In this document: in pieces, positions 1 through 64,000 of the stretch
How positions within the stretch are numbered: the stretch's first letter is position 1
Layout of the letters: the number at the start of each line of letters is the position of its first letter
Source: Bacteroidales bacterium
Lineage (GTDB): Bacteria; Bacteroidota; Bacteroidia; Bacteroidales; WCHB1-69
Assembly (NCBI GenBank): GCA_024685175.1
Contig: JAIKWD010000012.1
Span: 124,001-188,000 of the forward strand
Direction: 5' to 3'
Length of the DNA stretch: 64,000 nt
Program-made: the position numbers and the translations under genes
Notes under the pieces: generated by a model
Database searches by the model: none
What the model saw: only the letters and a program-made list of their open reading frames with translations
What the model was told of the DNA's origin: nothing

Positions 1-308
1 AAGGAAAGACCCTCGTTGACCGCCAATGCCGTGAACTCGCCCAGCGAATGACCCGCCACCATATCGGGCTTGTCCTCCGCCAAACAACGATACGCCATAT
101 ACGAATGCACGAACACCGCGGGCTGCGTGACCTTCGTCTGCTTCAAATCCTCGTCCGATCCCTCAAACATAACCTCGGACAAGGCAAAGCCCAGCAACCG
201 ATCCGCCTCCGACATAATGTCCTTGGCGTCGGAGAACTGATCGTACAGATCCTTTCCCATCCCCGGAAACTGGGCTCCCTGACCTGGAAAGACAAATGCT
301 TTTTTCAT
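1..308 (-). CDS. fabD: Malonyl-CoA:ACP transacylase, N-terminal part (cut by window edge)
   Basis: FabD moves the malonyl group from CoA to acyl carrier protein in the cytoplasm to supply fatty-acid elongation. The reading frame starts MKKAFVFPGQGAQFPGMG, the typical FabD N-terminus with the FPGQG oxyanion-loop motif. It reaches the nucleophile elbow GHSLGE near residue 90, where the catalytic serine lies, and runs off the window edge, so about 102 residues are seen. The ATG lies 6 bp downstream of the metK stop codon on the same strand, so the two genes are probably co-transcribed from the SAM-responsive metK promoter. No frame damage is seen. Confidence 0.93.
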   Translation of the reverse strand, partial: MKKAFVFPGQGAQFPGMGKDLYDQFSDAKDIMSEADRLLGFALSEVMFEGSDEDLKQTKVTQPAVFVHSYMAYRCLAEDKPDMVAGHSLGEFTALAVNEGLS

Positions 309-314
309 CAAAGA

Positions 315-1556
315 TTATTTCAATTTGAATGCTTCCTTGATCTTGTCCACATAGTCCAACTTCTCCCACGGGAAGAAGGTCACCATCTTACCGTTTAATT
401 TTTTGCGATAGGAGTCGCGACCGAAATGGCCGTACGTGGCGGTGGGTTGGTAGATGGGGCTCTTGAGTTGGAACCGCTTGATGATCTGATATGGCGTCAT
501 ATCGAAGATTTCGCCAATCTTGACGGCGATTTCGCCGTCACTCATCTTCTTCACCTTGGCAGTGCCGTAGGTGTTGACATAGAGGCCCACGGGCTCGGCC
601 TTGCCGATGGCGTAGGCCACTTGCACGAGCACCCGGTCGCAAAGGCCCGCAGCCACCATATTCTTGGCAATATGACGAGTGGCGTAAGCGGCGGAACGGT
701 CCACTTTGGAAGGATCCTTGCCTGAGAAGGCACCACCGCCGTGCGCACCGTGCCCACCATATGTGTCCACGATGATCTTGCGGCCGGTCAAGCCAGTGTC
801 GCCGTTCGGTCCACCAATGACAAACTTGCCCGTCGGGTTGACCAGGAATTTATTCTCGTAATCGAACTTGTCGAAGAGCCGCTGCACGTCCTTCGGACAA
901 TTATCAATGACTCTCGGAAGCAAATACTTGCGCAAGTCGCTCTTGATGGACTGCTGCATCGCCTTTTCCTCGTCGAACTCATCGTGCTGCGTGGATATGA
1001 CGATGGTGTCGATATGCTCCGGCTTGCCGTTGTCGGCATACCGCACGGTAACTTGCGACTTGGAGTCGGGACGGAGATACGTCATCACCTTGCCCTCCTT
1101 GCGGATGGCGGCGAGTTCCTGCACCAACATTTGCGCCAACTCGATGGTGAGCGGCATAAAGTTGTCCATCTCGTTGCAGGCATAACCGAACATCATACCC
1201 TGGTCGCCGGCGCCTTGATTCTCTTTCTTGGCACGCTCCACGCCTTGGTTGATGTCCGAGGACTGGTTGTGAATGGTGGAAATGATACCGCACGACTTGG
1301 CGTCGAATTGGTAATCGCTCTTGGTGTAGCCCACCTCCTCGATCACCTTCCTTACCACCTCATCGATGGGAACATACGCCTGCGATTTTACCTCTCCCGC
1401 GCATACTACCAATCCTGTAGTTGTCAATGTTTCGCAAGCCACTTTTGATTCGGGATCCTGAGCCAGGAACGAATCCAACAAAGCGTCTGAAATTTGATCA
1501 CACAGTTTGTCCGGGTGTCCTTCAGATACTGATTCAGATGTGAATAGATAGCTCAT
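315..1556 (-). CDS. metK: S-adenosylmethionine synthetase (methionine adenosyltransferase)
   Basis: Makes S-adenosylmethionine from methionine and ATP in the cytoplasm. The 413-residue product begins [17 protein letters not shown]. It holds the ATP-binding [15 protein letters not shown] segment, the GAGDQG hexapeptide that forms the flexible active-site loop region, and the glycine-rich [19 protein letters not shown] phosphate-binding segment. It is somewhat longer than the E. coli enzyme (384 residues), as seen in Bacteroidota homologues. The leader of about 110 nt upstream carries a SAM-II-type aptamer, so end-product control is expected. fabD follows 6 bp downstream. Confidence 0.97.
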
Positions 1557-1606
1557 AACTAACTGATTATAAGGTTAAACATAAAACACAGAAAACGGGA
1601 GGAAAT

Positions 1607-1660
1607 GGTCTTGTTTTAGCATTTTTTCTTGTGGTTGCAAGCAGTACAAATCTGTCCACG
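1607..1660 (-). ncRNA. SAM-II-type riboswitch in the metK leader
   Basis: Reading the minus strand, a GUGG/CCAC stem encloses a loop of about 21 nt containing GAUUUG and UUGCAA. It is followed by an A-rich stretch and then UGCUAAAACAAG. These are the conserved parts of the SAM-II class: GAUUU on the 5' side of the loop, UUGCAA on its 3' side, and the downstream GCUAAA strand that forms the pseudoknot. CUUG in the loop can pair with CAAG at the 3' end. The element lies between the metK -7 box and the metK ATG, which fits SAM feedback on SAM synthesis. About 50 nt separate it from the ATG, and no sequestered ribosome-binding site is obvious, so the expression platform is unclear. Confidence 0.83.
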
Positions 1661-1671
1661 TTTTCAGGCCG

Positions 1672-1679
1672 CAAAGATA
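1672..1679 (-). promoter_or_regulatory. -7 promoter element of metK
   Basis: TATCTTTG on the minus strand matches the Bacteroidota TAnnTTTG -7 consensus. It lies about 115 nt upstream of the metK ATG, leaving room for the SAM-II-type leader. Confidence 0.6.
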
Positions 1680-1686
1680 CAAAAAA

Positions 1687-1785
1687 TAGCAGATAGCGAT
1701 TAGCTGATAGCGGATAGCAGAAAAAAATTATTGACTAACTAATAGAAAATTATCGCTATATGCTATCTGCTGTCTGCTAACCGCT
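1687..1785. repeat. Imperfect inverted repeat built from AGCGATAGC-like words
   Basis: The left arm (1687-1720) is a run of AGCAGATAGC, GATTAGC and GGATAGCAG words. The right arm (1751-1785) is a similar run in opposite orientation, so the region could fold as a long imperfect hairpin. It fills the spacer between the divergent promoters of metK and the carboxyspermidine synthase gene. Similar word-like spacers occur elsewhere in the window. No coding potential is seen. Confidence 0.6.
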
Positions 1786-1792
1786 TTTTTTA

Positions 1793-1800
1793 TATCTTTG
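1793..1800 (+). promoter_or_regulatory. -7 promoter element of the carboxy(nor)spermidine synthase gene
   Basis: TATCTTTG matches TAnnTTTG and lies 34 nt before the ATG at 1835, directly downstream of the inverted-repeat spacer. No clear TTG -33 box is seen. Confidence 0.55.
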
Positions 1801-1834
1801 CACCTCAACTGACAAAAAATTAAATATCAATACT

Positions 1835-3043
1835 ATGGCAAAAGTTCTTATCATCGGTGCAGGCGGCGTGGGTGCCGTCGTAGCACACAAATGCGCTTCC
1901 GTACCGGAAGTCTTCACAGAAATCATGCTCGCCTCCCGCACGAAGGCCAAATGCGACAAGATAGCGGCCGAAATCGGCGGCAACCGCATCCAGACCGCAC
2001 AGGTCGATGCCGACAACGTGCCCGAGACCATCAAACTGCTCGAATCCTACAAGCCCGACCTGCTCATCAACGTGGCCCTGCCGTATCAAGACCTGCCGTT
2101 GATGGACGCCTGTCTGGCCACCAAGACCAACTATATGGACACCGCCAACTATGAGCCGCGCGACAAGGCCAAATTCGAATACAGTTGGCAGTGGGCCTAC
2201 CAAGACCGCTTCAAAGAGGCCGGCATCATGGCCCTCCTCGGCTGTGGCTTCGACCCGGGCGTAACCAGCATTTACACTGCCTACGCTGCCAAGCACTACT
2301 TCGACGAGATCCACTACCTTGACATCGTCGATTGCAACGCCGGCGACCACGGCAAGGCTTTCGCCACCAACTTCAACCCCGAAATCAACATCCGTGAGAT
2401 CACCCAGCGCGGCAAATATTGGGAGAACGGTCAGTGGATCGAAATCGACCCGATGTCCATCCATCGCGCCGTCGATTATCCCAACATCGGCGACCGCGAG
2501 TCCTATTTGCTCTATCACGAAGAGTTGGAGTCCCTCGTGCGCAGTTATCCCACCATCAAGCGCGCCCGCTTCTGGATGACCTTCGGACAGAAATACCTCA
2601 CCGTGCTCAACGTGCTGCAAGAGGTGGGCATGACCAGCATCAAGCCCATCAAATACCAAGGCATGGAGATTGTGCCGCTGCAGTTCCTCAAGGCGGTGCT
2701 GCCCGAACCCTCCTCTCTCGGCGAGGGCTACCACGGCCAGACCTCTATCGGCTGCCAAATCAAAGGCGTGAAGGACGGCAAAGAGCGCACCTACTATGTC
2801 TATAACAACTGCGACCACGCCGCGTGCTTCAAGGAAATCGGTGCTCAGGCTGTCTCCTACACCACGGGCGTGCCCGCCATGCTCTGTGCCAAGATGATCC
2901 TCACCGGCACCTGGAAGGGCGAAGGCGTGTTCAACGTCGAGCAGTTCGATCCCGATCCCTTCATGAAGGAAATCGGCGGCTACGGCCTGCCGTGGCACGA
3001 GGTCATCGACCAACCGCTACCCGTTTACAAGAATGGAGATTAA
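1835..3043 (+). CDS. Carboxy(nor)spermidine synthase (saccharopine dehydrogenase family)
   Basis: This 402-residue NAD(P)-dependent reductase is expected to condense aspartate semialdehyde with a diamine (putrescine or diaminopropane), giving carboxyspermidine or carboxynorspermidine. This is the first step of the alternative spermidine route. The N-terminus MAKVLIIGAGGVGAVVAHK is a Rossmann dinucleotide-binding motif (GxGxxG), and ASRTKAKC follows as the second beta strand with adenine-ribose contacts. The partner decarboxylase nspC is at 28352-29506, which favours the polyamine role over lysine catabolism. The gene is monocistronic or reads into the GH78 gene, which has its own -7 element. 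Confidence 0.85.
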   Translation: MAKVLIIGAGGVGAVVAHKCASVPEVFTEIMLASRTKAKCDKIAAEIGGNRIQTAQVDADNVPETIKLLESYKPDLLINVALPYQDLPLMDACLATKTNYMDTANYEPRDKAKFEYSWQWAYQDRFKEAGIMALLGCGFDPGVTSIYTAYAAKHYFDEIHYLDIVDCNAGDHGKAFATNFNPEINIREITQRGKYWENGQWIEIDPMSIHRAVDYPNIGDRESYLLYHEELESLVRSYPTIKRARFWMTFGQKYLTVLNVLQEVGMTSIKPIKYQGMEIVPLQFLKAVLPEPSSLGEGYHGQTSIGCQIKGVKDGKERTYYVYNNCDHAACFKEIGAQAVSYTTGVPAMLCAKMILTGTWKGEGVFNVEQFDPDPFMKEIGGYGLPWHEVIDQPLPVYKNGD

Positions 3044-3173
3044 GAATTCCGCTTCTATGTAGAAGAGGAGTTTTGGGGGTTCGGCACTGGAATGCCACAA
3101 ACATAATAAGCGATGGAATAACCCGTCTTTGTTGTTTCTTCGGATTAACAGCAATTTTATTACCATATTTTAA

Positions 3174-3181
3174 TAACTTTG
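3174..3181 (+). promoter_or_regulatory. -7 promoter element of the GH78 gene
   Basis: TAACTTTG matches TAnnTTTG and lies 23 nt before the ATG at 3205. It supports the start chosen for the rhamnosidase. Confidence 0.55.
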
Positions 3182-3204
3182 CCGACAGAATAACAACCAT
3201 TACG

Positions 3205-5409
3205 ATGAAACGACTTCCATTACTCCTGCTGGTATTGTTGGCATCCTTGCCCTGCGTTGCGCAGCAACACATCGGCTGTCGCGTTGGTGACAGCTGGGCG
3301 GAAGCCCCGATGCTGCGTACAACTTTTGTGCTTAAAGCCAATGATTTCAAGCACCATGATTCTCAAGCCACAGCATTTACCGCAATTGTCAACTCCTTGG
3401 GTTACCATGAGCTATATGTAAACGGTGTGAAGGTGGGTGACGAGGTGCTGCAACCGGCTGTTTCGCAACTGGACAAGCGGTCGATGGAAGTGTCGTATGA
3501 CATCACACCCCATGTACACAAAGGCCGGAATGAAATCCTGCTCTGGCTCGGCCAGGGATGGGGGCGCATTTATGGCACACCCGCAGTGGCGCGGGCAGAG
3601 GTGTACGGAACAGTGTCCGACGGGGAGTGCGGAGTGGAAAGGACATTGGCGAGCACCGACGGCAGCTGGGAGGCCTCGCCAAGCGGCTATAGCTATACCG
3701 GCAGTTGGCAACCGCTGCAGTTCGGCGGCGAACGATACGACGCGCGCATAAAACCTCATTGGCAACCTGCAACCGTGTTTCAGCTTGACAAGATGACCGT
3801 CTCATGGCAAGAATTTGAAGGCAACCATATCATCGACACCCTGACACCGGCACGCATCGAAAAGATGCCGGACAATGCCCTGCTTCTTGACTTCGGACGC
3901 ACCATAACGGGTTGGTTCCAAGCTGATTTCCAAGCACTTTCAGAGGGCAACGAAGTAACGATGGAATACTTTGATGATGTCGGATCCCACATCCAGAACC
4001 CAGAACCTTATAGCGAAAAAGACATTTATATTGCCTCCGGCAGCGGTGAGGAGCGATTCACCAACCGCTTCCATTACCATGCTTTCCGATATGTGCGCGT
4101 CACAGGAGCGAGTCTTTCGTCAGCGCGGGCCTTGCAAATCAGTGCGGTGAATCCAAAGGAGGCAGCCACTTTCGAGTGCTCCGACCCACGGTTGAACGCA
4201 ATCCACGACATGGTGAAACACACACTCTGCTGCCTGACACACAGCGGCTATATGGTCGATTGTCCGCACTTGGAGCGGATGGGCTATGGCGGCGACGGCA
4301 ACTCTTCGACCATGACTTTGCAAACGATATACGATGTGCGCGACACCTACCGCAACTGGCTGACAGCCTGGGGCGACGCCATCGACAGCACGGGGGATCT
4401 GCCATACGTGGCGCCGGCATTCCGCACGGGCGGCGGCCCCTACTGGAACGGTTTTATCATCAAAGCTCCATGGCGCACCTACCTCAATTATGGGGATAAA
4501 TATCTCATCTTCAATTATTACGGAAAGATGAAACAGTGGCTGCAGTTCATCAAGCGACATTGCGAGGACTATATCCTGCAACCCTGGCCCGACACCGAAC
4601 GGCACAGCTGGTTTTTGGGCGACTGGCTGGCTCCCCAAGGGGTGAATATCCAAGGCGAGTCAGTACAACACGTCAACAGTTGCTTTATCAGCGAATGCCT
4701 TGGCGACATGGTGCAGATGGCCCAACTGTTGGGGTACAGCAATGACGCGCAGGAGTTTACCGGATGGCGCAACGAGCTCAACGCTGCCATCCACAGCCAT
4801 TTCTATCACCCCGAGACACATACCTACGCCAATGGCACACCACTTGACCAGGCATACGCCCTGCTGATGAACATCCCGCCCGACAGTGCCACGGCCACGC
4901 TGGTCAGGGAACAGCTGCTGAAGGATTGCTATGACAAATACAACGCCCACATCGCGGTTGGGTTGGTGGGTGTGCCGATTTTCACCGAATGGTGCATCCG
5001 CGAACGGCAGACAGAACTGATGGCCGCCCTCCTGCGCCAACCCGACTACCCCGGCTATATGTATATGATCAACAACGGGGCGACCACAACGTGGGAGTCG
5101 TGGGACGGCAAACGCAGTCGTGTACACAACTGCTACAACGGCATCGGCATCTGGTTCTATCAGGCCATGGCGGGCATCCGTCCCGATGATAACGCCCCCG
5201 GCTATCGCCATTTCTTCATCGACCCACAGTCTGTCAGCGACGTGGATTGGGTAAGGGCCACAAAGTCCACACCTTACGGGGAAATCCAAGTGGAAATCAA
5301 TGGTGACGAGATAAGCATAACCGTCCCGTCGGGCACCACGGCCACACTATTCCCAGGAACCTCCCGCGAAAGGGAACTTCCCGCCGGGCATTGGAAAGTG
5401 AGGAGGTAA
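3205..5409 (+). CDS. Secreted alpha-L-rhamnosidase-like glycoside hydrolase (GH78)
   Basis: This 734-residue exported enzyme probably releases terminal rhamnose from plant or bacterial glycans. A Sec signal peptide ends near residue 20 (LLASLPCVAQ). A jelly-roll N-terminal domain (around residues 65-120, with LYVNGVKVG) follows, and then the (alpha/alpha)6 barrel. DCPHLERMGYGGD near residues 352-364 corresponds to the family motif that carries the acid Glu and a conserved Asp. GATTTWESWDG near 624-634 carries the second conserved Glu. An upstream extension of the frame to 2824 lies inside the preceding gene. It was dropped because ATG 3205 begins the signal peptide and follows a -7 element. 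Substrate is inferred from family only. Confidence 0.87.
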   Translation: MKRLPLLLLVLLASLPCVAQQHIGCRVGDSWAEAPMLRTTFVLKANDFKHHDSQATAFTAIVNSLGYHELYVNGVKVGDEVLQPAVSQLDKRSMEVSYDITPHVHKGRNEILLWLGQGWGRIYGTPAVARAEVYGTVSDGECGVERTLASTDGSWEASPSGYSYTGSWQPLQFGGERYDARIKPHWQPATVFQLDKMTVSWQEFEGNHIIDTLTPARIEKMPDNALLLDFGRTITGWFQADFQALSEGNEVTMEYFDDVGSHIQNPEPYSEKDIYIASGSGEERFTNRFHYHAFRYVRVTGASLSSARALQISAVNPKEAATFECSDPRLNAIHDMVKHTLCCLTHSGYMVDCPHLERMGYGGDGNSSTMTLQTIYDVRDTYRNWLTAWGDAIDSTGDLPYVAPAFRTGGGPYWNGFIIKAPWRTYLNYGDKYLIFNYYGKMKQWLQFIKRHCEDYILQPWPDTERHSWFLGDWLAPQGVNIQGESVQHVNSCFISECLGDMVQMAQLLGYSNDAQEFTGWRNELNAAIHSHFYHPETHTYANGTPLDQAYALLMNIPPDSATATLVREQLLKDCYDKYNAHIAVGLVGVPIFTEWCIRERQTELMAALLRQPDYPGYMYMINNGATTTWESWDGKRSRVHNCYNGIGIWFYQAMAGIRPDDNAPGYRHFFIDPQSVSDVDWVRATKSTPYGEIQVEINGDEISITVPSGTTATLFPGTSRERELPAGHWKVRR

Positions 5410-5476
5410 TCTGCGTAAATCTGCAAAATCTGTGGGAAATAACGTAGAAAATTCAAAGTTCAAAATTCAAAGTAAG
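5410..5476. repeat. Short word-like direct repeats after the GH78 gene
   Basis: Repeated CTGCGTAAAT/CTGCAAAATC and AAAATTCAAAGTT words occupy the start of the spacer. They resemble the low-complexity spacers seen elsewhere in the window. No gene is apparent. Confidence 0.4.
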
Positions 5477-5638
5477 ATGTCTTCTGCAGATTTCTATCAT
5501 ACTTTGACAACGTAATCGTGTGAGTGAGCGCAGCATTTTTGGATGCACGACAAATTTCCGTATGACAACGCATCTATCGCTTTTTCAAATAATTACACAT
5601 TTCTTTTTTCTTTGTCACATCTTAGAAATTAAAAAACA

Positions 5639-5668
5639 AAAGGGTCGGCGCAGATGCGTCGGCCCTTT
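5639..5668 (-). terminator. Intrinsic terminator of the triple-repeat T9SS protein gene
   Basis: A 14-bp stem (AAAGGG...CGCA against its complement, two G-U wobbles) with a minimal loop lies 33 nt past the stop codon at 5701. On the minus strand it is followed by a T-rich tract. A T-rich run is also present on the plus side, so it could act in both directions. Confidence 0.8.
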
Positions 5669-5700
5669 CTTTTTCAAGAAAACTAAAATCGAAATATCGA

Positions 5701-7371
5701 TTATTTCTTCACCAATTTGGCAGTTCTGTTGCCGCTCTGCACGAAATAGAAACCGGCGGGAAGTTCGTTTACATCCAGGTTGGTCACCTCTTCGGTGGCA
5801 ATGGTGCGCATCATCAGGGCACCTTGCAGGTTGTAGATGGAAACCACTTCGTTGACAGCGGTCTGGATGCTGACATTGTTCGTACAAGGATTGGGAGCGA
5901 TGGACAAAATCGTATTGTCGTGGTTAATGACAGCCGTGGGTGCCGGAACGGGCGCGATAGGCGTGTCCCAAGTGGCGTTGTAGTTTATATCCAAATCGGC
6001 ACAGGAGTAACCACCGAACTTGATATAGTCGTTGTCATCGAAATATTGGACATCGACTGCATTGGCGTAGCCTCCATTGATATTGTACATAATAAAGTCG
6101 GGGATTTCTATGACAAAGCTTTCTTGGCCCATCACAAATTGAATACTCGACAAAAATCCCTCTCCTTCAAAACTGAAACGCGGGTCGGCGGCGGCGATGT
6201 CGCTAAGCATCGTGGAAACGAGCACAGAATCGGCGCTGAAACGATAACCCCAAGCCAAGGCGGTGTCGGGATCGCACCAATTGACGATGAAGATCGCCTC
6301 ATTGTCACCGGTGCCAACCCAATAGATGATTTGGTCTTCATCGATCGTGGCGTCCTCGGGAACAACAGGAGCGCCTGGAACGGACACAGGCGTGACGGGA
6401 GTGACCCAAGACATGCCCATCGGGTACAAAACTCCGCCCCAATCCATATACATATAGCCAATACCCACGGCAATGTCTCCCCATTTGCTGAAGTCACCAT
6501 CATGGAGTTGGGCGTTGATGCCGGCAGATTGATTACCATTAAGATTGTGAGACCAGAAACTGCCTTGGGTCAACCTAAGGGAATCACCATTTTCCGTAAT
6601 GAAAGTAAGTTCGTCGAGCATGGCAGCGCCTGAATAGGAGAAGCGAGGATCTTCGTTAGCGATCAGAGCCAAGGCAGCATCGTTAGTGATGTATTCATCG
6701 CTGAAACGCACACCCCAAGCAAGACAAGTGTCTGGATCGGCCCAGTTGATAGCCATAACCAACTCTTTATCGCCAGTACCAACCCAGTAGAGAATCTCAT
6801 TCTTGTCAATGGAAGCATCTTCGGGTCCCTCATCAACAGCGGGATAAATAGTTTGCGGCCAGACATAAGTATAATCCCAATAGCCACCCCAATCTGAAAT
6901 CCAAGTACTATCGGCAATAGTGGCAACATAAGTGTCACCCCATTTGATGAAATCGCCATCAACCACCATCTTCTCATCGGCGCCAAGCATGGAGACTTCG
7001 TGGTTGACTTGCAATTGAAAATAGATGTATGAGCCAGGAGCAGGAGTGGCTGTAGAGAGTTGGTGCGTCGTCAAAAGATCGTTATATACGATGTCGTTCA
7101 CCATACCACCTGCTGCATTAAGCGTGATTCGCCAGTCGTAAGCGGCAATAGCTTCCAGAACATCCATGACAGAAACGCTGTCTTCGCTGAATTGATATCC
7201 CCATGCCAAAGCGGTGTCGGCCCAAACCACAGAGATGACCACTTCGTTTTCGCCCATGATATCGCCAGCCCAAAATTCGACATCGTCGGCGTCGAAGCCA
7301 GCATCTACGACCTGAGCGTTGACAAAAGCAAAACTGCAAAGAATTGCTGCAAATAATAAAACTTTTCTCAT
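5701..7371 (-). CDS. B12-riboswitch-controlled T9SS cargo protein with three tandem WxGTGxNE/LAWG domains
   Basis: This 556-residue protein has a Sec signal peptide (residues 1-19, cut after VNA). Three copies of a domain of about 130-150 residues follow, at about 30-180, 185-325 and 340-470. Each copy has the pattern W(V/A)GTGxNE, VxWxDPDTxLAWGxRFS and a DPRFSxxG-like end. The first copy is the most diverged. Residues 488-556 form a type A T9SS sorting domain (SIAPNP ... IYNLQG ... LPAGFYFVQS ... KLVKK), so the protein should reach the cell surface. A complete cobalamin riboswitch precedes it, which implies a role in corrinoid capture or in replacing a B12-dependent function. No catalytic motif is recognised. 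A B12-binding function is inferred only from its regulation. Confidence 0.88.
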   Translation of the reverse strand: MRKVLLFAAILCSFAFVNAQVVDAGFDADDVEFWAGDIMGENEVVISVVWADTALAWGYQFSEDSVSVMDVLEAIAAYDWRITLNAAGGMVNDIVYNDLLTTHQLSTATPAPGSYIYFQLQVNHEVSMLGADEKMVVDGDFIKWGDTYVATIADSTWISDWGGYWDYTYVWPQTIYPAVDEGPEDASIDKNEILYWVGTGDKELVMAINWADPDTCLAWGVRFSDEYITNDAALALIANEDPRFSYSGAAMLDELTFITENGDSLRLTQGSFWSHNLNGNQSAGINAQLHDGDFSKWGDIAVGIGYMYMDWGGVLYPMGMSWVTPVTPVSVPGAPVVPEDATIDEDQIIYWVGTGDNEAIFIVNWCDPDTALAWGYRFSADSVLVSTMLSDIAAADPRFSFEGEGFLSSIQFVMGQESFVIEIPDFIMYNINGGYANAVDVQYFDDNDYIKFGGYSCADLDINYNATWDTPIAPVPAPTAVINHDNTILSIAPNPCTNNVSIQTAVNEVVSIYNLQGALMMRTIATEEVTNLDVNELPAGFYFVQSGNRTAKLVKK

Positions 7372-7496
7372 ACTTTATAAATTTAAAGGTTAAACATTAA
7401 ATTCAACACAAAGCTTGGGAAAAGGACATCAGATGAGGCTGAAAAAAACCTGTTTCGTGCAAGCCTATCTCCCGAAGCTGTCACTTTTTATTGATT

Positions 7497-7664
7497 ATCC
7501 GGCAGGTTTTCTGACTTGTTCCTTTCCTCGGGCGCCTTCCCATCGAGCTAGACGACAGTGGCTTTGTGCCTTTGGCTTTTAAGAACTTACAGCAGCGGGT
7601 ACTGTGCAGGACTCTCACCTGCTTCCCTCTCAGGATTTCCATGAAATCCCTCACCGTAAAATCG
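7497..7664 (-). ncRNA. Cobalamin (adenosylcobalamin-class) riboswitch
   Basis: The minus strand between the -7 box and the downstream leader shows the conserved aptamer parts in order. These are the GGTGAGAGTCCTGCAC segment with ACAGTACCCGCTGCTGTAA, the B12 box AGCCACTG (7556-7563), GGGAAGGCGCCCGAG, and the terminal AAGTCAGAAAACCTGCC (7501-7517). The element lies about 130 nt upstream of the T9SS triple-repeat gene. It should repress that gene when cobalamin is plentiful. No clear rho-independent terminator follows, so control may be translational. Confidence 0.95.
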
Positions 7665-7668
7665 GTGG

Positions 7669-7676
7669 CAAAAATA
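7669..7676 (-). promoter_or_regulatory. -7 promoter element upstream of the cobalamin riboswitch
   Basis: TATTTTTG on the minus strand matches the -7 consensus and places transcription start just before the aptamer. Confidence 0.65.
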
Positions 7677-7734
7677 CAAAAAAAGATGATTAGTAGATAA
7701 TCTTTTCCTGCGAAGTCTCGTTCACTAAAAAATG

Positions 7735-7742
7735 TAATTTTG
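7735..7742 (+). promoter_or_regulatory. -7 promoter element of the beta-helix T9SS gene
   Basis: TAATTTTG matches TAnnTTTG and lies 20 nt before the ATG at 7763. It is divergent from the riboswitch promoter. Confidence 0.6.
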
Positions 7743-7762
7743 CCACAAAAAACTTCTTCCCT

Positions 7763-9214
7763 ATGAAAAGAACATTCTTATTATTTTCTATTCTGATTCT
7801 AAGCTTTTTTGCTTTTGCCCAAATCAACCCAAAAGGCAATGGAGTGACTTACACTTTGTCGGAAATGGCCATTTCCGATCCCGCTTGGGTGCAAGAAACC
7901 TCAAGCGGAAATTTTCTTATCCTGCAGAATATCTATCTACTTGAAGACGACACTCTCCTCCTTAAGTCCACTGACCAATCCATAACCATATCCGATAATC
8001 TCACGCTCACATTTTACGGTACCGTTGTTTGCGAACCACGAACAGAGCTTCTGCCCGTCATTGGCGACACAACGGGGGCAAACCCCTATCGCGTCGTCGT
8101 GGAGAATGCGGAACCGTTCACCTTGTCGCAACTGCATTTCCAACACGGCTACCAAGTGCTTCTTTCCGGCGCCGACATTTTTATTGAGCAATGTGAGTTC
8201 AGCGGCTTTGCCAACGGCGCTGTAAACTATATGAACTGTAATCCTGTTATTCGGAATTGTTATTTTCACGACAACCAAAAGGCGGCCATCACGTCGGCGG
8301 TCAACACGAATGGATCCCCACACATAATTGGCAACACATTCTACAACAATGACTTGAGTAATGCCAACATCCCTCAAATCAACCTCGGACCGGGAGCCGA
8401 GAGCATCATTTTAATCGATAGCAATGTGATTGAAGGCGTGGCTCAGAACATGTCGGGCGGTTTTGCCATTATGAACATGGGTAGTTCCAACACCATTTTG
8501 AGTTTCACGAACAACATTGTCAAGAACAACCGTTACGGCTACACGCAAAACGGCACGCACATTAATGCATATATTTCTGATAACCATTTCATAAACAACA
8601 ACTTGGAAACAAACCCGAACAATGGTGGCAGCGGCATCAGCATCTATGGCAGCGACACGACCTGTGCAGCCACGATCCGCCACAACGAGATAAGCGGCAA
8701 TCTCTGGGGGGTCACCGCCATCTACAACCATAGCATCGATATGGGCACGGCGGACGACCCTGGGGAAAACATCCTCTCCAACAACGGAAACGGCGGCGTT
8801 GAGTATGAACTCTACAACAACGCGTTCAGCGACATGAGTGCGGTGGGCAACTGCTGGGGACACGACGACCCCGACAGCGTAGAGGCTGTAATCTACCACA
8901 AAACCGATGACCCATCCTTGGGCTTGGTCACCTACATGCCCCTACTGCCCTGCGGAACATCTGTGGAGACCTACGAAGCCAATGACGTGAAAGTCTATCC
9001 CAACCCCGCAGCGAACGGAACGTTCCACATTAGCCAAGAAGGCAATGCTTTGATGCAAATCCAAGTGTTTTCTATCGAAGGACAACTCTTGTTTACCCGC
9101 CAAACGTCAGAATCACTGACTACGGTAAATGCGTCCCAGTGGCCCTCAGGTTTGTATTTAGTACAAATCCTACAAAATGGTTATGCAAAAACGATGAAGA
9201 TATTGATTCCGTAG
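7763..9214 (+). CDS. Secreted right-handed beta-helix protein with T9SS sorting domain
   Basis: This 483-residue exported surface protein starts with a signal peptide (MKRTFLLFSILILSFFAFAQ). The body has repeated NxxxNN-, ISDN- and IIGNTFYNN-type short turns with regular spacing (residues about 120-340), typical of parallel beta-helix (PbH1/NosD-like) proteins that bind or cleave polysaccharides. The last 80 residues form a type A T9SS domain (VKVYPNPAANGTFHIS ... GLYLVQILQNGYAKTMKILIP). No catalytic residues can be assigned, so enzyme versus adhesin remains open. Confidence 0.82.
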   Translation: MKRTFLLFSILILSFFAFAQINPKGNGVTYTLSEMAISDPAWVQETSSGNFLILQNIYLLEDDTLLLKSTDQSITISDNLTLTFYGTVVCEPRTELLPVIGDTTGANPYRVVVENAEPFTLSQLHFQHGYQVLLSGADIFIEQCEFSGFANGAVNYMNCNPVIRNCYFHDNQKAAITSAVNTNGSPHIIGNTFYNNDLSNANIPQINLGPGAESIILIDSNVIEGVAQNMSGGFAIMNMGSSNTILSFTNNIVKNNRYGYTQNGTHINAYISDNHFINNNLETNPNNGGSGISIYGSDTTCAATIRHNEISGNLWGVTAIYNHSIDMGTADDPGENILSNNGNGGVEYELYNNAFSDMSAVGNCWGHDDPDSVEAVIYHKTDDPSLGLVTYMPLLPCGTSVETYEANDVKVYPNPAANGTFHISQEGNALMQIQVFSIEGQLLFTRQTSESLTTVNASQWPSGLYLVQILQNGYAKTMKILIP

Positions 9215-9338
9215 AGATTGGGAACGTGAAACTTTGTTTTTTGCCCGCGCCGTGGACTAAAAGCAAAACAAAGAACACCTTCGATCAACGATAATCGGTA
9301 ATCCCTTACGTCTCAAATCTTAAATCTATAATCTTATA

Positions 9339-10778
9339 TTATTGTGCGGTATGATTTAGCACGACGTTGATGGCGGTATACTTATCCCGTAAATGTTTGG
9401 CCATTTGTTCGGCGAAATAGACGGAACGGTGTTGTCCGCCCGTACAACCGAAGCTGACCATCAAGTGGTCGAAATTGCGTTCAATGTAATTGTCCACCGC
9501 CTGATCAAGGATGGCGTAGGCATGTGCTTTGAACTCGGCCACGGCGGGATACTTCTCCAAATATTCAATCACGCAGTCGTCCTTGCCCGTATTGTGAGCG
9601 AAGCGTTTCTCCCGACCGGGGTTGGGCAGGGCGCGACAGTCGAACACAAAGCCGCCACCGTTGGGTGACGGGTCTTGCGGAATGGATTTCTTGTACGAGA
9701 AGCTCTGAACGAGCACGGTGAGTGTCTGGCCAGGTTGGTAAGGCTTCACAAAGTCGGAGGCGGCGATGGCACGCAAAGCGCCGAAGAGCTCAGGCAGTTG
9801 CACGGGCGCCGACCAGTGGTCCACTATCCCCATTATGTTGCGCACCGCGTAGGGCACACTCTGCAAAAAGTGGCTCTTGTGTTCGAAGTAACCTCTATAA
9901 CCGTATGCCCCCATCGCCTGGAGAATACGGATGAGAACAAATCCCTGGAAATGGCATTCAAAGTCGGCACGATCCACGAACACGTGTTGCGACAAGGCAT
10001 CCAAATAAATGTTAAAAAGATGATCGCGCAGCTCTGGAGACAGATCGGCCTTGGCATCGTATAGCAAAGAGGCAATATCATACTGAGGAGCTCCTTTCCG
10101 GCCACCTTGATAGTCGATGAAGTAAACATTGCCGTCCTTCACCATGATATTGCGGGATTGGAAGTCGCGATAGAGAAAATAGTTACTGTCCACCGCAAGC
10201 AAATAATCCATCAATTTATTGAAGTCATCCTCCAATCGCTGTTCGTTGAAGGGAACATTAACCAATTTTAAGAAATAGTATTTGAAATAGTTGAGATCCC
10301 ACAACATGGACTGCCGGTCGAAGGCGTGACGCGGATAGGCAATGGAGAAATCCATGCCTTGCTTACCAGCCAGCTGCAGGTCGGGCAGTGCACGGACCAC
10401 CTTCTCATAATAACCCACCACTTCAGCGGTCGGACGTCCATCTGATTGACGGTTCTTGGTCAAGAAATCGTACAGAGTGGTCCTTCCAAGATCTTCCTGA
10501 AGATAGTATTGTTTGTCTGGAGCCACGACGAAAAGTTCCGGCACATTAAGGTTTAAATTGCGAAAAAAACGCGTCAGATAGAAAAAAGCATCGTTTTCAG
10601 CCACGTCGTCATTATACGCACCCATGATCGTGCGCTGGTCGGCAAGGGTGAGGCGAAAATAAAGGCGGTGTGATCCAGACTGGGCCAGTTGTTCACAATC
10701 TGTCACCTCTTGATGGGTGAATTCGTGCGCCATTTGCACGAGCGTCTGGGCAATTGGTTGGGTTAGGTTATGGTTCAT
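9339..10778 (-). CDS. Fused aminoglycoside-phosphotransferase-fold sugar kinase and RapZ C-terminal domain
   Basis: The protein has 479 residues. Residues about 1-330 have an APH/AmgK-like kinase fold. LYRDFQSRNIMV (residues 202-213) is the catalytic loop with HRD replaced by YRD, and FIDYQGG (220-226) is the metal-binding DFG/DxQ equivalent. Residues about 354-479 match the RapZ C-terminal domain, with the signature VSFGCTGGQHRSV (441-453). In enterobacteria RapZ-C senses glucosamine-6-phosphate. AmgK-like kinases phosphorylate MurNAc or GlcNAc for wall recycling, so an amino-sugar role is plausible (inference). A start at 10874 would run through the tRNA gene. ATG 10778 directly follows a -7 box and was chosen. 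Confidence 0.85.
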   Translation of the reverse strand: MNHNLTQPIAQTLVQMAHEFTHQEVTDCEQLAQSGSHRLYFRLTLADQRTIMGAYNDDVAENDAFFYLTRFFRNLNLNVPELFVVAPDKQYYLQEDLGRTTLYDFLTKNRQSDGRPTAEVVGYYEKVVRALPDLQLAGKQGMDFSIAYPRHAFDRQSMLWDLNYFKYYFLKLVNVPFNEQRLEDDFNKLMDYLLAVDSNYFLYRDFQSRNIMVKDGNVYFIDYQGGRKGAPQYDIASLLYDAKADLSPELRDHLFNIYLDALSQHVFVDRADFECHFQGFVLIRILQAMGAYGYRGYFEHKSHFLQSVPYAVRNIMGIVDHWSAPVQLPELFGALRAIAASDFVKPYQPGQTLTVLVQSFSYKKSIPQDPSPNGGGFVFDCRALPNPGREKRFAHNTGKDDCVIEYLEKYPAVAEFKAHAYAILDQAVDNYIERNFDHLMVSFGCTGGQHRSVYFAEQMAKHLRDKYTAINVVLNHTAQ

Positions 10779-10784
10779 AGGCCA

Positions 10785-10792
10785 CAAAAATA
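10785..10792 (-). promoter_or_regulatory. -7 promoter element of the kinase-RapZ gene
   Basis: TATTTTTG on the minus strand ends only 6 nt before the ATG at 10778. A transcript from it would have almost no 5' leader. Confidence 0.5.
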
Positions 10793-10811
10793 CATTTTTT
10801 CCCTGAACAAA

Positions 10812-10839
10812 AAAGGCCGAAGCATAAGCTCCGGCCTTT
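10812..10839 (-). terminator. Terminator of the tRNA-Lys gene
   Basis: A 12-bp stem (AAAGGCCGGAGC with its partner, one wobble) closes a TTAT loop. It is followed on the minus strand by a T-rich tract. The stem begins at the last base of the tRNA CCA end. Confidence 0.8.
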
Positions 10840-10914
10840 GGTGTCTCAGCTGGGATTCGAACCCAGGACCCCATCCTTAAAAGGGATGTGCTCTACCTGC
10901 TGAGCTACTGGGAC
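10839..10914 (-). tRNA. tRNA-Lys (UUU anticodon), CCA encoded
   Basis: The minus strand reads GTCCCAG (acceptor), TAGCTCAGCAGGTAGAGCA (D arm), CATCC-CTTTTAA-GGATG (anticodon arm with UUU at 34-36), GGGTCCTGGGTTCGAATCCCAG (variable loop and T arm), CTGAGAC, A and the encoded CCA. The cloverleaf is complete. The fourth acceptor pair is a C-A mismatch, which is unusual but does not disrupt the fold. The gene has its own -7 box upstream and a hairpin terminator directly downstream. Confidence 0.95.
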
Positions 10915-11220
10915 ATCCTTCTCTTTGTTAGAGGCTGCAAAAGTACATTTTTTTTCCAATCATATACCCACTCGTCTATGATTTTTATTAAAATATTGAT
11001 TATAAGTAATATAAGAAAAGTATCGAAATTATATAAATCTCATGGATTTTTCTGTATATTCGCTTATAAAGTATTGATAATAAAATTGTTAAAAACACAT
11101 CAGAAAAAATGACATCAATAATGCCAAAAAAAACCTTATTGAGTCGAAAAGGGACTTTAATCCGTCATTTTGTCAAAAAAGGAATGCCAAAAAACCATTG
11201 TTAAACAAAGCGTTGAAATC
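10915..11220. other. AT-rich spacer between tRNA-Lys and the small gene at 11221
   Basis: Apart from the tRNA promoter, this stretch of about 300 nt is AT-rich with poly-A and poly-T runs. Short frames through it have no plausible start, composition or motif, and one of them overlaps the tRNA. No RNA structure or repeat stands out. Confidence 0.5.
10938..10945 (-). promoter_or_regulatory. -7 promoter element of tRNA-Lys
   Basis: TACTTTTG on the minus strand, 24 nt upstream of the mature 5' end of the tRNA, matches TAnnTTTG. Confidence 0.6.
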
Positions 11221-11445
11221 ATGAAAAAACTGATTTTGAGTCCGAAGAAGGACACCGTAATCTTGTGTTTGCCCTCAGATTGGGTTGGCAAAACAATAAT
11301 ATGTCTATTGAAGGAACCCTTCGAAGCGGAGATTGAGATGGTGGGACAAGCTAGTGAGGACGCCATATTTTACCGTGCCGACAAGTATCGCAAGATAGCG
11401 AAACGTCAGCCCAGGAAACAGCGATTGCGAAAGAGGTTGCTTTAG
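11221..11445 (+). CDS. Small basic protein of unknown function
   Basis: The 74-residue frame has a beta-strand-like N-terminal half ([28 protein letters not shown]) and a strongly basic C-terminal tail rich in Lys and Arg. The pattern of hydrophobic strands around LPSDWVGK looks like a real short Bacteroidota protein rather than noise. The frame can be extended to a TTG at 11170, but ATG 11221 is the more natural start. Its last 4 bp overlap the 3' end of folE on the other strand. No promoter is recognised and no function is claimed. Confidence 0.5.
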
Positions 11446-12053
11446 TGGAGGTCTGCGCCGATAAGGTGCATAAACTCTTGGCGAGTGTTTTCGTTCTTGA
11501 GGAATGCGCCCGTGAACTCGGAGGTGGTGGTCACGGAATTCTGTTTCTGGATGCCGCGCATAGACATACAGAGGTGTTGGGCTTCGATGACGACGGCCAC
11601 ACCGAGCGGGTTGAGCACTTCCTGCAGGCAGTCCTTGATCTGCGTGGTGAGTCGTTCTTGCAGTTGCAGGCGGCGGGCGAAGCATTCCACCACACGGGGT
11701 ATCTTGCTCAGTCCCACAATTGTGCCGTTGGGGATGTAGCCAATGTGCGCCTTGCCGAAGAAAGGCAACAGATGATGTTCGCAGAGGGAGTATATCTCGA
11801 TGTCCTTCACCACCACAATTTGTTTGTAGTCCTCGTGGAAAAGGGCGGATTTCAGGATGGCCTTAGGGTCGAGGCGGTAGCCATGCGTGAGGAAATCGAG
11901 CGACTTGGCGGCACGCATAGGAGTCTTGAGCAGACCTTCACGGTCCGGGTTCTCGCCCACATTCTTCAAAACATCGCGATAATTGTTCGACAGGTTCGTA
12001 AGTTCTTGTTCGGATAGTTTGGGTATTTGATTGATGGAATCGGTGATTTTCAT
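11442..12053 (-). CDS. folE: GTP cyclohydrolase I
   Basis: This 203-residue enzyme converts GTP to 7,8-dihydroneopterin triphosphate, the first step of folate and pterin synthesis. The zinc and active-site motif [20 protein letters not shown] is present, with Cys and paired His. [40 protein letters not shown] (second zinc Cys) and the final SEFTGAFL segment follow. Length matches the bacterial family. It starts 3 nt after the stop of the MBL hydrolase gene and is probably its operon partner. Confidence 0.97.
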
Positions 12054-12056
12054 CTC

Positions 12057-12692
12057 TTATTGTAAAAATGGATTGTTTAATTTTTCGTGTATGACTGTAG
12101 TATTATCACCATGGCCGGGAATGATGAGGGTATCGTCGGGCAGGGTGAAGATCTTCTCCCGGATCATCTGTAGGAGAAGCAGAGCACTCCCTGTAGGCAA
12201 ATCGCTCCGGCCCACGCTCTCCTCAAAAATGAGGTCTCCAACAATCACGAATTTCTCTTTTTCGTTGTAGAGGGAGATGCTGCCGTCGCAGTGGCCGGGT
12301 GTGTACAGCACGCTTAGGCACTGGTTGCCGAAACGCACTTCGTCACCCTCCTTGAGATAGCGGGTCGGGGCAGGCATATCATCCACCGACAACCCAAATG
12401 CCATAGCATAGGCATACGACTTGTTGTAGATGGGCATTCCCGCTTCGTGACACCATACGGGGGCCTTGAATTCGTTGGCGCACCAGTTGTTGCCGGCAAT
12501 ATGGTCGATATGCGGATGGGTATTGACGAGGGCTTTGACCGTAAGGTGGTTGTCGTTGACATAATCCCGTAGTTGTTCATCCTCGTAACTCCGGCAGTTG
12601 CCCGGGTCCACGATGATGGCCTCCCCCGTCTCGTCGTGCAACACCAATGTGTTTACCACAATGGGATTGAAATGAAATGTCCGTATGGTCAT
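12057..12692 (-). CDS. MBL-fold hydrolase (glyoxalase II-like)
   Basis: This 211-residue metallo-beta-lactamase-fold protein resembles the YcbL/glyoxalase II type that hydrolyses thioesters. It has the metal-binding motif NTHPHIDHIAGN (HxHxDH), the second histidine in LYTPGHCDGS, the metal-bridging Asp in VIVGDLIFEESVGRSDLP, and the last His in IIPGHGDNT. ATG 12692 begins MTIRTFHFNP, the usual family N-terminus. An in-frame ATG at 12767 would add 25 unconserved, charged residues, which is possible but less likely. The true substrate is unknown. folE follows after 3 nt. Confidence 0.82.
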   Translation of the reverse strand: MTIRTFHFNPIVVNTLVLHDETGEAIIVDPGNCRSYEDEQLRDYVNDNHLTVKALVNTHPHIDHIAGNNWCANEFKAPVWCHEAGMPIYNKSYAYAMAFGLSVDDMPAPTRYLKEGDEVRFGNQCLSVLYTPGHCDGSISLYNEKEKFVIVGDLIFEESVGRSDLPTGSALLLLQMIREKIFTLPDDTLIIPGHGDNTTVIHEKLNNPFLQ

Positions 12693-12796
12693 ATTCTCCA
12701 ATGCTCTTTTATTTGTCGACAATATATCTTTCAATTCAACTTTCTTCTTCCCTTCCAATTGGTTCATTGGATTATTGGATCATGGGTTAATTAATC

Positions 12797-14116
12797 TTAG
12801 AACGGTTTTGTCGCAGAGGGGTCATTGACATATAACTCCTTCACTTTTTTTCCATTGGAGAAGATTACACTGTAATAAAGATCGCCGTTGGGTTTCCAAC
12901 ACGACCATTTGCCATCGCGAAGGCGGCCTTTGAAACTACCCTCGAAATGTTTGGTTCCGTTGTCGTAGTACTCGGTAAACGGGCCGTCTTGGACATTGTC
13001 GACGAAGTTCTGTTCGCGAATTTTCTTTTCGAAGACGTTGTAGAAAGACCATTTCCCTTGTTTCATATCCTTCACATATTTGCCTTCGTTGAGGATTTTG
13101 CCGTTTTGGGCGAACTCTTTCCAGAGTCCGTTTCTTTGGTTGGCTTTGTAGTTGCCTTGGCGGGCCATCTTGCCGGTTTCTTCCCAGTAGTAGGTGTATA
13201 GGCCGTTCAATTCGCCATTCTTGTAATGCAAACAGTATTTTTGGGCGCCGTTTTCGTACCAGCCGTTCCATTCGCCGTCCATTTTGGCGTTCTTGAAATA
13301 ACCCTTATCCTTGATTTTGCCGTCGGGGAAGTAGTCAATCCACTCGCCGTTTTCTTGGTCGTTGATAAAGGAGCCTTCGCGTTGCACTTGTCTGTTTTCG
13401 TACCAGGCTTTCCATTCGCCTTCGCGCTTGCCGGCCACGTATTTGCCTTTCTTCCAAAGAGTTCCATCGTCATAAAAGTAGGTCCATACGCCGTCTTGTT
13501 TGCCTTTGTCAAAGTTGCCGGTGCTACCCAGGGTGCCTTTGTCGTTGTAGTATTTCCAGATGCCTTGTTGCAAGTCGTTGACGGTGGTGCCTTCCATTGC
13601 TTTCTGGCCGTTCTTCGACCACCAGCAGGCAAAGCCGTTGAGGGCGCCGTTGGCGTAGTCGCCCTCGAAATACTTGTTGCCGTTGTCGAAATACTCCACA
13701 ACGTGTCCGTGCACGCTGTCGCCTTCGTATGAGACGTCCTTGAAGAGTTGTCCGTTGGGATGATAGAACACCCATCGGCCAGAGCGCTTGCCGTCTACAA
13801 ACTGGCCTTCCGTTTCCGTGCGTCCCGATTGGTACCAGCTTTTGAAGGGTCCGGTCTGGGCATTATACTCTTGGGCAAGTTTGCCGTTGTCGTACCAGAC
13901 TTTCCATACGCCGACTTTCTCGCCGTCCTGGAAGTCGCCCTCCGTCCATTTCACGCCGTTGTTGTGGTAATAGATCCAATGGCCCTGTTCAAGGCCTTTT
14001 TGTTGTACGCCAATGGACATCAATTTGTTGTTGTTCCAATAGGTTTTCATCGTATCCTGACCGTAGGAAAGGGACAGGATAAGCAGGCAGAAAAGCAAAC
14101 TTGTTACGTTCTTCAT
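12797..14116 (-). CDS. Exported YwqK/MORN-like repeat protein
   Basis: This 439-residue protein has a signal peptide (LLFCLLILSLSYGQ) followed by about a dozen and a half degenerate repeats of about 23 residues. Their pattern is W-x-x-Y-(Y/H)-x-(D/N)-G-(K/T)-x-x-x-(E/K)-G-x-(Y/F)-x-x-G-(K/L), the YwqK/MORN_2 pattern. Such repeats form extended beta-hairpin rods. The family is often labelled an antitoxin after B. subtilis YwqK, but nothing nearby looks like a toxin, so that label is not used. ATG 14116 begins the signal peptide. A start at 14140 would overlap the -7 box. Confidence 0.82.
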   Translation of the reverse strand: MKNVTSLLFCLLILSLSYGQDTMKTYWNNNKLMSIGVQQKGLEQGHWIYYHNNGVKWTEGDFQDGEKVGVWKVWYDNGKLAQEYNAQTGPFKSWYQSGRTETEGQFVDGKRSGRWVFYHPNGQLFKDVSYEGDSVHGHVVEYFDNGNKYFEGDYANGALNGFACWWSKNGQKAMEGTTVNDLQQGIWKYYNDKGTLGSTGNFDKGKQDGVWTYFYDDGTLWKKGKYVAGKREGEWKAWYENRQVQREGSFINDQENGEWIDYFPDGKIKDKGYFKNAKMDGEWNGWYENGAQKYCLHYKNGELNGLYTYYWEETGKMARQGNYKANQRNGLWKEFAQNGKILNEGKYVKDMKQGKWSFYNVFEKKIREQNFVDNVQDGPFTEYYDNGTKHFEGSFKGRLRDGKWSCWKPNGDLYYSVIFSNGKKVKELYVNDPSATKPF

Positions 14117-14137
14117 AAAATCAAAAATTAAGGGAGG

Positions 14138-14145
14138 CAAAAGTA
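14138..14145 (-). promoter_or_regulatory. -7 promoter element of the YwqK-repeat gene
   Basis: TACTTTTG on the minus strand, 21 nt before the ATG at 14116. It lies only 11 bp from the divergent -7 box at 14157. Confidence 0.6.
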
Positions 14146-14156
14146 CAAAAAAATAC

Positions 14157-14164
14157 TATCTTTG
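14157..14164 (+). promoter_or_regulatory. -7 promoter element of the PepSY-like gene run
   Basis: TATCTTTG, 27 nt before the ATG at 14192. It supports that start over the longer frame beginning at 14162. Confidence 0.6.
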
Positions 14165-14191
14165 TCCCTCATTTTTAACAAAAGGAATTAT

Positions 14192-15757
14192 ATGAAAAAA
14201 ATCGGTCAATTAACGGTTATTCTTTTCTTGGCACAACTCATGGCAATGCCTATAGTAGATGCTCAAAAACTGAAAACATCAGACGTGCCTTCCGAGGTGA
14301 CGCAAGCCATCGACTTCCAATATCCCTACGTAAAGGTTTCAAGTTGGCAAAAGGATGGCAATCAATATGTAGCCACTTTCAAGGACGAAGGAGCGATAGG
14401 CAAAGCTTATGTCTCCGAAGCCGGCGAATGGTTGCGTACCACTTACGACATCAAACGCGACGAGTTGCCGTCCGTCATCACCGAATACATCAAAGCCAAC
14501 TATCCTGACTTCGCCATTTCAAGTTCCTATTTGGAGGAAATGGAAGACATCCCTTTGCACTACATGGTAGAGGTAAAACAAGAGGGTATTGGATTTAAGC
14601 CTTCCAGGCTTTCCTTTAGCGACAAAGGAGAGCTCATATCCAGAGTAGACCCCGACAATTTTGACAACCCGGTAGCCGAAAAAACCACTGCCAAACCGGA
14701 ACCTAAAGTAAAAGACACACCGAGCAAGCCGGAACCAAAGACTAAGGAAACTCCTGAAAAAGAGGCCAAAGCCGCACCCGCAAAGGAGACCGTAGCCAAA
14801 GAACCCAAAGAGCCCAAAGAGCCAAAACCCGAAAAACCTCAAAAAGAGAAGCCCGTACCTGTCGTTACCGATGAAGAAGGCAATGTTGCCATTGACGAAA
14901 GTGAAGTTCCCTCCATCGTCAAGAAAGCCTTGACCAAGAAAATCTTACACCCTGAAGATTTGAGTTGGTTCAATGTTAACGATCAGTTTGTGGCCAGATG
15001 TGTTAATGCCGACCGTAACACCGTCGCTTATTTTTCCAAAGACGGCGTATGGGACAAAACGCTTGTCGAGCTCCCCGAAGAAGCTGTAACCGGCCCCATG
15101 TTGAAACACCTCAACGATTTTTACAAAGGGTTCAAGTTCAAGACTGCCATCAAAGAGATGCGTGCAGACAAAAACGACAGGACTCTCGTTGAGTTTTACG
15201 AGAAAGCCAACTATAAAATCAAGGCGCCCACCACGGTCATTTTTGACAAGACGGGCAAATTATTGCGCACCATCGACGCCGACCCCGCCGTGGTAGACGA
15301 GAACACCAAAGGCAAAGTCAAGGACGATTTGGAAAAGTATTACGCCAAGATGGACATGTCGTTAAAGGAACAAGAAAACACAGCTTCTGCCGTTCCGGAA
15401 AACATCCAAGCCGTATTCAAACTCAAATATCCGCGTGTAACCACCGTTGAATGGCAACAGAACGACGACATGAACTATGAGGCCCATTACTATAGCGCCC
15501 GCGGCAAGGAAATCTGCATCATCAACTCCATGGGTACCATTGTCGAGACTCTTCTGCAAGGCAAACCGGAAAATCTATCCGCTACCATCCAAAGCTATAT
15601 CAAGAAAGAGTACAAGAGCTGTAAAGTGATTGATTACTATAGCGTTAAGCGCATCCCAGAGAAGCTGAGTCTTTACAAGGTCATCATTCAAGACAAGAAG
15701 ACCAAGGAAGAGCAAGAACTATGGTTCAGTCTCAACGGCAGACCTTTCAATTTGTAA
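14192..15757 (+). CDS. Exported PepSY-like (beta-lactamase-inhibitor-like) repeat protein
   Basis: The 521-residue protein has a signal peptide (LAQLMAMPIVDAQ). Repeated modules of about 60-70 residues follow, with the pattern VPxxVxxAxxxKYPxxxxxxWxxxxxxYxAxF. Examples are TQAIDFQYPYVKVSSWQ near residue 35 and FKLKYPRVTTVEWQ near 410. Residues about 163-224 are a Lys/Pro/Glu-rich linker (repeats such as KEPKEPKEPKPEKP) joining the two halves. The modules resemble the periplasmic PepSY-like family PF11396. The gene opens a tight run with the 1490-residue protein, which starts 15 nt downstream. A structural or binding role in the envelope is inferred. Confidence 0.72.
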   Translation: MKKIGQLTVILFLAQLMAMPIVDAQKLKTSDVPSEVTQAIDFQYPYVKVSSWQKDGNQYVATFKDEGAIGKAYVSEAGEWLRTTYDIKRDELPSVITEYIKANYPDFAISSSYLEEMEDIPLHYMVEVKQEGIGFKPSRLSFSDKGELISRVDPDNFDNPVAEKTTAKPEPKVKDTPSKPEPKTKETPEKEAKAAPAKETVAKEPKEPKEPKPEKPQKEKPVPVVTDEEGNVAIDESEVPSIVKKALTKKILHPEDLSWFNVNDQFVARCVNADRNTVAYFSKDGVWDKTLVELPEEAVTGPMLKHLNDFYKGFKFKTAIKEMRADKNDRTLVEFYEKANYKIKAPTTVIFDKTGKLLRTIDADPAVVDENTKGKVKDDLEKYYAKMDMSLKEQENTASAVPENIQAVFKLKYPRVTTVEWQQNDDMNYEAHYYSARGKEICIINSMGTIVETLLQGKPENLSATIQSYIKKEYKSCKVIDYYSVKRIPEKLSLYKVIIQDKKTKEEQELWFSLNGRPFNL

Positions 15758-15772
15758 TTCCATTTTCTTTCC

Positions 15773-18700
15773 ATGAAAAGAACCATCCTATTACTCGCCG
15801 TACTGCTCTGCTCGGCATTCATCGCCAACGCCCAACGATTCAACAATTTCTCCAAAGACCCCTCCAAAACAGTGGAGGAGATGAAGGAGTACTTGGGCAC
15901 AGTATCCAAGGATCGGCAAAAAGAGGCCAATGAGATGTTGGCCGAGTTTACCGAATTTTGGACCACCTCCATCGACTACGAGAACCAGTTGGCCTTCATC
16001 GAGGAAGCCAACGCGTTGTTGCGACATAAATTCCGTCCAATACCACAGTTCAGATCCTATTTTCATGCATACGCCGCTTTTGTCAGTAGCGAATATGCTT
16101 CAGAGACGGATGTCTGGGTTAAGACGGTGGAGTATATGGCCACGCACAGCATCACACAATTCCAAAGTCGTATGTTGCTCTACGAACGGTTCTTCAAGAA
16201 CCGTATTTTGAATCAAGAAGACAACGTTAAATGGGTGGTCGATGGCGACGCGGAAGTGATGGGTTTTGCAGAAGAGCCCTACTTCGACTTCAAGCGTGTC
16301 AACTTGCAAGGGCACTCCGTAAAAGACAGTCTGTTCGTGGAAGATGTATCTGGCCGCTACTACCCTGCCCGACTTATCTTTTCGGCCACACAGGGCACCA
16401 CCTATTGGGAACGCGCCGGACTGTCCGCCGACGTAAAGGCTCTCTTGGGAAAATACGACATCGACATGCGTTTCCCCAAGGTGCAGTCCGAACACGTGAC
16501 CTTCTATTATCCTAGCTTATTCGATCATCCCATCATCGGAACGGTCATCGACAAGGCAGTGCTGCCCACTTCCGAGGAAAAGGCCACCTACCCACGTTTT
16601 ATCAGCGACGACAAGACCATTGCCATCAAAAATTTATACAAAGATGTAAACTATATCGGCGGTTTTGAGTTGCGTGGCGCCTCCATTTATGGAACCTCTT
16701 CCGGAGACACTTTGGCCAACGTGACCATTATGCGAGAGGGCAAGCCTATCATCCGCGCCGCTTCAAAGAGCTTCCTCATCAGACCCACAAACCTGCTTTC
16801 AGAGGACGCTAAAGTGAGCATCTATATTGAAGAAGACTCCATCTTCCACCCCGCCGCCAACTTCCGTTTCAACAATGAGACCCAAGAACTTCTCATCTCT
16901 CGACCCAAAGAGGGTGTTGGACGTTCTCCTTTTTTCGACTCTTATCATAAACTCGACATTACCGTGGAGTCAATCCAGTGGAAAACTACGGAGAAACGTA
17001 TCGAATTCAAGCCTATTGTTGGTACTACTGGCGAACAGAGCGCCTTTTTCGAGTCGCAGAACTATTATGACGAGTCCGTGATGCACGAAATCGCCGGCTT
17101 CAACAATGTCAATCCGCTTTACACGTTATGGCAATTGTTCAATTCGGCCGGCTACGAAGATGTCACTATTGAAGATGTCATCCGTTGGTTCAACAAACCG
17201 CCTTTGGATATCAAAGCCATGATGATCGACTTTGCCGCCCGCGGCTTTATCGAATATGACGTTAACAATAACAGAATTCACTACCGTAGCAAGATTTCCC
17301 AATACCTCAACAATCAGGTTAAGAAAAAAGACTATGACTATATACGCTTAGAGTCCAAAACCCACTACGCCTCTTTAGATCTGCTCACCAACGACCTCAA
17401 GATCACGGGCTGCGAATTCTTTGTGCTCAGCGACCCTCAGATTGTCAACGTATATCCTATGAACGAGCAAATCACGGTAAAGAAAAACCGCGACATGAAC
17501 TTTTCCGGTCGCGTAATCGGTGGTTTGTTCGATTTCGTTGCTCATAACTGTGATTTTAACTATGATCGCTTCCTAGTCGACATGAATGTCATCGACACCT
17601 TGATCATGTATGTGGAGGACAAAAACGGACAGATGGACATGTATGGAGACTACCCCTTACGTCAAGTCAAAGGCCGTATTGAGGAGATTTCAGGCGTACT
17701 ATACATTGATGCCCCTGGCAACAAGTGTGGCATGACCGACTATCCCGACTATCCTATCTTCGAAGCCCGCAAGGGTGGCAAGGTGTTCTATGACCAACCT
17801 TACGTGCTCAACGGCGTATACACGCGCGACCGATTCTTCTATGCCGTCAATCGGTTCCGTATCGTCAATCTAGACAATTTCGTCATTGACTCCATGAAGT
17901 TCACCGGATCTCTGGTCTCTGGCGGCATCTTCCCTGATATAGAGGAACCCTTGAAGGTTATGCCTGACTTTTCATTCGGTTTCACCCACCACACGGCAGG
18001 TCTGCCTATGTATGGAACTAAAGGCTCTTACCAAGGAGACATCGATCTTAGCAACCTCGGACTTCGTGGTAATGGTCAAATAGACTATGTCACCTCACAT
18101 ACCATATCCGACAGTTTGGTGTTTTACCTGGATTCCACCAATGGATCTGCCAACCATCACTTGGTGGATGAGCAACAAGGAGGTGTCCAGTTCCCTCCTG
18201 CCGTGATGGACGACGGTTACTTGCACTGGGAGCCATACCGCGATCAGATGTTTGTTCACACAAGAAAGAGTCCAATGGAAGTGTTCAAGGAGACACAACT
18301 CACGGGTAACTCCAAGATCACACCGCAGGGTATGCAGGGCTCGGGCACGGTCAAATTCGGACGAGCAGACATCTCATCCCGACTTTTCGACTTCAAGCAT
18401 CATGAGATCCTTTCCGACACTGCCGACCTCAGAATCTACGACATCAGCAAAGGCGAGGATATAGCTTTTTCTACAGACAACTATAACTCCCACATCGACT
18501 TCGAAACGAGAAAAGGTAGGTTTAAAGCAAATGGCACTGCCTCGGTGGTTTATTTTGTGAAAAATGAAATCAAGGCTACCTCATCAGAATTTGAATGGGA
18601 TCCCATTGATTCCACCCTGCTCATTTTCAAATGGGACGATCCCTATAAAAACATTGACATAGACAACACACCCGCCCGTGAGTTGGTGGATATGCAGAGC

Positions 18701-20245
18701 CTGGCCAACGAGATGTACGCGGCAGATCCCACTGTCGGGTATCACTTCCCGACTTTGAGGGCCGAATTCGACTTTACGAAAAACGTGATCTACGCTCATG
18801 GCGTGCGATACATCGAAGCCGGTGACGCCGCCATCATTCCAAACCATGGTGAGGTTATCATTCGGGAAAAGGCAGCCATGGATCCCCTTCCCAAATCCCG
18901 TATAGTGGCTGGACGCCAGAACAAGTTCCACGAGTTATACGATTGCTACACTCGTATCCAGACCGCCACCAAGTTTTATGCCAATGGCTACTACGACTAC
19001 ATAGACGAGAATCAGCGAGTACAAAAACTCTATTTCGACACTGTGTATTTTAATAAGGAAACCTTTGGCGAAGCCAAGATTCCTCTGGAGAAAGAATTCC
19101 AATTCAGTGACAGATTCGGCTTTAGCGGTCGTGCAGAGTTACACAGCACACAACCGTTCCTGTCATACTTTGGTGGCGTGGAGATTCGCCATGGCTGCGA
19201 CACGATCTACCATGCTCCTATGAAGATTCTACAACAGGTCGATCCCAACAACATCATGCTTCAGGTTCACGATCGCACTAAGGATATTAACGACAGAAAA
19301 GTAGTGGTTGCCATCACTTCTTCCAACAAGACAGGGCGAATTTACACCGCGTTCGGCGAAGCCAAGGACGAGTTTAATGATGCAGAATACATCAACGTGT
19401 TCGGCTACATCACCTACGACAAGGAGACGCACGAATTCAAGGCTGCCTCGCTGGAGAAACTGCAAGACCCGACCGTCCCCGGCAACATCATCACACTGAA
19501 CACGGATGACTGCATTGCCACAGGTACCGGCACCATCGATATGGGTGCCAAGTTGGGTCGCGTGGACTTTGTCACCAACGGTACCATTGTCAACTATATG
19601 ATGGCCGACTCTGCCGAGATGCATCTCACCACGTCCATTGACTTCTTCTTCAACGACGAGTCGATGCGCAATCTCAACAAGGCCTTGGAGAACAGCACCA
19701 CCCTTGATTTTGTGGATGTCTCCTCTGACCAAGCCTACGATATGGCCTTGTACAACATCCTTGGCAAGGCCGAGTACCAGCGTTACACCCGCAACGTGGC
19801 CCTAGGCACGCAACGTCGTCTGCCCGATGCGTTGCAGGTCAAGTTCCTGTTCTCCAACATCGACTTTGAATGGGATAAGGAGCAATCCACCTTCAAGTCA
19901 CAGACCACCCTGCCGCTTATCATCTGCGGTGCCAAGACCATCTACAAAATGGTTCCGGGCCGCATCGTGATCGAGAAGCGTGGCTCGCGCAACAAGCTCT
20001 ATCTCTACTTTGAATTTGACGACCAGTATTATTATTTCCAGTTCGACAACAACGTGGTTTCGGGTTATTCTTCCGACAAAGCCTTCAACGAGGCCATCAA
20101 GAACACGAAGCCGAAGAACAAGTCGTTGGCCCCCGACAACGACAAAGGACTGCCGTCGTTCTCCTATCGTTTGGGTAACATAGGATGGAAGAACAAGTTC
20201 GTCAAGAAGTATTACACCAATTTGGAAGAGGAAGGAGAAGATTGA
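15773..20245 (+). CDS. Giant exported beta-rich protein of unknown function (1490 residues)
   Basis: A signal peptide (LLLAVLLCSAFIANAQ) precedes a mixed N-terminal region of about 200 residues. More than 1200 residues then follow, dominated by alternating hydrophobic/polar beta strands. Some repeat loosely as GxGxVxFGRAxxxxxxFxFxxxE and FEARKGRFKANGxxxVxYFVKNEIKA. The alternation recalls OstA/LptA- or AsmA-type stacked beta structures, but no family motif is recognised. No T9SS tail or lipobox is present, so it probably stays periplasmic or on the outer-membrane inner face. Its TGA overlaps the ATG of the DAHP synthase gene by one base (TGATG), suggesting coupled translation. Function unknown. 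Confidence 0.75.
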   Translation: MKRTILLLAVLLCSAFIANAQRFNNFSKDPSKTVEEMKEYLGTVSKDRQKEANEMLAEFTEFWTTSIDYENQLAFIEEANALLRHKFRPIPQFRSYFHAYAAFVSSEYASETDVWVKTVEYMATHSITQFQSRMLLYERFFKNRILNQEDNVKWVVDGDAEVMGFAEEPYFDFKRVNLQGHSVKDSLFVEDVSGRYYPARLIFSATQGTTYWERAGLSADVKALLGKYDIDMRFPKVQSEHVTFYYPSLFDHPIIGTVIDKAVLPTSEEKATYPRFISDDKTIAIKNLYKDVNYIGGFELRGASIYGTSSGDTLANVTIMREGKPIIRAASKSFLIRPTNLLSEDAKVSIYIEEDSIFHPAANFRFNNETQELLISRPKEGVGRSPFFDSYHKLDITVESIQWKTTEKRIEFKPIVGTTGEQSAFFESQNYYDESVMHEIAGFNNVNPLYTLWQLFNSAGYEDVTIEDVIRWFNKPPLDIKAMMIDFAARGFIEYDVNNNRIHYRSKISQYLNNQVKKKDYDYIRLESKTHYASLDLLTNDLKITGCEFFVLSDPQIVNVYPMNEQITVKKNRDMNFSGRVIGGLFDFVAHNCDFNYDRFLVDMNVIDTLIMYVEDKNGQMDMYGDYPLRQVKGRIEEISGVLYIDAPGNKCGMTDYPDYPIFEARKGGKVFYDQPYVLNGVYTRDRFFYAVNRFRIVNLDNFVIDSMKFTGSLVSGGIFPDIEEPLKVMPDFSFGFTHHTAGLPMYGTKGSYQGDIDLSNLGLRGNGQIDYVTSHTISDSLVFYLDSTNGSANHHLVDEQQGGVQFPPAVMDDGYLHWEPYRDQMFVHTRKSPMEVFKETQLTGNSKITPQGMQGSGTVKFGRADISSRLFDFKHHEILSDTADLRIYDISKGEDIAFSTDNYNSHIDFETRKGRFKANGTASVVYFVKNEIKATSSEFEWDPIDSTLLIFKWDDPYKNIDIDNTPARELVDMQSLANEMYAADPTVGYHFPTLRAEFDFTKNVIYAHGVRYIEAGDAAIIPNHGEVIIREKAAMDPLPKSRIVAGRQNKFHELYDCYTRIQTATKFYANGYYDYIDENQRVQKLYFDTVYFNKETFGEAKIPLEKEFQFSDRFGFSGRAELHSTQPFLSYFGGVEIRHGCDTIYHAPMKILQQVDPNNIMLQVHDRTKDINDRKVVVAITSSNKTGRIYTAFGEAKDEFNDAEYINVFGYITYDKETHEFKAASLEKLQDPTVPGNIITLNTDDCIATGTGTIDMGAKLGRVDFVTNGTIVNYMMADSAEMHLTTSIDFFFNDESMRNLNKALENSTTLDFVDVSSDQAYDMALYNILGKAEYQRYTRNVALGTQRRLPDALQVKFLFSNIDFEWDKEQSTFKSQTTLPLIICGAKTIYKMVPGRIVIEKRGSRNKLYLYFEFDDQYYYFQFDNNVVSGYSSDKAFNEAIKNTKPKNKSLAPDNDKGLPSFSYRLGNIGWKNKFVKKYYTNLEEEGED

Positions 20246-21264
20246 TGAAGCCGATTTTGATAGCGGGACCGTGTGCTGTGGAGAGCGAAGAGCAGCTCTT
20301 TGCAACGGCAGAACAGTTGGATTCCGAGCTCAGGAGCCACGCGTTGACGTTGGATTGTTTCCGAGCCGGGGTGTGGAAGCCGCGTAGCAATCCCAACAGC
20401 TTTGCCGGTTTGGGCAAGCCAGCGTTGCCTTGGCTCGCCGCCGTGCACGCGCGGTACGGTTGGAATGTATGCACCGAGGTGCTCACTCCGCACCACGTGG
20501 AATTATGCGAGAAGGCGGGCATCACCACCCTTTGGGTGGGCGCGCGCACCGGCGTGAACCCCACCGAGGTCCAGAAACTCGCCAATGCCGTCCAACACAA
20601 ACCTTTCACCATCCTGGTAAAGAACCCTCTCGTCCCCGACCTGAAACTCTGGACCGGCAATGTCGAACGTTTCCTTAAGGCTGACGTCCATAAGGTGATG
20701 GCCGTCCATCGCGGGTTTGCCGACGGCAATGAGAACGTCTATCGCAACGCACCCTGCTGGGAAATCCCCATCGGACTGAAAGTTCAGTTCCCTGATCTGC
20801 CCATCCTGTGCGACCCGTCCCATCTCTGCGGTGACACGACGTGGATACCTCAAATCGCCCAAATCGCCCTCAACTACGGCTTCGACGGGATAATGACGGA
20901 ATGTCACTACAACCCTGAAGCCGCCCTCAGCGACGCCCAACAGCAACTCACACCAGCCCAATGGGCCCAAATGATAACCTCATTATCCTTCAAAATCAAC
21001 GCTCCCAACACTGACTTGGTAAAGCAACGCGCTCTACTTGAGAACATCGACACCCAACTCAGCCAACTCCTGGCCAAACGTATGGAAGTGGTCGACCAAA
21101 TCGCCCGTATCAAAAAGGAGAACAACTTGCCCGTGGTACAGCCGCAACAATGGCAACAAGTCAAGGAGCGCTATATCAAAGAAGGCCAAGACTCTGAATT
21201 CCGTGAATTTCTGGAACGGTTTTTGGAACTCCTACACCAAGCATCCGTCAACCGTCAACAATAA
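20245..21264 (+). CDS. Bifunctional DAHP synthase / chorismate mutase
   Basis: The protein has 339 residues. The N-terminal 260 residues form a type Ibeta DAHP synthase that condenses phosphoenolpyruvate and erythrose-4-phosphate. They hold IAGPCAVES, FRAGVWKPRSNPNSFAG, TEVLTP, WVGARTGVNP, VKNPLVPD, CDPSHLCGD and ECHYNPEAALSDA. The C-terminal 80 residues form an AroQ-type chorismate mutase helix bundle (LLENIDTQLSQLLAKRMEVVDQIARIKKENNLP). Such fusions link entry to and exit from the shikimate pathway and allow feedback through the mutase domain. The longer frame from 20185 lies within the previous gene. ATG 20245 gives the canonical MKPILIAGPC start and overlaps the upstream stop by one base. 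Confidence 0.94.
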   Translation: MKPILIAGPCAVESEEQLFATAEQLDSELRSHALTLDCFRAGVWKPRSNPNSFAGLGKPALPWLAAVHARYGWNVCTEVLTPHHVELCEKAGITTLWVGARTGVNPTEVQKLANAVQHKPFTILVKNPLVPDLKLWTGNVERFLKADVHKVMAVHRGFADGNENVYRNAPCWEIPIGLKVQFPDLPILCDPSHLCGDTTWIPQIAQIALNYGFDGIMTECHYNPEAALSDAQQQLTPAQWAQMITSLSFKINAPNTDLVKQRALLENIDTQLSQLLAKRMEVVDQIARIKKENNLPVVQPQQWQQVKERYIKEGQDSEFREFLERFLELLHQASVNRQQ

Positions 21265-21281
21265 AATATAATCTCTTATCA

Positions 21282-22883
21282 ATGAACAACAAGACCTATA
21301 GTGGTTGGATCATCTTTCTATATCTGCTGATTGCCTTCTTGTTCGGCGTTTCAGTGGCGGTCAACTTCCTGCCCTCGCGCAAGTCGACCCTTTCGTCCGC
21401 CCAGACCAACAAGTTGAACGAGGTGATGAACTACATTGATCGTTATTATGTCGATTCGGTGAATATCGATTCCATTTATGATGCTGCGATAACATTGGTG
21501 TTGCAAGGTCTTGATCCGCATTCGGCTTACGCGACGCAAGCCGAGAACAAGACGATGATGGAATCTCTGGAAGGGGCTTTTGAAGGGGTCGGTGTCCAAT
21601 TCAACATTATGAACGACACCGTGATGGTGGTGGCCACCATAGCGGGCGGTCCGGCCGAGAAGGCTGGCGTGCGCGCCGGGGATAGAATAGTGTCCGTTGA
21701 CGGAAAATCCATTATCGGCACCACTAACGAAAAGGTTTTCAAGTTGTTGCGTGGCAAGAAGGGCACCAAGGTCAAGGTGGGCGTCCGACGTCCGGGCATC
21801 AAGGATACTTATGCCTACGAAATCATCCGAGACGTAATCCCCACCTACACCGTCGATGTTGCCTACATGATGGATGACCATACCGGTTACATCAAATTAA
21901 AGGAGTTTGCCAACACTACGGTGGAGGAACTTCAGAAAGCCCTGCTTCAATTGCGCAACAAGGGTATGACTTCGCTGATTTTGGACTTGCGCGGCAATGC
22001 CGGCGGGTTCTTGGAGGCCGCCATCGGTGTCAGCGACGAGTTTTTGCCGCGCAATCGCAAAATCGTATCCGTGGAGGGCCTCAAGGTACGTCCGGAGGTG
22101 TTCCGCGCCACCCGCAAAGGCAACTTCGAGAGCGGCCGACTGGTGGTTCTCATCGACGACTTCAGCGCTTCGGCATCCGAAATCGTGGCCGGTGCCGTGC
22201 AAGACAACGACCGTGGATATATAGTGGGACGTCGTTCCTTCGGCAAAGGATTGGTGCAGAGACAGTTCGAGCTGTCCGACAAGTCCAGCATCCGTCTCAC
22301 CACCGCGCGCTACCACACACCCAGCGGCCGCTGCATCCAACGCGACTACAAAGACGGCATAGAGGCCTATTACGAGGAGATCTACGATCGCCTGGCCCGT
22401 GGAGAGATGGAGAACATTGACAGCATCAAGCAAGACACCTCCATCGCCTACAAAACCATCGGCGGGCGCACCGTCTACGGCGGCGGCGGCATTATGCCCG
22501 ACCACTTCGTGCCTTTGCACCAAGGTCACGATCTCGACGGCTACTATGCCGTGGCCAACACCTCTGCCTTAATCCAGTATGCCTTCAATTACACAAATGA
22601 GCATAAACAAGATTTGAAAAAACAGTATCCCGACATCGCCACGTTCATAGCCAAGGCAACCATCAGCGACGCCCAACTGAACCAACTATTGGCTTACTAT
22701 AAAAAACTCTCTGGAAAAGCGGCACCCACGCTTTCGGCCAATTCCCGAAAAGAACTAAAGGTATGGACCAAAGCGCTTATCGGCCGCAACCTCTTTGGCG
22801 ACGACGCCTTCTATCCCGTCATCAACCAGACCGACGAGACAATTATCAAGGCACGTCAAGTGCTAAAAGGGAAGAAACAATGA
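21282..22883 (+). CDS. C-terminal processing protease (S41 family, CtpA/Prc type)
   Basis: This 533-residue periplasmic serine protease is anchored by an N-terminal membrane segment (IIFLYLLIAFLFGVSVAV). It has a PDZ domain at about residues 90-180 (GVGVQFNIMNDTVMVV, GGPAEKAGVRAGDRIVSVDGK). The S41 core contains the catalytic dyad: Ser297 in DDFSASASEIVAGAVQD and Lys322 in GRRSFGKGLVQ, 25 residues apart as in Prc. Such proteases trim or degrade proteins from their C-terminus in the periplasm. The gene follows the DAHP synthase gene after 17 nt, and a hairpin terminator lies downstream. Confidence 0.94.
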   Translation: MNNKTYSGWIIFLYLLIAFLFGVSVAVNFLPSRKSTLSSAQTNKLNEVMNYIDRYYVDSVNIDSIYDAAITLVLQGLDPHSAYATQAENKTMMESLEGAFEGVGVQFNIMNDTVMVVATIAGGPAEKAGVRAGDRIVSVDGKSIIGTTNEKVFKLLRGKKGTKVKVGVRRPGIKDTYAYEIIRDVIPTYTVDVAYMMDDHTGYIKLKEFANTTVEELQKALLQLRNKGMTSLILDLRGNAGGFLEAAIGVSDEFLPRNRKIVSVEGLKVRPEVFRATRKGNFESGRLVVLIDDFSASASEIVAGAVQDNDRGYIVGRRSFGKGLVQRQFELSDKSSIRLTTARYHTPSGRCIQRDYKDGIEAYYEEIYDRLARGEMENIDSIKQDTSIAYKTIGGRTVYGGGGIMPDHFVPLHQGHDLDGYYAVANTSALIQYAFNYTNEHKQDLKKQYPDIATFIAKATISDAQLNQLLAYYKKLSGKAAPTLSANSRKELKVWTKALIGRNLFGDDAFYPVINQTDETIIKARQVLKGKKQ

Positions 22884-22935
22884 CAAGTATTTCTAATGTG
22901 ACTCGCCGACTTGGTTTTTCCGATCCCATTGGAAA

Positions 22936-22974
22936 AAAAAACGCGGAACCGAGATTGTCGATTCCGCGTTTTTG
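22936..22974 (+). terminator. Terminator after ctpA
   Basis: AAAACGCGGAA and TTCCGCGTTTT form an 11-bp stem, followed by T residues. It lies between the convergent ctpA and M16 genes and probably serves both. Confidence 0.85.
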
Positions 22975-22994
22975 TTGCTAAAAGCATAGAGGGT

Positions 22995-25904
22995 TTAGTA
23001 TCCGAAGATCTCCTCCAAGGAGAGCGTCGTCACTTTGCCGTATTTCTCCAAGCCTTTCAAGTCGACTTCGTCCTTGTTGCCCAGCACGACAACCGCGCGC
23101 TTCTGTCCCTTGATATAGCTCTTGTTGAAGTTCACTACGTCGTTGAGCGTCAACTTTTGGATGGCGTTGAAGTTGTCCTTGTCGGGCGAAGCCTTGAGGC
23201 CCATCCTCTCGCAAGTCAGATAGTAATAGATAATGGACATCTTGCGGGTTCTGTCGGTACGATACTTTGCGTCAATGGCGGTCTTTGCCAGGTCGAAATT
23301 GAGCTGTGACTGCGGCATATTGTCCAACAGGTCGGTGAAGGCCTCTATAGCGTCAATCAGTTTGTCGTTCTGGGTGCCGATGTGGGTCATATTATAGTTG
23401 TACTTGCCCTTCTGGCTCGGCTCCACGTAGTAGGCCGCAGCGGAGTAGGCTAAGGAGCGCTTTTCACGGATTTCTTGGAAGACGATGGAGTTCATACTGC
23501 CACCGAAATACTCGTTGTACATCTCAATTTGCGGACTCAAAGTCCAATTGGCCGGAACGGAGGTCGAGAGTTGGCGACAGAGCGACTGCTTGGCGTCGTA
23601 GTGTGCGAAATAGACCTTGTTGTCCTTCGTAGGTTGTATGTCAATGTCTGCCCCTTTCTTCATCGGTTTTTTGGCCGGATGCACACTATGCTTGTCGGCA
23701 ACCACCTTCTGCAAGTCGGAGAGACTCAAGTCGCCGTAGTAGAGGATACGTTGCGGTTGGGAGGTCATCGTCTTGATTTGGCTGATGATGTCCTGCGCTT
23801 TCAACTTCTGCAACTCGTCGTTAGTGACGAAATACTTGAACTTGTTTTCCTTGCCATAGGATGCATAAGAAAGCATTTCTTGGAAGATGTTGTTCTGGCG
23901 GGATTTGGCATCGTTACGCATTTTCAGGATGTCTCCGACGGCATTTTGGACCGACTCGTCGGAGATCTTAGGATAGTTTAGGATATCTTCCACGATGGCC
24001 ATTGCCTTCTCCATATTTTCGCTCAGACCATTGATGCTGACCGTAGTATATTCGTCGCCGAAACGGATGTTGTAGTTGCAGGCAAGGTCATACATCTCGC
24101 GGTTGATTTGGCTTAGACTGCGGTGCTCGCTTTCCAGTTGGTCGATGAATCCGTTGACAACGCTGGATTTCTTCTCATATTGGTATCCATAGTTATAGCG
24201 ATAAGCCAAGTTGAAGCGGCCGTTGTCTGTGTTCTGAACATACAATACTTCGTTGCCGTTGGCTTTGCCCTTCTTCATATCCTTGTTGAAATCGACGAAC
24301 ATCGGCTCAATAGGCTTCACTTTCATATCCTTGACCTCCTTGAGGAACGGGCTCTCCACGTCACGGTTCATCACCACAGGCGTGATTTCGGGCTTGTCGA
24401 CCTTCTGCACATTGCGTTGTTCGCCCTGACGCTTGTATACCACAACATAGTTGTTATTCTTGAAGATGCGTTTTGCAAAATCAATGACATCTTCTTTGGT
24501 GACCATACTCATATTCTCGGTCTCGTTGACAATGTCTTGCCAATCTCTGTGAGCGATGTATGCGAAAGCCATCTGCATACCACGATTTACGTTGCTCTCC
24601 AACGAGGTCATATCACTAAGTTTGCGATTGTTGATGGCAGCGGTAAGCAGGTCGGCGTCCCAGTTACCGGACTTCAGCACTTCAATTTGTTGCAGCAACA
24701 GGTCCTTCAGCTCCTCCAAGGTTTGGCCTTGTTTGGGCATACCCGTGAGGCGGAAGTAGGCGTAGTCGTTAAGGTCGCTCACACCAGAAGCAGCATATTG
24801 AGCTAATTGCTTTTGATTGATGTTCTCGTCAATGATACCGCAGGAGCCGTTCATCAAAACAGCGTCAACCATCTCGGCGAGTAGCACGTCGCGGGAGCCT
24901 GTGCCTGCGTCAATTCGGAAAGCAATCTGCACATTCTCGGGCTCAAGACCATAGACCTCAGCCGTCTTTACCTCACGAATGGGTTTTTCGTGCACGTAAG
25001 TGAAGTCGGGAACGAAACGGGGTTGGATCTTTCCGAAATATTTGTCAATCAACTTGATGGCCTCATCGGGATCAAAGTCGCCCGACATGGCGATACAGTA
25101 GTTGTTAGGCACATAATAGTTGTAAAAATGTTTGTTGATGTTGGTCAAAGAGGGATTTTTAAGGTGCTCAATGGTGCCAATAGTGGTCTGTGTTCCATAG
25201 GGATGATGCGGGAACAACATTTCGTTAAGTTTTTCGTAGGCAGTACGAGAATCTTTGGCCATATTCATGTTTTTCTCCTCGTAAACGGCTTCCAACTCGG
25301 TATGGAAAAGACGGAAGACAGGATTGGCAAAACGCTCGCCTTCAATTTTCAGCCAACGCTCCAATTCGTTGCTGGGAATGTCCTCTTGATAAACAGTCAT
25401 GTCGTTGGAGGTAAAAGCGTTGGTACCTTGTGCACCAATCATTGACATCATCTTGTCGTACTCGTTCGGAATGGCATATTTGGACGCCTCGTAGGAAACG
25501 GAGTCGATTTGGTGATAAATGGCCTTCCGTTGTGCAGGGTCGGTGGTGTGGTTATAGACCTCGTACAATGCCTCTATCTTCTTGAGCTGCTCTTGCTCTT
25601 TGGGCCAGTCGAGAGTGCCGAAGTGGGTGGTGCCTTTGAACATCAGATGTTCGAGATAGTGGGAAAGTCCCGTGGACTCGGCGGGGTCGTTCTTGCTGCC
25701 CACACGCACGGCGATGTAAGTCTGGATACGCGGTTCATCCTTGTTGACGGACATATAGACCTGCAAACCGTTGTCAAGGGTGTAGTGGATGACCTTCATC
25801 GGGTCGTTCTCGTAAGTCTTCTTGTGATAGTTTTGGGCGCTAAGGCTGACGGTCAGAAGACAACAAACCGCCATAAAGAAAGCCCGAATCAGGTTTTTTT
25901 TCAT
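22995..25904 (-). CDS. Exported M16 (pitrilysin/insulinase family) zinc metallopeptidase
   Basis: The 969-residue protein has a signal peptide (MAVCCLLTVSLSAQ). The inverted zinc motif HYLEH at residues 82-86 is followed by the distal zinc ligand in the ELEAVYEEKNMNMA segment. The full length accommodates two catalytic-type halves and two inactive-type halves of the M16 clamshell (second half about residues 520-969, with the R/Y substrate-binding EKRSLAYSAAAYY). It should degrade peptides in the periplasm or on the cell surface. The convergent partner is ctpA. No canonical -7 box is evident in the 220-nt upstream spacer. Confidence 0.93.
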   Translation of the reverse strand: MKKNLIRAFFMAVCCLLTVSLSAQNYHKKTYENDPMKVIHYTLDNGLQVYMSVNKDEPRIQTYIAVRVGSKNDPAESTGLSHYLEHLMFKGTTHFGTLDWPKEQEQLKKIEALYEVYNHTTDPAQRKAIYHQIDSVSYEASKYAIPNEYDKMMSMIGAQGTNAFTSNDMTVYQEDIPSNELERWLKIEGERFANPVFRLFHTELEAVYEEKNMNMAKDSRTAYEKLNEMLFPHHPYGTQTTIGTIEHLKNPSLTNINKHFYNYYVPNNYCIAMSGDFDPDEAIKLIDKYFGKIQPRFVPDFTYVHEKPIREVKTAEVYGLEPENVQIAFRIDAGTGSRDVLLAEMVDAVLMNGSCGIIDENINQKQLAQYAASGVSDLNDYAYFRLTGMPKQGQTLEELKDLLLQQIEVLKSGNWDADLLTAAINNRKLSDMTSLESNVNRGMQMAFAYIAHRDWQDIVNETENMSMVTKEDVIDFAKRIFKNNNYVVVYKRQGEQRNVQKVDKPEITPVVMNRDVESPFLKEVKDMKVKPIEPMFVDFNKDMKKGKANGNEVLYVQNTDNGRFNLAYRYNYGYQYEKKSSVVNGFIDQLESEHRSLSQINREMYDLACNYNIRFGDEYTTVSINGLSENMEKAMAIVEDILNYPKISDESVQNAVGDILKMRNDAKSRQNNIFQEMLSYASYGKENKFKYFVTNDELQKLKAQDIISQIKTMTSQPQRILYYGDLSLSDLQKVVADKHSVHPAKKPMKKGADIDIQPTKDNKVYFAHYDAKQSLCRQLSTSVPANWTLSPQIEMYNEYFGGSMNSIVFQEIREKRSLAYSAAAYYVEPSQKGKYNYNMTHIGTQNDKLIDAIEAFTDLLDNMPQSQLNFDLAKTAIDAKYRTDRTRKMSIIYYYLTCERMGLKASPDKDNFNAIQKLTLNDVVNFNKSYIKGQKRAVVVLGNKDEVDLKGLEKYGKVTTLSLEEIFGY

Positions 25905-26026
25905 AAAGTCGTAATAATTATGTTGTTATAAAAGATTAATAATCTATTGATTGCGTTTTTCGCGGTGCGAAAATAACAAAAATTCATCAATACCACAAAA
26001 AGCAAAACTATTAACCCCATGGATAT

Positions 26027-26034
26027 TATTTTTG
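26027..26034 (+). promoter_or_regulatory. -7 promoter element of grpE-dnaJ
   Basis: TATTTTTG matches the housekeeping -7 consensus and leaves a leader of about 90 nt before grpE. No CIRCE-type inverted repeat is seen, so heat-shock control by HrcA is not indicated here. Confidence 0.5.
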
Positions 26035-26127
26035 GCAAATTATTTGCTTAAACTAAGGCTGCAGCAATGTCATTGACAGGGCTGCTCTTTAAGTATGAAT
26101 TGTTAAATCATTATAAATAAAAACGAT

Positions 26128-26748
26128 ATGGAAGACGAAGAGAAAGTTGAATCCACGGAAGAACCTGTAACTCAACCTCAAGAAGAAGAAGTTGCTGAGC
26201 CCAATACTGACAATTTGACGGAAGAAACTGACACCCAAAAGAAGGGTGGCATGTTTTCAAGAAAAAATAAAGACAAAGCCAAGATTCAAGAACTTGAAAA
26301 GCAACTGGAAAACCTGAAAATCGAAAAGGCGGAGATCAACGATCGTTTCTTGCGTCTCTACTCTGAGTTTGACAATTACAAAAAACGTGTCAACAAGGAG
26401 AAGTTGGATTTGATTTCTACCGCTTCGGAGAAGGTTTTTGTCAATTTGCTCCCCATAATTGACGACTTTGAGCGTGCCATTGCAGCCAATGAAAAAGTGG
26501 AAGACATCAATGCCGTGAAAGAGGGTTTCAACCTGATCTATAACAAGCTATTGCAACTGTTGAAGCGCTTCGATGTCGAGGAGATTGCCGCCAAAGGTGA
26601 AAAATTCGATACTGATTACCACGAGGCGGTGACACATTTCCCGACGGACAAGGAGGAGGAGAAGGGCAAAGTCATCGATGTCACTGAGAAAGGCTACAAA
26701 ATCAAGGACAAGGTGATTCGTTATTCCAAGGTTGTAGTAGGACAATAA
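26128..26748 (+). CDS. grpE: Nucleotide exchange factor GrpE
   Basis: This 206-residue cytoplasmic co-chaperone releases ADP from DnaK. The acidic, disordered first 45 residues are followed by a long coiled coil (IQELEKQLENLKIEKAEINDRFLRLYSEFDNYKKRVNKEK). The C-terminal beta domain follows (LLPIIDDFERAI, FDVEEIAAKGEKFDTDYHEAVTHF, GYKIKDKVIRYSKVVVG). It lies 15 nt upstream of dnaJ on the same strand, the usual Bacteroidota pair. dnaK is not in the window. Confidence 0.97.
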   Translation: MEDEEKVESTEEPVTQPQEEEVAEPNTDNLTEETDTQKKGGMFSRKNKDKAKIQELEKQLENLKIEKAEINDRFLRLYSEFDNYKKRVNKEKLDLISTASEKVFVNLLPIIDDFERAIAANEKVEDINAVKEGFNLIYNKLLQLLKRFDVEEIAAKGEKFDTDYHEAVTHFPTDKEEEKGKVIDVTEKGYKIKDKVIRYSKVVVGQ

Positions 26749-26763
26749 TAAAAAGGAATTGTT

Positions 26764-27939
26764 ATGGCAGAAAAAAGGGATTATTATGAAGTGCTTGGCG
26801 TAGAAAAAGGCGCCAGCGCTGACGAGATAAAGAAGGCGTACCGCAAGAAGGCGATGCAGTACCATCCTGACCGTTGGACTAATGGAACGGAGCAGGAAAA
26901 AAAAGATGCCGAGGAGAAGTTCAAGGAGGCTGCCGAGGCATACGATGTGCTGAGCAACCCAGACAAGCGTTCCCGTTATGACCAATTCGGCCATGCAGGT
27001 ATGGGTGGAGCGGCATCCGACTTCTCGGGTTTTGACATCAGCGACATTTTCTCCCATTTTTCCGATGTTTTCGGCGGCATGGGCGGTGGCTTCGGTTTCG
27101 GCGACTTGTTCGGCGGCGGTTCCAACTCCGGCGGCAAACGTGTTCGCAAAGGCGGCAATATTCGCATCAAAGTGAAACTCACTCTTGAAGAAGTGGCCAA
27201 ACCTACCGAAAAAAAGGTCAAAATCAGCAAATACGTACCTTGTGAACATTGTCATGGCACCGGTGCCAAGGACGAGCATAGCAAGGAGACCTGCCCCACC
27301 TGCCATGGCAGCGGCCAAGTGGTGCGCCAGCAGCGCAGCATGTTCGGCATCATCCAACAAGCCTCCGTCTGCCCTCAATGCAACGGCTCCGGTGAAATCA
27401 TCAAGGACCCCTGCCCACACTGCCACGGCAACGGAATCGTGCAAGGCGAAGAGGTCATCCAAATGACTATCCCCGCAGGTGTGGACAACGGCATGCAACT
27501 TACTGTGCGCGGCAAAGGTCACGCCGCGGCCAACGGCGGCATCAATGGCGACTTGCTCGTAGCCATCGAAGTGGCCGACCACGACATCTTTGAACGTGAC
27601 GGCAATAATCTGTACCTTAACTACTATATCAGCTTCCCGCAGGCAGCCCTCGGTTCCTCCGTTGAAATACCTACCCTCACAGGCAAAGCCAAGATTAAAA
27701 TCGCCGCAGGTACACAAGGTGGTCAAATTCTGCGGCTCCAAGGCAAAGGACTCCCCGAACTGAACTCCCGCAATATCGGCGACCTTATCGTCAACGTAAA
27801 CGTTTGGACACCCAAGAATCTCAATCGCGAAGAAAAAGAACTTCTCGAAAAACTAAGCGATCACGATAACTTCGTCCCCAAACCAGGCAAAAACGAACGC
27901 AGCGTCTTCAACCGCGTGAGACAGTTCTTCAGAGACTAA
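26764..27939 (+). CDS. dnaJ: Chaperone protein DnaJ
   Basis: The 391-residue DnaK co-chaperone has the full type I architecture. The J domain (residues 1-70) carries the HPD motif (QYHPDRW). A Gly/Phe-rich linker follows (about 78-125). Four CxxCxGxG zinc repeats are CEHCHGTG, CPTCHGSG, CPQCNGSG and CPHCHGNG (about 160-230). Two C-terminal substrate-binding beta domains complete the protein. It is co-transcribed with grpE. Its stop codon lies 2 nt from the stop of the convergent HSDR_N gene. Confidence 0.98.
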   Translation: MAEKRDYYEVLGVEKGASADEIKKAYRKKAMQYHPDRWTNGTEQEKKDAEEKFKEAAEAYDVLSNPDKRSRYDQFGHAGMGGAASDFSGFDISDIFSHFSDVFGGMGGGFGFGDLFGGGSNSGGKRVRKGGNIRIKVKLTLEEVAKPTEKKVKISKYVPCEHCHGTGAKDEHSKETCPTCHGSGQVVRQQRSMFGIIQQASVCPQCNGSGEIIKDPCPHCHGNGIVQGEEVIQMTIPAGVDNGMQLTVRGKGHAAANGGINGDLLVAIEVADHDIFERDGNNLYLNYYISFPQAALGSSVEIPTLTGKAKIKIAAGTQGGQILRLQGKGLPELNSRNIGDLIVNVNVWTPKNLNREEKELLEKLSDHDNFVPKPGKNERSVFNRVRQFFRD

Positions 27940-27941
27940 TC

Positions 27942-28355
27942 TTAAAATTCTATTCTTTGAATCTCCTCGGTGTCAAAATCGATGGTGAAAAAATATTGTG
28001 TCCTTCCATTCGTGACACCCAACACTGGGGCGCGTAGAGTTTTGTTGTAACGTCCCGCCTGTTCCACCACCGCTTGGGTAATCTCCACATCCGGAGCCTT
28101 GCACTCGATTACCACTTGCGGTTTAAGATCGTTTCCGAATATCACCAAGTCATATCGACGCGTCATACCATTGACAGTGATCGCCTTTTCCACGGACATG
28201 TGCGAAGCAGGGATTCCTCTCACATTGAGAAAAAACAAGATCAGCTGTTGACGCACATTTTCTTCCGGGGTAAGTGCCACCCACTTGCGTCGGACAGGGT
28301 CGAAGACCTCCTCTTTCCCCTCCTTGGTCCTTTTCTTGAAACTATACTCCATCAT
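27942..28355 (-). CDS. Stand-alone HSDR_N-type PD-(D/E)xK nuclease-like protein
   Basis: The 137-residue protein corresponds to the N-terminal nuclease domain of type I restriction HsdR subunits (HSDR_N_2), with no helicase part. The likely catalytic core is RRYDLVIFG (Asp) and VVIECKAP (ExK). EENVRQQLILFFLNVRGIP supplies the N-terminal Glu helix. There are no hsdM or hsdS genes nearby, so it is not a restriction system. Such orphan domains are common in Bacteroidota and their role is unknown. Its ATG overlaps the nspC stop codon by 4 nt (ATGA), so the two are translated from one message. Confidence 0.8.
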   Translation of the reverse strand: MMEYSFKKRTKEGKEEVFDPVRRKWVALTPEENVRQQLILFFLNVRGIPASHMSVEKAITVNGMTRRYDLVIFGNDLKPQVVIECKAPDVEITQAVVEQAGRYNKTLRAPVLGVTNGRTQYFFTIDFDTEEIQRIEF

Positions 28356-29506
28356 CCCAATTTTGCCTTGTAGGACTCGTAATCGCCTGGCACCGAAAGA
28401 AGTTCAAACTCGCCGTCTTTGCGAATCATACCGATGGAGGGATGGTGAACGCCGTTGAAGAAGGTGGTCTTTACCATCGTGTAGTGAATCATATCGTCGA
28501 AGACAATGCGATCGCCGGGCTCCAACGGCTCTGGAAAGGCGAAGTCGCCCATCCCGATGAAGTCGCCGGCCAAGCACGAGCACCCGCCAAGGCGATAGAC
28601 GTGCTTGCTATCGGGCGTCGGCTCTGTGGCACCGAGCACCGTGGGCTTGTAAGGCATCTCCAGACAGTCGGGCAGATGGCATGAAAAGGAGATGTTAAGC
28701 ATCGCAATCTTGATGCCCTTGTTCACGACGATGTCCTCCACCGTGGACGTGAGCACACCAGTTTGCCAACCCACAGCCTCACCGGGCTCGAGGATGACCT
28801 CTTGCACGTTGGGATGCCGGGCCTTGAAATCCTTGAGGACTCGAATCAGATGCGCAATGTCGTAGTCGGCGCGCGTGATGTGGTGACCACCGCCCATATT
28901 CACCCACTTGCACTGGTCAATGTAGTGGCTGAATCGCTGCTCAAACGCCTCCAGACAGCGCTCGAGGGCAAAACTGTCGTTCTCGCAGAGCACGTGGAAA
29001 TGCAGGCCCTCTATGCCTTCGGGCAGGTCGGCGGGCATACCCTCGGCCAGAATGCCGAGACGCGAGCCAGGTAAGGCGGGATTGTAAAGGTCAGTCTCTA
29101 TTTCCGAATATTCGGGGTTGACACGCAAGCCGAAACTCACGCGCTTGGGACTGGCGAGCGCTTGCGCGCGATATTTATCCCATTGACTTAACGAATTGAA
29201 TGTCAAATGACTGCTATAGATGAGCAGTTGTCCGAACTCCTCCTCCAGATACACGGGGGCGTAGGTGTGTGCGTCGCAGCACATCTCCTCGGCGATGAGT
29301 CGCGCCTCGTTGAGCGAGGAAGCGGTGGCGCCGGCCAGATATTGCTTGATAAGAGGAAAGGAACGCCAGAATGAGTATCCTTTCAATGCGCAGATGATGG
29401 AAACGCCCGCTTCTTGCTGCACGAGGTTCAGCAGCTGCAGATTGGCTTCCAATGCTTCTTCCGATTGAATATAACACGGGGATGGTAGAGAGTCAAACTT
29501 GGTCAT
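28352..29506 (-). CDS. nspC: Carboxynorspermidine decarboxylase
   Basis: This 384-residue PLP enzyme of the alanine racemase-fold decarboxylase group removes the carboxyl from carboxyspermidine or carboxynorspermidine to give the triamine. ICALKGYSFW holds the Schiff-base lysine (CALK near residue 41). GLHFHVLCEND, VNMGGGHHITRADYD and EPGEAVGWQTG are phosphate and substrate contacts, and GCSCLAGDFIG carries the active-site Cys and Asp of the second subunit. With the synthase at 1835-3043 it completes the aspartate-semialdehyde route to spermidine. The gene overlaps the HSDR_N gene by 4 nt. Confidence 0.95.
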   Translation of the reverse strand: MTKFDSLPSPCYIQSEEALEANLQLLNLVQQEAGVSIICALKGYSFWRSFPLIKQYLAGATASSLNEARLIAEEMCCDAHTYAPVYLEEEFGQLLIYSSHLTFNSLSQWDKYRAQALASPKRVSFGLRVNPEYSEIETDLYNPALPGSRLGILAEGMPADLPEGIEGLHFHVLCENDSFALERCLEAFEQRFSHYIDQCKWVNMGGGHHITRADYDIAHLIRVLKDFKARHPNVQEVILEPGEAVGWQTGVLTSTVEDIVVNKGIKIAMLNISFSCHLPDCLEMPYKPTVLGATEPTPDSKHVYRLGGCSCLAGDFIGMGDFAFPEPLEPGDRIVFDDMIHYTMVKTTFFNGVHHPSIGMIRKDGEFELLSVPGDYESYKAKLG

Positions 29507-29547
29507 ATTTGTGATTTATGATTAGTGAATGGCGAGCAGCTGTCTTG

Positions 29548-29751
29548 TTATCCCACGATTTTTCCCAAAAGTGTAAAAAGGGCCAAGATAACGAGCGTTG
29601 CACCTCCGACTATCGTTAAGATGTTGCCGCCATGCCATTTAAACAACAAAAACACAATTCCTAAAATAAGGATAATCAATGCATAAATAAAAAGTTTTTT
29701 CATAAAAGCCTTGTAGGCGGCGGAATTGAAAAGGTCTTTAATATTTCCCAT
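29548..29751 (-). CDS. Small two-helix membrane protein
   Basis: This 67-residue protein has a short cytoplasmic start (MGNIKDLFNSAAYKAFMKK) and two membrane segments (LFIYALIILILGIVFLLF and ILTIVGGATLVILALFTLLG). They are separated by KWHGGN, a turn reminiscent of the transmembrane pair of GldL. That similarity is short and may not mean homology. ATG 29751 was preferred to 29781 because the latter overlaps the -7 box. It may be co-transcribed with nspC, which begins 41 nt downstream. No function is known. Confidence 0.62.
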   Translation of the reverse strand: MGNIKDLFNSAAYKAFMKKLFIYALIILILGIVFLLFKWHGGNILTIVGGATLVILALFTLLGKIVG

Positions 29752-29770
29752 AATGATGTTTTTGGATATG

Positions 29771-29778
29771 CAAAGGTA
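29771..29778 (-). promoter_or_regulatory. -7 promoter element of the small membrane protein gene
   Basis: TACCTTTG on the minus strand matches TAnnTTTG, 19 nt before the ATG at 29751. It may also drive nspC. Confidence 0.55.
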
Positions 29779-29839
29779 CAAAAAATCACTTCTTGTAAGA
29801 GAATTATATTCCGGTGGTGTTTGATTTTCGCGACTTGTA

Positions 29840-29870
29840 AAAAAACAGGGGACCCTTCCGAGTCCCCTTT
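29840..29870 (-). terminator. Terminator of the aminotransferase gene
   Basis: AGGGGAC and GTCCCCT form a stem about 20 nt past the stop codon at 29891. A run of T follows on the minus strand. Confidence 0.8.
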
Positions 29871-29890
29871 ATTCTCATTTCTCAATAAGA

Positions 29891-31204
29891 TTAGTGATTC
29901 GCCTTGAACATCTTGAGGCGTTCCTCCAACAACGGGAACTGGCGGCGCGGGGTCAGGGAGACACAGGCGCGCAGACCCTCGCCACGCTCACTGCCGCACG
30001 TGGTCAAGGAGATGGCACTGATGCCGTAGTACAGGAACTCGTGGAGAAGTTCATCGCTGGTCATACCGGGATAGGCCACGGTAAAATAGAAACCATCAGC
30101 CAAATCCTTTTCTCCATCCTTGTCATAGACAATATAGAATCCATTGTCCGTAAAGAGCTTCTTCATAATGGCTGCTTTCTCGCCGTATTCGCGAACATCG
30201 TCCAGATAGTTGTAGGTGCCGTCGTTGCAGGCCTTGAGGATAGCGGCCATTGCATATTGGGCGGAGTGTGCCACACCGGAACTGATGGCGTACACCGTAC
30301 CGTAGATGATGGCGCGGCCGAGTTGAGTCATACGGAAATAGGGCATCAGGTCGGGAAATTCGCGCTTGAACATCTTGTTGGAAAGCACCATAATGGCGAT
30401 ACGCTCACCAGCATAACTAAAGGCCTTGGAGCCGGAAATCAGCAGGGCGTAGTTCTCGGTATATTTGCCCACTGAGGGTTGGAACGGGGCAACGCCGGGC
30501 TTGGAGATGTCATTGCGGAAGTCCATGCCGAAATAGGCAAGATCTTCGAAAACGAACACGTCGTATTGGTTGGCCAACTCGCCGATGATTTGGAGTTCCT
30601 CTTCGGTGAAGCAGATCCAAGATGGGTTGTTGGGGTTAGAGTAAATAATAGTGTGAATATTACCCTTTTGGAGATAACTCTCGAGTTTGGCTCTGAGTTT
30701 TTGTCCACGGAAGTTATAGACATCGAAGGTCTCGTATTTGAGGCCCAACACGCGGTGTTGCTGTTTTTGTACTGGAAAGCCGGGGTCGATAAAGAGGGTG
30801 GTGTCGCGTCCCTTGCGACAGCGCACGAAAGTCATAAAGCCGGCCATACCGCCCATCATGGAACCCACGGTGGGGATGCAGTTTTCCGGATTGACGTCAA
30901 GGTCGATGAAATTCTTGACAAAGCGGGCGGCCTCTTTCTTGAGGTCGGGGATGCCTTCGATGTCGGGATAGAGAGCGGCGACGCCGTTCTTGAGGGCCTG
31001 AATTTGGGCTTCCACGCCCACTTTGCAGGCGGGAAGGCCGGGGATGCCCATTTCCATGCGGATGAACTCCTTCCCGCTCTCGATCTCAATTTGGTTAATC
31101 AGACGTTTTACTTCGCGGATGGAAGCCTTGCCGACCTCCTTGATACCGCTTTCAGCTACAATTTTGTCTACGACTTCTGCGGGAATAGGGGTGTTTTTCA
31201 TCAT
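29891..31204 (-). CDS. PLP-dependent aminotransferase, class I/II fold
   Basis: This 437-residue fold-type I enzyme transfers amino groups between an amino acid and a keto acid. YSNPNNPSWICF is the conserved Asn-Pro substrate/PLP segment. VFEDLAYFGMD carries the Asp that binds the pyridine nitrogen and the Tyr that contacts O3'. SGSKAFSYAGERIA carries the Schiff-base lysine, and GLRACVSLTP has the carboxylate-binding Arg. The N-terminal part includes MEMGIPGLP and YPDIEGIPDLKKE. Substrate specificity cannot be assigned from sequence. Start is MMKN at 31204 or the second Met at 31201. It has its own promoter and terminator, so it is monocistronic. Confidence 0.9.
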   Translation of the reverse strand: MMKNTPIPAEVVDKIVAESGIKEVGKASIREVKRLINQIEIESGKEFIRMEMGIPGLPACKVGVEAQIQALKNGVAALYPDIEGIPDLKKEAARFVKNFIDLDVNPENCIPTVGSMMGGMAGFMTFVRCRKGRDTTLFIDPGFPVQKQQHRVLGLKYETFDVYNFRGQKLRAKLESYLQKGNIHTIIYSNPNNPSWICFTEEELQIIGELANQYDVFVFEDLAYFGMDFRNDISKPGVAPFQPSVGKYTENYALLISGSKAFSYAGERIAIMVLSNKMFKREFPDLMPYFRMTQLGRAIIYGTVYAISSGVAHSAQYAMAAILKACNDGTYNYLDDVREYGEKAAIMKKLFTDNGFYIVYDKDGEKDLADGFYFTVAYPGMTSDELLHEFLYYGISAISLTTCGSERGEGLRACVSLTPRRQFPLLEERLKMFKANH

Positions 31205-31250
31205 TAAGAGTTTTATTATGTGATTAATAACTTATATTGTCAATGGGCTG

Positions 31251-31258
31251 CAAAGATA
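31251..31258 (-). promoter_or_regulatory. -7 promoter element of the aminotransferase gene
   Basis: TATCTTTG on the minus strand, 46 nt before the start codon. It directly follows the terminator of the upstream lipoprotein gene. Confidence 0.6.
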
Positions 31259-31263
31259 CAAAA

Positions 31264-31290
31264 AAAGGGCAACCAAAATGGTCGCCCTTT
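31264..31290 (-). terminator. Terminator of the small lipoprotein gene
   Basis: On the minus strand AAAGGGCGACC and GGTTGCCCTTT form an 11-bp stem with one G-U pair, followed by TTT. A wobble on this strand becomes an A-C mismatch on the other, so the direction is minus. Confidence 0.8.
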
Positions 31291-31311
31291 TTCATATTGG
31301 TTGAAGATAAA

Positions 31312-31629
31312 TTATCTTCTTTTCTTACCAGTGTTAACAACTTGTTGAGTAGCTTCGCTCTCAGCTTTGTCGATAGCGGTGTTGGCTACGTTTTCAGCAG
31401 CTGATTGAGCATGTTGCTTAACAGTTTGTTTTGGTTTGCTGGTTTGCTTTGCAGGAGCAGCTTGCTCTTGAGCGGGAGCTTCTTCAGCAACTACAGGTTC
31501 CTCAACCGGAGCAGGTTCGGCGATTACCTCAGCTGCAGTGGTATCAGCACATTGTTCAGCATCTTTGTTTTTGTTACCGCAAGCTACGAACAAGCCAGCG
31601 CAAAGTAAGACTAAAAATAATTTTTTCAT
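31312..31629 (-). CDS. Small Ala/Glu/Pro-rich lipoprotein
   Basis: This 105-residue protein has a lipoprotein signal peptide with lipobox LFVAC (Cys at about residue 17). The mature part is low complexity: an Ala/Glu/Pro/Val segment (EVIAEPAPVEEPVVAEEAP), a Lys/Gln-rich segment, and a helix ending in GKKRR. It may be a spacer or peptidoglycan-contacting lipoprotein, but no family is recognised. It is followed by a strong terminator. Confidence 0.75.
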   Translation of the reverse strand: MKKLFLVLLCAGLFVACGNKNKDAEQCADTTAAEVIAEPAPVEEPVVAEEAPAQEQAAPAKQTSKPKQTVKQHAQSAAENVANTAIDKAESEATQQVVNTGKKRR

Positions 31630-31666
31630 TTTATTGATAATTTAAAAGGTTAGTTACGATAATAAA

Positions 31667-32173
31667 TTACTTAGCGGGAACGTAAACCAAGTTGAAGGTA
31701 TAAGTACCTTTGGTGTTAGGTTCGTCATCGTTAATCGTGCAATTGAGGGTCATTTGATTCTCATCAATGTTCAGGATGTGGCAATATTCTTGAACGTCAT
31801 CATAGAAGAACGGGATTTGCATGTAAATCCATTCTTCGTTGGCTTGGTCAAGGTGCCAGAGATAGGAAACAACAGATTGATAGCCGTGACCTTCAGGATC
31901 AACATTCTTACCAGGATCAATGGTCTGAACGCCTTCAGCGGTGAAAGCGATGATGTCATCCAACTCATAGTCATAGAGGAAACCACCATTCATGAGGTCG
32001 GTAACGAGCTCACCATTTTCCATTACGTAAGCAGGGCTGGAAGTGGCTGCGCTCAAAACCCAACCATTCTTAGCACCGGTCAAATAATCGGTAGTGGTTT
32101 TCACTTGAGGATCACAGGCGTTGAAAACAACGGCTAAAACGGCAACTGCCATTACTACTAATGCTTTTTTCAT
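31667..32173 (-). CDS. Lipocalin-like lipoprotein
   Basis: This 168-residue protein has a lipoprotein signal peptide ending in the lipobox VFNAC. The mature part is all beta in character and starts with a LTGAKNGWVLSAATS segment, the pattern at the first strand of lipocalin-like Bacteroidota lipoproteins (DUF5004-type). It probably sits on the periplasmic or outer face of the outer membrane. Ligand and role are unknown. It lies 37 nt upstream of the small lipoprotein gene and may share its transcript. Confidence 0.72.
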   Translation of the reverse strand: MKKALVVMAVAVLAVVFNACDPQVKTTTDYLTGAKNGWVLSAATSSPAYVMENGELVTDLMNGGFLYDYELDDIIAFTAEGVQTIDPGKNVDPEGHGYQSVVSYLWHLDQANEEWIYMQIPFFYDDVQEYCHILNIDENQMTLNCTINDDEPNTKGTYTFNLVYVPAK

Positions 32174-32474
32174 TTTTTTTTGATTTTTAAGTTATTAATA
32201 AGGTTTTAACGTTACTTTTCAAAAGTTCGCAAAAATATAAATTTTTTAATATGCAAACTCTTAAAAAAACAAAAAATTGTATTTGGAAAAAAAATAGACA
32301 AAATTTATCAATCGTCTTAAAAAAAAATGTACTTTTACACCCTTAAATTATGGAGTGGAAAATCCACGTGGTAACAGACGATTTGATGTTGCATAAGTTT
32401 AACGAAAAAACATATAATACAAGAAGATACAAATATAATTATCAATCAATCAAAAATTTAAACGTAAAGTTATT
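32174..32474. other. AT-rich divergent spacer before the exbB cluster
   Basis: This stretch of about 300 nt is very AT-rich. It holds the minus -7 box at 32230-32237 and a near-consensus TACTTTTA at 32330-32337 that may start the exbB transcript about 140 nt upstream of its ATG. No coding frame, riboswitch-like structure or repeat is seen. Confidence 0.45.
32230..32237 (-). promoter_or_regulatory. -7 promoter element of the lipocalin-like lipoprotein gene
   Basis: TATTTTTG on the minus strand, 56 nt before the start codon at 32173. Confidence 0.55.
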
Positions 32475-33290
32475 ATGAAAAAATTAGTCTCATTCCTTAC
32501 CGTGTTAGGTTTCTTTACCTTCGGTATTGCAAACGCAACATTCGCTGCAAATGAAACCAAAACAGACAAAGCTGCGACCACTGAGCAGGTAGCTGACAGC
32601 GCTGCCACTCCAGCCGCTGCTCAAGCAGAGCTCTCTACAGATCCCGACGATGCCGAGAGCCACGGACTTCATTACACCTTGAAAGACAAATTCATCCAGG
32701 GTGGTGCAACGTGGATGACCCCGGTGCTCATCTGTTTGATCCTCGGTCTCGCTTTCGTGATCGAACGTATATTCTACCTCAACCTCTCTTCTGTCAATTC
32801 CAAGAAATTGCTGACCAAGATTGAGGACGCTCTCCAAAACGGTGGTGTTGAGAAAGCCAAGGAAATCTGCCGCGACACCAAGGGACCCCTTGCCGCTGTA
32901 TTCTATCAAGGTCTCGACCGCTATGACGAAGGCCTCGAATCCGTTGAGAAATCCGTCGTCTCCTACGGTGGTGTTCAAATGGCCAAACTTGAAACCAACC
33001 TCACCTGGATCAGCTTGTTCATCGCCCTTTCTCCTTCTTTGGGATTCTTGGGTACTGTGATCGGTATGGTGCAAGCCTTCGATGATATCGAGCGCGCTGG
33101 TGATATCTCCCCGACCATTGTGGCTGGCGGTATGAAAGTGGCCCTTTTGACCACCGTGTTCGGTTTGATCTCCGCCATGATCCTTCAAGTCTTCTACAAC
33201 TACCTCCTTACCAAGGTGGATAGCATCGTCAACGACATGGAAGACGCCACCATTTCCTTCATGGATATCTTGGTGAAGAACAAAAAATAA
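32475..33290 (+). CDS. exbB: MotA/TolQ/ExbB proton channel family protein
   Basis: This 271-residue inner-membrane channel subunit converts proton-motive force into motion for TonB- or Tol-type systems. Residues 1-24 form a signal-peptide-like segment followed by an Ala/Asp/Glu-rich stretch to about 60. Three TM helices follow: MTPVLICLILGLAFVIERIF, LFIALSPSLGFLGTVIGMVQAF and MKVALLTTVFGLISAMILQVFYNYL. The GFLGTVIGM segment and a conserved Thr in TM3 match the family. It opens the run exbB, 4-TM protein, exbD, exbD. The extended N-terminus is typical of Bacteroidota ExbB. Confidence 0.92.
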   Translation: MKKLVSFLTVLGFFTFGIANATFAANETKTDKAATTEQVADSAATPAAAQAELSTDPDDAESHGLHYTLKDKFIQGGATWMTPVLICLILGLAFVIERIFYLNLSSVNSKKLLTKIEDALQNGGVEKAKEICRDTKGPLAAVFYQGLDRYDEGLESVEKSVVSYGGVQMAKLETNLTWISLFIALSPSLGFLGTVIGMVQAFDDIERAGDISPTIVAGGMKVALLTTVFGLISAMILQVFYNYLLTKVDSIVNDMEDATISFMDILVKNKK

Positions 33291-33335
33291 TCCACACTTT
33301 AATCATTGAGTATTTATTATAAATACAATATTATA

Positions 33336-34283
33336 ATGAGAGATAGAATCATTAAAATCACGATATTTGCAGTTGCAATCTTGGTCTGCCTTATCGCTCT
33401 TATCTTCTCTTTTAGATTTGACGATAAGAAGAAAGACAACTACATCCAAGTTCAACTGGTCCAAGCTCAGAATCCAACGATGCTGAACGAATTGGCAACT
33501 GCAACCCCCGAGTCTCTTCCCAAATTGGTCACCAAATACCAAGACGATATTAAGAACATCAACGATTCTTTGAAAGCTGTGCAACTTCAGAAGGACATTC
33601 TCTACACATTCCTACAGGACCTCAAAGGTTTGGACGAGAACAACTTCGAGGCATACAAGGCTGATTTCCCGACACGCGCCGAGACTCTTTTCGCCAAATG
33701 CGACAAGAAGAAAGAATATGTTGACGGTTTCAATGCCGTAAAGAGTTTCAAGGATCTTGAAGGTTTTATCAATAAGATTGATGAAGAATACTTCAACTTG
33801 AAACAGAGTTATCTGTCCACCACCAACTATGTGAAGGCAGCTAATTCTTTGATTTCTCGTGCAGATCAAATCAACGCTTCGGCTTCTGCCAACAAGAAAG
33901 CCACCGACCTGCAGGATTTGCAGAACGACCTCAAGAGTTTCAAGTCCAACGCTAAACTCCAGAACGTTTTCATCATCCTCGCTTACGTATTGGGCGGTTT
34001 CGCAATCTTCTTGATGTTATTCTTCGCCGTGATCAAGATCTTCAAGAACTTCAAGTCCTCCTACAAGATTTTGATTGTGCTGGCCTTGTTCGCCCTTATC
34101 GTCTTCATCGGCTACATCATCGGCTCACCGGTTTTGACACCGTCTGCTATCAAGATGGGTCTCTCCTCCACAGGATTCAAGATGGTGAATGCCGCTGCAT
34201 TTACATTGTATTGTAGTTTGTTCAGCGCTTTGCTGGCCATCCTCGTTACGGCCATCATCAGCGCCGTTAAAAATAGAAAATAA
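33336..34283 (+). CDS. Membrane protein with coiled coil, encoded between exbB and exbD
   Basis: The 315-residue protein has one N-terminal TM helix (IIKITIFAVAILVCLIALIF). An extracytoplasmic helical region of about 170 residues with coiled-coil heptads follows (KLVTKYQDDIKNINDSLKAV, LQDLQNDLKSFKSN). Three closely spaced C-terminal TM helices lie at about residues 215-315. It belongs to no family I recognise. Its position inside the exb cluster, with 45 nt before it and 1 nt after it, implies a part in the same energising complex. ATG 33336 was chosen over the frame start at 33306 because the latter adds a poorly coding, Tyr/Asn-rich leader. Confidence 0.78.
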   Translation: MRDRIIKITIFAVAILVCLIALIFSFRFDDKKKDNYIQVQLVQAQNPTMLNELATATPESLPKLVTKYQDDIKNINDSLKAVQLQKDILYTFLQDLKGLDENNFEAYKADFPTRAETLFAKCDKKKEYVDGFNAVKSFKDLEGFINKIDEEYFNLKQSYLSTTNYVKAANSLISRADQINASASANKKATDLQDLQNDLKSFKSNAKLQNVFIILAYVLGGFAIFLMLFFAVIKIFKNFKSSYKILIVLALFALIVFIGYIIGSPVLTPSAIKMGLSSTGFKMVNAAAFTLYCSLFSALLAILVTAIISAVKNRK

Positions 34284-34284
34284 C

Positions 34285-34872
34285 ATGAGCAATAGAAAAA
34301 CCCCGGGATTAAACACAGGTGCAATGTCAGATATTTCATTTCTGCTGTTGACCTTCTTCTTGTTGACATCCTCCATCAATACCGAACAAGGTATTCCTCG
34401 TAAACTTCCGCCTCCAAAAACGGACGACACCCCGGAGATGAAAGCCGACATTAACAAACGTAACGTGTTAAATGTGTTGGTGAACTATCTGGATCAGATC
34501 TCTGTTAATGGCGAAGTGATCCCCGTTTCGGAACTGAAGGAAAAAGCCAAGGAGTTCTTCTCCAACCCGACCAACGATCCTTCCCTTCCCGAAAAGGTGA
34601 GCAAACCTATTGACGGCATCGGCGATTTTGCCGTATCCAAAGGCGTTGTGTCTCTGACCAATGACCAGGGAACGAGCTACAACATGTACGTTCAAGTGCA
34701 GAACGAGTTGCAACGCGCTGTTAACGAGCTGCGCGATGAAACCTCCTTGCAATATTTCGGCAAGAAGTACAACGCCCTCGACTCTGCCGCCCAAAGAGCC
34801 GTTACCGCCGCCATCCCAATGAGTATCTCCGAAGCTCCGCCAATGGACTATAGCAAAAGCACAGCTCAATAA
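34285..34872 (+). CDS. exbD: ExbD/TolR-type biopolymer transport protein, first copy
   Basis: The 195-residue protein has a short cytoplasmic N-terminus (KTPGLNTGAMSDIS), then one TM helix (FLLLTFFLLTSSI) with the proton-carrying Asp of the MSDIS motif. A periplasmic domain follows (residues about 60-195). It starts 1 nt after the upstream stop, so translation is probably coupled. The C-terminal part is longer than the usual ExbD and ends in a Ser/Lys-rich tail. Two ExbD subunits per cluster are common in Bacteroidota. Confidence 0.92.
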   Translation: MSNRKTPGLNTGAMSDISFLLLTFFLLTSSINTEQGIPRKLPPPKTDDTPEMKADINKRNVLNVLVNYLDQISVNGEVIPVSELKEKAKEFFSNPTNDPSLPEKVSKPIDGIGDFAVSKGVVSLTNDQGTSYNMYVQVQNELQRAVNELRDETSLQYFGKKYNALDSAAQRAVTAAIPMSISEAPPMDYSKSTAQ

Positions 34873-34893
34873 TCTTTAAAAATTCTCAAGATT

Positions 34894-35382
34894 ATGTCTA
34901 GATTTAAAAAGAACGGAAAGAAAGAGACTCCGGAACTCAATATGGGTTCCATGTCCGATATTATCTTCATGTTTTTGTTCTTCTTCATGGTGATCACCAC
35001 CATGCGTGAGGCCTCCCTAAAGGTGCATTTCACTGCTCCACAAGCAACTGAAATTCAAAAACTTGAGAAGAAATCTCTCGTTGCCAACATCTACGTGGGC
35101 AAGCCTATTAATCCGAACGAGAACACCCTCCCCCCTGGCGAGGTTTCCGTGCAACTGAACGACCAAACCATTAAGGCTGAAGAACTTGTTTCCGACGTTC
35201 GCGACTTCATCGGTACCGAAAAGGAATCCCGCGATGCCGCCGACCGCGACAAGCTGACCTTCTCCCTGAAAGTTGACAAAGATGTTCAAATGCGCTATGT
35301 GAACACCATCAAACAGGAACTTCGTAAGAACAACGCCCTTAAGATCAATTATGCTGCTGGTAAGAAAGCAACCAACAACTAA
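34894..35382 (+). CDS. exbD: ExbD/TolR-type biopolymer transport protein, second copy
   Basis: The 162-residue protein has N-terminus ETPELNMGSMSDI, a single TM helix (IFMFLFFFMVITTM) carrying the conserved Asp, and a periplasmic beta-alpha domain. It begins 21 nt after the first exbD, which it resembles only in the N-terminal part, so the two are likely non-redundant partners. A terminator follows, closing the cluster. Confidence 0.92.
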   Translation: MSRFKKNGKKETPELNMGSMSDIIFMFLFFFMVITTMREASLKVHFTAPQATEIQKLEKKSLVANIYVGKPINPNENTLPPGEVSVQLNDQTIKAEELVSDVRDFIGTEKESRDAADRDKLTFSLKVDKDVQMRYVNTIKQELRKNNALKINYAAGKKATNN

Positions 35383-35405
35383 TTTGACTTAACGCACTAA
35401 TATTC

Positions 35406-35430
35406 AAGGCAGACCCCAGCGGCCTGCCTT
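35406..35430 (+). terminator. Terminator of the exb cluster
   Basis: AAGGCAG and CTGCCTT form a stem with an 11-nt loop. A run of T follows and merges into the yicC promoter. Confidence 0.85.
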
Positions 35431-35437
35431 TTTTTTG

Positions 35438-35445
35438 TATTTTTG
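35438..35445 (+). promoter_or_regulatory. -7 promoter element of yicC
   Basis: TATTTTTG, 21 nt before the ATG at 35467. It immediately follows the exb terminator. Confidence 0.6.
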
Positions 35446-35466
35446 CCGCACCAAAACTCTGACACT

Positions 35467-36339
35467 ATGATTAAATCCATGACCGGCTTCGGACGTACCG
35501 CCATCGACGCGGAAGGCAAGTCCATCACCATCGAGATTCGTACCCTCAATAGCAAGCAACTCGACCTTAACACGCGCATCGCCCCGCTTTTCCGCAACAA
35601 CGAGAACGAGATTCGCTCCATAATCTCCCACGAACTGGAACGCGGCAAGATCGATTTCAACCTCTCCATAGAGAAAAACGCAGCCTCCACCGTGTCCATC
35701 AACACAACGCTGGCCAAATCGTACTACGAGGCACTCACTACCCTCTCCTCAGAACTCCAAAACCCCGTGCCTAGCGATATATTCCTGCAAGTGCTCCGAA
35801 TGCCCGACGTCATCTCCACCCCACAAGAGGAACTCTCCGACGAACTCTGGCAAACCGTTAAAAACGCCATCCTTGATGCATGCAAACAAGTGAACGATTT
35901 CCGCTCCAATGAAGGTGCTGTACTGGCCAAAGACTTTGAGAAACGCATCTGCCTCATCCGCGATATGATCGATGAGGTAACCCCTTACGAAGAAACCCGT
36001 ATCTCCACCCTGCGCACTAAATTCGAGAAATCCCTCGCAGAATTATCCACGAAGACCCAATACGACCCCAGCCGCCTGGAACAGGAAATCTTCTACTATA
36101 TCGAGAAACTTGACATCACCGAAGAAAAAGTACGCCTTCGCAAGCACTGTAACTACTTCCTAGACACGATGAACGAACCCCAAGCCAACGGAAAGAAACT
36201 CGCCTTCATTGTCCAAGAATGCGGCCGCGAAATCAACACCCTCGGCTCCAAAAGCAACGACTTCAACATCCAACAAATCGTGGTCCGTATGAAAGACGAA
36301 CTCGAAAAACTGAAAGAACAACTGGCCAATGTGCTGTAG
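35467..36339 (+). CDS. yicC: YicC family endoribonuclease-like protein
   Basis: The 290-residue protein begins MIKSMTGFGR, the hallmark YicC start. It continues with the TIEIRTLNSKQLDLNTR segment and ends with the DUF1732 region (EKLDITEEKVRLRKHCNYF, GKKLAFIVQECGREINTLGSKSND, IVVRMKDELEKLKEQLANVL). YicC in E. coli acts as an RNase affecting small-RNA stability. The ATG at 35467 follows a -7 box, and an alternative TTG start at 35443 was rejected. It is followed by a repetitive spacer and der. Confidence 0.93.
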   Translation: MIKSMTGFGRTAIDAEGKSITIEIRTLNSKQLDLNTRIAPLFRNNENEIRSIISHELERGKIDFNLSIEKNAASTVSINTTLAKSYYEALTTLSSELQNPVPSDIFLQVLRMPDVISTPQEELSDELWQTVKNAILDACKQVNDFRSNEGAVLAKDFEKRICLIRDMIDEVTPYEETRISTLRTKFEKSLAELSTKTQYDPSRLEQEIFYYIEKLDITEEKVRLRKHCNYFLDTMNEPQANGKKLAFIVQECGREINTLGSKSNDFNIQQIVVRMKDELEKLKEQLANVL

Positions 36340-36340
36340 G

Positions 36341-36446
36341 GAGTTAGGAATTAGGAGTTAGAGAATAGTGAGTTAGTGAGGGCGAAGAATATTCTCTACT
36401 AAAGGTTCATCAACTAATCAACAGTTAAACAGTTTAACAATTCAAC
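36341..36446. repeat. Word-like GAGTTAG/TTAGGAGTTAG spacer
   Basis: Repeated GAGTTAG, ATTAGGAGTTAG, AGTGAGTTAGTGAG and CAACAGTTAAACAGTTTAAC words fill the gap between yicC and der. No gene or hairpin is clear. Confidence 0.5.
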
Positions 36447-36454
36447 ATCCAAAT

Positions 36455-37759
36455 ATGTCCAACATTTTATCCCTCATAGGAAGGCCCAACGTAGGAAAGT
36501 CCACGCTGTTCAACAGATTGATAAAGGCGCGAGAGGCCATTGTGGATTCCGTGGCAGGCGTGACCCGAGACCGCCATTATGGTAAATCCGACTGGAACGG
36601 TTACGATTTCTCCGTCATAGATACAGGCGGTTATGTGGTCGGTTCCGACGACATCTTCGAGAAGGAGATCCGCAAGCAGGCGCAATTGGCCATTGAAGAA
36701 TCCGACGTGATCGTCTTTATGGTGGATGGCCGCGAAGGCCTTACCCCGTTGGACGAGGAGGTGGCACAGATGCTCCGGCGCTCAAAGAAACCCTATTACT
36801 TAGCTGTTAACAAAATTGACAGTCCCAGCAACTATTTTGACTATACCGAATTTTACGCCTTGGGCGTGGACCAGATATTCCCCATCTCTGCAGCTTCCGG
36901 CGGCGGCACTGGCGAACTGCTGGATGAAGTGGTGAAACACTTCAACAAGGACAAGGACAACCTGCCCGACGACCTGCCTCGCATCGCCATCGTGGGCAAA
37001 CCTAATGTTGGCAAATCGTCCATCATAAACGCCTTCCTCGGCGAGGACCGACACATCGTGACGCCGTTAGCTGGCACCACACGCGACACCATATTCACCC
37101 GCTATCGTAACTTCGGCTTCGACTTCTACCTCATAGACACCGCCGGTCTGCGCAAAAAGAGCAAGGTGGAAGAAGACCTTGAATTCTACTCCGTCATGCG
37201 CGCTGTACGCTCCATTGAGAATGCAGACGTCTGTATCGTCATGGCCGACGCGTCGCAAGGCTTCGACCAACAAGACCTCAACATCTTCGGCCTTGCCGCC
37301 CGCAACCATAAAGGAGTTGTCGTGGTGATGAACAAATGGGACCTGATTGAAAAAGACAATCATACTCACAAGGAATACGAAGATCTTATCCGCAATAGAA
37401 TTGCTCCCTTCAACGATGTACCTATCATTTTTACTTCCGTCCTGGAAAAACAACGCATCTACAAAGTTCTGGAAACAGCCATTCAAGTCTATCAAAACCG
37501 CACACGCAAGATCTCCACTTCCGAACTCAACAACGTGATGCTGCCCATCATCCAAAATACGCCTCCCCCAATGAACAAGGACAAGGTCATCCGCATCAAA
37601 TACGTGACACAGTTGCCCGTAGCCTATCCCACTTTCGCCTTTTTCTGCAACCTGCCACAGTATGTTATTGATTCTTATAAGCGTTTTTTGGAAAACCAGA
37701 TTCGCAAAAACTGGGATTTTAGTGGCGTACCGATGGAAATCTATTTTAGGAGAAAATAA
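36455..37759 (+). CDS. der: Ribosome biogenesis GTPase Der (EngA)
   Basis: This 434-residue double-G-domain GTPase takes part in 50S subunit assembly. The first G domain has GRPNVGKSTLFNRL (P-loop), DTGG and NKID. The second has GKPNVGKSSIINAFL, a TRDT switch, DTAGLRKK and NKWD (near residue 290). A C-terminal KH-like domain follows (about 345-434, VIRIKYVTQLPVAYPTFAFF). Length and order match the family. Confidence 0.98.
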   Translation: MSNILSLIGRPNVGKSTLFNRLIKAREAIVDSVAGVTRDRHYGKSDWNGYDFSVIDTGGYVVGSDDIFEKEIRKQAQLAIEESDVIVFMVDGREGLTPLDEEVAQMLRRSKKPYYLAVNKIDSPSNYFDYTEFYALGVDQIFPISAASGGGTGELLDEVVKHFNKDKDNLPDDLPRIAIVGKPNVGKSSIINAFLGEDRHIVTPLAGTTRDTIFTRYRNFGFDFYLIDTAGLRKKSKVEEDLEFYSVMRAVRSIENADVCIVMADASQGFDQQDLNIFGLAARNHKGVVVVMNKWDLIEKDNHTHKEYEDLIRNRIAPFNDVPIIFTSVLEKQRIYKVLETAIQVYQNRTRKISTSELNNVMLPIIQNTPPPMNKDKVIRIKYVTQLPVAYPTFAFFCNLPQYVIDSYKRFLENQIRKNWDFSGVPMEIYFRRK

Positions 37760-37887
37760 TCTTCTCTCCCTTTTTTCTCCGAAAAAAACACCCCAAAAAG
37801 AGAAGAAAAAAACAACATATTTTATAACACTCTGATTTTCAGGAAGAAAAAATTTTCATCAAGTAGATGAAAAATAAAAACATATTG

Positions 37888-37895
37888 TATTTTTG
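37888..37895 (+). promoter_or_regulatory. -7 promoter element of the ABC transporter/subtilase gene run
   Basis: TATTTTTG, 66 nt before the ATG at 37962. No terminator between here and 42908 was recognised, so it may drive six genes. Confidence 0.55.
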
Positions 37896-37961
37896 CGGTG
37901 TTATAGTTCACTAATACACTAAACAACTAAAACACGAACGTAAAATTTAATATATATAACT

Positions 37962-38798
37962 ATGATAAAATTGCAAAACATACAATTTGGTTATAGAAAA
38001 GGCCATAACATCTTCGAGGATGTGACCTTGGCGATGGAGCCCGGCCACGTATATGGTTTGTTGGGCAAGAACGGGGCGGGCAAGACCACGCTTTTGAAGA
38101 TAATGGCGGGCCTGCGTTTCCCAAACGCAGGAACGGCCACCATCTTGGGCGAGAACGCCACCTTGCGCAAGGCCGATGTCTTGAACGACATCTATTTCCT
38201 GCAAGAGGAGATGTACGTGCCGCACGTCAAGATTCGCCAATTCGTCAATGCCTATGCGCCGTTTTACCCCAACTTCAGCGAAGCACAGTTCGACGAATAT
38301 ATGCGCGTGCTGGAACTGCAGAACGAAACCGGGTTTCTGGACAAGCTTTCTCACGGACAGAAGAAGAAGGTCCTCATCGCCTTCTCTTTGGCCGCCAACA
38401 CCTCGATCCTGTTTATGGACGAGCCGACCAACGGCCTTGACATCCCGTCCAAGAGCGCTTTCCGCCAGTTGATGGCTTCGGTGGCCGACGACAGCCGATT
38501 GGTCGTCATCTCCACCCATCAGGTGCGCGACCTGCACAGTCTCATCGATATGGTCACCATCCTCGACAACGGTCACATCGTGCTCAACGCCTCCACTTTC
38601 GACATCACGGACAAACTGCTCTTCGATGTGGACAACACTAAAACCGCCGAAGGCAAACTGCTCTATGCGGAAGAGACCCCGCGCGGCATCTACCAAGTCA
38701 AAACGAACGACCGACACATTGACTCCAGTCTCGATCTCGAGCTCCTGTTCAATGCGGCAATGACCGACAAAGAATCTTTCTACAACCTTTTTAAATAA
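37962..38798 (+). CDS. ABC transporter ATP-binding protein
   Basis: This 278-residue ATPase belongs to an exporter of the YtrB/antibiotic-type group. Walker A is GLLGKNGAGKTT (residues about 28-39). The signature is LSHGQKKKVLIAFSLA, a variant with SHGQ in place of SGGQ. Walker B is ILFMDEPTNGLD, and the switch His is in VISTHQ. The C-terminal 70 residues are a non-catalytic extension. It is followed after 6 nt by a small membrane protein gene and then by the permease. Cargo unknown. Confidence 0.93.
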   Translation: MIKLQNIQFGYRKGHNIFEDVTLAMEPGHVYGLLGKNGAGKTTLLKIMAGLRFPNAGTATILGENATLRKADVLNDIYFLQEEMYVPHVKIRQFVNAYAPFYPNFSEAQFDEYMRVLELQNETGFLDKLSHGQKKKVLIAFSLAANTSILFMDEPTNGLDIPSKSAFRQLMASVADDSRLVVISTHQVRDLHSLIDMVTILDNGHIVLNASTFDITDKLLFDVDNTKTAEGKLLYAEETPRGIYQVKTNDRHIDSSLDLELLFNAAMTDKESFYNLFK

Positions 38799-38804
38799 GA
38801 CATT

Positions 38805-39023
38805 ATGAAAAAATATACGAATAGAATATTATGCATAGTGGCCCTGGCTGTGGTCATCTTTTTTGTGGTGGGTATTACCTTGGATTTTCAAATCACGTAT
38901 CACAAGCATCCGGAAAGATTGAAAGCGGAAGAATATATCGACTTGACAACCACTCCCGTAAAAACCTCCACGATGAATGTGGAAATCATAGAAGACTCCA
39001 CTTTTTCCGTTAAAAACCTTTAA
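38805..39023 (+). CDS. Small single-TM protein between ABC ATPase and permease genes
   Basis: The 72-residue protein has one N-terminal hydrophobic helix (ILCIVALAVVIFFVVGITLDF) and a polar, acidic tail of about 45 residues predicted outside the cytoplasm. It lies 6 nt after the ATPase and 11 nt before the permease gene, which suggests an accessory subunit. It has no recognised family. Confidence 0.65.
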   Translation: MKKYTNRILCIVALAVVIFFVVGITLDFQITYHKHPERLKAEEYIDLTTTPVKTSTMNVEIIEDSTFSVKNL

Positions 39024-39034
39024 AATTCAAGACT

Positions 39035-39778
39035 ATGAATCTCAACAATATAAAAAATCTATTGCGCGCATATTTCATTGAGAACTGGAAGCGCGACTTT
39101 ATTTGGACCTTCATAATGATGGCAGCCATTACATTTCTTATGGCGATTATGATGAATATCCATACGATATACCCCACCATCGCCATAGTGTTTGTCATTA
39201 TGCTGTTCATTTTCCCGGAGAGAGTGTTCAATTCTTTGTATGGCAATTCCAAGAGTATCCATTACCTGATGATACCCGCCACAAACAGCGAAAAGGTAGT
39301 GGCTAATATGTTTTTGGTGAATCTGTACGCCCCTTTCTTCTTGCTGTTATCCGTTTTCATTGGCTACTCCTTGGGATTCCTTGCATTGAAATGGTATGGA
39401 TTACCCTATCTTGGAGATTATATGTCTCATTTCAAGTATATCAATTTGGGCAAAAAGATATTTTTACTCTACATGTTGCTCTCCGTGATGTTTTTCGGAT
39501 GTATCTATTTCCGCAGACGTGCCACTTTGAGCACGGTCGGAATGGCTCTTTTGGCATTCGTCGTCATTGGAGTTTTGGCCGTGCTGACTTTATGGGCCAA
39601 CGCTCATTTAACCCTTCACACTGGTCTTTCGGACATAGCTTATTCTTTTCCTTCCTCTGTCTCACCCAACGAGACACCCAAAAATGGTGAAGAAATAATC
39701 AATATTATATTAAGATCGCTCGTTATTGTATTCTTCTATGCGATGAGCTTTTTAAGACTAAAAGAAACGGAGGCCTAA
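39035..39778 (+). CDS. ABC-2-type membrane permease component
   Basis: The 247-residue protein has about six hydrophobic segments. They start with DFIWTFIMMAAITFLMAIMM and TIAIVFVIMLFIFPERVF and end with IINIILRSLVIVFFYAMSF. The pattern resembles the short ABC-2 permeases that pair with a separate ATPase. The loop motif NSKSIHYLMIPATNSEKVVAN between TM2 and TM3 is typical of this Bacteroidota group. It is followed after 1 nt by the GntR regulator gene. Confidence 0.8.
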   Translation: MNLNNIKNLLRAYFIENWKRDFIWTFIMMAAITFLMAIMMNIHTIYPTIAIVFVIMLFIFPERVFNSLYGNSKSIHYLMIPATNSEKVVANMFLVNLYAPFFLLLSVFIGYSLGFLALKWYGLPYLGDYMSHFKYINLGKKIFLLYMLLSVMFFGCIYFRRRATLSTVGMALLAFVVIGVLAVLTLWANAHLTLHTGLSDIAYSFPSSVSPNETPKNGEEIINIILRSLVIVFFYAMSFLRLKETEA

Positions 39779-39779
39779 T

Positions 39780-40130
39780 ATGGATTTCAACAATACGCAA
39801 ACCATCTGGATGCAGATTGTCGACTGGGTGTTCGAGCAGATTCTGACCTCTGCCTGGAAGCCCGGCGACAAGGCAAAGTCGGTGCGCGAGTTGGCCGTCA
39901 CCTTTGAGGTCAACCCCAACACCGTGATGCGCTCCTACGACTATCTGCAAAACAACGACATCTTTATCAACAAGCGTGGCATTGGCTTCTTTGTCACGGA
40001 AAACGCCGTGGAGAAAATCAAGGAAATCCGCAAAAAGCGCTTTATGGAAGAGGAAGTTCCCGTCTTCTTGAAGAATATGAAACTGTTGGATATTGACATC
40101 AATGAAATTATTAATCAATTAAATCAATAA
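39780..40130 (+). CDS. GntR family regulator, YtrA subfamily
   Basis: The 116-residue protein has a winged helix-turn-helix of GntR type: QIVDWVFEQILTSAWKPGDKAKSVRELAVTFEVNPNTVMRSYDYLQ. A short C-terminal helix follows in place of a ligand-binding domain, as in YtrA. YtrA-type repressors usually control adjacent ABC transporters in response to cell-envelope stress. Here the gene is fourth in the run instead of first, which would give autoregulation of the whole run. It starts 1 nt after the permease stop and ends 2 nt before the subtilase start. Confidence 0.9.
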   Translation: MDFNNTQTIWMQIVDWVFEQILTSAWKPGDKAKSVRELAVTFEVNPNTVMRSYDYLQNNDIFINKRGIGFFVTENAVEKIKEIRKKRFMEEEVPVFLKNMKLLDIDINEIINQLNQ

Positions 40131-40132
40131 AA

Positions 40133-42376
40133 ATGAAAAAGTTCTCCATTCTCGCCATTTTGGTTATGGCATTTTTCCAAATGTCCGCCCAAAACACCTA
40201 TTGGGTGTTCTTCACGGACAAGAACAACACTCATTTTAATCCCTATCAATACTTCGACGCGAAGGCTATTGAGCGTTACAATGCTTGCGGTGCCGACCTG
40301 TACGACATCACCAACTATCCCGTGAACGGCCAGTACAGCGATGAGGTGCAAAATCTCACCACCGAGTATGTGGGCACATCCCGTTGGTTGAATGCCGTCG
40401 CCGTGACAGCCACCGACGAGCAGATTCGTATAGTGGAGGCCCTTCCCTTTGTGGCCCGCACGCAATTGATTGCCACCGAAGCCGTCATGACGGAGACACC
40501 AGCCGAGTTTGCCGACAAGTTGCTGGACGCCGAGTTAAATCAGATTGCCTTGATGCAAGGTGAGAAGTTCCAAAAAAACAACATCAACGGCAAGGGTGTG
40601 CGCATCGCCGTTTTCGACGGTGGCTTTCCCGATGTGGACACGCATCCTGCATTCAAGCACTTGCGCGACAACCATCAGATCATCAAGACCTGGAACTTCG
40701 CCAGCAATAAGGAGAATGTCTACTGCAACAACTCGCACGGCCGAATGGTCTTGAGTTGTATTGCCGGCATTATGAACGACACCACGATGTTGGGTCTGGC
40801 CCCTGGCGCAGAGTTCCTTCTGGCCCGTACGGAAATAGAGGCCGAAAAGAAGAAAGAGGAGATATGGTGGGTGGAGGCCTTGGAATGGGCCGACCAGAAC
40901 GGTGCACACATTGTGAGCAGTTCACTCGGATACGGCATCCAGTTGCACGACCTGAAAGATATGGATGGTCGTAGTTCCATCGTGGCCAAGGGTGCCAGCA
41001 CAGCCGCTTCCAAGGGCATTCTGGTATGCACCGCTATGGGCAATGAGGGCACTGACAAGGATTGGAAGATGCTCGTCACGCCTGCCGATGCCGATGGTGT
41101 GCTCTCCGTAGGAGCCGTGCGTTCTTTGGAGGAAATCGAGAGTTACAGCTCTTTCGGTCCCACCGCCGACGGCCGTCGCAAACCTAACGTGGTGGCCTGC
41201 GGCTACGATATGGTGGCCCAAAGTAACGGCAACTACAGTTATTCTCAAGGCACCTCGTTCGCCACTCCGATGGTCTCCGGTTTCGCTGCCTGCGTCAAAC
41301 AGATGCATCCAGAGTGGACCGCCACCCAACTGCTTGAGGAAATTGAGAAGTCCGGCAACCACTATCCCTATTACGACTATGCATTCGGCTACGGCGTGCC
41401 CCAAGCCGGCTATTTCACCGACAAGAAGAAAGCCGAGCCCAAGCATTCCTTCGACTTGGCCGAGAATGCCGATAATCTCTATGTAGTACCCGTCAACCCG
41501 ACGGAAAACCGCAAACTGTTTTACAACATCCAAAACGGTGACGGCTCGTTGGAGGACTATTTTGTGAGATGGTTCAAGGACACTCCCATTGACTCCAATG
41601 CCGCTTTCTCCATCTCCAAGTACGATTTGACGGAAGGACAGACCGTGAATATCTGGTACAACGACCAATATGCGCAATATGTGGTAGGCAAGGATAAGGT
41701 AGCCGAGAAAACCGCCCAAATCGTATCCGACACCTTGGACTATTCCAATGAGTTTCACGGTATTAGTGGCAGCAAGCCCACCCGCAACATCTACACCAGA
41801 AAAGGCAACAAATACAACGGTGAATTGGTGCTCAATGCCTCTTTCATGATCCCGACGATGTGGTCGCCCACCGAAGACATCTATCGTGCCGACCGTCACT
41901 CCCGCTCCTTCTCTTTCAGTTATGTCAACCATTGGCAACTCACCCGAGTGTATGGTTTGGGCTTCCGTATCGGCTTCGGTTCGTCTTGGTATGCAATGCC
42001 CGAAGATCACATCTACTATGGTTATACGCCCACTGTCAAGAAATACAACTTCAAGACCTCTCAATTCGACCTGGAATTCCACCAACGTTTCGTGCTGACC
42101 CATATTTCCAAGCAGAAACTCTATGTGGATTTGGGCGTGTACGGGGATTGGATTACGGGCAGTCGTCTGAAATACAAGACACAATTAGGCGATGTTGTGA
42201 ACAACAATGTCATCAAACACTACAACTACGACAACCTCAAGAAACTGAATTGTGGTGTGCGCATGCGCTTGGGTCTTACCAACTTCTTAGCCATCTATGG
42301 ACAATATCGCATCACCTCGATTATGAAACAGGGCAACGACCTGCCGAAGTGGGAGATTGGTTTCCAGATTTTCTAA
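40133..42376 (+). CDS. S8 subtilisin-family protease with C-terminal outer-membrane barrel
   Basis: The 747-residue exported protease has a signal peptide (ILVMAFFQMSAQ). An I9-like prodomain covers about residues 21-120. The S8 catalytic domain has Asp162 (VAVFDGGF), His202 (NNSHGRMV), the oxyanion Asn304 (MGNEG) and Ser375 (GTSFATPM). After a beta-sandwich-like region, residues about 560-747 look like a small outer-membrane beta barrel: alternating strands rich in Tyr, Phe and Gly (LTRVYGLGFRIGFG, KLYVDLGVYGDW, FLAIYGQYRITSI) ending in a terminal Phe (KWEIGFQIF). No T9SS tail is present, so the barrel is the likely anchor. It starts 2 nt after the regulator gene. Confidence 0.85.
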   Translation: MKKFSILAILVMAFFQMSAQNTYWVFFTDKNNTHFNPYQYFDAKAIERYNACGADLYDITNYPVNGQYSDEVQNLTTEYVGTSRWLNAVAVTATDEQIRIVEALPFVARTQLIATEAVMTETPAEFADKLLDAELNQIALMQGEKFQKNNINGKGVRIAVFDGGFPDVDTHPAFKHLRDNHQIIKTWNFASNKENVYCNNSHGRMVLSCIAGIMNDTTMLGLAPGAEFLLARTEIEAEKKKEEIWWVEALEWADQNGAHIVSSSLGYGIQLHDLKDMDGRSSIVAKGASTAASKGILVCTAMGNEGTDKDWKMLVTPADADGVLSVGAVRSLEEIESYSSFGPTADGRRKPNVVACGYDMVAQSNGNYSYSQGTSFATPMVSGFAACVKQMHPEWTATQLLEEIEKSGNHYPYYDYAFGYGVPQAGYFTDKKKAEPKHSFDLAENADNLYVVPVNPTENRKLFYNIQNGDGSLEDYFVRWFKDTPIDSNAAFSISKYDLTEGQTVNIWYNDQYAQYVVGKDKVAEKTAQIVSDTLDYSNEFHGISGSKPTRNIYTRKGNKYNGELVLNASFMIPTMWSPTEDIYRADRHSRSFSFSYVNHWQLTRVYGLGFRIGFGSSWYAMPEDHIYYGYTPTVKKYNFKTSQFDLEFHQRFVLTHISKQKLYVDLGVYGDWITGSRLKYKTQLGDVVNNNVIKHYNYDNLKKLNCGVRMRLGLTNFLAIYGQYRITSIMKQGNDLPKWEIGFQIF

Positions 42377-42395
42377 CCGATAAAAAGACACGGTT

Positions 42396-42884
42396 ATGAA
42401 ACGATGTTTCTTATCCACACTAATGCCACTTATCGCCACTGTATTGGTGTTATGCTTCACGGTGGCCAATGCCGAGGCGCAATCAGACAAGGCCAAATAC
42501 ACGAAAATACTAAAAGTGAATTTCAAAAACACGACCAATAGTTTCAAGTTGAAAGGCGTGGGAAATGTCATTGTCAAGGGCTCGAGCGACAAGGACATTC
42601 ATTGCGAAGTCCATATGGAGGGTTATGGCTCCACGCCTGAAGCGGCCAAGCGAGAAGTGGACAACGTACAAGCCCTCGCCGCAAAGGATGGCAGTCCGAA
42701 ACTCGAGGTTTCCCTGCGCAATGGCCGTTACAACGAAAACAGATGCAAGGTGGTCTCTACCCTGTATCTGCCATCCACGGTGTCGTTTCTACACAACGAA
42801 TCCTTCAGTTTGGAAGACCTTTTATACAAAGCCGTCGACAAAATGGGGGATATTTACGCTTCATTCAGTAAAAAAAGGAACTAA
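42396..42884 (+). CDS. Exported DUF4097/DUF2807-like protein
   Basis: The 162-residue protein has a signal peptide ending near AEAQ. A beta-rich region follows with VNFKNTTNSFKLKGVGNVIVKGSSDKDIHCEV, resembling the adhesin-head (DUF2807/DUF4097) beta-solenoid, but only a short part of it. The C-terminal third (FSLEDLLYKAVDKMGDIYASF) is unlike that family. It lies 19 nt after the subtilase gene and 23 nt before a strong terminator, so it closes the run. Function unknown. Confidence 0.65.
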   Translation: MKRCFLSTLMPLIATVLVLCFTVANAEAQSDKAKYTKILKVNFKNTTNSFKLKGVGNVIVKGSSDKDIHCEVHMEGYGSTPEAAKREVDNVQALAAKDGSPKLEVSLRNGRYNENRCKVVSTLYLPSTVSFLHNESFSLEDLLYKAVDKMGDIYASFSKKRN

Positions 42885-42907
42885 GCCATAAAATACGTTC
42901 TTTGAGT

Positions 42908-42966
42908 CTTCCGCTGCATCCGCCGAATCATAGCCATTAACCTAGGCGGGTGCACGGAAGTTTTTG
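42908..42966 (+). terminator. Terminator closing the six-gene run
   Basis: CTTCCG-C-TGCATCCGCC pairs with GGCGGGTGCACGGAAG (one bulge, one wobble) around a loop of about 17 nt, followed by TTTTTG. Confidence 0.8.
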
Positions 42967-43012
42967 TTTTTTATATAACATACTTCATAAATGCTTTTAT
43001 CAAAAAGTTTTG

Positions 43013-43020
43013 TATATTTG
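43013..43020 (+). promoter_or_regulatory. -7 promoter element of the IgGFc-binding-like T9SS gene
   Basis: TATATTTG, 25 nt before the ATG at 43046, supports that start over a longer frame from 42950. Confidence 0.6.
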
Positions 43021-43045
43021 CAGCGATTTGATTGGGTGTTTTTTT

Positions 43046-45715
43046 ATGAAGAGATTTTTCCCCACTTTATTTTTTCTTTTGACAATCTTCGTTGCACATG
43101 CACAGATTGACGATTTATTTTGGTTTGCAGCTCCTGATATTACAGCAGGTCACCAGCATAACCCCATGACTTTCTGTGTAACCTCATTCAGCAACCCTGC
43201 AACGGTAGTCATATCCCAACCTGCCAATCCCTCTTTCACCCCTATTACTATTAATTTAAATCCATATAGTTACTATGCTTTGGATGTAACCGCCCAAGAA
43301 AACATAGTTGAGACCACTCCCAATAATACGGTTTGTAATACAGGTTTTAAAATCACCTCAACAGCCAATATTTCAGCATATTACCAAACGGGTGCCAACA
43401 ATAGCGAGATTTATACTCTTAAAGGACGAAATGCCTTAGGCACCGAGTTTGTGGTGCCCATGCAAAACTTTTTAAATACGGGCAATTTCACACCACAAGC
43501 TTTAAGTAGCGTGGAAATTGTTGCTACTGAGGACAACACCACTGTGGTCATCACACCTTCACGACCTCTTTTGGGTGGTTTGCCAGCTAATGTTCCCATC
43601 ACTATCACATTGAATCAGGGACAGACTTATGCCATCAAAGCGGCAAGCACAGCAGCAAATGCTCATTTAACAAACACGCGCATCGTGTCCAACAAGCCCA
43701 TAGCAGTCAACTCTTCCGATGACTCCGCCGAGAGCAATTCTTTTTCCGGATATTCGGGACAAGATCTGGTCGGTGAACAAATCGTTCCCATAGAATATGC
43801 GGGAACCTTCTACATTGCCACCCGCAACGGTAGAGCTTTCGAAGGACTGGTCGTTTCTCCCATATACGATTCAACGCAAGTGTTTATCAATGGCAACACA
43901 AATCCTGCAGCCACACTTGGCATTCATGACTCCTACACTTACATGCTTAGTCAATCGCCCTCCGTGGCCACTACAGTCAGCACAAGCAAGCCTGCTTTTG
44001 TTTTTGAGTTGACCGGCTCCGACGGTGAATGTGGTGGTACAGTGCTTCCTGCCATTGGCTGTACTGGATCACAAGAAGTTGTTTATGCTCGTCCCTCCTA
44101 CTCCACCAACATGAAACTTTCTGTTGTGGTGAAAACCAGCGATATTGGAGGCTTTACGGTGAACAACTCAACCACTATGCTCAGTGCCAACGATTTCTCT
44201 CCAGTGGCCAGCAACCCCAACTGGTCTTACTGTTACAAAGACTTTTCATCTCTCATACCCACCCAAACCGTCATGGTCATCAAGAACAACTTGGGACCTT
44301 TCCACTTGGGTATCCTTGACTATTACACCGGCATGTCTTCCTCCTTGGGCTATTTCAGTGGATACAACCCCATGGGTAAAATCTTGTTGTTGATGAATAA
44401 CACTTACTGTTATGGGGAACGCGTGGAATTCACCTACCGTGCCAGCGATGTGGACACTATCAAGCTCATCACCCCCTCAGGCGACACCCTTTTGAATCCA
44501 CCATTCGTCATAGAGAGCATTACCCCCCAAGATACTGGACTCTACTACATTATAGCTCATGGCACTATGGTTTGCGATGAAGAATGGGTGAAAGATAGCG
44601 TGTACTTGCATATCGTCAACATTCTTAAACCCGATTTGGGCCCCGACCAAGAACTTTGTTATGGAGACGTAGCCCATATTGTCTCCAACTACCCTTTGAC
44701 CGACGTCAATTACTATTGGAACACGGGAGACAATACTCCCAACATCTCCGTAGCTACCACTGGCGACTACATTCTAGATGTAATAAGTCAAAATAACCAG
44801 ACACAATCGCGGTGCAGTAATTCAGACACTATACATATTAGTTTTTCCCCTATTCCCTTCCCTGATTTTGATGTGGACGGGGAAGCGAGCGGATGCGCAC
44901 CTCTTGATGTCAAGCTCCTAAATTTGACGGAGCCTACCAATGTTACCATGGACTATGTGTGGACTGTCCTCGATGAGGGCGGGCACTTAGTATTCCAATC
45001 CTTGGAGGAAGACCCGATTTTTACCTTCAAGGATCCTGGTACTTATAGCGTTGTCTTACTTACTACAACAGACAAGGGATGTGTGGATTCTCTTTATAAA
45101 TGGAATATGATTCACACCTATCTGCAACCCGAAGTCGATTTTTCCTTTTCCCCATCTGTAATCTATATGTCCGAAAATGGTGGCTTGGCAACATTCCAAT
45201 CCTATCTCTCCTCCAGCATCACCGATTCAAGTCAACTTAACGTTTTTTGGGACTTTGGAGATGGAGAAACAGATTCCGAGAACTTCAATCCCACCCACGC
45301 ATACACTGCATGGGGTGATTATATCGCGAATTTAACAATCAGCACTGAAGGTGATTGCAAGGCCGAAATCAGCCACACCGTCATTGTTGAGGCAGACCTC
45401 ATCTTCCCCAATATCATTACGCCCAACGGGGATGGTTCTAACGATGTTTTCGCCATCGGCAATCTGAACACGGACATTAACTACGAAGATCCAGATGATT
45501 ATAGGACCAACGAATTATACATTTATGATCGCTGGGGACAATTAGTGTTCAAAGCAAACAACTACGACACATACTCCCGTGATTCGCAAATATATGTAGG
45601 TACCAATCCTTTTACGGGCGATAATTTATCGGATGGCGTGTATTATTACGTTTTTTATTACAAGGGCCACTACAAGGAGACCAAATACAATGGTTCCATT
45701 ACTATTGTGCGGTAA
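43046..45715 (+). CDS. Surface protein with IgGFc-binding-like and PKD domains, T9SS type B signal
   Basis: The 889-residue protein has a signal peptide (FFLLTIFVAHAQ). Residues about 30-420 resemble the IgGFc_binding domain (SAYYQTGANNSEIYTLKGRNALGTEF, VSNKPIAVNSSDD, DLVGEQIVPIEYAGTFYIA). Ig/PKD-type beta domains follow (about 430-790; PKD hallmark VFWDFGDGETDS). The C-terminal 90 residues are the gliding-motility (CHU_C/TIGR04131) type B sorting domain: FPNIITPNGDGSNDVF, LYIYDRWGQLVFKANNYD and GVYYYVFYYKG. It should be displayed on the surface as an adhesin. Its 3' end overlaps the convergent MBL lipoprotein gene by 14 bp. Confidence 0.85.
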   Translation: MKRFFPTLFFLLTIFVAHAQIDDLFWFAAPDITAGHQHNPMTFCVTSFSNPATVVISQPANPSFTPITINLNPYSYYALDVTAQENIVETTPNNTVCNTGFKITSTANISAYYQTGANNSEIYTLKGRNALGTEFVVPMQNFLNTGNFTPQALSSVEIVATEDNTTVVITPSRPLLGGLPANVPITITLNQGQTYAIKAASTAANAHLTNTRIVSNKPIAVNSSDDSAESNSFSGYSGQDLVGEQIVPIEYAGTFYIATRNGRAFEGLVVSPIYDSTQVFINGNTNPAATLGIHDSYTYMLSQSPSVATTVSTSKPAFVFELTGSDGECGGTVLPAIGCTGSQEVVYARPSYSTNMKLSVVVKTSDIGGFTVNNSTTMLSANDFSPVASNPNWSYCYKDFSSLIPTQTVMVIKNNLGPFHLGILDYYTGMSSSLGYFSGYNPMGKILLLMNNTYCYGERVEFTYRASDVDTIKLITPSGDTLLNPPFVIESITPQDTGLYYIIAHGTMVCDEEWVKDSVYLHIVNILKPDLGPDQELCYGDVAHIVSNYPLTDVNYYWNTGDNTPNISVATTGDYILDVISQNNQTQSRCSNSDTIHISFSPIPFPDFDVDGEASGCAPLDVKLLNLTEPTNVTMDYVWTVLDEGGHLVFQSLEEDPIFTFKDPGTYSVVLLTTTDKGCVDSLYKWNMIHTYLQPEVDFSFSPSVIYMSENGGLATFQSYLSSSITDSSQLNVFWDFGDGETDSENFNPTHAYTAWGDYIANLTISTEGDCKAEISHTVIVEADLIFPNIITPNGDGSNDVFAIGNLNTDINYEDPDDYRTNELYIYDRWGQLVFKANNYDTYSRDSQIYVGTNPFTGDNLSDGVYYYVFYYKGHYKETKYNGSITIVR

Positions 45716-46565
45716 ACGTTCCCGTTAGACTTCCGAAGTTTTCAACAACGGCGGCATAGGGCATGTGCATTCCGGCGATTGTCCTGTTGTTGTCGCGGAT
45801 GTATTGGTATATCTTTTTGCGGGTGGCTGCGGCTTTCTTAGGGTCTTGGTCGTATATGGCGCAGGCTTCCGGATAGGGGATCTGCAAGGCTGCGGCGTGA
45901 ATCAAGTCACCCACAATCAGTAAGTTGCCGATTTCGTACAATGTATGCCCCGGCGTATGTCCGGAAGCATCGATGGTCTTGATGTCCTTCAGAAGCGTGT
46001 CGCCTGCGGTAAACCGACGAATGCGGTCGCCGTATGCGCCCAACACGGCCTGCGTGGCCTCGTCGTTGCGAAAACTCTTGAGTTCCTTGTCGGCAAAATA
46101 CACGTCCGCGTTAGGAAAAGCGACCTTCCCCTTGGTCAACAAACCGCCGATATGGTCGCGATGGCAGTGCGTGATGCAGATGTTGGTGATATCTTCGGGC
46201 TTGATATTGAGCATAATCAACTTGTCAAGCAACACGCCACCGTTGTCCAATCCCAAACCCGTGTCAAACAGAATGTATTGTCCGTCTTTCTTGATCAAAA
46301 AACCGTTGATGGAGGATTCGGCTTCGCCATTGGGCATCGTCTCTTTCAGAATTTTCTTGTCCACGTTGGGAAACAAAGATGCGGGCATACTGTTTTGCTT
46401 GTCTTGCAACGTCCACAGTTCAAAATTGTCGAATTGGAAATGGTAAACGCCGGCGATGATGGTGGTGTCTTTCGATTGCGGCTCGTCATTGGCCGTCTTG
46501 GTCTTGTTGGAGTCGCAACCTATGCAGGCGATGGCTACCAGCAAGAAGGGGATGATTTTTTTCAT
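45702..46565 (-). CDS. MBL-fold hydrolase lipoprotein
   Basis: The 287-residue protein has a lipobox ACIGC (Cys near residue 17), so it is an envelope lipoprotein. The metallo-beta-lactamase fold is intact: CITHCHRDHIGG (HxHxDH), SGHTPGHT (His), VGDLIHAA (Asp) and a late His in MHMPYA. The fold with a long N-terminal strand region resembles the AttM/AhlD-type lactonases and related hydrolases, but substrate cannot be deduced. It follows metG after 21 nt and may be co-transcribed. Confidence 0.85.
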   Translation of the reverse strand: MKKIIPFLLVAIACIGCDSNKTKTANDEPQSKDTTIIAGVYHFQFDNFELWTLQDKQNSMPASLFPNVDKKILKETMPNGEAESSINGFLIKKDGQYILFDTGLGLDNGGVLLDKLIMLNIKPEDITNICITHCHRDHIGGLLTKGKVAFPNADVYFADKELKSFRNDEATQAVLGAYGDRIRRFTAGDTLLKDIKTIDASGHTPGHTLYEIGNLLIVGDLIHAAALQIPYPEACAIYDQDPKKAAATRKKIYQYIRDNNRTIAGMHMPYAAVVENFGSLTGTFTAQ

Positions 46566-46586
46566 TATGGGGAATATTATTAAATG

Positions 46587-48635
46587 CTACTTGACCGTGC
46601 TTCCTTCTTTGACGGGCTTTTGCGGTTGTACGAGGGCGAGTACGCCGTCGGCGTTCTCGGCCATCAGAATCATACCGTGGGATTCCACGCCCTTGATGTT
46701 TTTCGGGGCGAGGTTCACCAGCATAAGCACCTGTTTGCCCACGAGCGTTTCCGGCTCGTAGTATTCTGCGATGCCCGAAACAATCTCGCGTGTGTCAATG
46801 CCCGTGTTCACCTTCAACTTGAGTAGTTTCTTGGTCTTAGCCACCTTCTCGGCTGCCAGCACGGTGACTACGCGCAGGTCCATTTTCTGGAACTCCTCGA
46901 ACGAAACCTCCTCCTTTGCGGGTTCTGCTTCGGCGGTGGCAATCTCGTTGGCTTTTTTGGTGTCTTCCAACTTCTGGACTTGCTTGGCGATGGTCTCGTC
47001 ATCAATCTTCTCAAAGAGATATTCGGCGGGGTTGAGTTGGGCGCCCACTTTCAGAAGGTCGGCGCGACCGCCGTCCTGCCAGTTTTTGGTATCGATATTG
47101 AGGATTTGTTGCAGTTTCTTGGCGGTGAAGGGCAGGAACGGTTCGCAGAGCACGGAGAGGGAGGCGCAAATCTGCAACGACAGGTGCAGGATGGTCTTCA
47201 CGGCCTCGGGGTCCTCTTTCTGCTTCTTCCACGGCTCGGTATCGGTGAGATACTTGTTGCCGATGCGGGCGAGGTTCATAAACTCCTGCAGGGCTTCGCG
47301 GAAACGATAGTGTTCGATGGAGTTGCCGATGAGATTGGGGAACTCCGCCATCTTGGCCACGATCTCTTTTTCATAATCGGAATACTCGCCGGCTTTGGGC
47401 ACGATGCCGCCGTAGTATTTGTGGGTGAGCACCACGGTACGGTTCACGAAGTTGCCGAAAATGGCGAGCAGTTCGTTGTTGTTGCGTGCCTGGAAGTCGG
47501 CCCAAGTGAAGTCGGCGTCTTTGGTCTCGGGCGCGATGGCGGTCAGCGTATAGCGCAACACGTCCTGTTTGCCCGGGAAGTCCTCCACGTATTCGTGAGC
47601 CCACACGGCCCAGTTGCGGGAGGTGGATATCTTGTCGCCTTCGAGGTTCAGGAACTCGTTGGCGGGCACGTTGTCGGGCAGGATGTAGGAACCGTCGGCC
47701 TTGAGCATACAGGGGAAGATAATGCAGTGGAAGACGATGTTGTCCTTACCGATGAAGTGGACCAGTTGCGTCTCTTGGTCTTTCCACCACGGCTGCCAGT
47801 CGGTGTGATGTGCCTCGGCCCATTCCTTGGTGGCGGAGATGTAGCCGATGGGAGCGTCGAACCAGACGTAGAGCACCTTGCCATCGGCATTTTCCAAGGG
47901 CACTTTCACACCCCAGTTGAGGTCGCGGGTGACGGCGCGGGGTTGCAAGCCCTGTTCAATCCACGACTTGCACTGACCGTAAACCGTCGGGCGCCAATCG
48001 TCCTTATGTCCCTTGAGAATCCACTCGCGAAGCCACGGATCGTATTGGTCCAGAGGCAGATACCAATGTTTCGTCTCGCGCAGCACGGGCGTGTTGCCGC
48101 TGAGCGCCGATTTGGGATCTATGAGATCGGTGGCGCTGAGCGAAGTACCACACACCTCGCATTGGTCACCATAGGCGTGCTCGTTCTTGCAGTGCGGACA
48201 CGTGCCAGTAATGTAGCGGTCGGCGAGGAACTGTTTGGCCTCCTCGTCGTAGTATTGCATCGTGGTCTTTTCGATGAGTTTCCCTTCGTCGTGCAATTTC
48301 TTGAAATAGGCGGCGGCCGTTTCGTGATGCGTGGGGTTGGAAGTCCGGGAGTAGATATCGAATGAGATGCCGAGGTCTTCGAACGATTTCTTGATGATGC
48401 TATGGTAGCGATCCACGATGTCCTGTGGGGTCACGCCCTCCTTGCGAGCCTTGATGGTGATGGGCACGCCGTGTTCGTCGGAGCCTCCGATGAAAAGGAC
48501 ATCCTTGCCGTTGTTACGCAGGTATCGGACATAAATGTCAGCGGGGATGTATACGCCGGCGAGATGGCCGATATGCACCGGACCGTTGGCGTATGGAAGG
48601 GCGGAAGTAATCGTGTATCGTTTGGGGTTTTTCAT
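46587..48635 (-). CDS. metG: Methionyl-tRNA synthetase
   Basis: This 682-residue enzyme charges tRNA-Met. The class I signature [16 protein letters not shown] (HIGH) lies at residues 14-29. Zinc-finger cysteines lie in [18 protein letters not shown]. The KMSKS-equivalent is KISTS near residue 335. The anticodon-binding helical domain (about 395-540) and a C-terminal EMAP II-like tRNA-binding domain (about 575-682, [39 protein letters not shown]) follow. The length fits the long dimeric form. Confidence 0.98.
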
Positions 48636-48661
48636 ATCGTTTGTTTTTGGAAATCAGGCCG

Positions 48662-48669
48662 CAAAATTA
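48662..48669 (-). promoter_or_regulatory. -7 promoter element of metG
   Basis: TAATTTTG on the minus strand, 26 nt before the metG ATG. Confidence 0.6.
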
Positions 48670-48681
48670 CGAAATTTTGCG

Positions 48682-48709
48682 GTAGAGACAACGCATGCGC
48701 TGTTCCTAC
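48682..48709. repeat. Decayed copy of the GTAGAGAC...CTAC 28-bp palindrome
   Basis: The sequence keeps the outer GTAG...CTAC and the length of 28 bp of the two perfect palindromes in the GH106 gene. Several inner pairs no longer match (AGAGACAACG against CGCTGTTCC). It lies upstream of the metG -7 box, in the spacer after the membrane protein gene. Confidence 0.65.
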
Positions 48710-48759
48710 CAAACGTTTTAGGGTCAATTTTTCCCATTTGCCCTGTCCAGGTTGTTTTT

Positions 48760-49863
48760 TTAAACGTACATAATGGCAAGGGTCACAGCGACGGTGCAGA
48801 GCAGGACGGAGATGGTAACAAACCATTTTTCCTGGGCAGGCGAGAAATTGGTACCCAAGTATTTGAAGTCCTCGAAGTTCTTGCGTTTCCACTTGTCCAA
48901 GTTGTCCCGAATCCATTGGGCGAGAGCCACGAGGTCCAGTTTCGGGTTTTGGGTGAGGTATTGTCGCGTGGCCACGGAAAGGGTGGGGACATCCATCCAA
49001 CTGAAGGCGTCGCTCCACTTCACGGTGCCGTCCTTGTCAACGCCGATGCAGACCACAAATTCGTTCTGGTTGCCGCCTTCCCAGTAGGCGCGCTGCAGCT
49101 CGGCAGCCTCCACGCCCTGCTTGGTTGCGTCGAACAATAGCACAAAGACGTGGATTTCGTGTCTTTCCCCACAAAAGGCGTTGAGTCGTTGGAAGGCTTC
49201 TTGGGCGTCAGCGGTGACCAAGTCCACGTCGGGTTGCTCCAACACCACTTTCTGATCGTAGTACTTGGGTGGTTTGGGATAGTCGAACAGGTGCTTGTCC
49301 TTGACATCTTGCGGTGTGACTTCCCGGAAGCGCATCACCGAATTCGAGTAACGCATGTAGTTGCGGTAGCGGTGACTAAAGGTGAGGGTCTTGGTGTGCA
49401 TCTCGTTGTAGTCCCAATGGCACTCCTGACCGCCGCCGCCGGATACGCAGTTGAAATAATAGGTATCAAAATGCTGGATAGGTGTGCCGAACAAGTTGCA
49501 CAGCTCTTCGTATTCGCTGTAATTGATGAATTGCCTTTTGCCCGTGTTGAACGTCTGTTCCCAATATTCGGGGTGGGTCACATAGTCGATATAGGTCTTG
49601 GTGCGTACGTTGCCTTTTTCGTCGGAGATCGTCTCTGTGCGCTCCACGCGCTCCACCCATTCGTTGTAGTGCGCCACACTGACCACGTAGGCACTGAGAA
49701 ACTCCACGTCGTTGAGATGCTTGAAGAGCAGTTCCACGATCCAGAGGATCAAGAGCGGGACACCGAGAAACAACAAGAACACCCACCAAATGTCTGCATT
49801 GAACTTGGTGGCGAATAGAATGATGGCGGTGACTACCGGCAACAAATAAGCGAAAAGACGCAT
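48760..49863 (-). CDS. Membrane protein of unknown function paired with a LemA-like gene
   Basis: The 367-residue protein has two N-terminal TM helices (LFAYLLPVVTAIILF, WWVFLLFLGVPLLILWIVELLF) and one at the C-terminus (KWFVTISVLLCTVAVTLAIMYV). A soluble domain of about 260 residues lies between them. That domain contains CVSGGGGQECHWDY and YPKPPKYYDQKVVLE and a section resembling the TPM-like fold (IHVFVLLFDATKQG). No family is certain. It starts 6 nt after the LemA-like gene, so the pair is likely functionally linked, as LemA and TPM-type proteins often are. Confidence 0.7.
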   Translation of the reverse strand: MRLFAYLLPVVTAIILFATKFNADIWWVFLLFLGVPLLILWIVELLFKHLNDVEFLSAYVVSVAHYNEWVERVERTETISDEKGNVRTKTYIDYVTHPEYWEQTFNTGKRQFINYSEYEELCNLFGTPIQHFDTYYFNCVSGGGGQECHWDYNEMHTKTLTFSHRYRNYMRYSNSVMRFREVTPQDVKDKHLFDYPKPPKYYDQKVVLEQPDVDLVTADAQEAFQRLNAFCGERHEIHVFVLLFDATKQGVEAAELQRAYWEGGNQNEFVVCIGVDKDGTVKWSDAFSWMDVPTLSVATRQYLTQNPKLDLVALAQWIRDNLDKWKRKNFEDFKYLGTNFSPAQEKWFVTISVLLCTVAVTLAIMYV

Positions 49864-49869
49864 AGGAAA

Positions 49870-50400
49870 CTATTCCTTGTTGGCAAAAACAGTTACGTCG
49901 TCGTCAATGCGAGTCTCCTGGACGGACTTGGTCCGAGTGGAAGAAATGACCTCGTATTCAATCTTTTGCTTGTTGGAGATGAAGTACTTGGCCGGCATTT
50001 GCTCGATGAGTGTCTCGCGTTGGCGAAGTACGTCCAACATACGCTGTTGGGCATTCTGGAAATGGGTGCGCTCCACCTCGATAGACTGCATCAGGTCGGA
50101 GTAGAGCGATGTGTCGAAATCCGGATTGTCTTCCGTAATCCACTTCATCATACTCTCTTGATCGTTGGAATAGCGTCCGCCGATGAGTTCGGGGTAGATT
50201 TTCTCGAACGCCTCGCGATACTTGTCGCTCACTTCGGCTTTCTGTTGAATAATCTTCCACATCGTGTCGTGCACGCTCTCAATAACGCCGCGCTGGGCCT
50301 CGCTCTCCTTGCGAAGGGCTATCTCTCGGTTGTTGTAATAGAAATAAAGGATGATAAACAGTAAGACCAGTACTGCAATAATGATAAGAACAATTAACAT
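49870..50400 (-). CDS. LemA-like membrane-anchored helical protein
   Basis: The 176-residue protein has one N-terminal TM helix (IVLIIIAVLVLLFIILYFYY) followed by a helical bundle. LYSDLMQSIEVERTHFQNAQQRMLDVLRQRETLIEQMPAKYF matches the LemA pattern (L...L...E..R..FN..V..YN..I). It ends in an Asp-rich tail. The match is diverged, since the typical NDL and FP motifs are replaced. It opens a two-gene unit with the membrane protein that follows after 6 nt. Confidence 0.7.
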   Translation of the reverse strand: MLIVLIIIAVLVLLFIILYFYYNNREIALRKESEAQRGVIESVHDTMWKIIQQKAEVSDKYREAFEKIYPELIGGRYSNDQESMMKWITEDNPDFDTSLYSDLMQSIEVERTHFQNAQQRMLDVLRQRETLIEQMPAKYFISNKQKIEYEVISSTRTKSVQETRIDDDVTVFANKE

Positions 50401-50429
50401 AATGGTATTTTTAAGTTAAAATTCTACCG

Positions 50430-50437
50430 CAAAAATA
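50430..50437 (-). promoter_or_regulatory. -7 promoter element of the LemA-like gene pair
   Basis: TATTTTTG on the minus strand, 29 nt before the ATG at 50400. Confidence 0.6.
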
Positions 50438-50457
50438 CTAAATAAATGATAATTGAT

Positions 50458-50465
50458 TATTTTTG
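50458..50465 (+). promoter_or_regulatory. -7 promoter element of the T9SS esterase gene
   Basis: TATTTTTG, 22 nt before the ATG at 50488. It is divergent from the LemA-like promoter 20 bp away. Confidence 0.6.
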
Positions 50466-50487
50466 CTTTTTCTAAAAATCAATAATA

Positions 50488-51591
50488 ATGAGAAAATCGT
50501 TTAATATTTTGAAAATCATATCATTATGTTCCATATTGCTGGCTGTGGGCACGGTTTGGGCACAGACAGAGACTTTTGAATGGCAAGGAGTGCAACGACA
50601 ATATTTAATACGCACCCCCTCATCAATGGAGGGACAGACTCCTGTTTTGTACTTTTTGCATGGGTTGGGTGACAATATCACTCGTTGCGACCAAGAGTTC
50701 AATTTCGCCCAATTGGCTGAAGAGTTTGGCTGGGTTATTGTTGTACCGCAAGCTCGCAATCTAGGCATCGGCAATATGTGGAACGCCGGACTCATACCCA
50801 GTAGCGTTGACGATGCGGGGTTTTTGTTAGCATTACTTGACACCCTCACCCTACGGTATAATTTAAATCCCGATAGTGTTTTCTTTACCGGTTTTTCGAT
50901 GGGTGGTTTCATGACGCACAAGATGGCCATCGAGCACGGGGACCGTTTCACCGCCGGTGCACCGGTCAGCGGTTTGATCACCACGTCCCTCGCCGCCCAG
51001 ACACCTGTTGCACCCGTGCGAATGTTGCATATTCACGGTGACAACGATGCCGTGGTGGGCTACGATGGCAACTCTTCCGCCTTTGGCGGAGCACTCGGCA
51101 TAAGCGTAGAGGCCATCTTGGACTTTTGGAAGGCGGCTAATGGTTGCAATGGCGAACCGCATGTGGACACAATGCCCGATACACATAACGATGGCCTGCG
51201 GTTTATACATTACACCTATAATTGTGGCACCGACTTCCAATTTCTCAAGGTTATCGGTGGTACTCATACTTGGTATTATAATGATAATCAATACGATGTC
51301 AATTACTGGCACGTGATTCACGACTTTTTCGAGGGCAAAGATTTCAGTCCGAGCGGCCTTCATGATTCCCAAAAGGTGGGTTTACGGGTGGCTCCCAACC
51401 CTTCCGACGGATTATATAACGTGGAGGTAGGGATTGCCACGACCATAACCGTAATTGACCAGCAAGGTCGTATCGTGCTTACAAAACAGATAGAATCAGG
51501 CGTTTCTCAGCTAGACCTACGACACCTTTCCGAGGGTGTGTACAATATACGTACCACCGAAGGCAAAACAACCAAAGTTGTAGTACTGTAA
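50488..51591 (+). CDS. Secreted alpha/beta-hydrolase (PHB depolymerase/feruloyl esterase-like) with T9SS tail
   Basis: The 367-residue protein has a signal peptide (LAVGTVWAQ). The alpha/beta-hydrolase fold has an oxyanion segment VLYFLHGLGDN, nucleophile FTGFSMGGFMTH (Ser in GxSxG near residue 137), the Asp in HIHGDNDAVV and the His in GGTHTWYYN. This layout fits the LpqC-type polyhydroxybutyrate depolymerase/feruloyl esterase group. Residues about 295-367 form a type A T9SS domain (LRVAPNPSDGLYNVEV ... LSEGVYNIRTTEGKTTKVVVL). It should act on the cell surface or outside on ester-linked polymers. Confidence 0.88.
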   Translation: MRKSFNILKIISLCSILLAVGTVWAQTETFEWQGVQRQYLIRTPSSMEGQTPVLYFLHGLGDNITRCDQEFNFAQLAEEFGWVIVVPQARNLGIGNMWNAGLIPSSVDDAGFLLALLDTLTLRYNLNPDSVFFTGFSMGGFMTHKMAIEHGDRFTAGAPVSGLITTSLAAQTPVAPVRMLHIHGDNDAVVGYDGNSSAFGGALGISVEAILDFWKAANGCNGEPHVDTMPDTHNDGLRFIHYTYNCGTDFQFLKVIGGTHTWYYNDNQYDVNYWHVIHDFFEGKDFSPSGLHDSQKVGLRVAPNPSDGLYNVEVGIATTITVIDQQGRIVLTKQIESGVSQLDLRHLSEGVYNIRTTEGKTTKVVVL

Positions 51592-51593
51592 GA

Positions 51594-53897
51594 TTACAAT
51601 TCCCTTATGGACACGGCCATTCCGCCGCCACGAGCCATGTGCAGTTTCAGCACGCTCTTGGAAGTCACCTTTTTCTTGGTGATGGTATAGGCCTGCGGGT
51701 TGGTCTCGTAGTCGGCGTCGGGGGCGTCGGCATAGATGACGGCCTCGTAGTTGGTCTTGGGCCTCAAGAAATCGAGTTTGACGGCCACATCGCGAGCGGT
51801 CTCGTCGGTAATGCCACCGATGTACCACACGTCGCGCGCCTTGGCACCGGCAAGATCTTTGGCCGTGGCGTTGTCAGGCAGGGCATACACGAATTTCGTC
51901 ACACTGTTCACGACGTTCTTTTTGCCGTCGGCTAATGTACCCACCCCTTCGGCGGCCTTGTTCAGCGTCGAGAGCTTGGGATGCCGCGCCGTGATGATGT
52001 AGTCGCCGGGCTCGGCGGCGATGTAGACGCTCGTGTCCCAATCCACCGCCACATCCTTAATAAACTGGAAGGCGTCCATAAAGCGGGCGTAGTTCTGCGG
52101 CAGGTCGGCAGCCATCTGCAACGGCGAGTAGAAGGTGACGTAGAGTCCGAGTTGGTTGCAGAGGGTGTGGTTCATCTTGTCTTTCCAACCGCCGCTCTTG
52201 TCAAGATACATCTCGAAAATGCCGGGTGTGAAGTCCATCGGACCGCCCTGCAACCGCGTGAACGGGAAGATGGCGGTGTGGCCGGGCTTGATGGTGCCTC
52301 GGAACTCGTTGCCCATCGCACTCTCGTTGCCGATCATATTGGGCCACGTGCGACAGAGTCCCGTGGGACGCACCGCCTCGTGCGCATTCACCATAATGTG
52401 ATGCTTGGCGGCCTCGACTATGGCGTAATGATAGTGGTTGATGATGGGCTGGCTGTAGTGGTATTCGCCGTATGGGATGATACTGCCAACATAACCACTC
52501 TTCACGGCATCGTAACCATATTGGTTCATCAAATCGTAGGCCTTCTCCATCCAATGCTCGTAGTTGATGGTGGACGAAGAGGTCTCGTGGTGCATAATCA
52601 ACCGGATGCCCTTCTCGTGGGCGTATTGGTTGAGTGCGGGCAAGTCGAAGTCTGGATACGGGGTGATGAAATCGAAGACAAAGTCCTTCTGTTTGCCGTA
52701 CCAGTCTTCCCAACCCTCATTCCATCCTTCGATGAGGAGGGCGTCGAAGCCGTTCTCGGAGGCAAAGTCGATGTAACGGCGCACGTTCTCGTTGTTGGCG
52801 GCGTGCTTGCCGTGGGGTTTGGAGCGTGCGTAGTCGGTCACGCCGAGTCGCACGGAGGGATAGTCGAAGGTGTACGACCATTGGCTACGGCCGGCGATCA
52901 TCTCCCACCACACGCCCATATATTTGACGGGATGGATCCACGACACGTCGTCAAGCACGCAGGGGTCGTTGAGGTTGAGGACGAGGCGCGAGCGGAGCAC
53001 CTCGGTAGCCGAAGTGCAGACCATCACCGTGCGCCACGGGGTGTGGCAGGGCGTCTGCAAGCGGCCCTTGTAGCCCTGGGCGTCGGGGGTAAGGTGGGTG
53101 GTCAGCACAAAGTTTTGATCATCCAGATCGAGGTTGGTGGTGGGATAATCCAGCACGGCGGCCTCGTGGATGTTGAGGTACAGACCATCGTCGGTCTTCA
53201 TCTGCAAGGCGGTCTGCACGCCCGTGGGCGAGAATTCCTTGCGCGGCCAGCCGCCGGCCTTGCGAATGTCGGGCGCCAGGGCCCGCACCTCGGAGAGGCG
53301 CGACTGCGTAGGGTTGTATTCCTGGGTCGAGTAGTCGCCGGGAATCCACCACGCCGTATGGTCGCCTGTGAGCGCGAACTCCGTTAACTCCTCCTTGATC
53401 CAGAAATAGACCAAGGCGTTCTCCATTGGGAACTCGTAGCGGAAGCCCAGCCCGTCGTCATAGAGGCGGAAGCGGATTTGCATCACCGTGGCACGCTTTT
53501 CCGTGGAGTGGTCCATACTCTCGACGGAGCCGACGGGTTGTTCGAGGGTGACGAGCAGTTCGTTATAGTGGTTGCGGATGTTGGCCTCCTCGCCCCACAC
53601 GGGCTGCCAGGTCTCGTCGAAGGTGCTGCGGGCAACGTCCTTCAGCACAAAAGCATGGGCCATGTCGTCGCGCCATTCGAGCGTGAAGCCTAGGTGCGAG
53701 GGCAGGATGACAGCCTTGCCGTTCCGGTCTAGCGAATAGACGGGTTTGCCGTCCACCACGGCGAATTTGAGTTCCAACTGGCCGTCGGGACTCTTCATCA
53801 TTGCCGCATTTGCAGGCATTTGTCGGGTTTGCGCAAAACCATTTATGGCGAAGATAGCCATTAAGGTTAAGAAAAAGTATTTAAGATTATTTGTCAT
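51594..53897 (-). CDS. Glycoside hydrolase family 97 (SusB-like alpha-glycosidase)
   Basis: The 767-residue exported enzyme has a signal peptide (MAIFAINGFAQ), an N-terminal beta-super-sandwich (to about residue 280), a (beta/alpha)8 barrel and a C-terminal beta domain. Motifs of the GH97 barrel are EGWNEGWEDWYG, IRLIMHHETSSSTINYEHW (about 435-450), NAHEAVRPTGLCRTWPN (about 500) and GNESAMGNEF (about 520). The Glu-containing HHET and NAHEA motifs are those of the inverting (SusB) branch, suggesting an inverting alpha-glucosidase or alpha-galactosidase. Substrate is not proven by sequence. Confidence 0.92.
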   Translation of the reverse strand: MTNNLKYFFLTLMAIFAINGFAQTRQMPANAAMMKSPDGQLELKFAVVDGKPVYSLDRNGKAVILPSHLGFTLEWRDDMAHAFVLKDVARSTFDETWQPVWGEEANIRNHYNELLVTLEQPVGSVESMDHSTEKRATVMQIRFRLYDDGLGFRYEFPMENALVYFWIKEELTEFALTGDHTAWWIPGDYSTQEYNPTQSRLSEVRALAPDIRKAGGWPRKEFSPTGVQTALQMKTDDGLYLNIHEAAVLDYPTTNLDLDDQNFVLTTHLTPDAQGYKGRLQTPCHTPWRTVMVCTSATEVLRSRLVLNLNDPCVLDDVSWIHPVKYMGVWWEMIAGRSQWSYTFDYPSVRLGVTDYARSKPHGKHAANNENVRRYIDFASENGFDALLIEGWNEGWEDWYGKQKDFVFDFITPYPDFDLPALNQYAHEKGIRLIMHHETSSSTINYEHWMEKAYDLMNQYGYDAVKSGYVGSIIPYGEYHYSQPIINHYHYAIVEAAKHHIMVNAHEAVRPTGLCRTWPNMIGNESAMGNEFRGTIKPGHTAIFPFTRLQGGPMDFTPGIFEMYLDKSGGWKDKMNHTLCNQLGLYVTFYSPLQMAADLPQNYARFMDAFQFIKDVAVDWDTSVYIAAEPGDYIITARHPKLSTLNKAAEGVGTLADGKKNVVNSVTKFVYALPDNATAKDLAGAKARDVWYIGGITDETARDVAVKLDFLRPKTNYEAVIYADAPDADYETNPQAYTITKKKVTSKSVLKLHMARGGGMAVSIREL

Positions 53898-53917
53898 TGA
53901 GAAAGGTTTTTATGGAA

Positions 53918-53925
53918 CAAAAGTA
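53918..53925 (-). promoter_or_regulatory. -7 promoter element of the GH97 gene
   Basis: TACTTTTG on the minus strand, 20 nt before the GH97 start codon. Confidence 0.6.
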
Positions 53926-53930
53926 CGAAA

Positions 53931-53972
53931 AAAAGCAAATAGCAAAGAGCAATTAGCGGATAGCCGATAATT
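53931..53972. repeat. Word-like AGCAAATAGC/AATTAGCGGATAGC spacer
   Basis: AGCAAATAGC, AAAGAGC, AATTAGCGGATAGC and CGATAATT words fill the space between the divergent GH97 and TIGR04076 promoters. They closely resemble the words in the 1687-1785 spacer. Confidence 0.5.
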
Positions 53973-53983
53973 AAACATTTTAG

Positions 53984-53991
53984 TATTTTTG
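53984..53991 (+). promoter_or_regulatory. -7 promoter element of the TIGR04076 gene
   Basis: TATTTTTG, 13 nt before the ATG at 54005. It leaves a very short leader. Confidence 0.55.
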
Positions 53992-54004
53992 CGGAAAACA
54001 ATCC

Positions 54005-54310
54005 ATGATGAAAAAAGTGAGAATCACGGTCATTCGCAAGGCCTGCTATCCGGATTTGATGGCTCTCTACGAGAACCCCATCGAGCACGCGTGCGATGTG
54101 TGCGAGGGACAGGTCTTTGTCTCCGAGAACGGGCAGCGTCCAGCCAATCTCTGCGAAAGTGCGTGGGGCAGTATGGAGGAGTTTGTTAAGGAGTTGGCCG
54201 CGGGCGGCGGCGACTTTTTCGACGGGTGGATGAAGAATCCTCATTCGGCGATGATCTCCTGCAACGACGGCTTCCGCCCCGTGAGCTTCCTATTGGAGAC
54301 GGAGGAGTAG
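54005..54310 (+). CDS. TIGR04076-type small protein
   Basis: The 101-residue cytoplasmic protein matches the TIGR04076 pattern. It starts KVRITVIRKACYPDL. It has a central CDVCEGQVFVSENGQRPANLCESAW segment with two CxxC-like cysteines and a later Cys. It ends GGDFFDGWMKNPHSAMISCNDGFRPVSFLLE. The spaced cysteines suggest metal binding or redox use, but the family has no assigned role. Start is the first ATG of an ATGATG pair. It is convergent with the GH106 gene, 8 nt apart. Confidence 0.8.
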   Translation: MMKKVRITVIRKACYPDLMALYENPIEHACDVCEGQVFVSENGQRPANLCESAWGSMEEFVKELAAGGGDFFDGWMKNPHSAMISCNDGFRPVSFLLETEE

Positions 54311-54318
54311 GATTTCAT

Positions 54319-57300
54319 CTAATTCCTAATTATCCTCACCGGCCCCATCAGTCCTGAGGGCAACAACGGTGCGTCCGCATTGTAGAAACGAACGGGTGTG
54401 TAGGTGTATCTTTTCACGCAGTCGGGCTGCTGGTCGCCGATGATGCGGTTCACCCACAAATTGGCCACCCTGATTTCCAAATCGTTGATGCCTTCCTTGG
54501 CAAACTCTGTGATGTCCACGCAGTAGGGCGCGTGCCACAGCGTAGCCACCTCCCTCCCATTGACGAACACCTGCGCCATACACCCCACATTGCCCAAATC
54601 CAGGACGATTTTTTGTTGTGGTAGAGACACAATGCATTGTGTCTCTACACGGTTGTTCACGGATATTTCAAACCGATTTGTATACACCGTCGTGCCGGAA
54701 TAATACCGAATGCCAGGGTCGTCAGATTCGGTGTAGGAGATGAGATGGGGAAAAACCACCGAATCGGGACCGCCCCATTGCGGGTCGAAACGCACCGTCC
54801 ATGGGGTGGTGATGGTCTGAATTTGCGATGATGATGGTAGAGACGCACGGCCGTGCGTCTCTACGGGGGTGTTGCCGAACACCACGAAAAACGCATCCCA
54901 CGGCATCATATCCAAATGAACCACCGTTTCATTTTCCAATATTTCGTAATCTACGGCCGCAACATCGCCCGTTTCTGGATTCCACAAGGTCGGTTTCAGT
55001 CCTCTAACACGGAACATTGCGTCGAAAGTGCGCGCCTCGTTCCGGCAGTTGCTCACCCAATAGATCTCGCAACTGTCCGTGGTGCGATGTACGAAGCGCA
55101 GGTCGGCCATATCGTCAGCGTGAAAGTCGGGCGCGATATTTCGGAGCGCATCGGCGATGCTCTGCTTCGATTCATCAATGATGGGAGCACCTTGTTGTCT
55201 CAGCACTTCCAGTTTCTGTTTCACAGGTTCTGAAAAGTGACGGCACTTATCGCTGATAATCATGATTTTATACCTTGCACCTGACGGGGTGGTGAAATAG
55301 TGTCCGTCGTATGTGATGAGGTCGAACAGGGCATTCTTGTTGAGGTAGTCGAAATTGTAACCGGTGGGTATGGCGGGGTGCTGGTGGGCAAAGAGACTGG
55401 TGATGGCGTCGTCCTCGCCGTAGTAATAGAGAATGTCGGCCACATTGCGGCCCTGCTGGAGCATGTAGCTGCTGCGAGCGAGGTAGTCAGTCCAGCATTT
55501 GGCCATCTCGGCCCAGGTCTCGTGGCGGTTGAACCATTGGCCGTAGCCCATCAATCCCAGTCCGGGACGTTTGTTATCGATGGGTTGGTGTGCACTCTCG
55601 TGGATCACAAAACGGTTCACGCCAGAGGCCATCTCCAAGTCGGCGGTGGGCATGAGGTTGCCAGGATAGTAACTGTATGCACCGCCCGACCAGCCGTTGG
55701 CGGTCATTGACTCGCACGCCACTATGTTCTTACCATAGAGGTGCGCCACTGATGCCGATTCACGGATATCGCTCTGCGCCATCGTAGTTGAGGAGTTATC
55801 ATAGATAGCACCTTCGGGGATGGTCCACATCGCCGCCATCGGAATGTCGGCCTGGCATTTCACAGACATGCCGTCAGCCAAGTAGAGTCGCCCGTTCTCG
55901 TGTGCCTCGAAGTAAGTCTCCATGCCGTGTTTATGGGCGATGCGTGCGGCGTTCTCATACATGTTCTCTTGGATCAGTTCGCCGATGGTGGTGCGCCAAT
56001 CGAAGAGAAACTTCTCACTTTGTTCCGCACCACCCACAATGCACCCTGTCAACACGGGCATCCACGGCAGCAGGCTGTAGCCGCGCCGCCGCTCGAACTC
56101 CTGCGCCATGGTCGGCAACCAAGTCTCCCAACCAGCTTCGTAACTATCGATGAGCAAATAGTGAAGTCCACGAGTGCCCATCAATTCGCCGGCGGCGTCT
56201 TTATAGAGGTTGAGATAATACTCCATAAAGTCAGAGAAGGCCTCCCCGTCAATTTTGGAGACCTCCAATCCTGTGGCTTCCTTGGATGCGGGGTGGTTCT
56301 GCTTGCCCGTTAGCGTATAGCCAAAGCGGTAGATGGTCCAATCGCCCTTGGGTGCTCGCCAAGTCAAGGTGCCGTCGGGAGCCATGTATTCCGTGATGTC
56401 AAGGACATCGGAAAGCGGCACCGCATCGGCATCCGCCGGGGTGGAGTGCTCCATCAGGTCGGAGGGCGTAGCGAAGCCCGCCTTCTCCTCGGCATGGTCG
56501 ATGCGCGAAGCGGTGTAGAGTTTCAACTTGGGCGTGACTTTGGGTGGCTCGTCAAACACAATGCGGAAAAACTTGGCCGTGGTGGTCGGTATGTCGATGG
56601 TTTGCCACTCGATGCTGCCGTGGGGAATGCCGCAGATACGACGGTATGTCTTTCCATCGTCGCTCACTTCCAGCCACTTGGTGACGGGTGCAGGTTGCGC
56701 CGCCCAGATGCTGCGCCGACTGCCATCGTTGATGCTCAATGCCTTGATGGTTTGAGGTTTCTTGAATCGAATTTGGATTGTATCTGTTTGTGCTTGTCTG
56801 GAATCTCTCATGGAAAATCCAGTGCCCATGGTGGATATAGTCTTGTCGGCCGGATTATTGCGGATGGCAATAACGTATGTATCTTTATACCAATTGTTTG
56901 TTGCGGTAGGTTCAGGTAGTGAAATCTGAAAATGCGCGCATTCGTCTCCTCGCTTTTTTTTTCTGTCGGGGATGCGAGTCTCTGTCCATACCAACTTTTT
57001 CATCGCCTGTTCGGGCTTGACCCATGGGCCACCTGTATTGCTCCAGCCCGGACAACTGGCCACAGCCACTTCCATGCCTAGCGAGTCGGCCAGTGCGACG
57101 GCATAGCAGAAATGTTCCTTCCACTCGGGCGACATATAAACCAACCGGTTTTTCACAATGGGTTCAGATCCAACGCCCGCCTCAAAGCAGTGGAATCCTC
57201 CTATGCCCACACGGTGCATCCATTCGAGGTCCTTGCGGATGCCATCTTTGGTGACGTTGCCGTCCATCCAGTGCCACCACACGCAGGGACGGGCTTCTTG

Positions 57301-57390
57301 TGGTGGGACTTGGAAACCTCGCTGCAAGTCCTGCCCCACTATCGATATAACGATAAAGAGGAGTAAGATAGCAAGGTAGAAGCGTTTCAT
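54319..57390 (-). CDS. GH106-like alpha-L-rhamnosidase carrying two in-frame palindromic insertions
   Basis: The 1023-residue exported enzyme has a signal peptide (LLLFIVISIVGQ). The barrel start is typical of GH106 (PCVWWHWMDGNVTKDGIRKDLEWMHRVGIGG). Other conserved blocks are MEVAVASCPGWSNTGGPWV, HYLLIDSYEAGWETW (an acidic pair near residue 415) and KIVLDLGNVGCMAQVFVNG in the C-terminal beta-sandwich. Perfect 28-bp palindromes at 54837-54864 and 54621-54648 are read in frame as VETHGRASLP and VETQCIVSLP. They lie in a linker and a beta turn, and the frame stays open. It follows the C69 peptidase gene after 12 nt. Rhamnose release from complex glycans is inferred from family. Confidence 0.88.
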   Translation of the reverse strand: MKRFYLAILLLFIVISIVGQDLQRGFQVPPQEARPCVWWHWMDGNVTKDGIRKDLEWMHRVGIGGFHCFEAGVGSEPIVKNRLVYMSPEWKEHFCYAVALADSLGMEVAVASCPGWSNTGGPWVKPEQAMKKLVWTETRIPDRKKKRGDECAHFQISLPEPTATNNWYKDTYVIAIRNNPADKTISTMGTGFSMRDSRQAQTDTIQIRFKKPQTIKALSINDGSRRSIWAAQPAPVTKWLEVSDDGKTYRRICGIPHGSIEWQTIDIPTTTAKFFRIVFDEPPKVTPKLKLYTASRIDHAEEKAGFATPSDLMEHSTPADADAVPLSDVLDITEYMAPDGTLTWRAPKGDWTIYRFGYTLTGKQNHPASKEATGLEVSKIDGEAFSDFMEYYLNLYKDAAGELMGTRGLHYLLIDSYEAGWETWLPTMAQEFERRRGYSLLPWMPVLTGCIVGGAEQSEKFLFDWRTTIGELIQENMYENAARIAHKHGMETYFEAHENGRLYLADGMSVKCQADIPMAAMWTIPEGAIYDNSSTTMAQSDIRESASVAHLYGKNIVACESMTANGWSGGAYSYYPGNLMPTADLEMASGVNRFVIHESAHQPIDNKRPGLGLMGYGQWFNRHETWAEMAKCWTDYLARSSYMLQQGRNVADILYYYGEDDAITSLFAHQHPAIPTGYNFDYLNKNALFDLITYDGHYFTTPSGARYKIMIISDKCRHFSEPVKQKLEVLRQQGAPIIDESKQSIADALRNIAPDFHADDMADLRFVHRTTDSCEIYWVSNCRNEARTFDAMFRVRGLKPTLWNPETGDVAAVDYEILENETVVHLDMMPWDAFFVVFGNTPVETHGRASLPSSSQIQTITTPWTVRFDPQWGGPDSVVFPHLISYTESDDPGIRYYSGTTVYTNRFEISVNNRVETQCIVSLPQQKIVLDLGNVGCMAQVFVNGREVATLWHAPYCVDITEFAKEGINDLEIRVANLWVNRIIGDQQPDCVKRYTYTPVRFYNADAPLLPSGLMGPVRIIRN
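54621..54648. repeat. Perfect 28-bp palindrome inside the GH106 gene (distal copy)
   Basis: GTAGAGACACAATG and its exact reverse complement abut. On the coding (minus) strand it reads V-E-T-Q-C-I-V-S-L in frame within a beta turn of the C-terminal sandwich. It shares GTAGAGAC...GTCTCTAC with the copy at 54837. Confidence 0.9.
54837..54864. repeat. Perfect 28-bp palindrome inside the GH106 gene (proximal copy)
   Basis: GTAGAGACGCACGG and its exact reverse complement abut. On the coding strand it is read in the same codon phase as the other copy (V-E-T-H-G-R-A-S-L) in a Ser-rich linker after FVVFGNTP. Confidence 0.9.
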
Positions 57391-57402
57391 GTCAATTGCT
57401 TT

Positions 57403-59007
57403 TTAGAATCCCGTCCAGAACATCTCCCAGAACTTGTGCTCCATCTCTTCCCACGTCTGGCGAGTGGCGCCGGCAAAGTCGCTGGTGTATTGGTTGAGCA
57501 TCTTCTGGGCTTCCTCTTTTTTGTTGTCGTTCAGTAATTTGACGGCCTGTTTCTCCAGGTCGGGCAACTCCTTGAAGGCCTTTTCCTCGTAGCGAGCTAC
57601 GTTGCCCAGCAATAGTTTCTTCGTGGCGCCCCAACGAATCTGGGCCAGTTTGTTGGCCTTGCGATAATGCCACAACACGGCGTTTTCGTTATAGCCGAAG
57701 TGTCCGCAAACATTGAATCCCGCTGGTAAAGATGTCTCGCCGGCATAGATGGGGATGCGCGGACTTTGGCCTGGGTTCTCAAGGGAGAACCAGCACAGGC
57801 CTCCCACCTCATCAGGCAGCCAGCTGCGGCATTGGATGATGGTAGAGTAGGAGCACCACGACATTGCCACTCCTCTATAGAAGGTCACAGCGCCAGGTTT
57901 CAACATATTGTACATCGCCCGCTCGCTGCCGTCCATCCACGGATTGGCATTGGGGCAAACCACGGTGTCCGTAACAATTTGACCATCTTCGGTCTTGCGT
58001 TTTCTGGGATAAAGCAGATTTTGGGTCTGGTCCAGTTCGGGGCAACCTTCGTAATTGGCTCGGAACAGTTCCATCACCTTTTGCGGGGAGACCTTCTCAT
58101 CGGGTTTGATAGAGAAGGGCAGTTCGTCGGCATCCAAGGCAAAATGTTTGGATGGGGCCAACTCGTTGAAAATGTACCACTCGCGCTCCTTGAAGTTCTT
58201 GTTTCCCGAATAGGATGACGGAAACGCCTTCCACCAAACAAAGTCGCCTTGGCCATCCCACAAGCCGTACTTCTTGGCCACCTTCTCGACGTTGTCGGAG
58301 CACATAAAAAAGTCTTTGTTCTTGCGGTCGAGTTTGCCGATGCGGGCCACGTTGCAGCTTACGGCCACTTCATCGTCGGGCACGCGCTGGGCCGCCCAGA
58401 TGCCGCCGATCTTGTCGGGACCCTCGCCGAGGATCTCCATCTGCCACACCTCTTTCTTGTCGGCAATGGTGATGCACTCGCCACCATCGCCGTAGCCATA
58501 TTTCTCCACCAACTCGCCGATGAGGCGGATGGCATCGCGGGCGTTGTCGCAGCGCTGTAAAGCCACGCGTTGCAACTCTTCGATGAGGAACATACCGTTC
58601 TCGTTCATCAGCGTGTCAGGACCAGAAAAGGTGCTCTCGCCCATAGCCAGTTGCTTTTCGTTCATACAGGGATAAGCCGTGTTCATATAGGCATAGGTGT
58701 GCGCCACCTCGGGGATCTCGCCCGCCAACTTCACGTTTTCCATACTGTTGGGCGTGCTGGTGTGCATCGTGCCCTTGTATACTTTGTGCATTTCACCTTT
58801 TTCGTGATCGGCCGCTGGCTCCATCTTCACCCACGTGCGATATTTGGAATCACAAGTGTGCGAGGTGATGACGGACCCGTCCGTGGATGCCTTGCAGCCC
58901 ACCATAATCGAAGTACAGTTGGCTCCCACCAACTCGGTCTCCTGCCCATAGGCAAAACCAATCAAAACACTGAAAAACAAGGTGATAAACAGTCGCATTC
59001 TTTTCAT
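57403..59007 (-). CDS. Exported C69-family dipeptidase
   Basis: The 534-residue protein has a signal peptide (LFITLFFSVLIGFAYGQ). An N-terminal-nucleophile peptidase domain follows. Cys in GANCTSIMVGCKASTDGSVITSHTCD is the likely nucleophile region, followed by GKxxxxDGS-type and HTSTPN segments. It ends with the helix KAFKELPDLEKQAVKLLNDNKKEEAQKMLNQY. C69 enzymes cleave dipeptides at the cell surface or periplasm. ATG 59007 begins the signal peptide and lies 24 nt after a -7 box. A start at 59043 would overlap that box. The GH106 gene follows after 12 nt. Confidence 0.9.
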   Translation of the reverse strand: MKRMRLFITLFFSVLIGFAYGQETELVGANCTSIMVGCKASTDGSVITSHTCDSKYRTWVKMEPAADHEKGEMHKVYKGTMHTSTPNSMENVKLAGEIPEVAHTYAYMNTAYPCMNEKQLAMGESTFSGPDTLMNENGMFLIEELQRVALQRCDNARDAIRLIGELVEKYGYGDGGECITIADKKEVWQMEILGEGPDKIGGIWAAQRVPDDEVAVSCNVARIGKLDRKNKDFFMCSDNVEKVAKKYGLWDGQGDFVWWKAFPSSYSGNKNFKEREWYIFNELAPSKHFALDADELPFSIKPDEKVSPQKVMELFRANYEGCPELDQTQNLLYPRKRKTEDGQIVTDTVVCPNANPWMDGSERAMYNMLKPGAVTFYRGVAMSWCSYSTIIQCRSWLPDEVGGLCWFSLENPGQSPRIPIYAGETSLPAGFNVCGHFGYNENAVLWHYRKANKLAQIRWGATKKLLLGNVARYEEKAFKELPDLEKQAVKLLNDNKKEEAQKMLNQYTSDFAGATRQTWEEMEHKFWEMFWTGF

Positions 59008-59031
59008 AAAAATCTTTTTAAATTGTAACGG

Positions 59032-59039
59032 CAAAAATA
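59032..59039 (-). promoter_or_regulatory. -7 promoter element of the C69-GH106 unit
   Basis: TATTTTTG on the minus strand, 24 nt before the ATG at 59007. Confidence 0.6.
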
Positions 59040-59052
59040 ACAAAAAACATAA

Positions 59053-59098
59053 ATGATTGACCGCCGACTACTGACTACTGACGATTGACTGCTGACCA
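59053..59098. repeat. Word-like GACTACTGAC spacer upstream of rpe
   Basis: GATTGACCGCC, GACTACTGACTACTGAC, GATTGACTGCTGACC words repeat in a 46-nt spacer between the C69 and rpe promoters. A TTG at 59085-59087 could serve as the rpe -33 element, 20 nt before the -7 box. Confidence 0.55.
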
Positions 59099-59107
59099 CT
59101 TTTTTTG

Positions 59108-59115
59108 TATTTTTG
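59108..59115 (+). promoter_or_regulatory. -7 promoter element of rpe
   Basis: TATTTTTG, 28 nt before the ATG at 59144, with TTG at 59085 in the -33 position. Confidence 0.65.
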
Positions 59116-59143
59116 CAGCCTAATAGTAAAAACCATCCTCCCT

Positions 59144-59800
59144 ATGGACGTAAAACCCATCATTGCTCCTTCGCTTTTGTCCGCCGACTTCGGCAATTTG
59201 AAAAAAGACATCCAAATGTTGAACCGTTCCAAGGCCGACTGGATTCATTTGGACATTATGGACGGTGTGTTCGTACCGAATATCTCTTTCGGCATTCCTG
59301 TCGTAAAGGCTGTACGCGCACTGTCAAAAAAGCCGTTGGACACACACTTGATGATTGTGCAGCCCGAACGGTACATCCACGCCTTTAAGGAGGCGGGTGC
59401 AGACATGCTGACCGTGCATTGGGAGGCCTGTACCCACCTGCACCGCACCATTTATCAGATCAAGGAAGAAGGAATGTTGGCGGGTGTGGCCCTCAACCCC
59501 CATACACCAGTGGCCGGGTTGGAGGACGTCATCAACGACCTGGATATGGTCCTCATTATGTCCGTAAACCCTGGCTTTGGCGGGCAGAAGTTCATCCCAC
59601 GCGCCCTTGACAAAATCAAGGCCTTGCGCGAGATGATCGACCGCAACGGTTCCGAAGCGCTCATCGAGGTGGATGGAGGCGTGTGCCGCGACAACATCGC
59701 CGCCATTGTCAACGCAGGTGCAGATGCCTTGGTGGCCGGCAGCGCCGTGTTCAAGGCGGAGAACCCCCAAGAAGAAATATCCATTCTCAAAAATATCTAG
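59144..59800 (+). CDS. rpe: Ribulose-phosphate 3-epimerase
   Basis: This 218-residue TIM-barrel enzyme interconverts ribulose-5-phosphate and xylulose-5-phosphate in the pentose phosphate pathway. It starts MDVKPIIAPSLLSADFGNL. WIHLDIMDGVFVPNISFG holds the metal-binding His and catalytic Asp, and THLMIVQPE the second metal His. VNPGFGGQKFI is the phosphate loop, and EVDGGVCRDNI holds the second catalytic Asp. ATG 59144 lies after the -7 box and gives the family start. A longer frame from 59105 is not used. The SHOCT-like gene follows after 6 nt. Confidence 0.97.
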   Translation: MDVKPIIAPSLLSADFGNLKKDIQMLNRSKADWIHLDIMDGVFVPNISFGIPVVKAVRALSKKPLDTHLMIVQPERYIHAFKEAGADMLTVHWEACTHLHRTIYQIKEEGMLAGVALNPHTPVAGLEDVINDLDMVLIMSVNPGFGGQKFIPRALDKIKALREMIDRNGSEALIEVDGGVCRDNIAAIVNAGADALVAGSAVFKAENPQEEISILKNI

Positions 59801-59806
59801 TAAAAA

Positions 59807-60433
59807 ATGAAAAAAACACTATTTTTTGCCATAGTAATGGCTTTTGTTTTCACTTCAATTGCCCAAACAGTTACGTATGATGATATTTTGGCTCAAAAAT
59901 CAGCACTGGAACTGACGGGTAAGAAGGCCGGGGACAATATCACAAAGTATGTGGCTTCCAACGGCGAGACCTACACCATCGGATCCACGATCACATACGG
60001 CATCCCTACAAATGGAAAATACTATGTGTATTTTATGGATGTGACTGGTAGTTGGTTAAATGTTTTAGGCGAAGAGGAAAACGCTTCCAGTTCAGAGCGA
60101 GCCCAAAACCAGGAACGTGCTGAACGTGTTGCGAACCGGAATGGCGGCGTAGCCACTATCAAGAAGATCCAGTGCCTTCCCATCGATATGGCCAACAAAA
60201 AGACTAGCGGGTGCAAAATATACCTCGTGTTGAACCGCGGTGGCATTGCCTGCACCAATTTCGAGGAAGCTCTGCAGACAGGCGAAGTTAGAACCCCTAT
60301 TTCTGCCGAGACGATGGCCTCCGAAGCCGCCATCCAGGAATTGAAGAAATGGAAGGAAAAACTCGACCTCCAAATCATCACCCAGGAAGAATATGACGCC
60401 AAAAAGGCCGAATTAATGAAATACATCAAATAA
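59807..60433 (+). CDS. Exported protein with C-terminal SHOCT-like helix pair
   Basis: The 208-residue protein has a signal peptide (FFAIVMAFVFTSIAQ). A beta-rich middle follows (TYTIGSTITYGIPTNGKYYVYF, IKKIQCLPIDM) with a Gln/Arg/Glu-rich loop. It ends with LKKWKEKLDLQIITQEEYDAKKAELMKYI, a SHOCT-type short helical hairpin. SHOCT tails mark oligomerisation or membrane-associated regulation, but the role here is unknown. It lies 6 nt after rpe and 8 nt before the sugar transporter gene, so the three are probably one transcript. Confidence 0.72.
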   Translation: MKKTLFFAIVMAFVFTSIAQTVTYDDILAQKSALELTGKKAGDNITKYVASNGETYTIGSTITYGIPTNGKYYVYFMDVTGSWLNVLGEEENASSSERAQNQERAERVANRNGGVATIKKIQCLPIDMANKKTSGCKIYLVLNRGGIACTNFEEALQTGEVRTPISAETMASEAAIQELKKWKEKLDLQIITQEEYDAKKAELMKYIK

Positions 60434-60441
60434 CAATTCCT

Positions 60442-61695
60442 ATGACTGAAAATAAAAAAAGCACCGCCTATAGTATGTTCGTGATAGGCGCCTTGTTCTT
60501 TGTGTTCGGCTTCGTCACTTGGCTGAACAACATCTTGATTCCTTATATGAAGACCTCCTGCGAACTCACCTCGCAGGTGCAGGCCTATTTAGTGCCGTTC
60601 GCCTTCTACATCGCCTATTTCGTGATGTCCATTCCTTCTTCTTTCGTGCTGAAGAAAACGGGTTACGGCAATGGTATGGCCTTGGGCTTGATCATTATGG
60701 CCATCGGCTGTATGTTGTTCGTGCCAGGCGCACGCCTGCGTAGTTACACCATCTTTTTGATTGGATTGTTCATCCAAGGCATCGGTCTATCGCTGTTGCA
60801 GACGGCCAGCAATCCCTATGTGACCGTCATCGGTCCGGTGGAGTCGGCAGCCCGTCGTATGAGCATTATGGGTGTATGCAATAAACTCGCCGGAATGGTG
60901 GGTATTCTCATCCTCTACAATGCCTTGTTCTCCGGCAAGGAACATCTCTTCGAGCAAATCAACGCGATGTCGGCTGGTCCTGAGAAAGAGGCCCTGCTGC
61001 AACAACTCTCCAATGGCGTAATCCTACCCTACATCATTATGACCGCTGTGCTCATCGCCTTGGTCATCTTCGTAAAATTGGCGCATCTACCTGAAATACA
61101 ATTGGAAGAGAACAAGGATTCCAGCAAGAAGACCAGCATATTCAGCTATCCGTATCTGTGGCTCGGCATCTTGGCCATCTTCTTCTATGTGGGCGCAGAG
61201 GTCATAGCCATCGACACACTGATACCTTATGGCAACTACTACAACATCCCGACCGAAGTATCGCACTATTTCGGTGTTTATGCCTTGATTGCCTTGTTGA
61301 TCGGCTATTTCTGTGGCATCATCTTCGTTCCGAAGGTCATCTCACAGCGCAACGCACTCATCGTCCAGCTCTGTCTGGCCGTGTTGTTGGTGATTGTTGC
61401 ACTCTGCACTAAGGGCATCTTCTCCATCGTCGCCATCATCTGTCTGAGTTTCGCACACGCCATTATGTGGCCCGCCATCTGGCCGCTGAGCATCCACGAT
61501 TTGGGTGAACATACCGAGTTCGGCTCCGCTTTGCTCATTATGGCCATCGCCGGTGGCGCCGTGATGCCGCTGATTTATGGCAAGATTGCCGATGTGGTCA
61601 ACCCGCACGCCGCGTACGCTCTGCTTTTCGTGAGTTACGCGTACATCCTGTATTTCGCAACGGTGGGATGTAAGATTACGAGGAAGAGAGTATGA
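60442..61695 (+). CDS. FucP-like sugar:H+ symporter (MFS)
   Basis: This 417-residue inner-membrane protein has 12 predicted TM helices. FGFVTWLNNILIPYMK, QAYLVPFAFYIAYFVMSIPSSFVLKKTGYG, LLQTASNPYVTVIGPVESAARRMSIMGVCNKLAG and the late HAIMWPAIWPLSIHDLG match the FucP/sugar MFS group. It probably imports fucose, rhamnose-like or related sugars with protons. Given the GH78 and GH106 genes in the window a deoxysugar is plausible, but the substrate is not readable from sequence. Confidence 0.9.
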   Translation: MTENKKSTAYSMFVIGALFFVFGFVTWLNNILIPYMKTSCELTSQVQAYLVPFAFYIAYFVMSIPSSFVLKKTGYGNGMALGLIIMAIGCMLFVPGARLRSYTIFLIGLFIQGIGLSLLQTASNPYVTVIGPVESAARRMSIMGVCNKLAGMVGILILYNALFSGKEHLFEQINAMSAGPEKEALLQQLSNGVILPYIIMTAVLIALVIFVKLAHLPEIQLEENKDSSKKTSIFSYPYLWLGILAIFFYVGAEVIAIDTLIPYGNYYNIPTEVSHYFGVYALIALLIGYFCGIIFVPKVISQRNALIVQLCLAVLLVIVALCTKGIFSIVAIICLSFAHAIMWPAIWPLSIHDLGEHTEFGSALLIMAIAGGAVMPLIYGKIADVVNPHAAYALLFVSYAYILYFATVGCKITRKRV

Positions 61696-61730
61696 GGGGT
61701 ACATGGGGGAAGGAATGAAGGGGAGATTGG

Positions 61731-61800
61731 AGCTATAAACGATGAGCTATGACGTTGAACTATGAACCAAAGACTACTGTCTAATGGCCAATAGCTAATC
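61731..61800. repeat. Word-like AGCTAT/GAACTATGA spacer
   Basis: GAGCTATAAAC, GATGAGCTATGAC, GTTGAACTATGAACC, CTACTGTCTAATGG and CCAATAGCTAATC words follow the transporter gene. They resemble the spacers at 1687, 53931 and 59053. No gene is seen. Confidence 0.45.
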
Positions 61801-61827
61801 ACCGGCAATTATCGTATAATAGACTAC

Positions 61828-62439
61828 CTACATTGTATATCGCACACCGAAATTCACACTCCAGTCCACGTAGTGGAGCAGCGGGCCGCCGGATTCATAG
61901 AATAGCAACCCATAGCCGGGCCTGACATCCAATTGCAATGTGACGGGAGCGTTGAATTTATATTCCAGTCCCAGAAGCACATTGGTGCCAAACTTACCAA
62001 ACGGCGTGTTATAAAAAAGCATAAAAGAGTGATTTTCGTAAAAAATACGATCATCGGTGTAACCATATCCACGATACCAGTTATAACCCAAACTGACGCC
62101 ACCGCCAACCATACCATACAAACCTTTCGCAAAATGACCCTCATATACGAAGTTAGGATTTAATTCCAAAGTCCAGATATTGATAGGACTGAATTTACTG
62201 ATAACATTATAATCTGGACCATAAACAGTGTATTTTCCCCAGTTCATGCAGCTCGTTGTAGTTGTGATTTTTGTTCCAAGGTCAACCTGTAGGGCAAAAT
62301 GATCCGTTATAAATGTCTTGTATGAAAGGGCTTGCATATTGCCAAACGACACGCCCACACTATGTTTGTAGGGCGCTTGAGCCTGTAGTGTGAACAGCAT
62401 TCCGAAAAAAACCGTAATAATTAAAATTTTCTTTTTCAT
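61828..62439 (-). CDS. Outer-membrane beta-barrel protein
   Basis: The 203-residue protein has a signal peptide (IITVFFGMLFTLQAQ). About eight amphipathic strands rich in Tyr, Gly and Phe follow (HSVGVSFGNMQALSYKTF, LYGMVGGGVSLGYNWYRGYGYT, KFGTNVLLGLEYKFNAPVTLQLDVRPGYGLLFYES). It closes with DWSVNFGVRYTM, an outer-membrane insertion-type end. It is probably a small porin or structural barrel. It shares no clear motif with the barrel on the subtilase. Confidence 0.78.
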   Translation of the reverse strand: MKKKILIITVFFGMLFTLQAQAPYKHSVGVSFGNMQALSYKTFITDHFALQVDLGTKITTTTSCMNWGKYTVYGPDYNVISKFSPINIWTLELNPNFVYEGHFAKGLYGMVGGGVSLGYNWYRGYGYTDDRIFYENHSFMLFYNTPFGKFGTNVLLGLEYKFNAPVTLQLDVRPGYGLLFYESGGPLLHYVDWSVNFGVRYTM

Positions 62440-62525
62440 AATTTTTTGTCAATAGTTAAAAAAAATAATTACAAATAAAAAATCATATTATTTAACGGAA
62501 TTTTTCTGAATATATTGCCAAATTA

Positions 62526-63923
62526 TTATCGTCCGATAATCTCTGCCAGCTCATCAACACCCTTTGGCAAATGCGGACCTAACACACGGTGACCGGTCTC
62601 CGTAATCAAGAGATCGTCCTCGATGCGAATGCCACCGAAATCTCGGTATTTCTCCACCACATCGTAGTTGATGAAATCAGCAAACTTGTTCTCTTTCCTC
62701 CAAATGTCAATCAAATGCGGGATGAAGTAGATGCCTGGCTCGATGGAGACCACAAAGCCCGGTTTCAGTTCGCGGGCCATACGGAGCGACGCCCAGCCAA
62801 AGATGCTGCTAGGACGGACGGTATCGTCGTAACCGACATAGATTTGGCCGAGACCTTCCATATCGTGCACATCCAAGCCAATCTGATGGCCTAAACCGTG
62901 CACCATGAACAGGGCGTGCGCACCCAATTCAACGGCCTCCTTTACATCACCCTTCATCAATCCCAAGTCTTTAAGACCCTGTGCGATAACCTCGCAAGAA
63001 AGGCGGTGTAACTCTTTGTTGTACATACCCGGGTGTGCGGCGTCAATAGCGTCCAGATTGGCTTTGAGCACAATCTCATAGATTTCCTGCTGCTTGGTGG
63101 TGAACTTGCCGCCCACAGGCAATGTGCGCGTGTAGTCGGAGCAGTAGTTCATCAGTCCTTCGGCGCCAGCGTCCATCAGCAGCATATTGCCGGCTTGGAG
63201 GGTGCCGTTGTGCAAGTGGTTGTGCAACGTCTCGCCGTGCTGCGAGAGGATGACAGGGAAAGAGATTCCGTTGCCATAAGACAATGCAATGCCTTCGGCC
63301 AAGCCGGCCAACTCGTGCTCCGAAGCACCAGGCATACAGCGCTGCATCACGGCCATGTGCATCTTGACCCCGATTTCGCAAGCCTTGTCCATCTCGTCAA
63401 TCTCACACTGCTCCTTGGCGGATCGCAGGGCCACAATGCCCTTGATGAGCTCGATGGAAGCGGCTTCGCGGATTTGGTTCACGTTGATGCCGGTCATGTT
63501 GGAGAGCCAAATCTGGTTGTCGCCACGATATTGCGGGGTGAAATGCACCTTGCGACCCTTTTGCTGGGCTTCATGGATGTACTCTTCCAACTTGGCGAGC
63601 GGCATAGTCTCTTTCACGCCGACTTTCTCCGCCAAAGAGGCGATGGTGGGTTGGTCGCCCATCCAGATGATGTCGTCAATCTCGAAGTCGTTGCCGAAGA
63701 TGATGGACTTGTGTGCATCAAAGTCTATGACAGCAGCGATGTCGGCAATAGACAAACCGAAGAAATAGAGGAAATCGCTGTCCTGACGAAAGTTATAAGT
63801 ATTGTCGGGATAGTTCATCGGGGCCTCGTGATTGCCAAGGAACACCGCGATACCGTGTCCCACGCTTTGCGTGAGTTTATCTCTACGGTTTTGATAAACG
63901 GAAGGTTGAAATAAAGGATTCAT
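62526..63923 (-). CDS. pepP: Xaa-Pro aminopeptidase (aminopeptidase P, M24B)
   Basis: The 465-residue enzyme removes N-terminal residues preceding proline. The N-terminal domain (about 1-170) contains FLGNHEAPMNYPDNTYNFRQDSDFLYFFG. The pita-bread domain has metal ligands in LMDAGAEGLMNYCSDYTRTLPV (two Asp), MVHGLGHQIGLDVHD (His), SIEPGIYF (Glu) and GGIRIEDDLLIT (Glu). No signal peptide, so it is cytoplasmic. It stands alone between the barrel protein and the window edge. Confidence 0.95.
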   Translation of the reverse strand: MNPLFQPSVYQNRRDKLTQSVGHGIAVFLGNHEAPMNYPDNTYNFRQDSDFLYFFGLSIADIAAVIDFDAHKSIIFGNDFEIDDIIWMGDQPTIASLAEKVGVKETMPLAKLEEYIHEAQQKGRKVHFTPQYRGDNQIWLSNMTGINVNQIREAASIELIKGIVALRSAKEQCEIDEMDKACEIGVKMHMAVMQRCMPGASEHELAGLAEGIALSYGNGISFPVILSQHGETLHNHLHNGTLQAGNMLLMDAGAEGLMNYCSDYTRTLPVGGKFTTKQQEIYEIVLKANLDAIDAAHPGMYNKELHRLSCEVIAQGLKDLGLMKGDVKEAVELGAHALFMVHGLGHQIGLDVHDMEGLGQIYVGYDDTVRPSSIFGWASLRMARELKPGFVVSIEPGIYFIPHLIDIWRKENKFADFINYDVVEKYRDFGGIRIEDDLLITETGHRVLGPHLPKGVDELAEIIGR

Positions 63924-63969
63924 ATTATAGTATTTTAGTTGTTATTTTTTTAGGATTTTCTTGTTCAAA

Positions 63970-64000
63970 ATGAAATCTTTGCTTATCATTCTCAAAATAT
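63970..64000 (+). CDS. Possible start of a downstream gene (cut by window edge)
   Basis: An ATG at 63970 opens MKSLLIILKI, a signal-peptide-like hydrophobic start that runs off the end. The spacer to pepP is divergent, which would fit a promoter region. With only ten residues visible it may be chance. Confidence 0.3.
   Translation, partial: MKSLLIILKI

Follow-up and report, generated by a model that had tools for sequence, protein, structure and literature searches.

The stretch of DNA analysed here (the window: 64,000 nucleotides of contig JAIKWD010000012.1 from a Bacteroidales bacterium, assembly GCA_024685175.1) carries on its minus strand a cobalamin riboswitch followed by the gene of a repeat protein with a type IX secretion system (T9SS) sorting domain. 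The features of the locus, in the direction of transcription, are:

7669..7676, minus strand: TATTTTTG, fits the Bacteroidetes -7 box TAnnTTTG (by eye)
7484..7673, minus strand: cobalamin riboswitch aptamer, RF00174 (cmscan)
5701..7371, minus strand: riboswitch-controlled gene, 556 aa plus stop, ATG start at 7371 (5704-7371 without the stop; ORF list)
7312..7371, minus strand: signal-peptide-like N-terminus, residues 1-20 (by eye from the translation)
6838..7305, minus strand: repeat 1, the most diverged, residues about 23-178 (profile hit)
6373..6819, minus strand: repeat 2, residues about 185-333 (profile hit)
5935..6354, minus strand: repeat 3, residues about 340-479; modelled as 5920-6366 (profile hit; AlphaFold2)
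5704..5901, minus strand: T9SS type A C-terminal sorting domain, residues about 491-556 (TIGR04183 and PF18962)
5639..5668, minus strand: terminator-like hairpin, probably usable on both strands (terminator scan and by eye)

The aptamer matches RF00174 over its full length (model positions 1-189 of 189, not truncated) and scores 101.5 bits, where the gathering threshold is 31.5 (E 3e-24); 112 nt (113 by script count) separate its end from the ATG. An earlier note on this DNA had described a complete aptamer upstream of a single gene, and the three segments that it named are all present in the alignment. By eye, the match at 7669-7676 to what we take to be the Bacteroidetes -7 promoter box overlaps the 5' edge of the aptamer. 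Folding the leader downstream of the aptamer in silico and comparing it by eye yielded no firm terminator or sequestering model. At the other end of the gene, the terminator-like hairpin starts 32 nt past the stop codon. It was reported by the scan for the plus strand, with 13 pairs, and on the minus strand it is followed, by eye, by TTTTGTTTTTT. Because this hairpin with T-runs lies 3' of the stop, the gene is probably transcribed alone. The scan returned 2 terminator-like sites, against a shuffled mean of 2.0.

The three repeats are related in sequence, repeat 2 being 38% and repeat 1 34% identical to repeat 3, and the sorting domain is recognized by both TIGR04183 (9.8e-11, 41.5 bits against a cut-off of 23) and PF18962 (1.5e-9), so that the product is as the earlier note had read it. 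No typical lipobox was seen by eye at the N-terminus of the 556-aa protein. The T9SS translocon protein SprA is present in the genome (SprA_N, 540 bits, in G000) and, with a sorting domain above its cut-off, the protein is by sequence criteria a predicted type A cargo of this system. The same note had reported no BtuB, cobalamin synthesis or isozyme gene beside the riboswitch gene, and we likewise recognized nothing of the btu, cob/cbi or isozyme kind in window positions 1-16000, where most ORFs were read by eye and five proteins were scanned against Pfam.

Two further observations concern this part of the window. A divergent protein with a T9SS sorting domain (7763-9214, plus strand) starts about 90 nt beyond the aptamer and has its upstream region in common with the riboswitch gene. 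A SAM-II riboswitch (1606-1665, minus strand, 56.7 bits) lies directly 5' of an S-adenosylmethionine synthetase gene (315-1556, minus strand).

Sequence and fold of the repeat

Only one Pfam family, PF14478 (DUF4430), matched the repeats at E<=0.01. It did so in 52 of 97 repeats (best 6.8e-10), the remaining 45 having no Pfam match at this level; the 97 are the three window repeats plus 94 of 106 non-redundant ones (from 196), with 12, mostly the weakest, left out. On the whole window protein DUF4430 stays below its cut-off (E 0.00035, 21.4 bits against 23.8) with the match in repeat 1, and repeat 3 alone has no Pfam match. The cut-off is passed in a two-repeat homologue (L050, 47.6 bits) and in a paralogue in the source genome (24.5 bits). 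The DUF4430 matches seen span only the C-terminal half of the model (about positions 39-68 of 72). DUF4430 has been reported from the C-terminal end of transcobalamins (PMC4350170). Several positions are invariant in all 97 rows of the alignment (Trp351, Gly353, Gly355, Ala373, Trp374, Gly375, Asp396 and Arg398 in window protein numbering) and many others are aromatic.

An AlphaFold2 model of repeat 3 made with the 97 sequences (mf8ad01083953) reached a pLDDT of 95.2 and a pTM of 0.89; it has a helix at 50-60 followed by strands at 64-67 and 74-79, as read without a view of the sheet topology; a beta-hairpin inserted right behind the helix is a mark of the transcobalamin-like clade of SLBB domains discussed below. 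Foldseek compared this model with 350,542 PDB chains and returned 237 matches at E<=10, none of them at E 0.001. Transcobalamin, intrinsic factor and the Ruminococcus gnavus structure 3u7z take up the first 14 places between them (probability 0.80-0.99, E 0.068-0.37). Rank 15 has a probability of 0.12; a further transcobalamin follows at rank 18 (0.54), and ThiS, a beta-grasp protein, at rank 23 (0.44). TM-scores normalized by target length are 0.62-0.64 for the isolated human beta domain (5no0, 5np4) and for 3u7z, but normalized by query length only 0.39-0.48 for the first 14 matches. Searches of PDB sequences with the repeat profiles matched no transcobalamin chain. The model thus suggests a beta-grasp core most like the C-terminal domain of transcobalamin, although the Foldseek E-values are weak (best 0.068). 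Since two kinds of comparison, by DUF4430 and by fold, agree, the same half of the B12 carriers is indicated.

The human carriers transcobalamin and intrinsic factor (PDB 5no0, 5np4, 2pmv) share the fold of the repeat, but they are animal proteins in which a single beta domain stands beside an alpha/alpha toroid. In transcobalamin a large part of the B12 site comes from this toroid, and we found no such domain. The R. gnavus protein RUMGNA_00854 (3u7z, rank 5 in the fold search) is likewise bacterial; it comes from a Gram-positive organism, and its title says only 'putative metal-binding protein'.

The likeness to BtuG or BtuH that the earlier note had in mind did not materialize, the fold being that of the transcobalamin/intrinsic factor beta domain. 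A place among these lipoproteins was rejected because Pfam gave no propeller or jelly-roll match at E<=1, neither BtuG nor BtuH is among the best 50 of the 237 fold matches, and no typical lipobox was seen by eye.

The incomplete site leaves room for a protein of the B12 regulon that does not itself bind corrinoids. It could be a structural or docking part that holds BtuG or the partner domain FENA described below, or serve vesicle release like BtuL, its transcobalamin-like domain being a protein- or glycan-binding scaffold. The absence of the toroid half would fit such a role, and there is a precedent in BtuL of Bacteroides thetaiotaomicron, which is reported to be strongly induced when B12 is lacking but not to bind cobalamin (PMC12751083). 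Other SLBB domains, too, are described with different ligands (PMC1796856). Nevertheless, B12 carriers precede any other beta-grasp protein among the fold matches and the family lies mostly behind B12 riboswitches, and we regard a non-binding role as improbable, if the most serious of the rival explanations.

Relatives, their riboswitches and their gene neighbours

Homologous loci were fetched by protein similarity, ignoring riboswitches, and the best 80 of 177 relatives gave 79 loci. Their titles are those of Bacteroidales, Bacteroidia or Bacteroidetes records plus one Candidatus Limimorpha; 33 mention the gut of a ruminant or a horse, and many of the rest have RUG labels, which we take to mean rumen genomes. 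The proteins have one to five tandem copies of the repeat (in 3, 49, 15, 6 and 6 loci respectively). With a covariance model, a single cobalamin aptamer was detected in 77 of the 79 loci, in every case upstream of the homologue and on its strand. This model was built from 14 aptamers of the order, and four of the 77 (L070, L073, L140, L143) are on training contigs, as judged by length and place. In the two loci without an aptamer (L119 and L128) the contig starts only about 2.0 and 2.2 kb away from the match, and an ORF with a marker domain extends to that end. A sequence pattern for the aptamer was found in 75 of the 79 loci; among the four missed, Rfam recovers L088 and L121 and finds none in L119 and L128. 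The median distance from aptamer to ATG is 111 nt, with 69 of 77 below 300 nt, five at 300-1500 nt and three beyond. These loci are not independent: closely related species are included, and the order-wide draw of genomes that follows contains the contigs of at least five of them.

In that draw a homologue occurs in 27 of 295 genomes and is absent from 268, so the family is confined to a minority of the order. A phylum-wide draw gave a domain match at E<=1e-6 in only 8 of 395 genomes, and the domain is therefore not general in the phylum. Any cobalamin riboswitch at all is present in 25 of the 27 genomes with a homologue. In 24 of them a homologue lies no more than 6.5 kb downstream of an aptamer (in 17, no more than 1.5 kb), whereas such stretches cover about 0.3% of the genome-strand (assuming a mean genome size of 3.1 Mb). 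Counted by matching stretches, 32 of 36 have an aptamer within 6.5 kb upstream. The exceptions are the paralogue of the source genome and stretches in G277, G181 and G077; the G277 homologue is part of a BtuG-BtuB-homologue-BtuG cluster (L061), and the first aptamer upstream of it is at a distance of 23 kb, while no aptamer match was obtained in the genomes G181 and G077. A lack of enrichment near riboswitches or cobalamin genes would have refuted the earlier note; with homologues downstream of a riboswitch at 77 of 79 loci and in 24 of 27 genomes of the order, its proposal survives this test.

The neighbours of the homologues were counted in the 79 loci with profiles built in this analysis. 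Most frequent is a partner domain that we name FENA for its FEN motif, present in 73 loci, in 22 of them as a fusion with the repeats. BtuG-like genes occur in 39 loci and BtuB-like genes of the same strand in 5. Only four loci (L066, L067, L070 and L138) have no FENA, BtuG-like or same-strand BtuB-like gene; L067 and L070, which belong to the nearest relatives, are solitary as the window gene is, while L066 is cut by the contig end. The order riboswitch, repeat protein, FENA, BtuB-like, BtuG-like is seen in L054, L058, L059, L060, L063, L064 and L097, and this cluster occurs in other families of the order and in L097. In L054, L055, L060, L063 and L064 the repeat follows a propeller-like region within one protein. 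The BtuG profile also matches this propeller-repeat fusion protein in L055 and L064, and Pfam names nothing there in L064. For the L064 cluster, the receptor matches the solved BtuB chain 8bmx_C (2.1e-85), its best NCBIfam model being TIGR01779 (99.2 bits against a cut-off of 599.7), and the lipoprotein matches YncE-family BtuG-type chains (8p97_B, 2.6e-62) and DUF5074. A cobalamin riboswitch before a TonB transporter is also described for Flavobacterium. Taken as predictions from sequence, control of the window gene by the cobalamin aptamer and its membership in a B12-uptake gene set are well supported.

These neighbours also bear on the idea of a surface protein for another ligand, such as a host or diet glycoprotein, haem or another tetrapyrrole, with the riboswitch acting as a cue of starvation or location. 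T9SS repeat proteins are indeed often adhesins or glycan binders, as is generally known, but the tie to the cobalamin aptamer and to BtuB- and BtuG-like genes runs through the whole family, and we give this explanation little credence.

FENA is a strongly conserved domain (for example L073 3295-3981). Apart from the sorting domain, it has no Pfam match over the cut-off (L064 and L046), and a search of PDB sequences gave nothing beyond matches to the sorting domain and some weak ones (E 0.07-0.36). Its AlphaFold2 model (pLDDT 90.5) has a jelly-roll-like fold. Foldseek returned 504 matches for this model, none at E<=0.001: a phage tail protein came first and many CBM32 and F5/8 type C jelly rolls were among the others. 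Second was B. thetaiotaomicron BtuG1 with its fused BtuH domain (8blw_B, probability 1.00, E 2.3e-3), the aligned part not being shown. A likeness of FENA to BtuH is therefore no more than a lead.

B12 economy of the source genome and a proposed role

The assembly (2.1 Mb, completeness 98.03) contains two cobalamin riboswitches detected with RF00174, that of the window and one 5' of a gene that looks by eye like nrdD (L003 2822-3001 and 3091-5196; relatives in L166, L168 and L169). The earlier note had allowed that the protein replaces a B12-dependent function at low B12. Cobalamin riboswitches do control such isozymes, as is generally known, and the second aptamer of this very genome precedes the nrdD-like gene. 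However, neither Pfam nor NCBIfam finds an enzyme domain in the window protein; it is a secreted repeat protein, and its relatives keep company with uptake genes. We dropped this reading as scarcely credible.

The second riboswitch is of interest in itself: an nrdD-like gene (anaerobic ribonucleotide reductase, by eye) lies behind a cobalamin riboswitch in four of four genomes of the genus examined (G000, G001, G120 and G218). Within the genus, a cobalamin riboswitch in G218 (L167 7904-8082, minus strand) also precedes a gene (6479-7798, minus strand) that by eye resembles an acyl-CoA hydrolase/CoA-transferase. In G001 another (L170 7603-7771, minus strand) lies in front of the gene for a protein of 1070 aa (4291-7503, minus strand), which ends in a T9SS sorting domain and has no match to the repeat profile.

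The source genome has four matches to PF02310 (B12-binding), three of which are by eye MetH-, MutB- and lysine-aminomutase-like, one FecCD permease and a single tetrapyrrole methylase gene. Synthesis of the corrin ring needs several tetrapyrrole methylases. With B12-dependent enzymes, as read by eye, and only one such methylase, the organism is probably a cobamide-dependent non-producer that scavenges cobamides, as far as gene content can tell. A BtuG-like gene on contig C3 (L161 8793-9866, plus strand) matches B. thetaiotaomicron BtuG1 (8blw_B, 7.4e-72), and a TonB receptor on contig C7 (L187 8321-10411, plus strand) matches BtuB1 (8blw_A, 8.9e-152). These two genes are on different contigs; like the PF02310 genes and the permease, they have no cobalamin riboswitch and are not near the window gene. 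As annotated here, the B12 receptor pair is thus scattered and unswitched in this genome, and the switch sits on the repeat protein. The paralogue mentioned above (L015 8300-9814, minus strand) combines one repeat with a FENA domain and a T9SS sorting domain; in the 19-kb stretch scanned around it we detected no cobalamin aptamer.

On the basis of fold and gene context, corrinoid binding appears likely, and we propose, with a probability of roughly 75%, that the window protein is a T9SS-delivered, multivalent corrinoid-capture protein; binding itself is inferred and there are no binding data. The direction of the switch is likewise inferred: with plentiful intracellular cobalamin the aptamer would close and expression would fall, and with scarce cobalamin the protein would be made. 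Its signal peptide would then take it through the inner membrane and the T9SS through the outer one; surface display (or release) is a further inference. There, its three tandem beta-grasp domains would bind corrinoids and raise the capture of scarce cobamides. The corrinoid might finally be handed, directly or through the BtuG1-like lipoprotein, to the BtuB1-like TonB receptor, both coded elsewhere in the genome; this hand-over, too, is inferred. Doubts about corrinoid binding come mainly from the lack of a toroid, the weak E-values of the Foldseek matches and the precedent of BtuL.

The closest known counterpart is the transcobalamin-like clade of SLBB domains. Burroughs et al. (2007; PMC1796856), who defined this clade, name low-GC Gram-positives and planctomycetes as its hosts, with euryarchaea less frequent, and suggest that organisms without B12 synthesis scavenge B12 by means of it. 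As here, the beta domain of transcobalamin was the best fold match, the proteins were secreted or on the surface, and a beta-propeller fusion was found, there in a Clostridium. The clade differs in its Gram-positive anchors, toroid fusions and CbiO/CbiQ operons, whereas the present proteins are from Bacteroidales and have a T9SS sorting domain, one to five tandem copies, a cobalamin riboswitch and BtuB/BtuG-type clusters. BtuG, BtuH and BtuJ of Bacteroides share the riboswitch-controlled capture of B12 at the surface that is inferred for the window protein. They are described as lipoproteins with propeller or jelly-roll folds (DUF4465 in BtuH), unlike the window protein with its sorting domain and predicted beta-grasp fold (PMC6143338; PMC8941943; PMC10404256; PMC12751083). 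We found no report of T9SS-sorted or Bacteroidales members of the transcobalamin-like family in the open-access literature searched.

It is tempting to go further and suggest an unrecognized T9SS-borne form of B12 capture in Bacteroidales, many of them from ruminant guts. Here one to five transcobalamin-beta-like domains would be complemented by FENA, in cis or in trans, in place of the toroid, and the corrinoid would be held between two domains as in intrinsic factor. This extension is tentative, and we rate it somewhat short of an even chance.

If the proposed role of the window protein is correct, a fold of animal B12 carriers would be placed on the surface of a Gram-negative gut bacterium. 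The type IX secretion system would join the display routes for B12 capture, those that we found described in Bacteroides being lipoproteins. The DUF4430-like repeats of the order would gain a likely ligand, and the 79 loci would offer a testable family for the competition for B12 in the ruminant gut. Should the two-domain reading with FENA also be true, animal carriers and gut bacteria would compete for the same vitamin with the same half-site.
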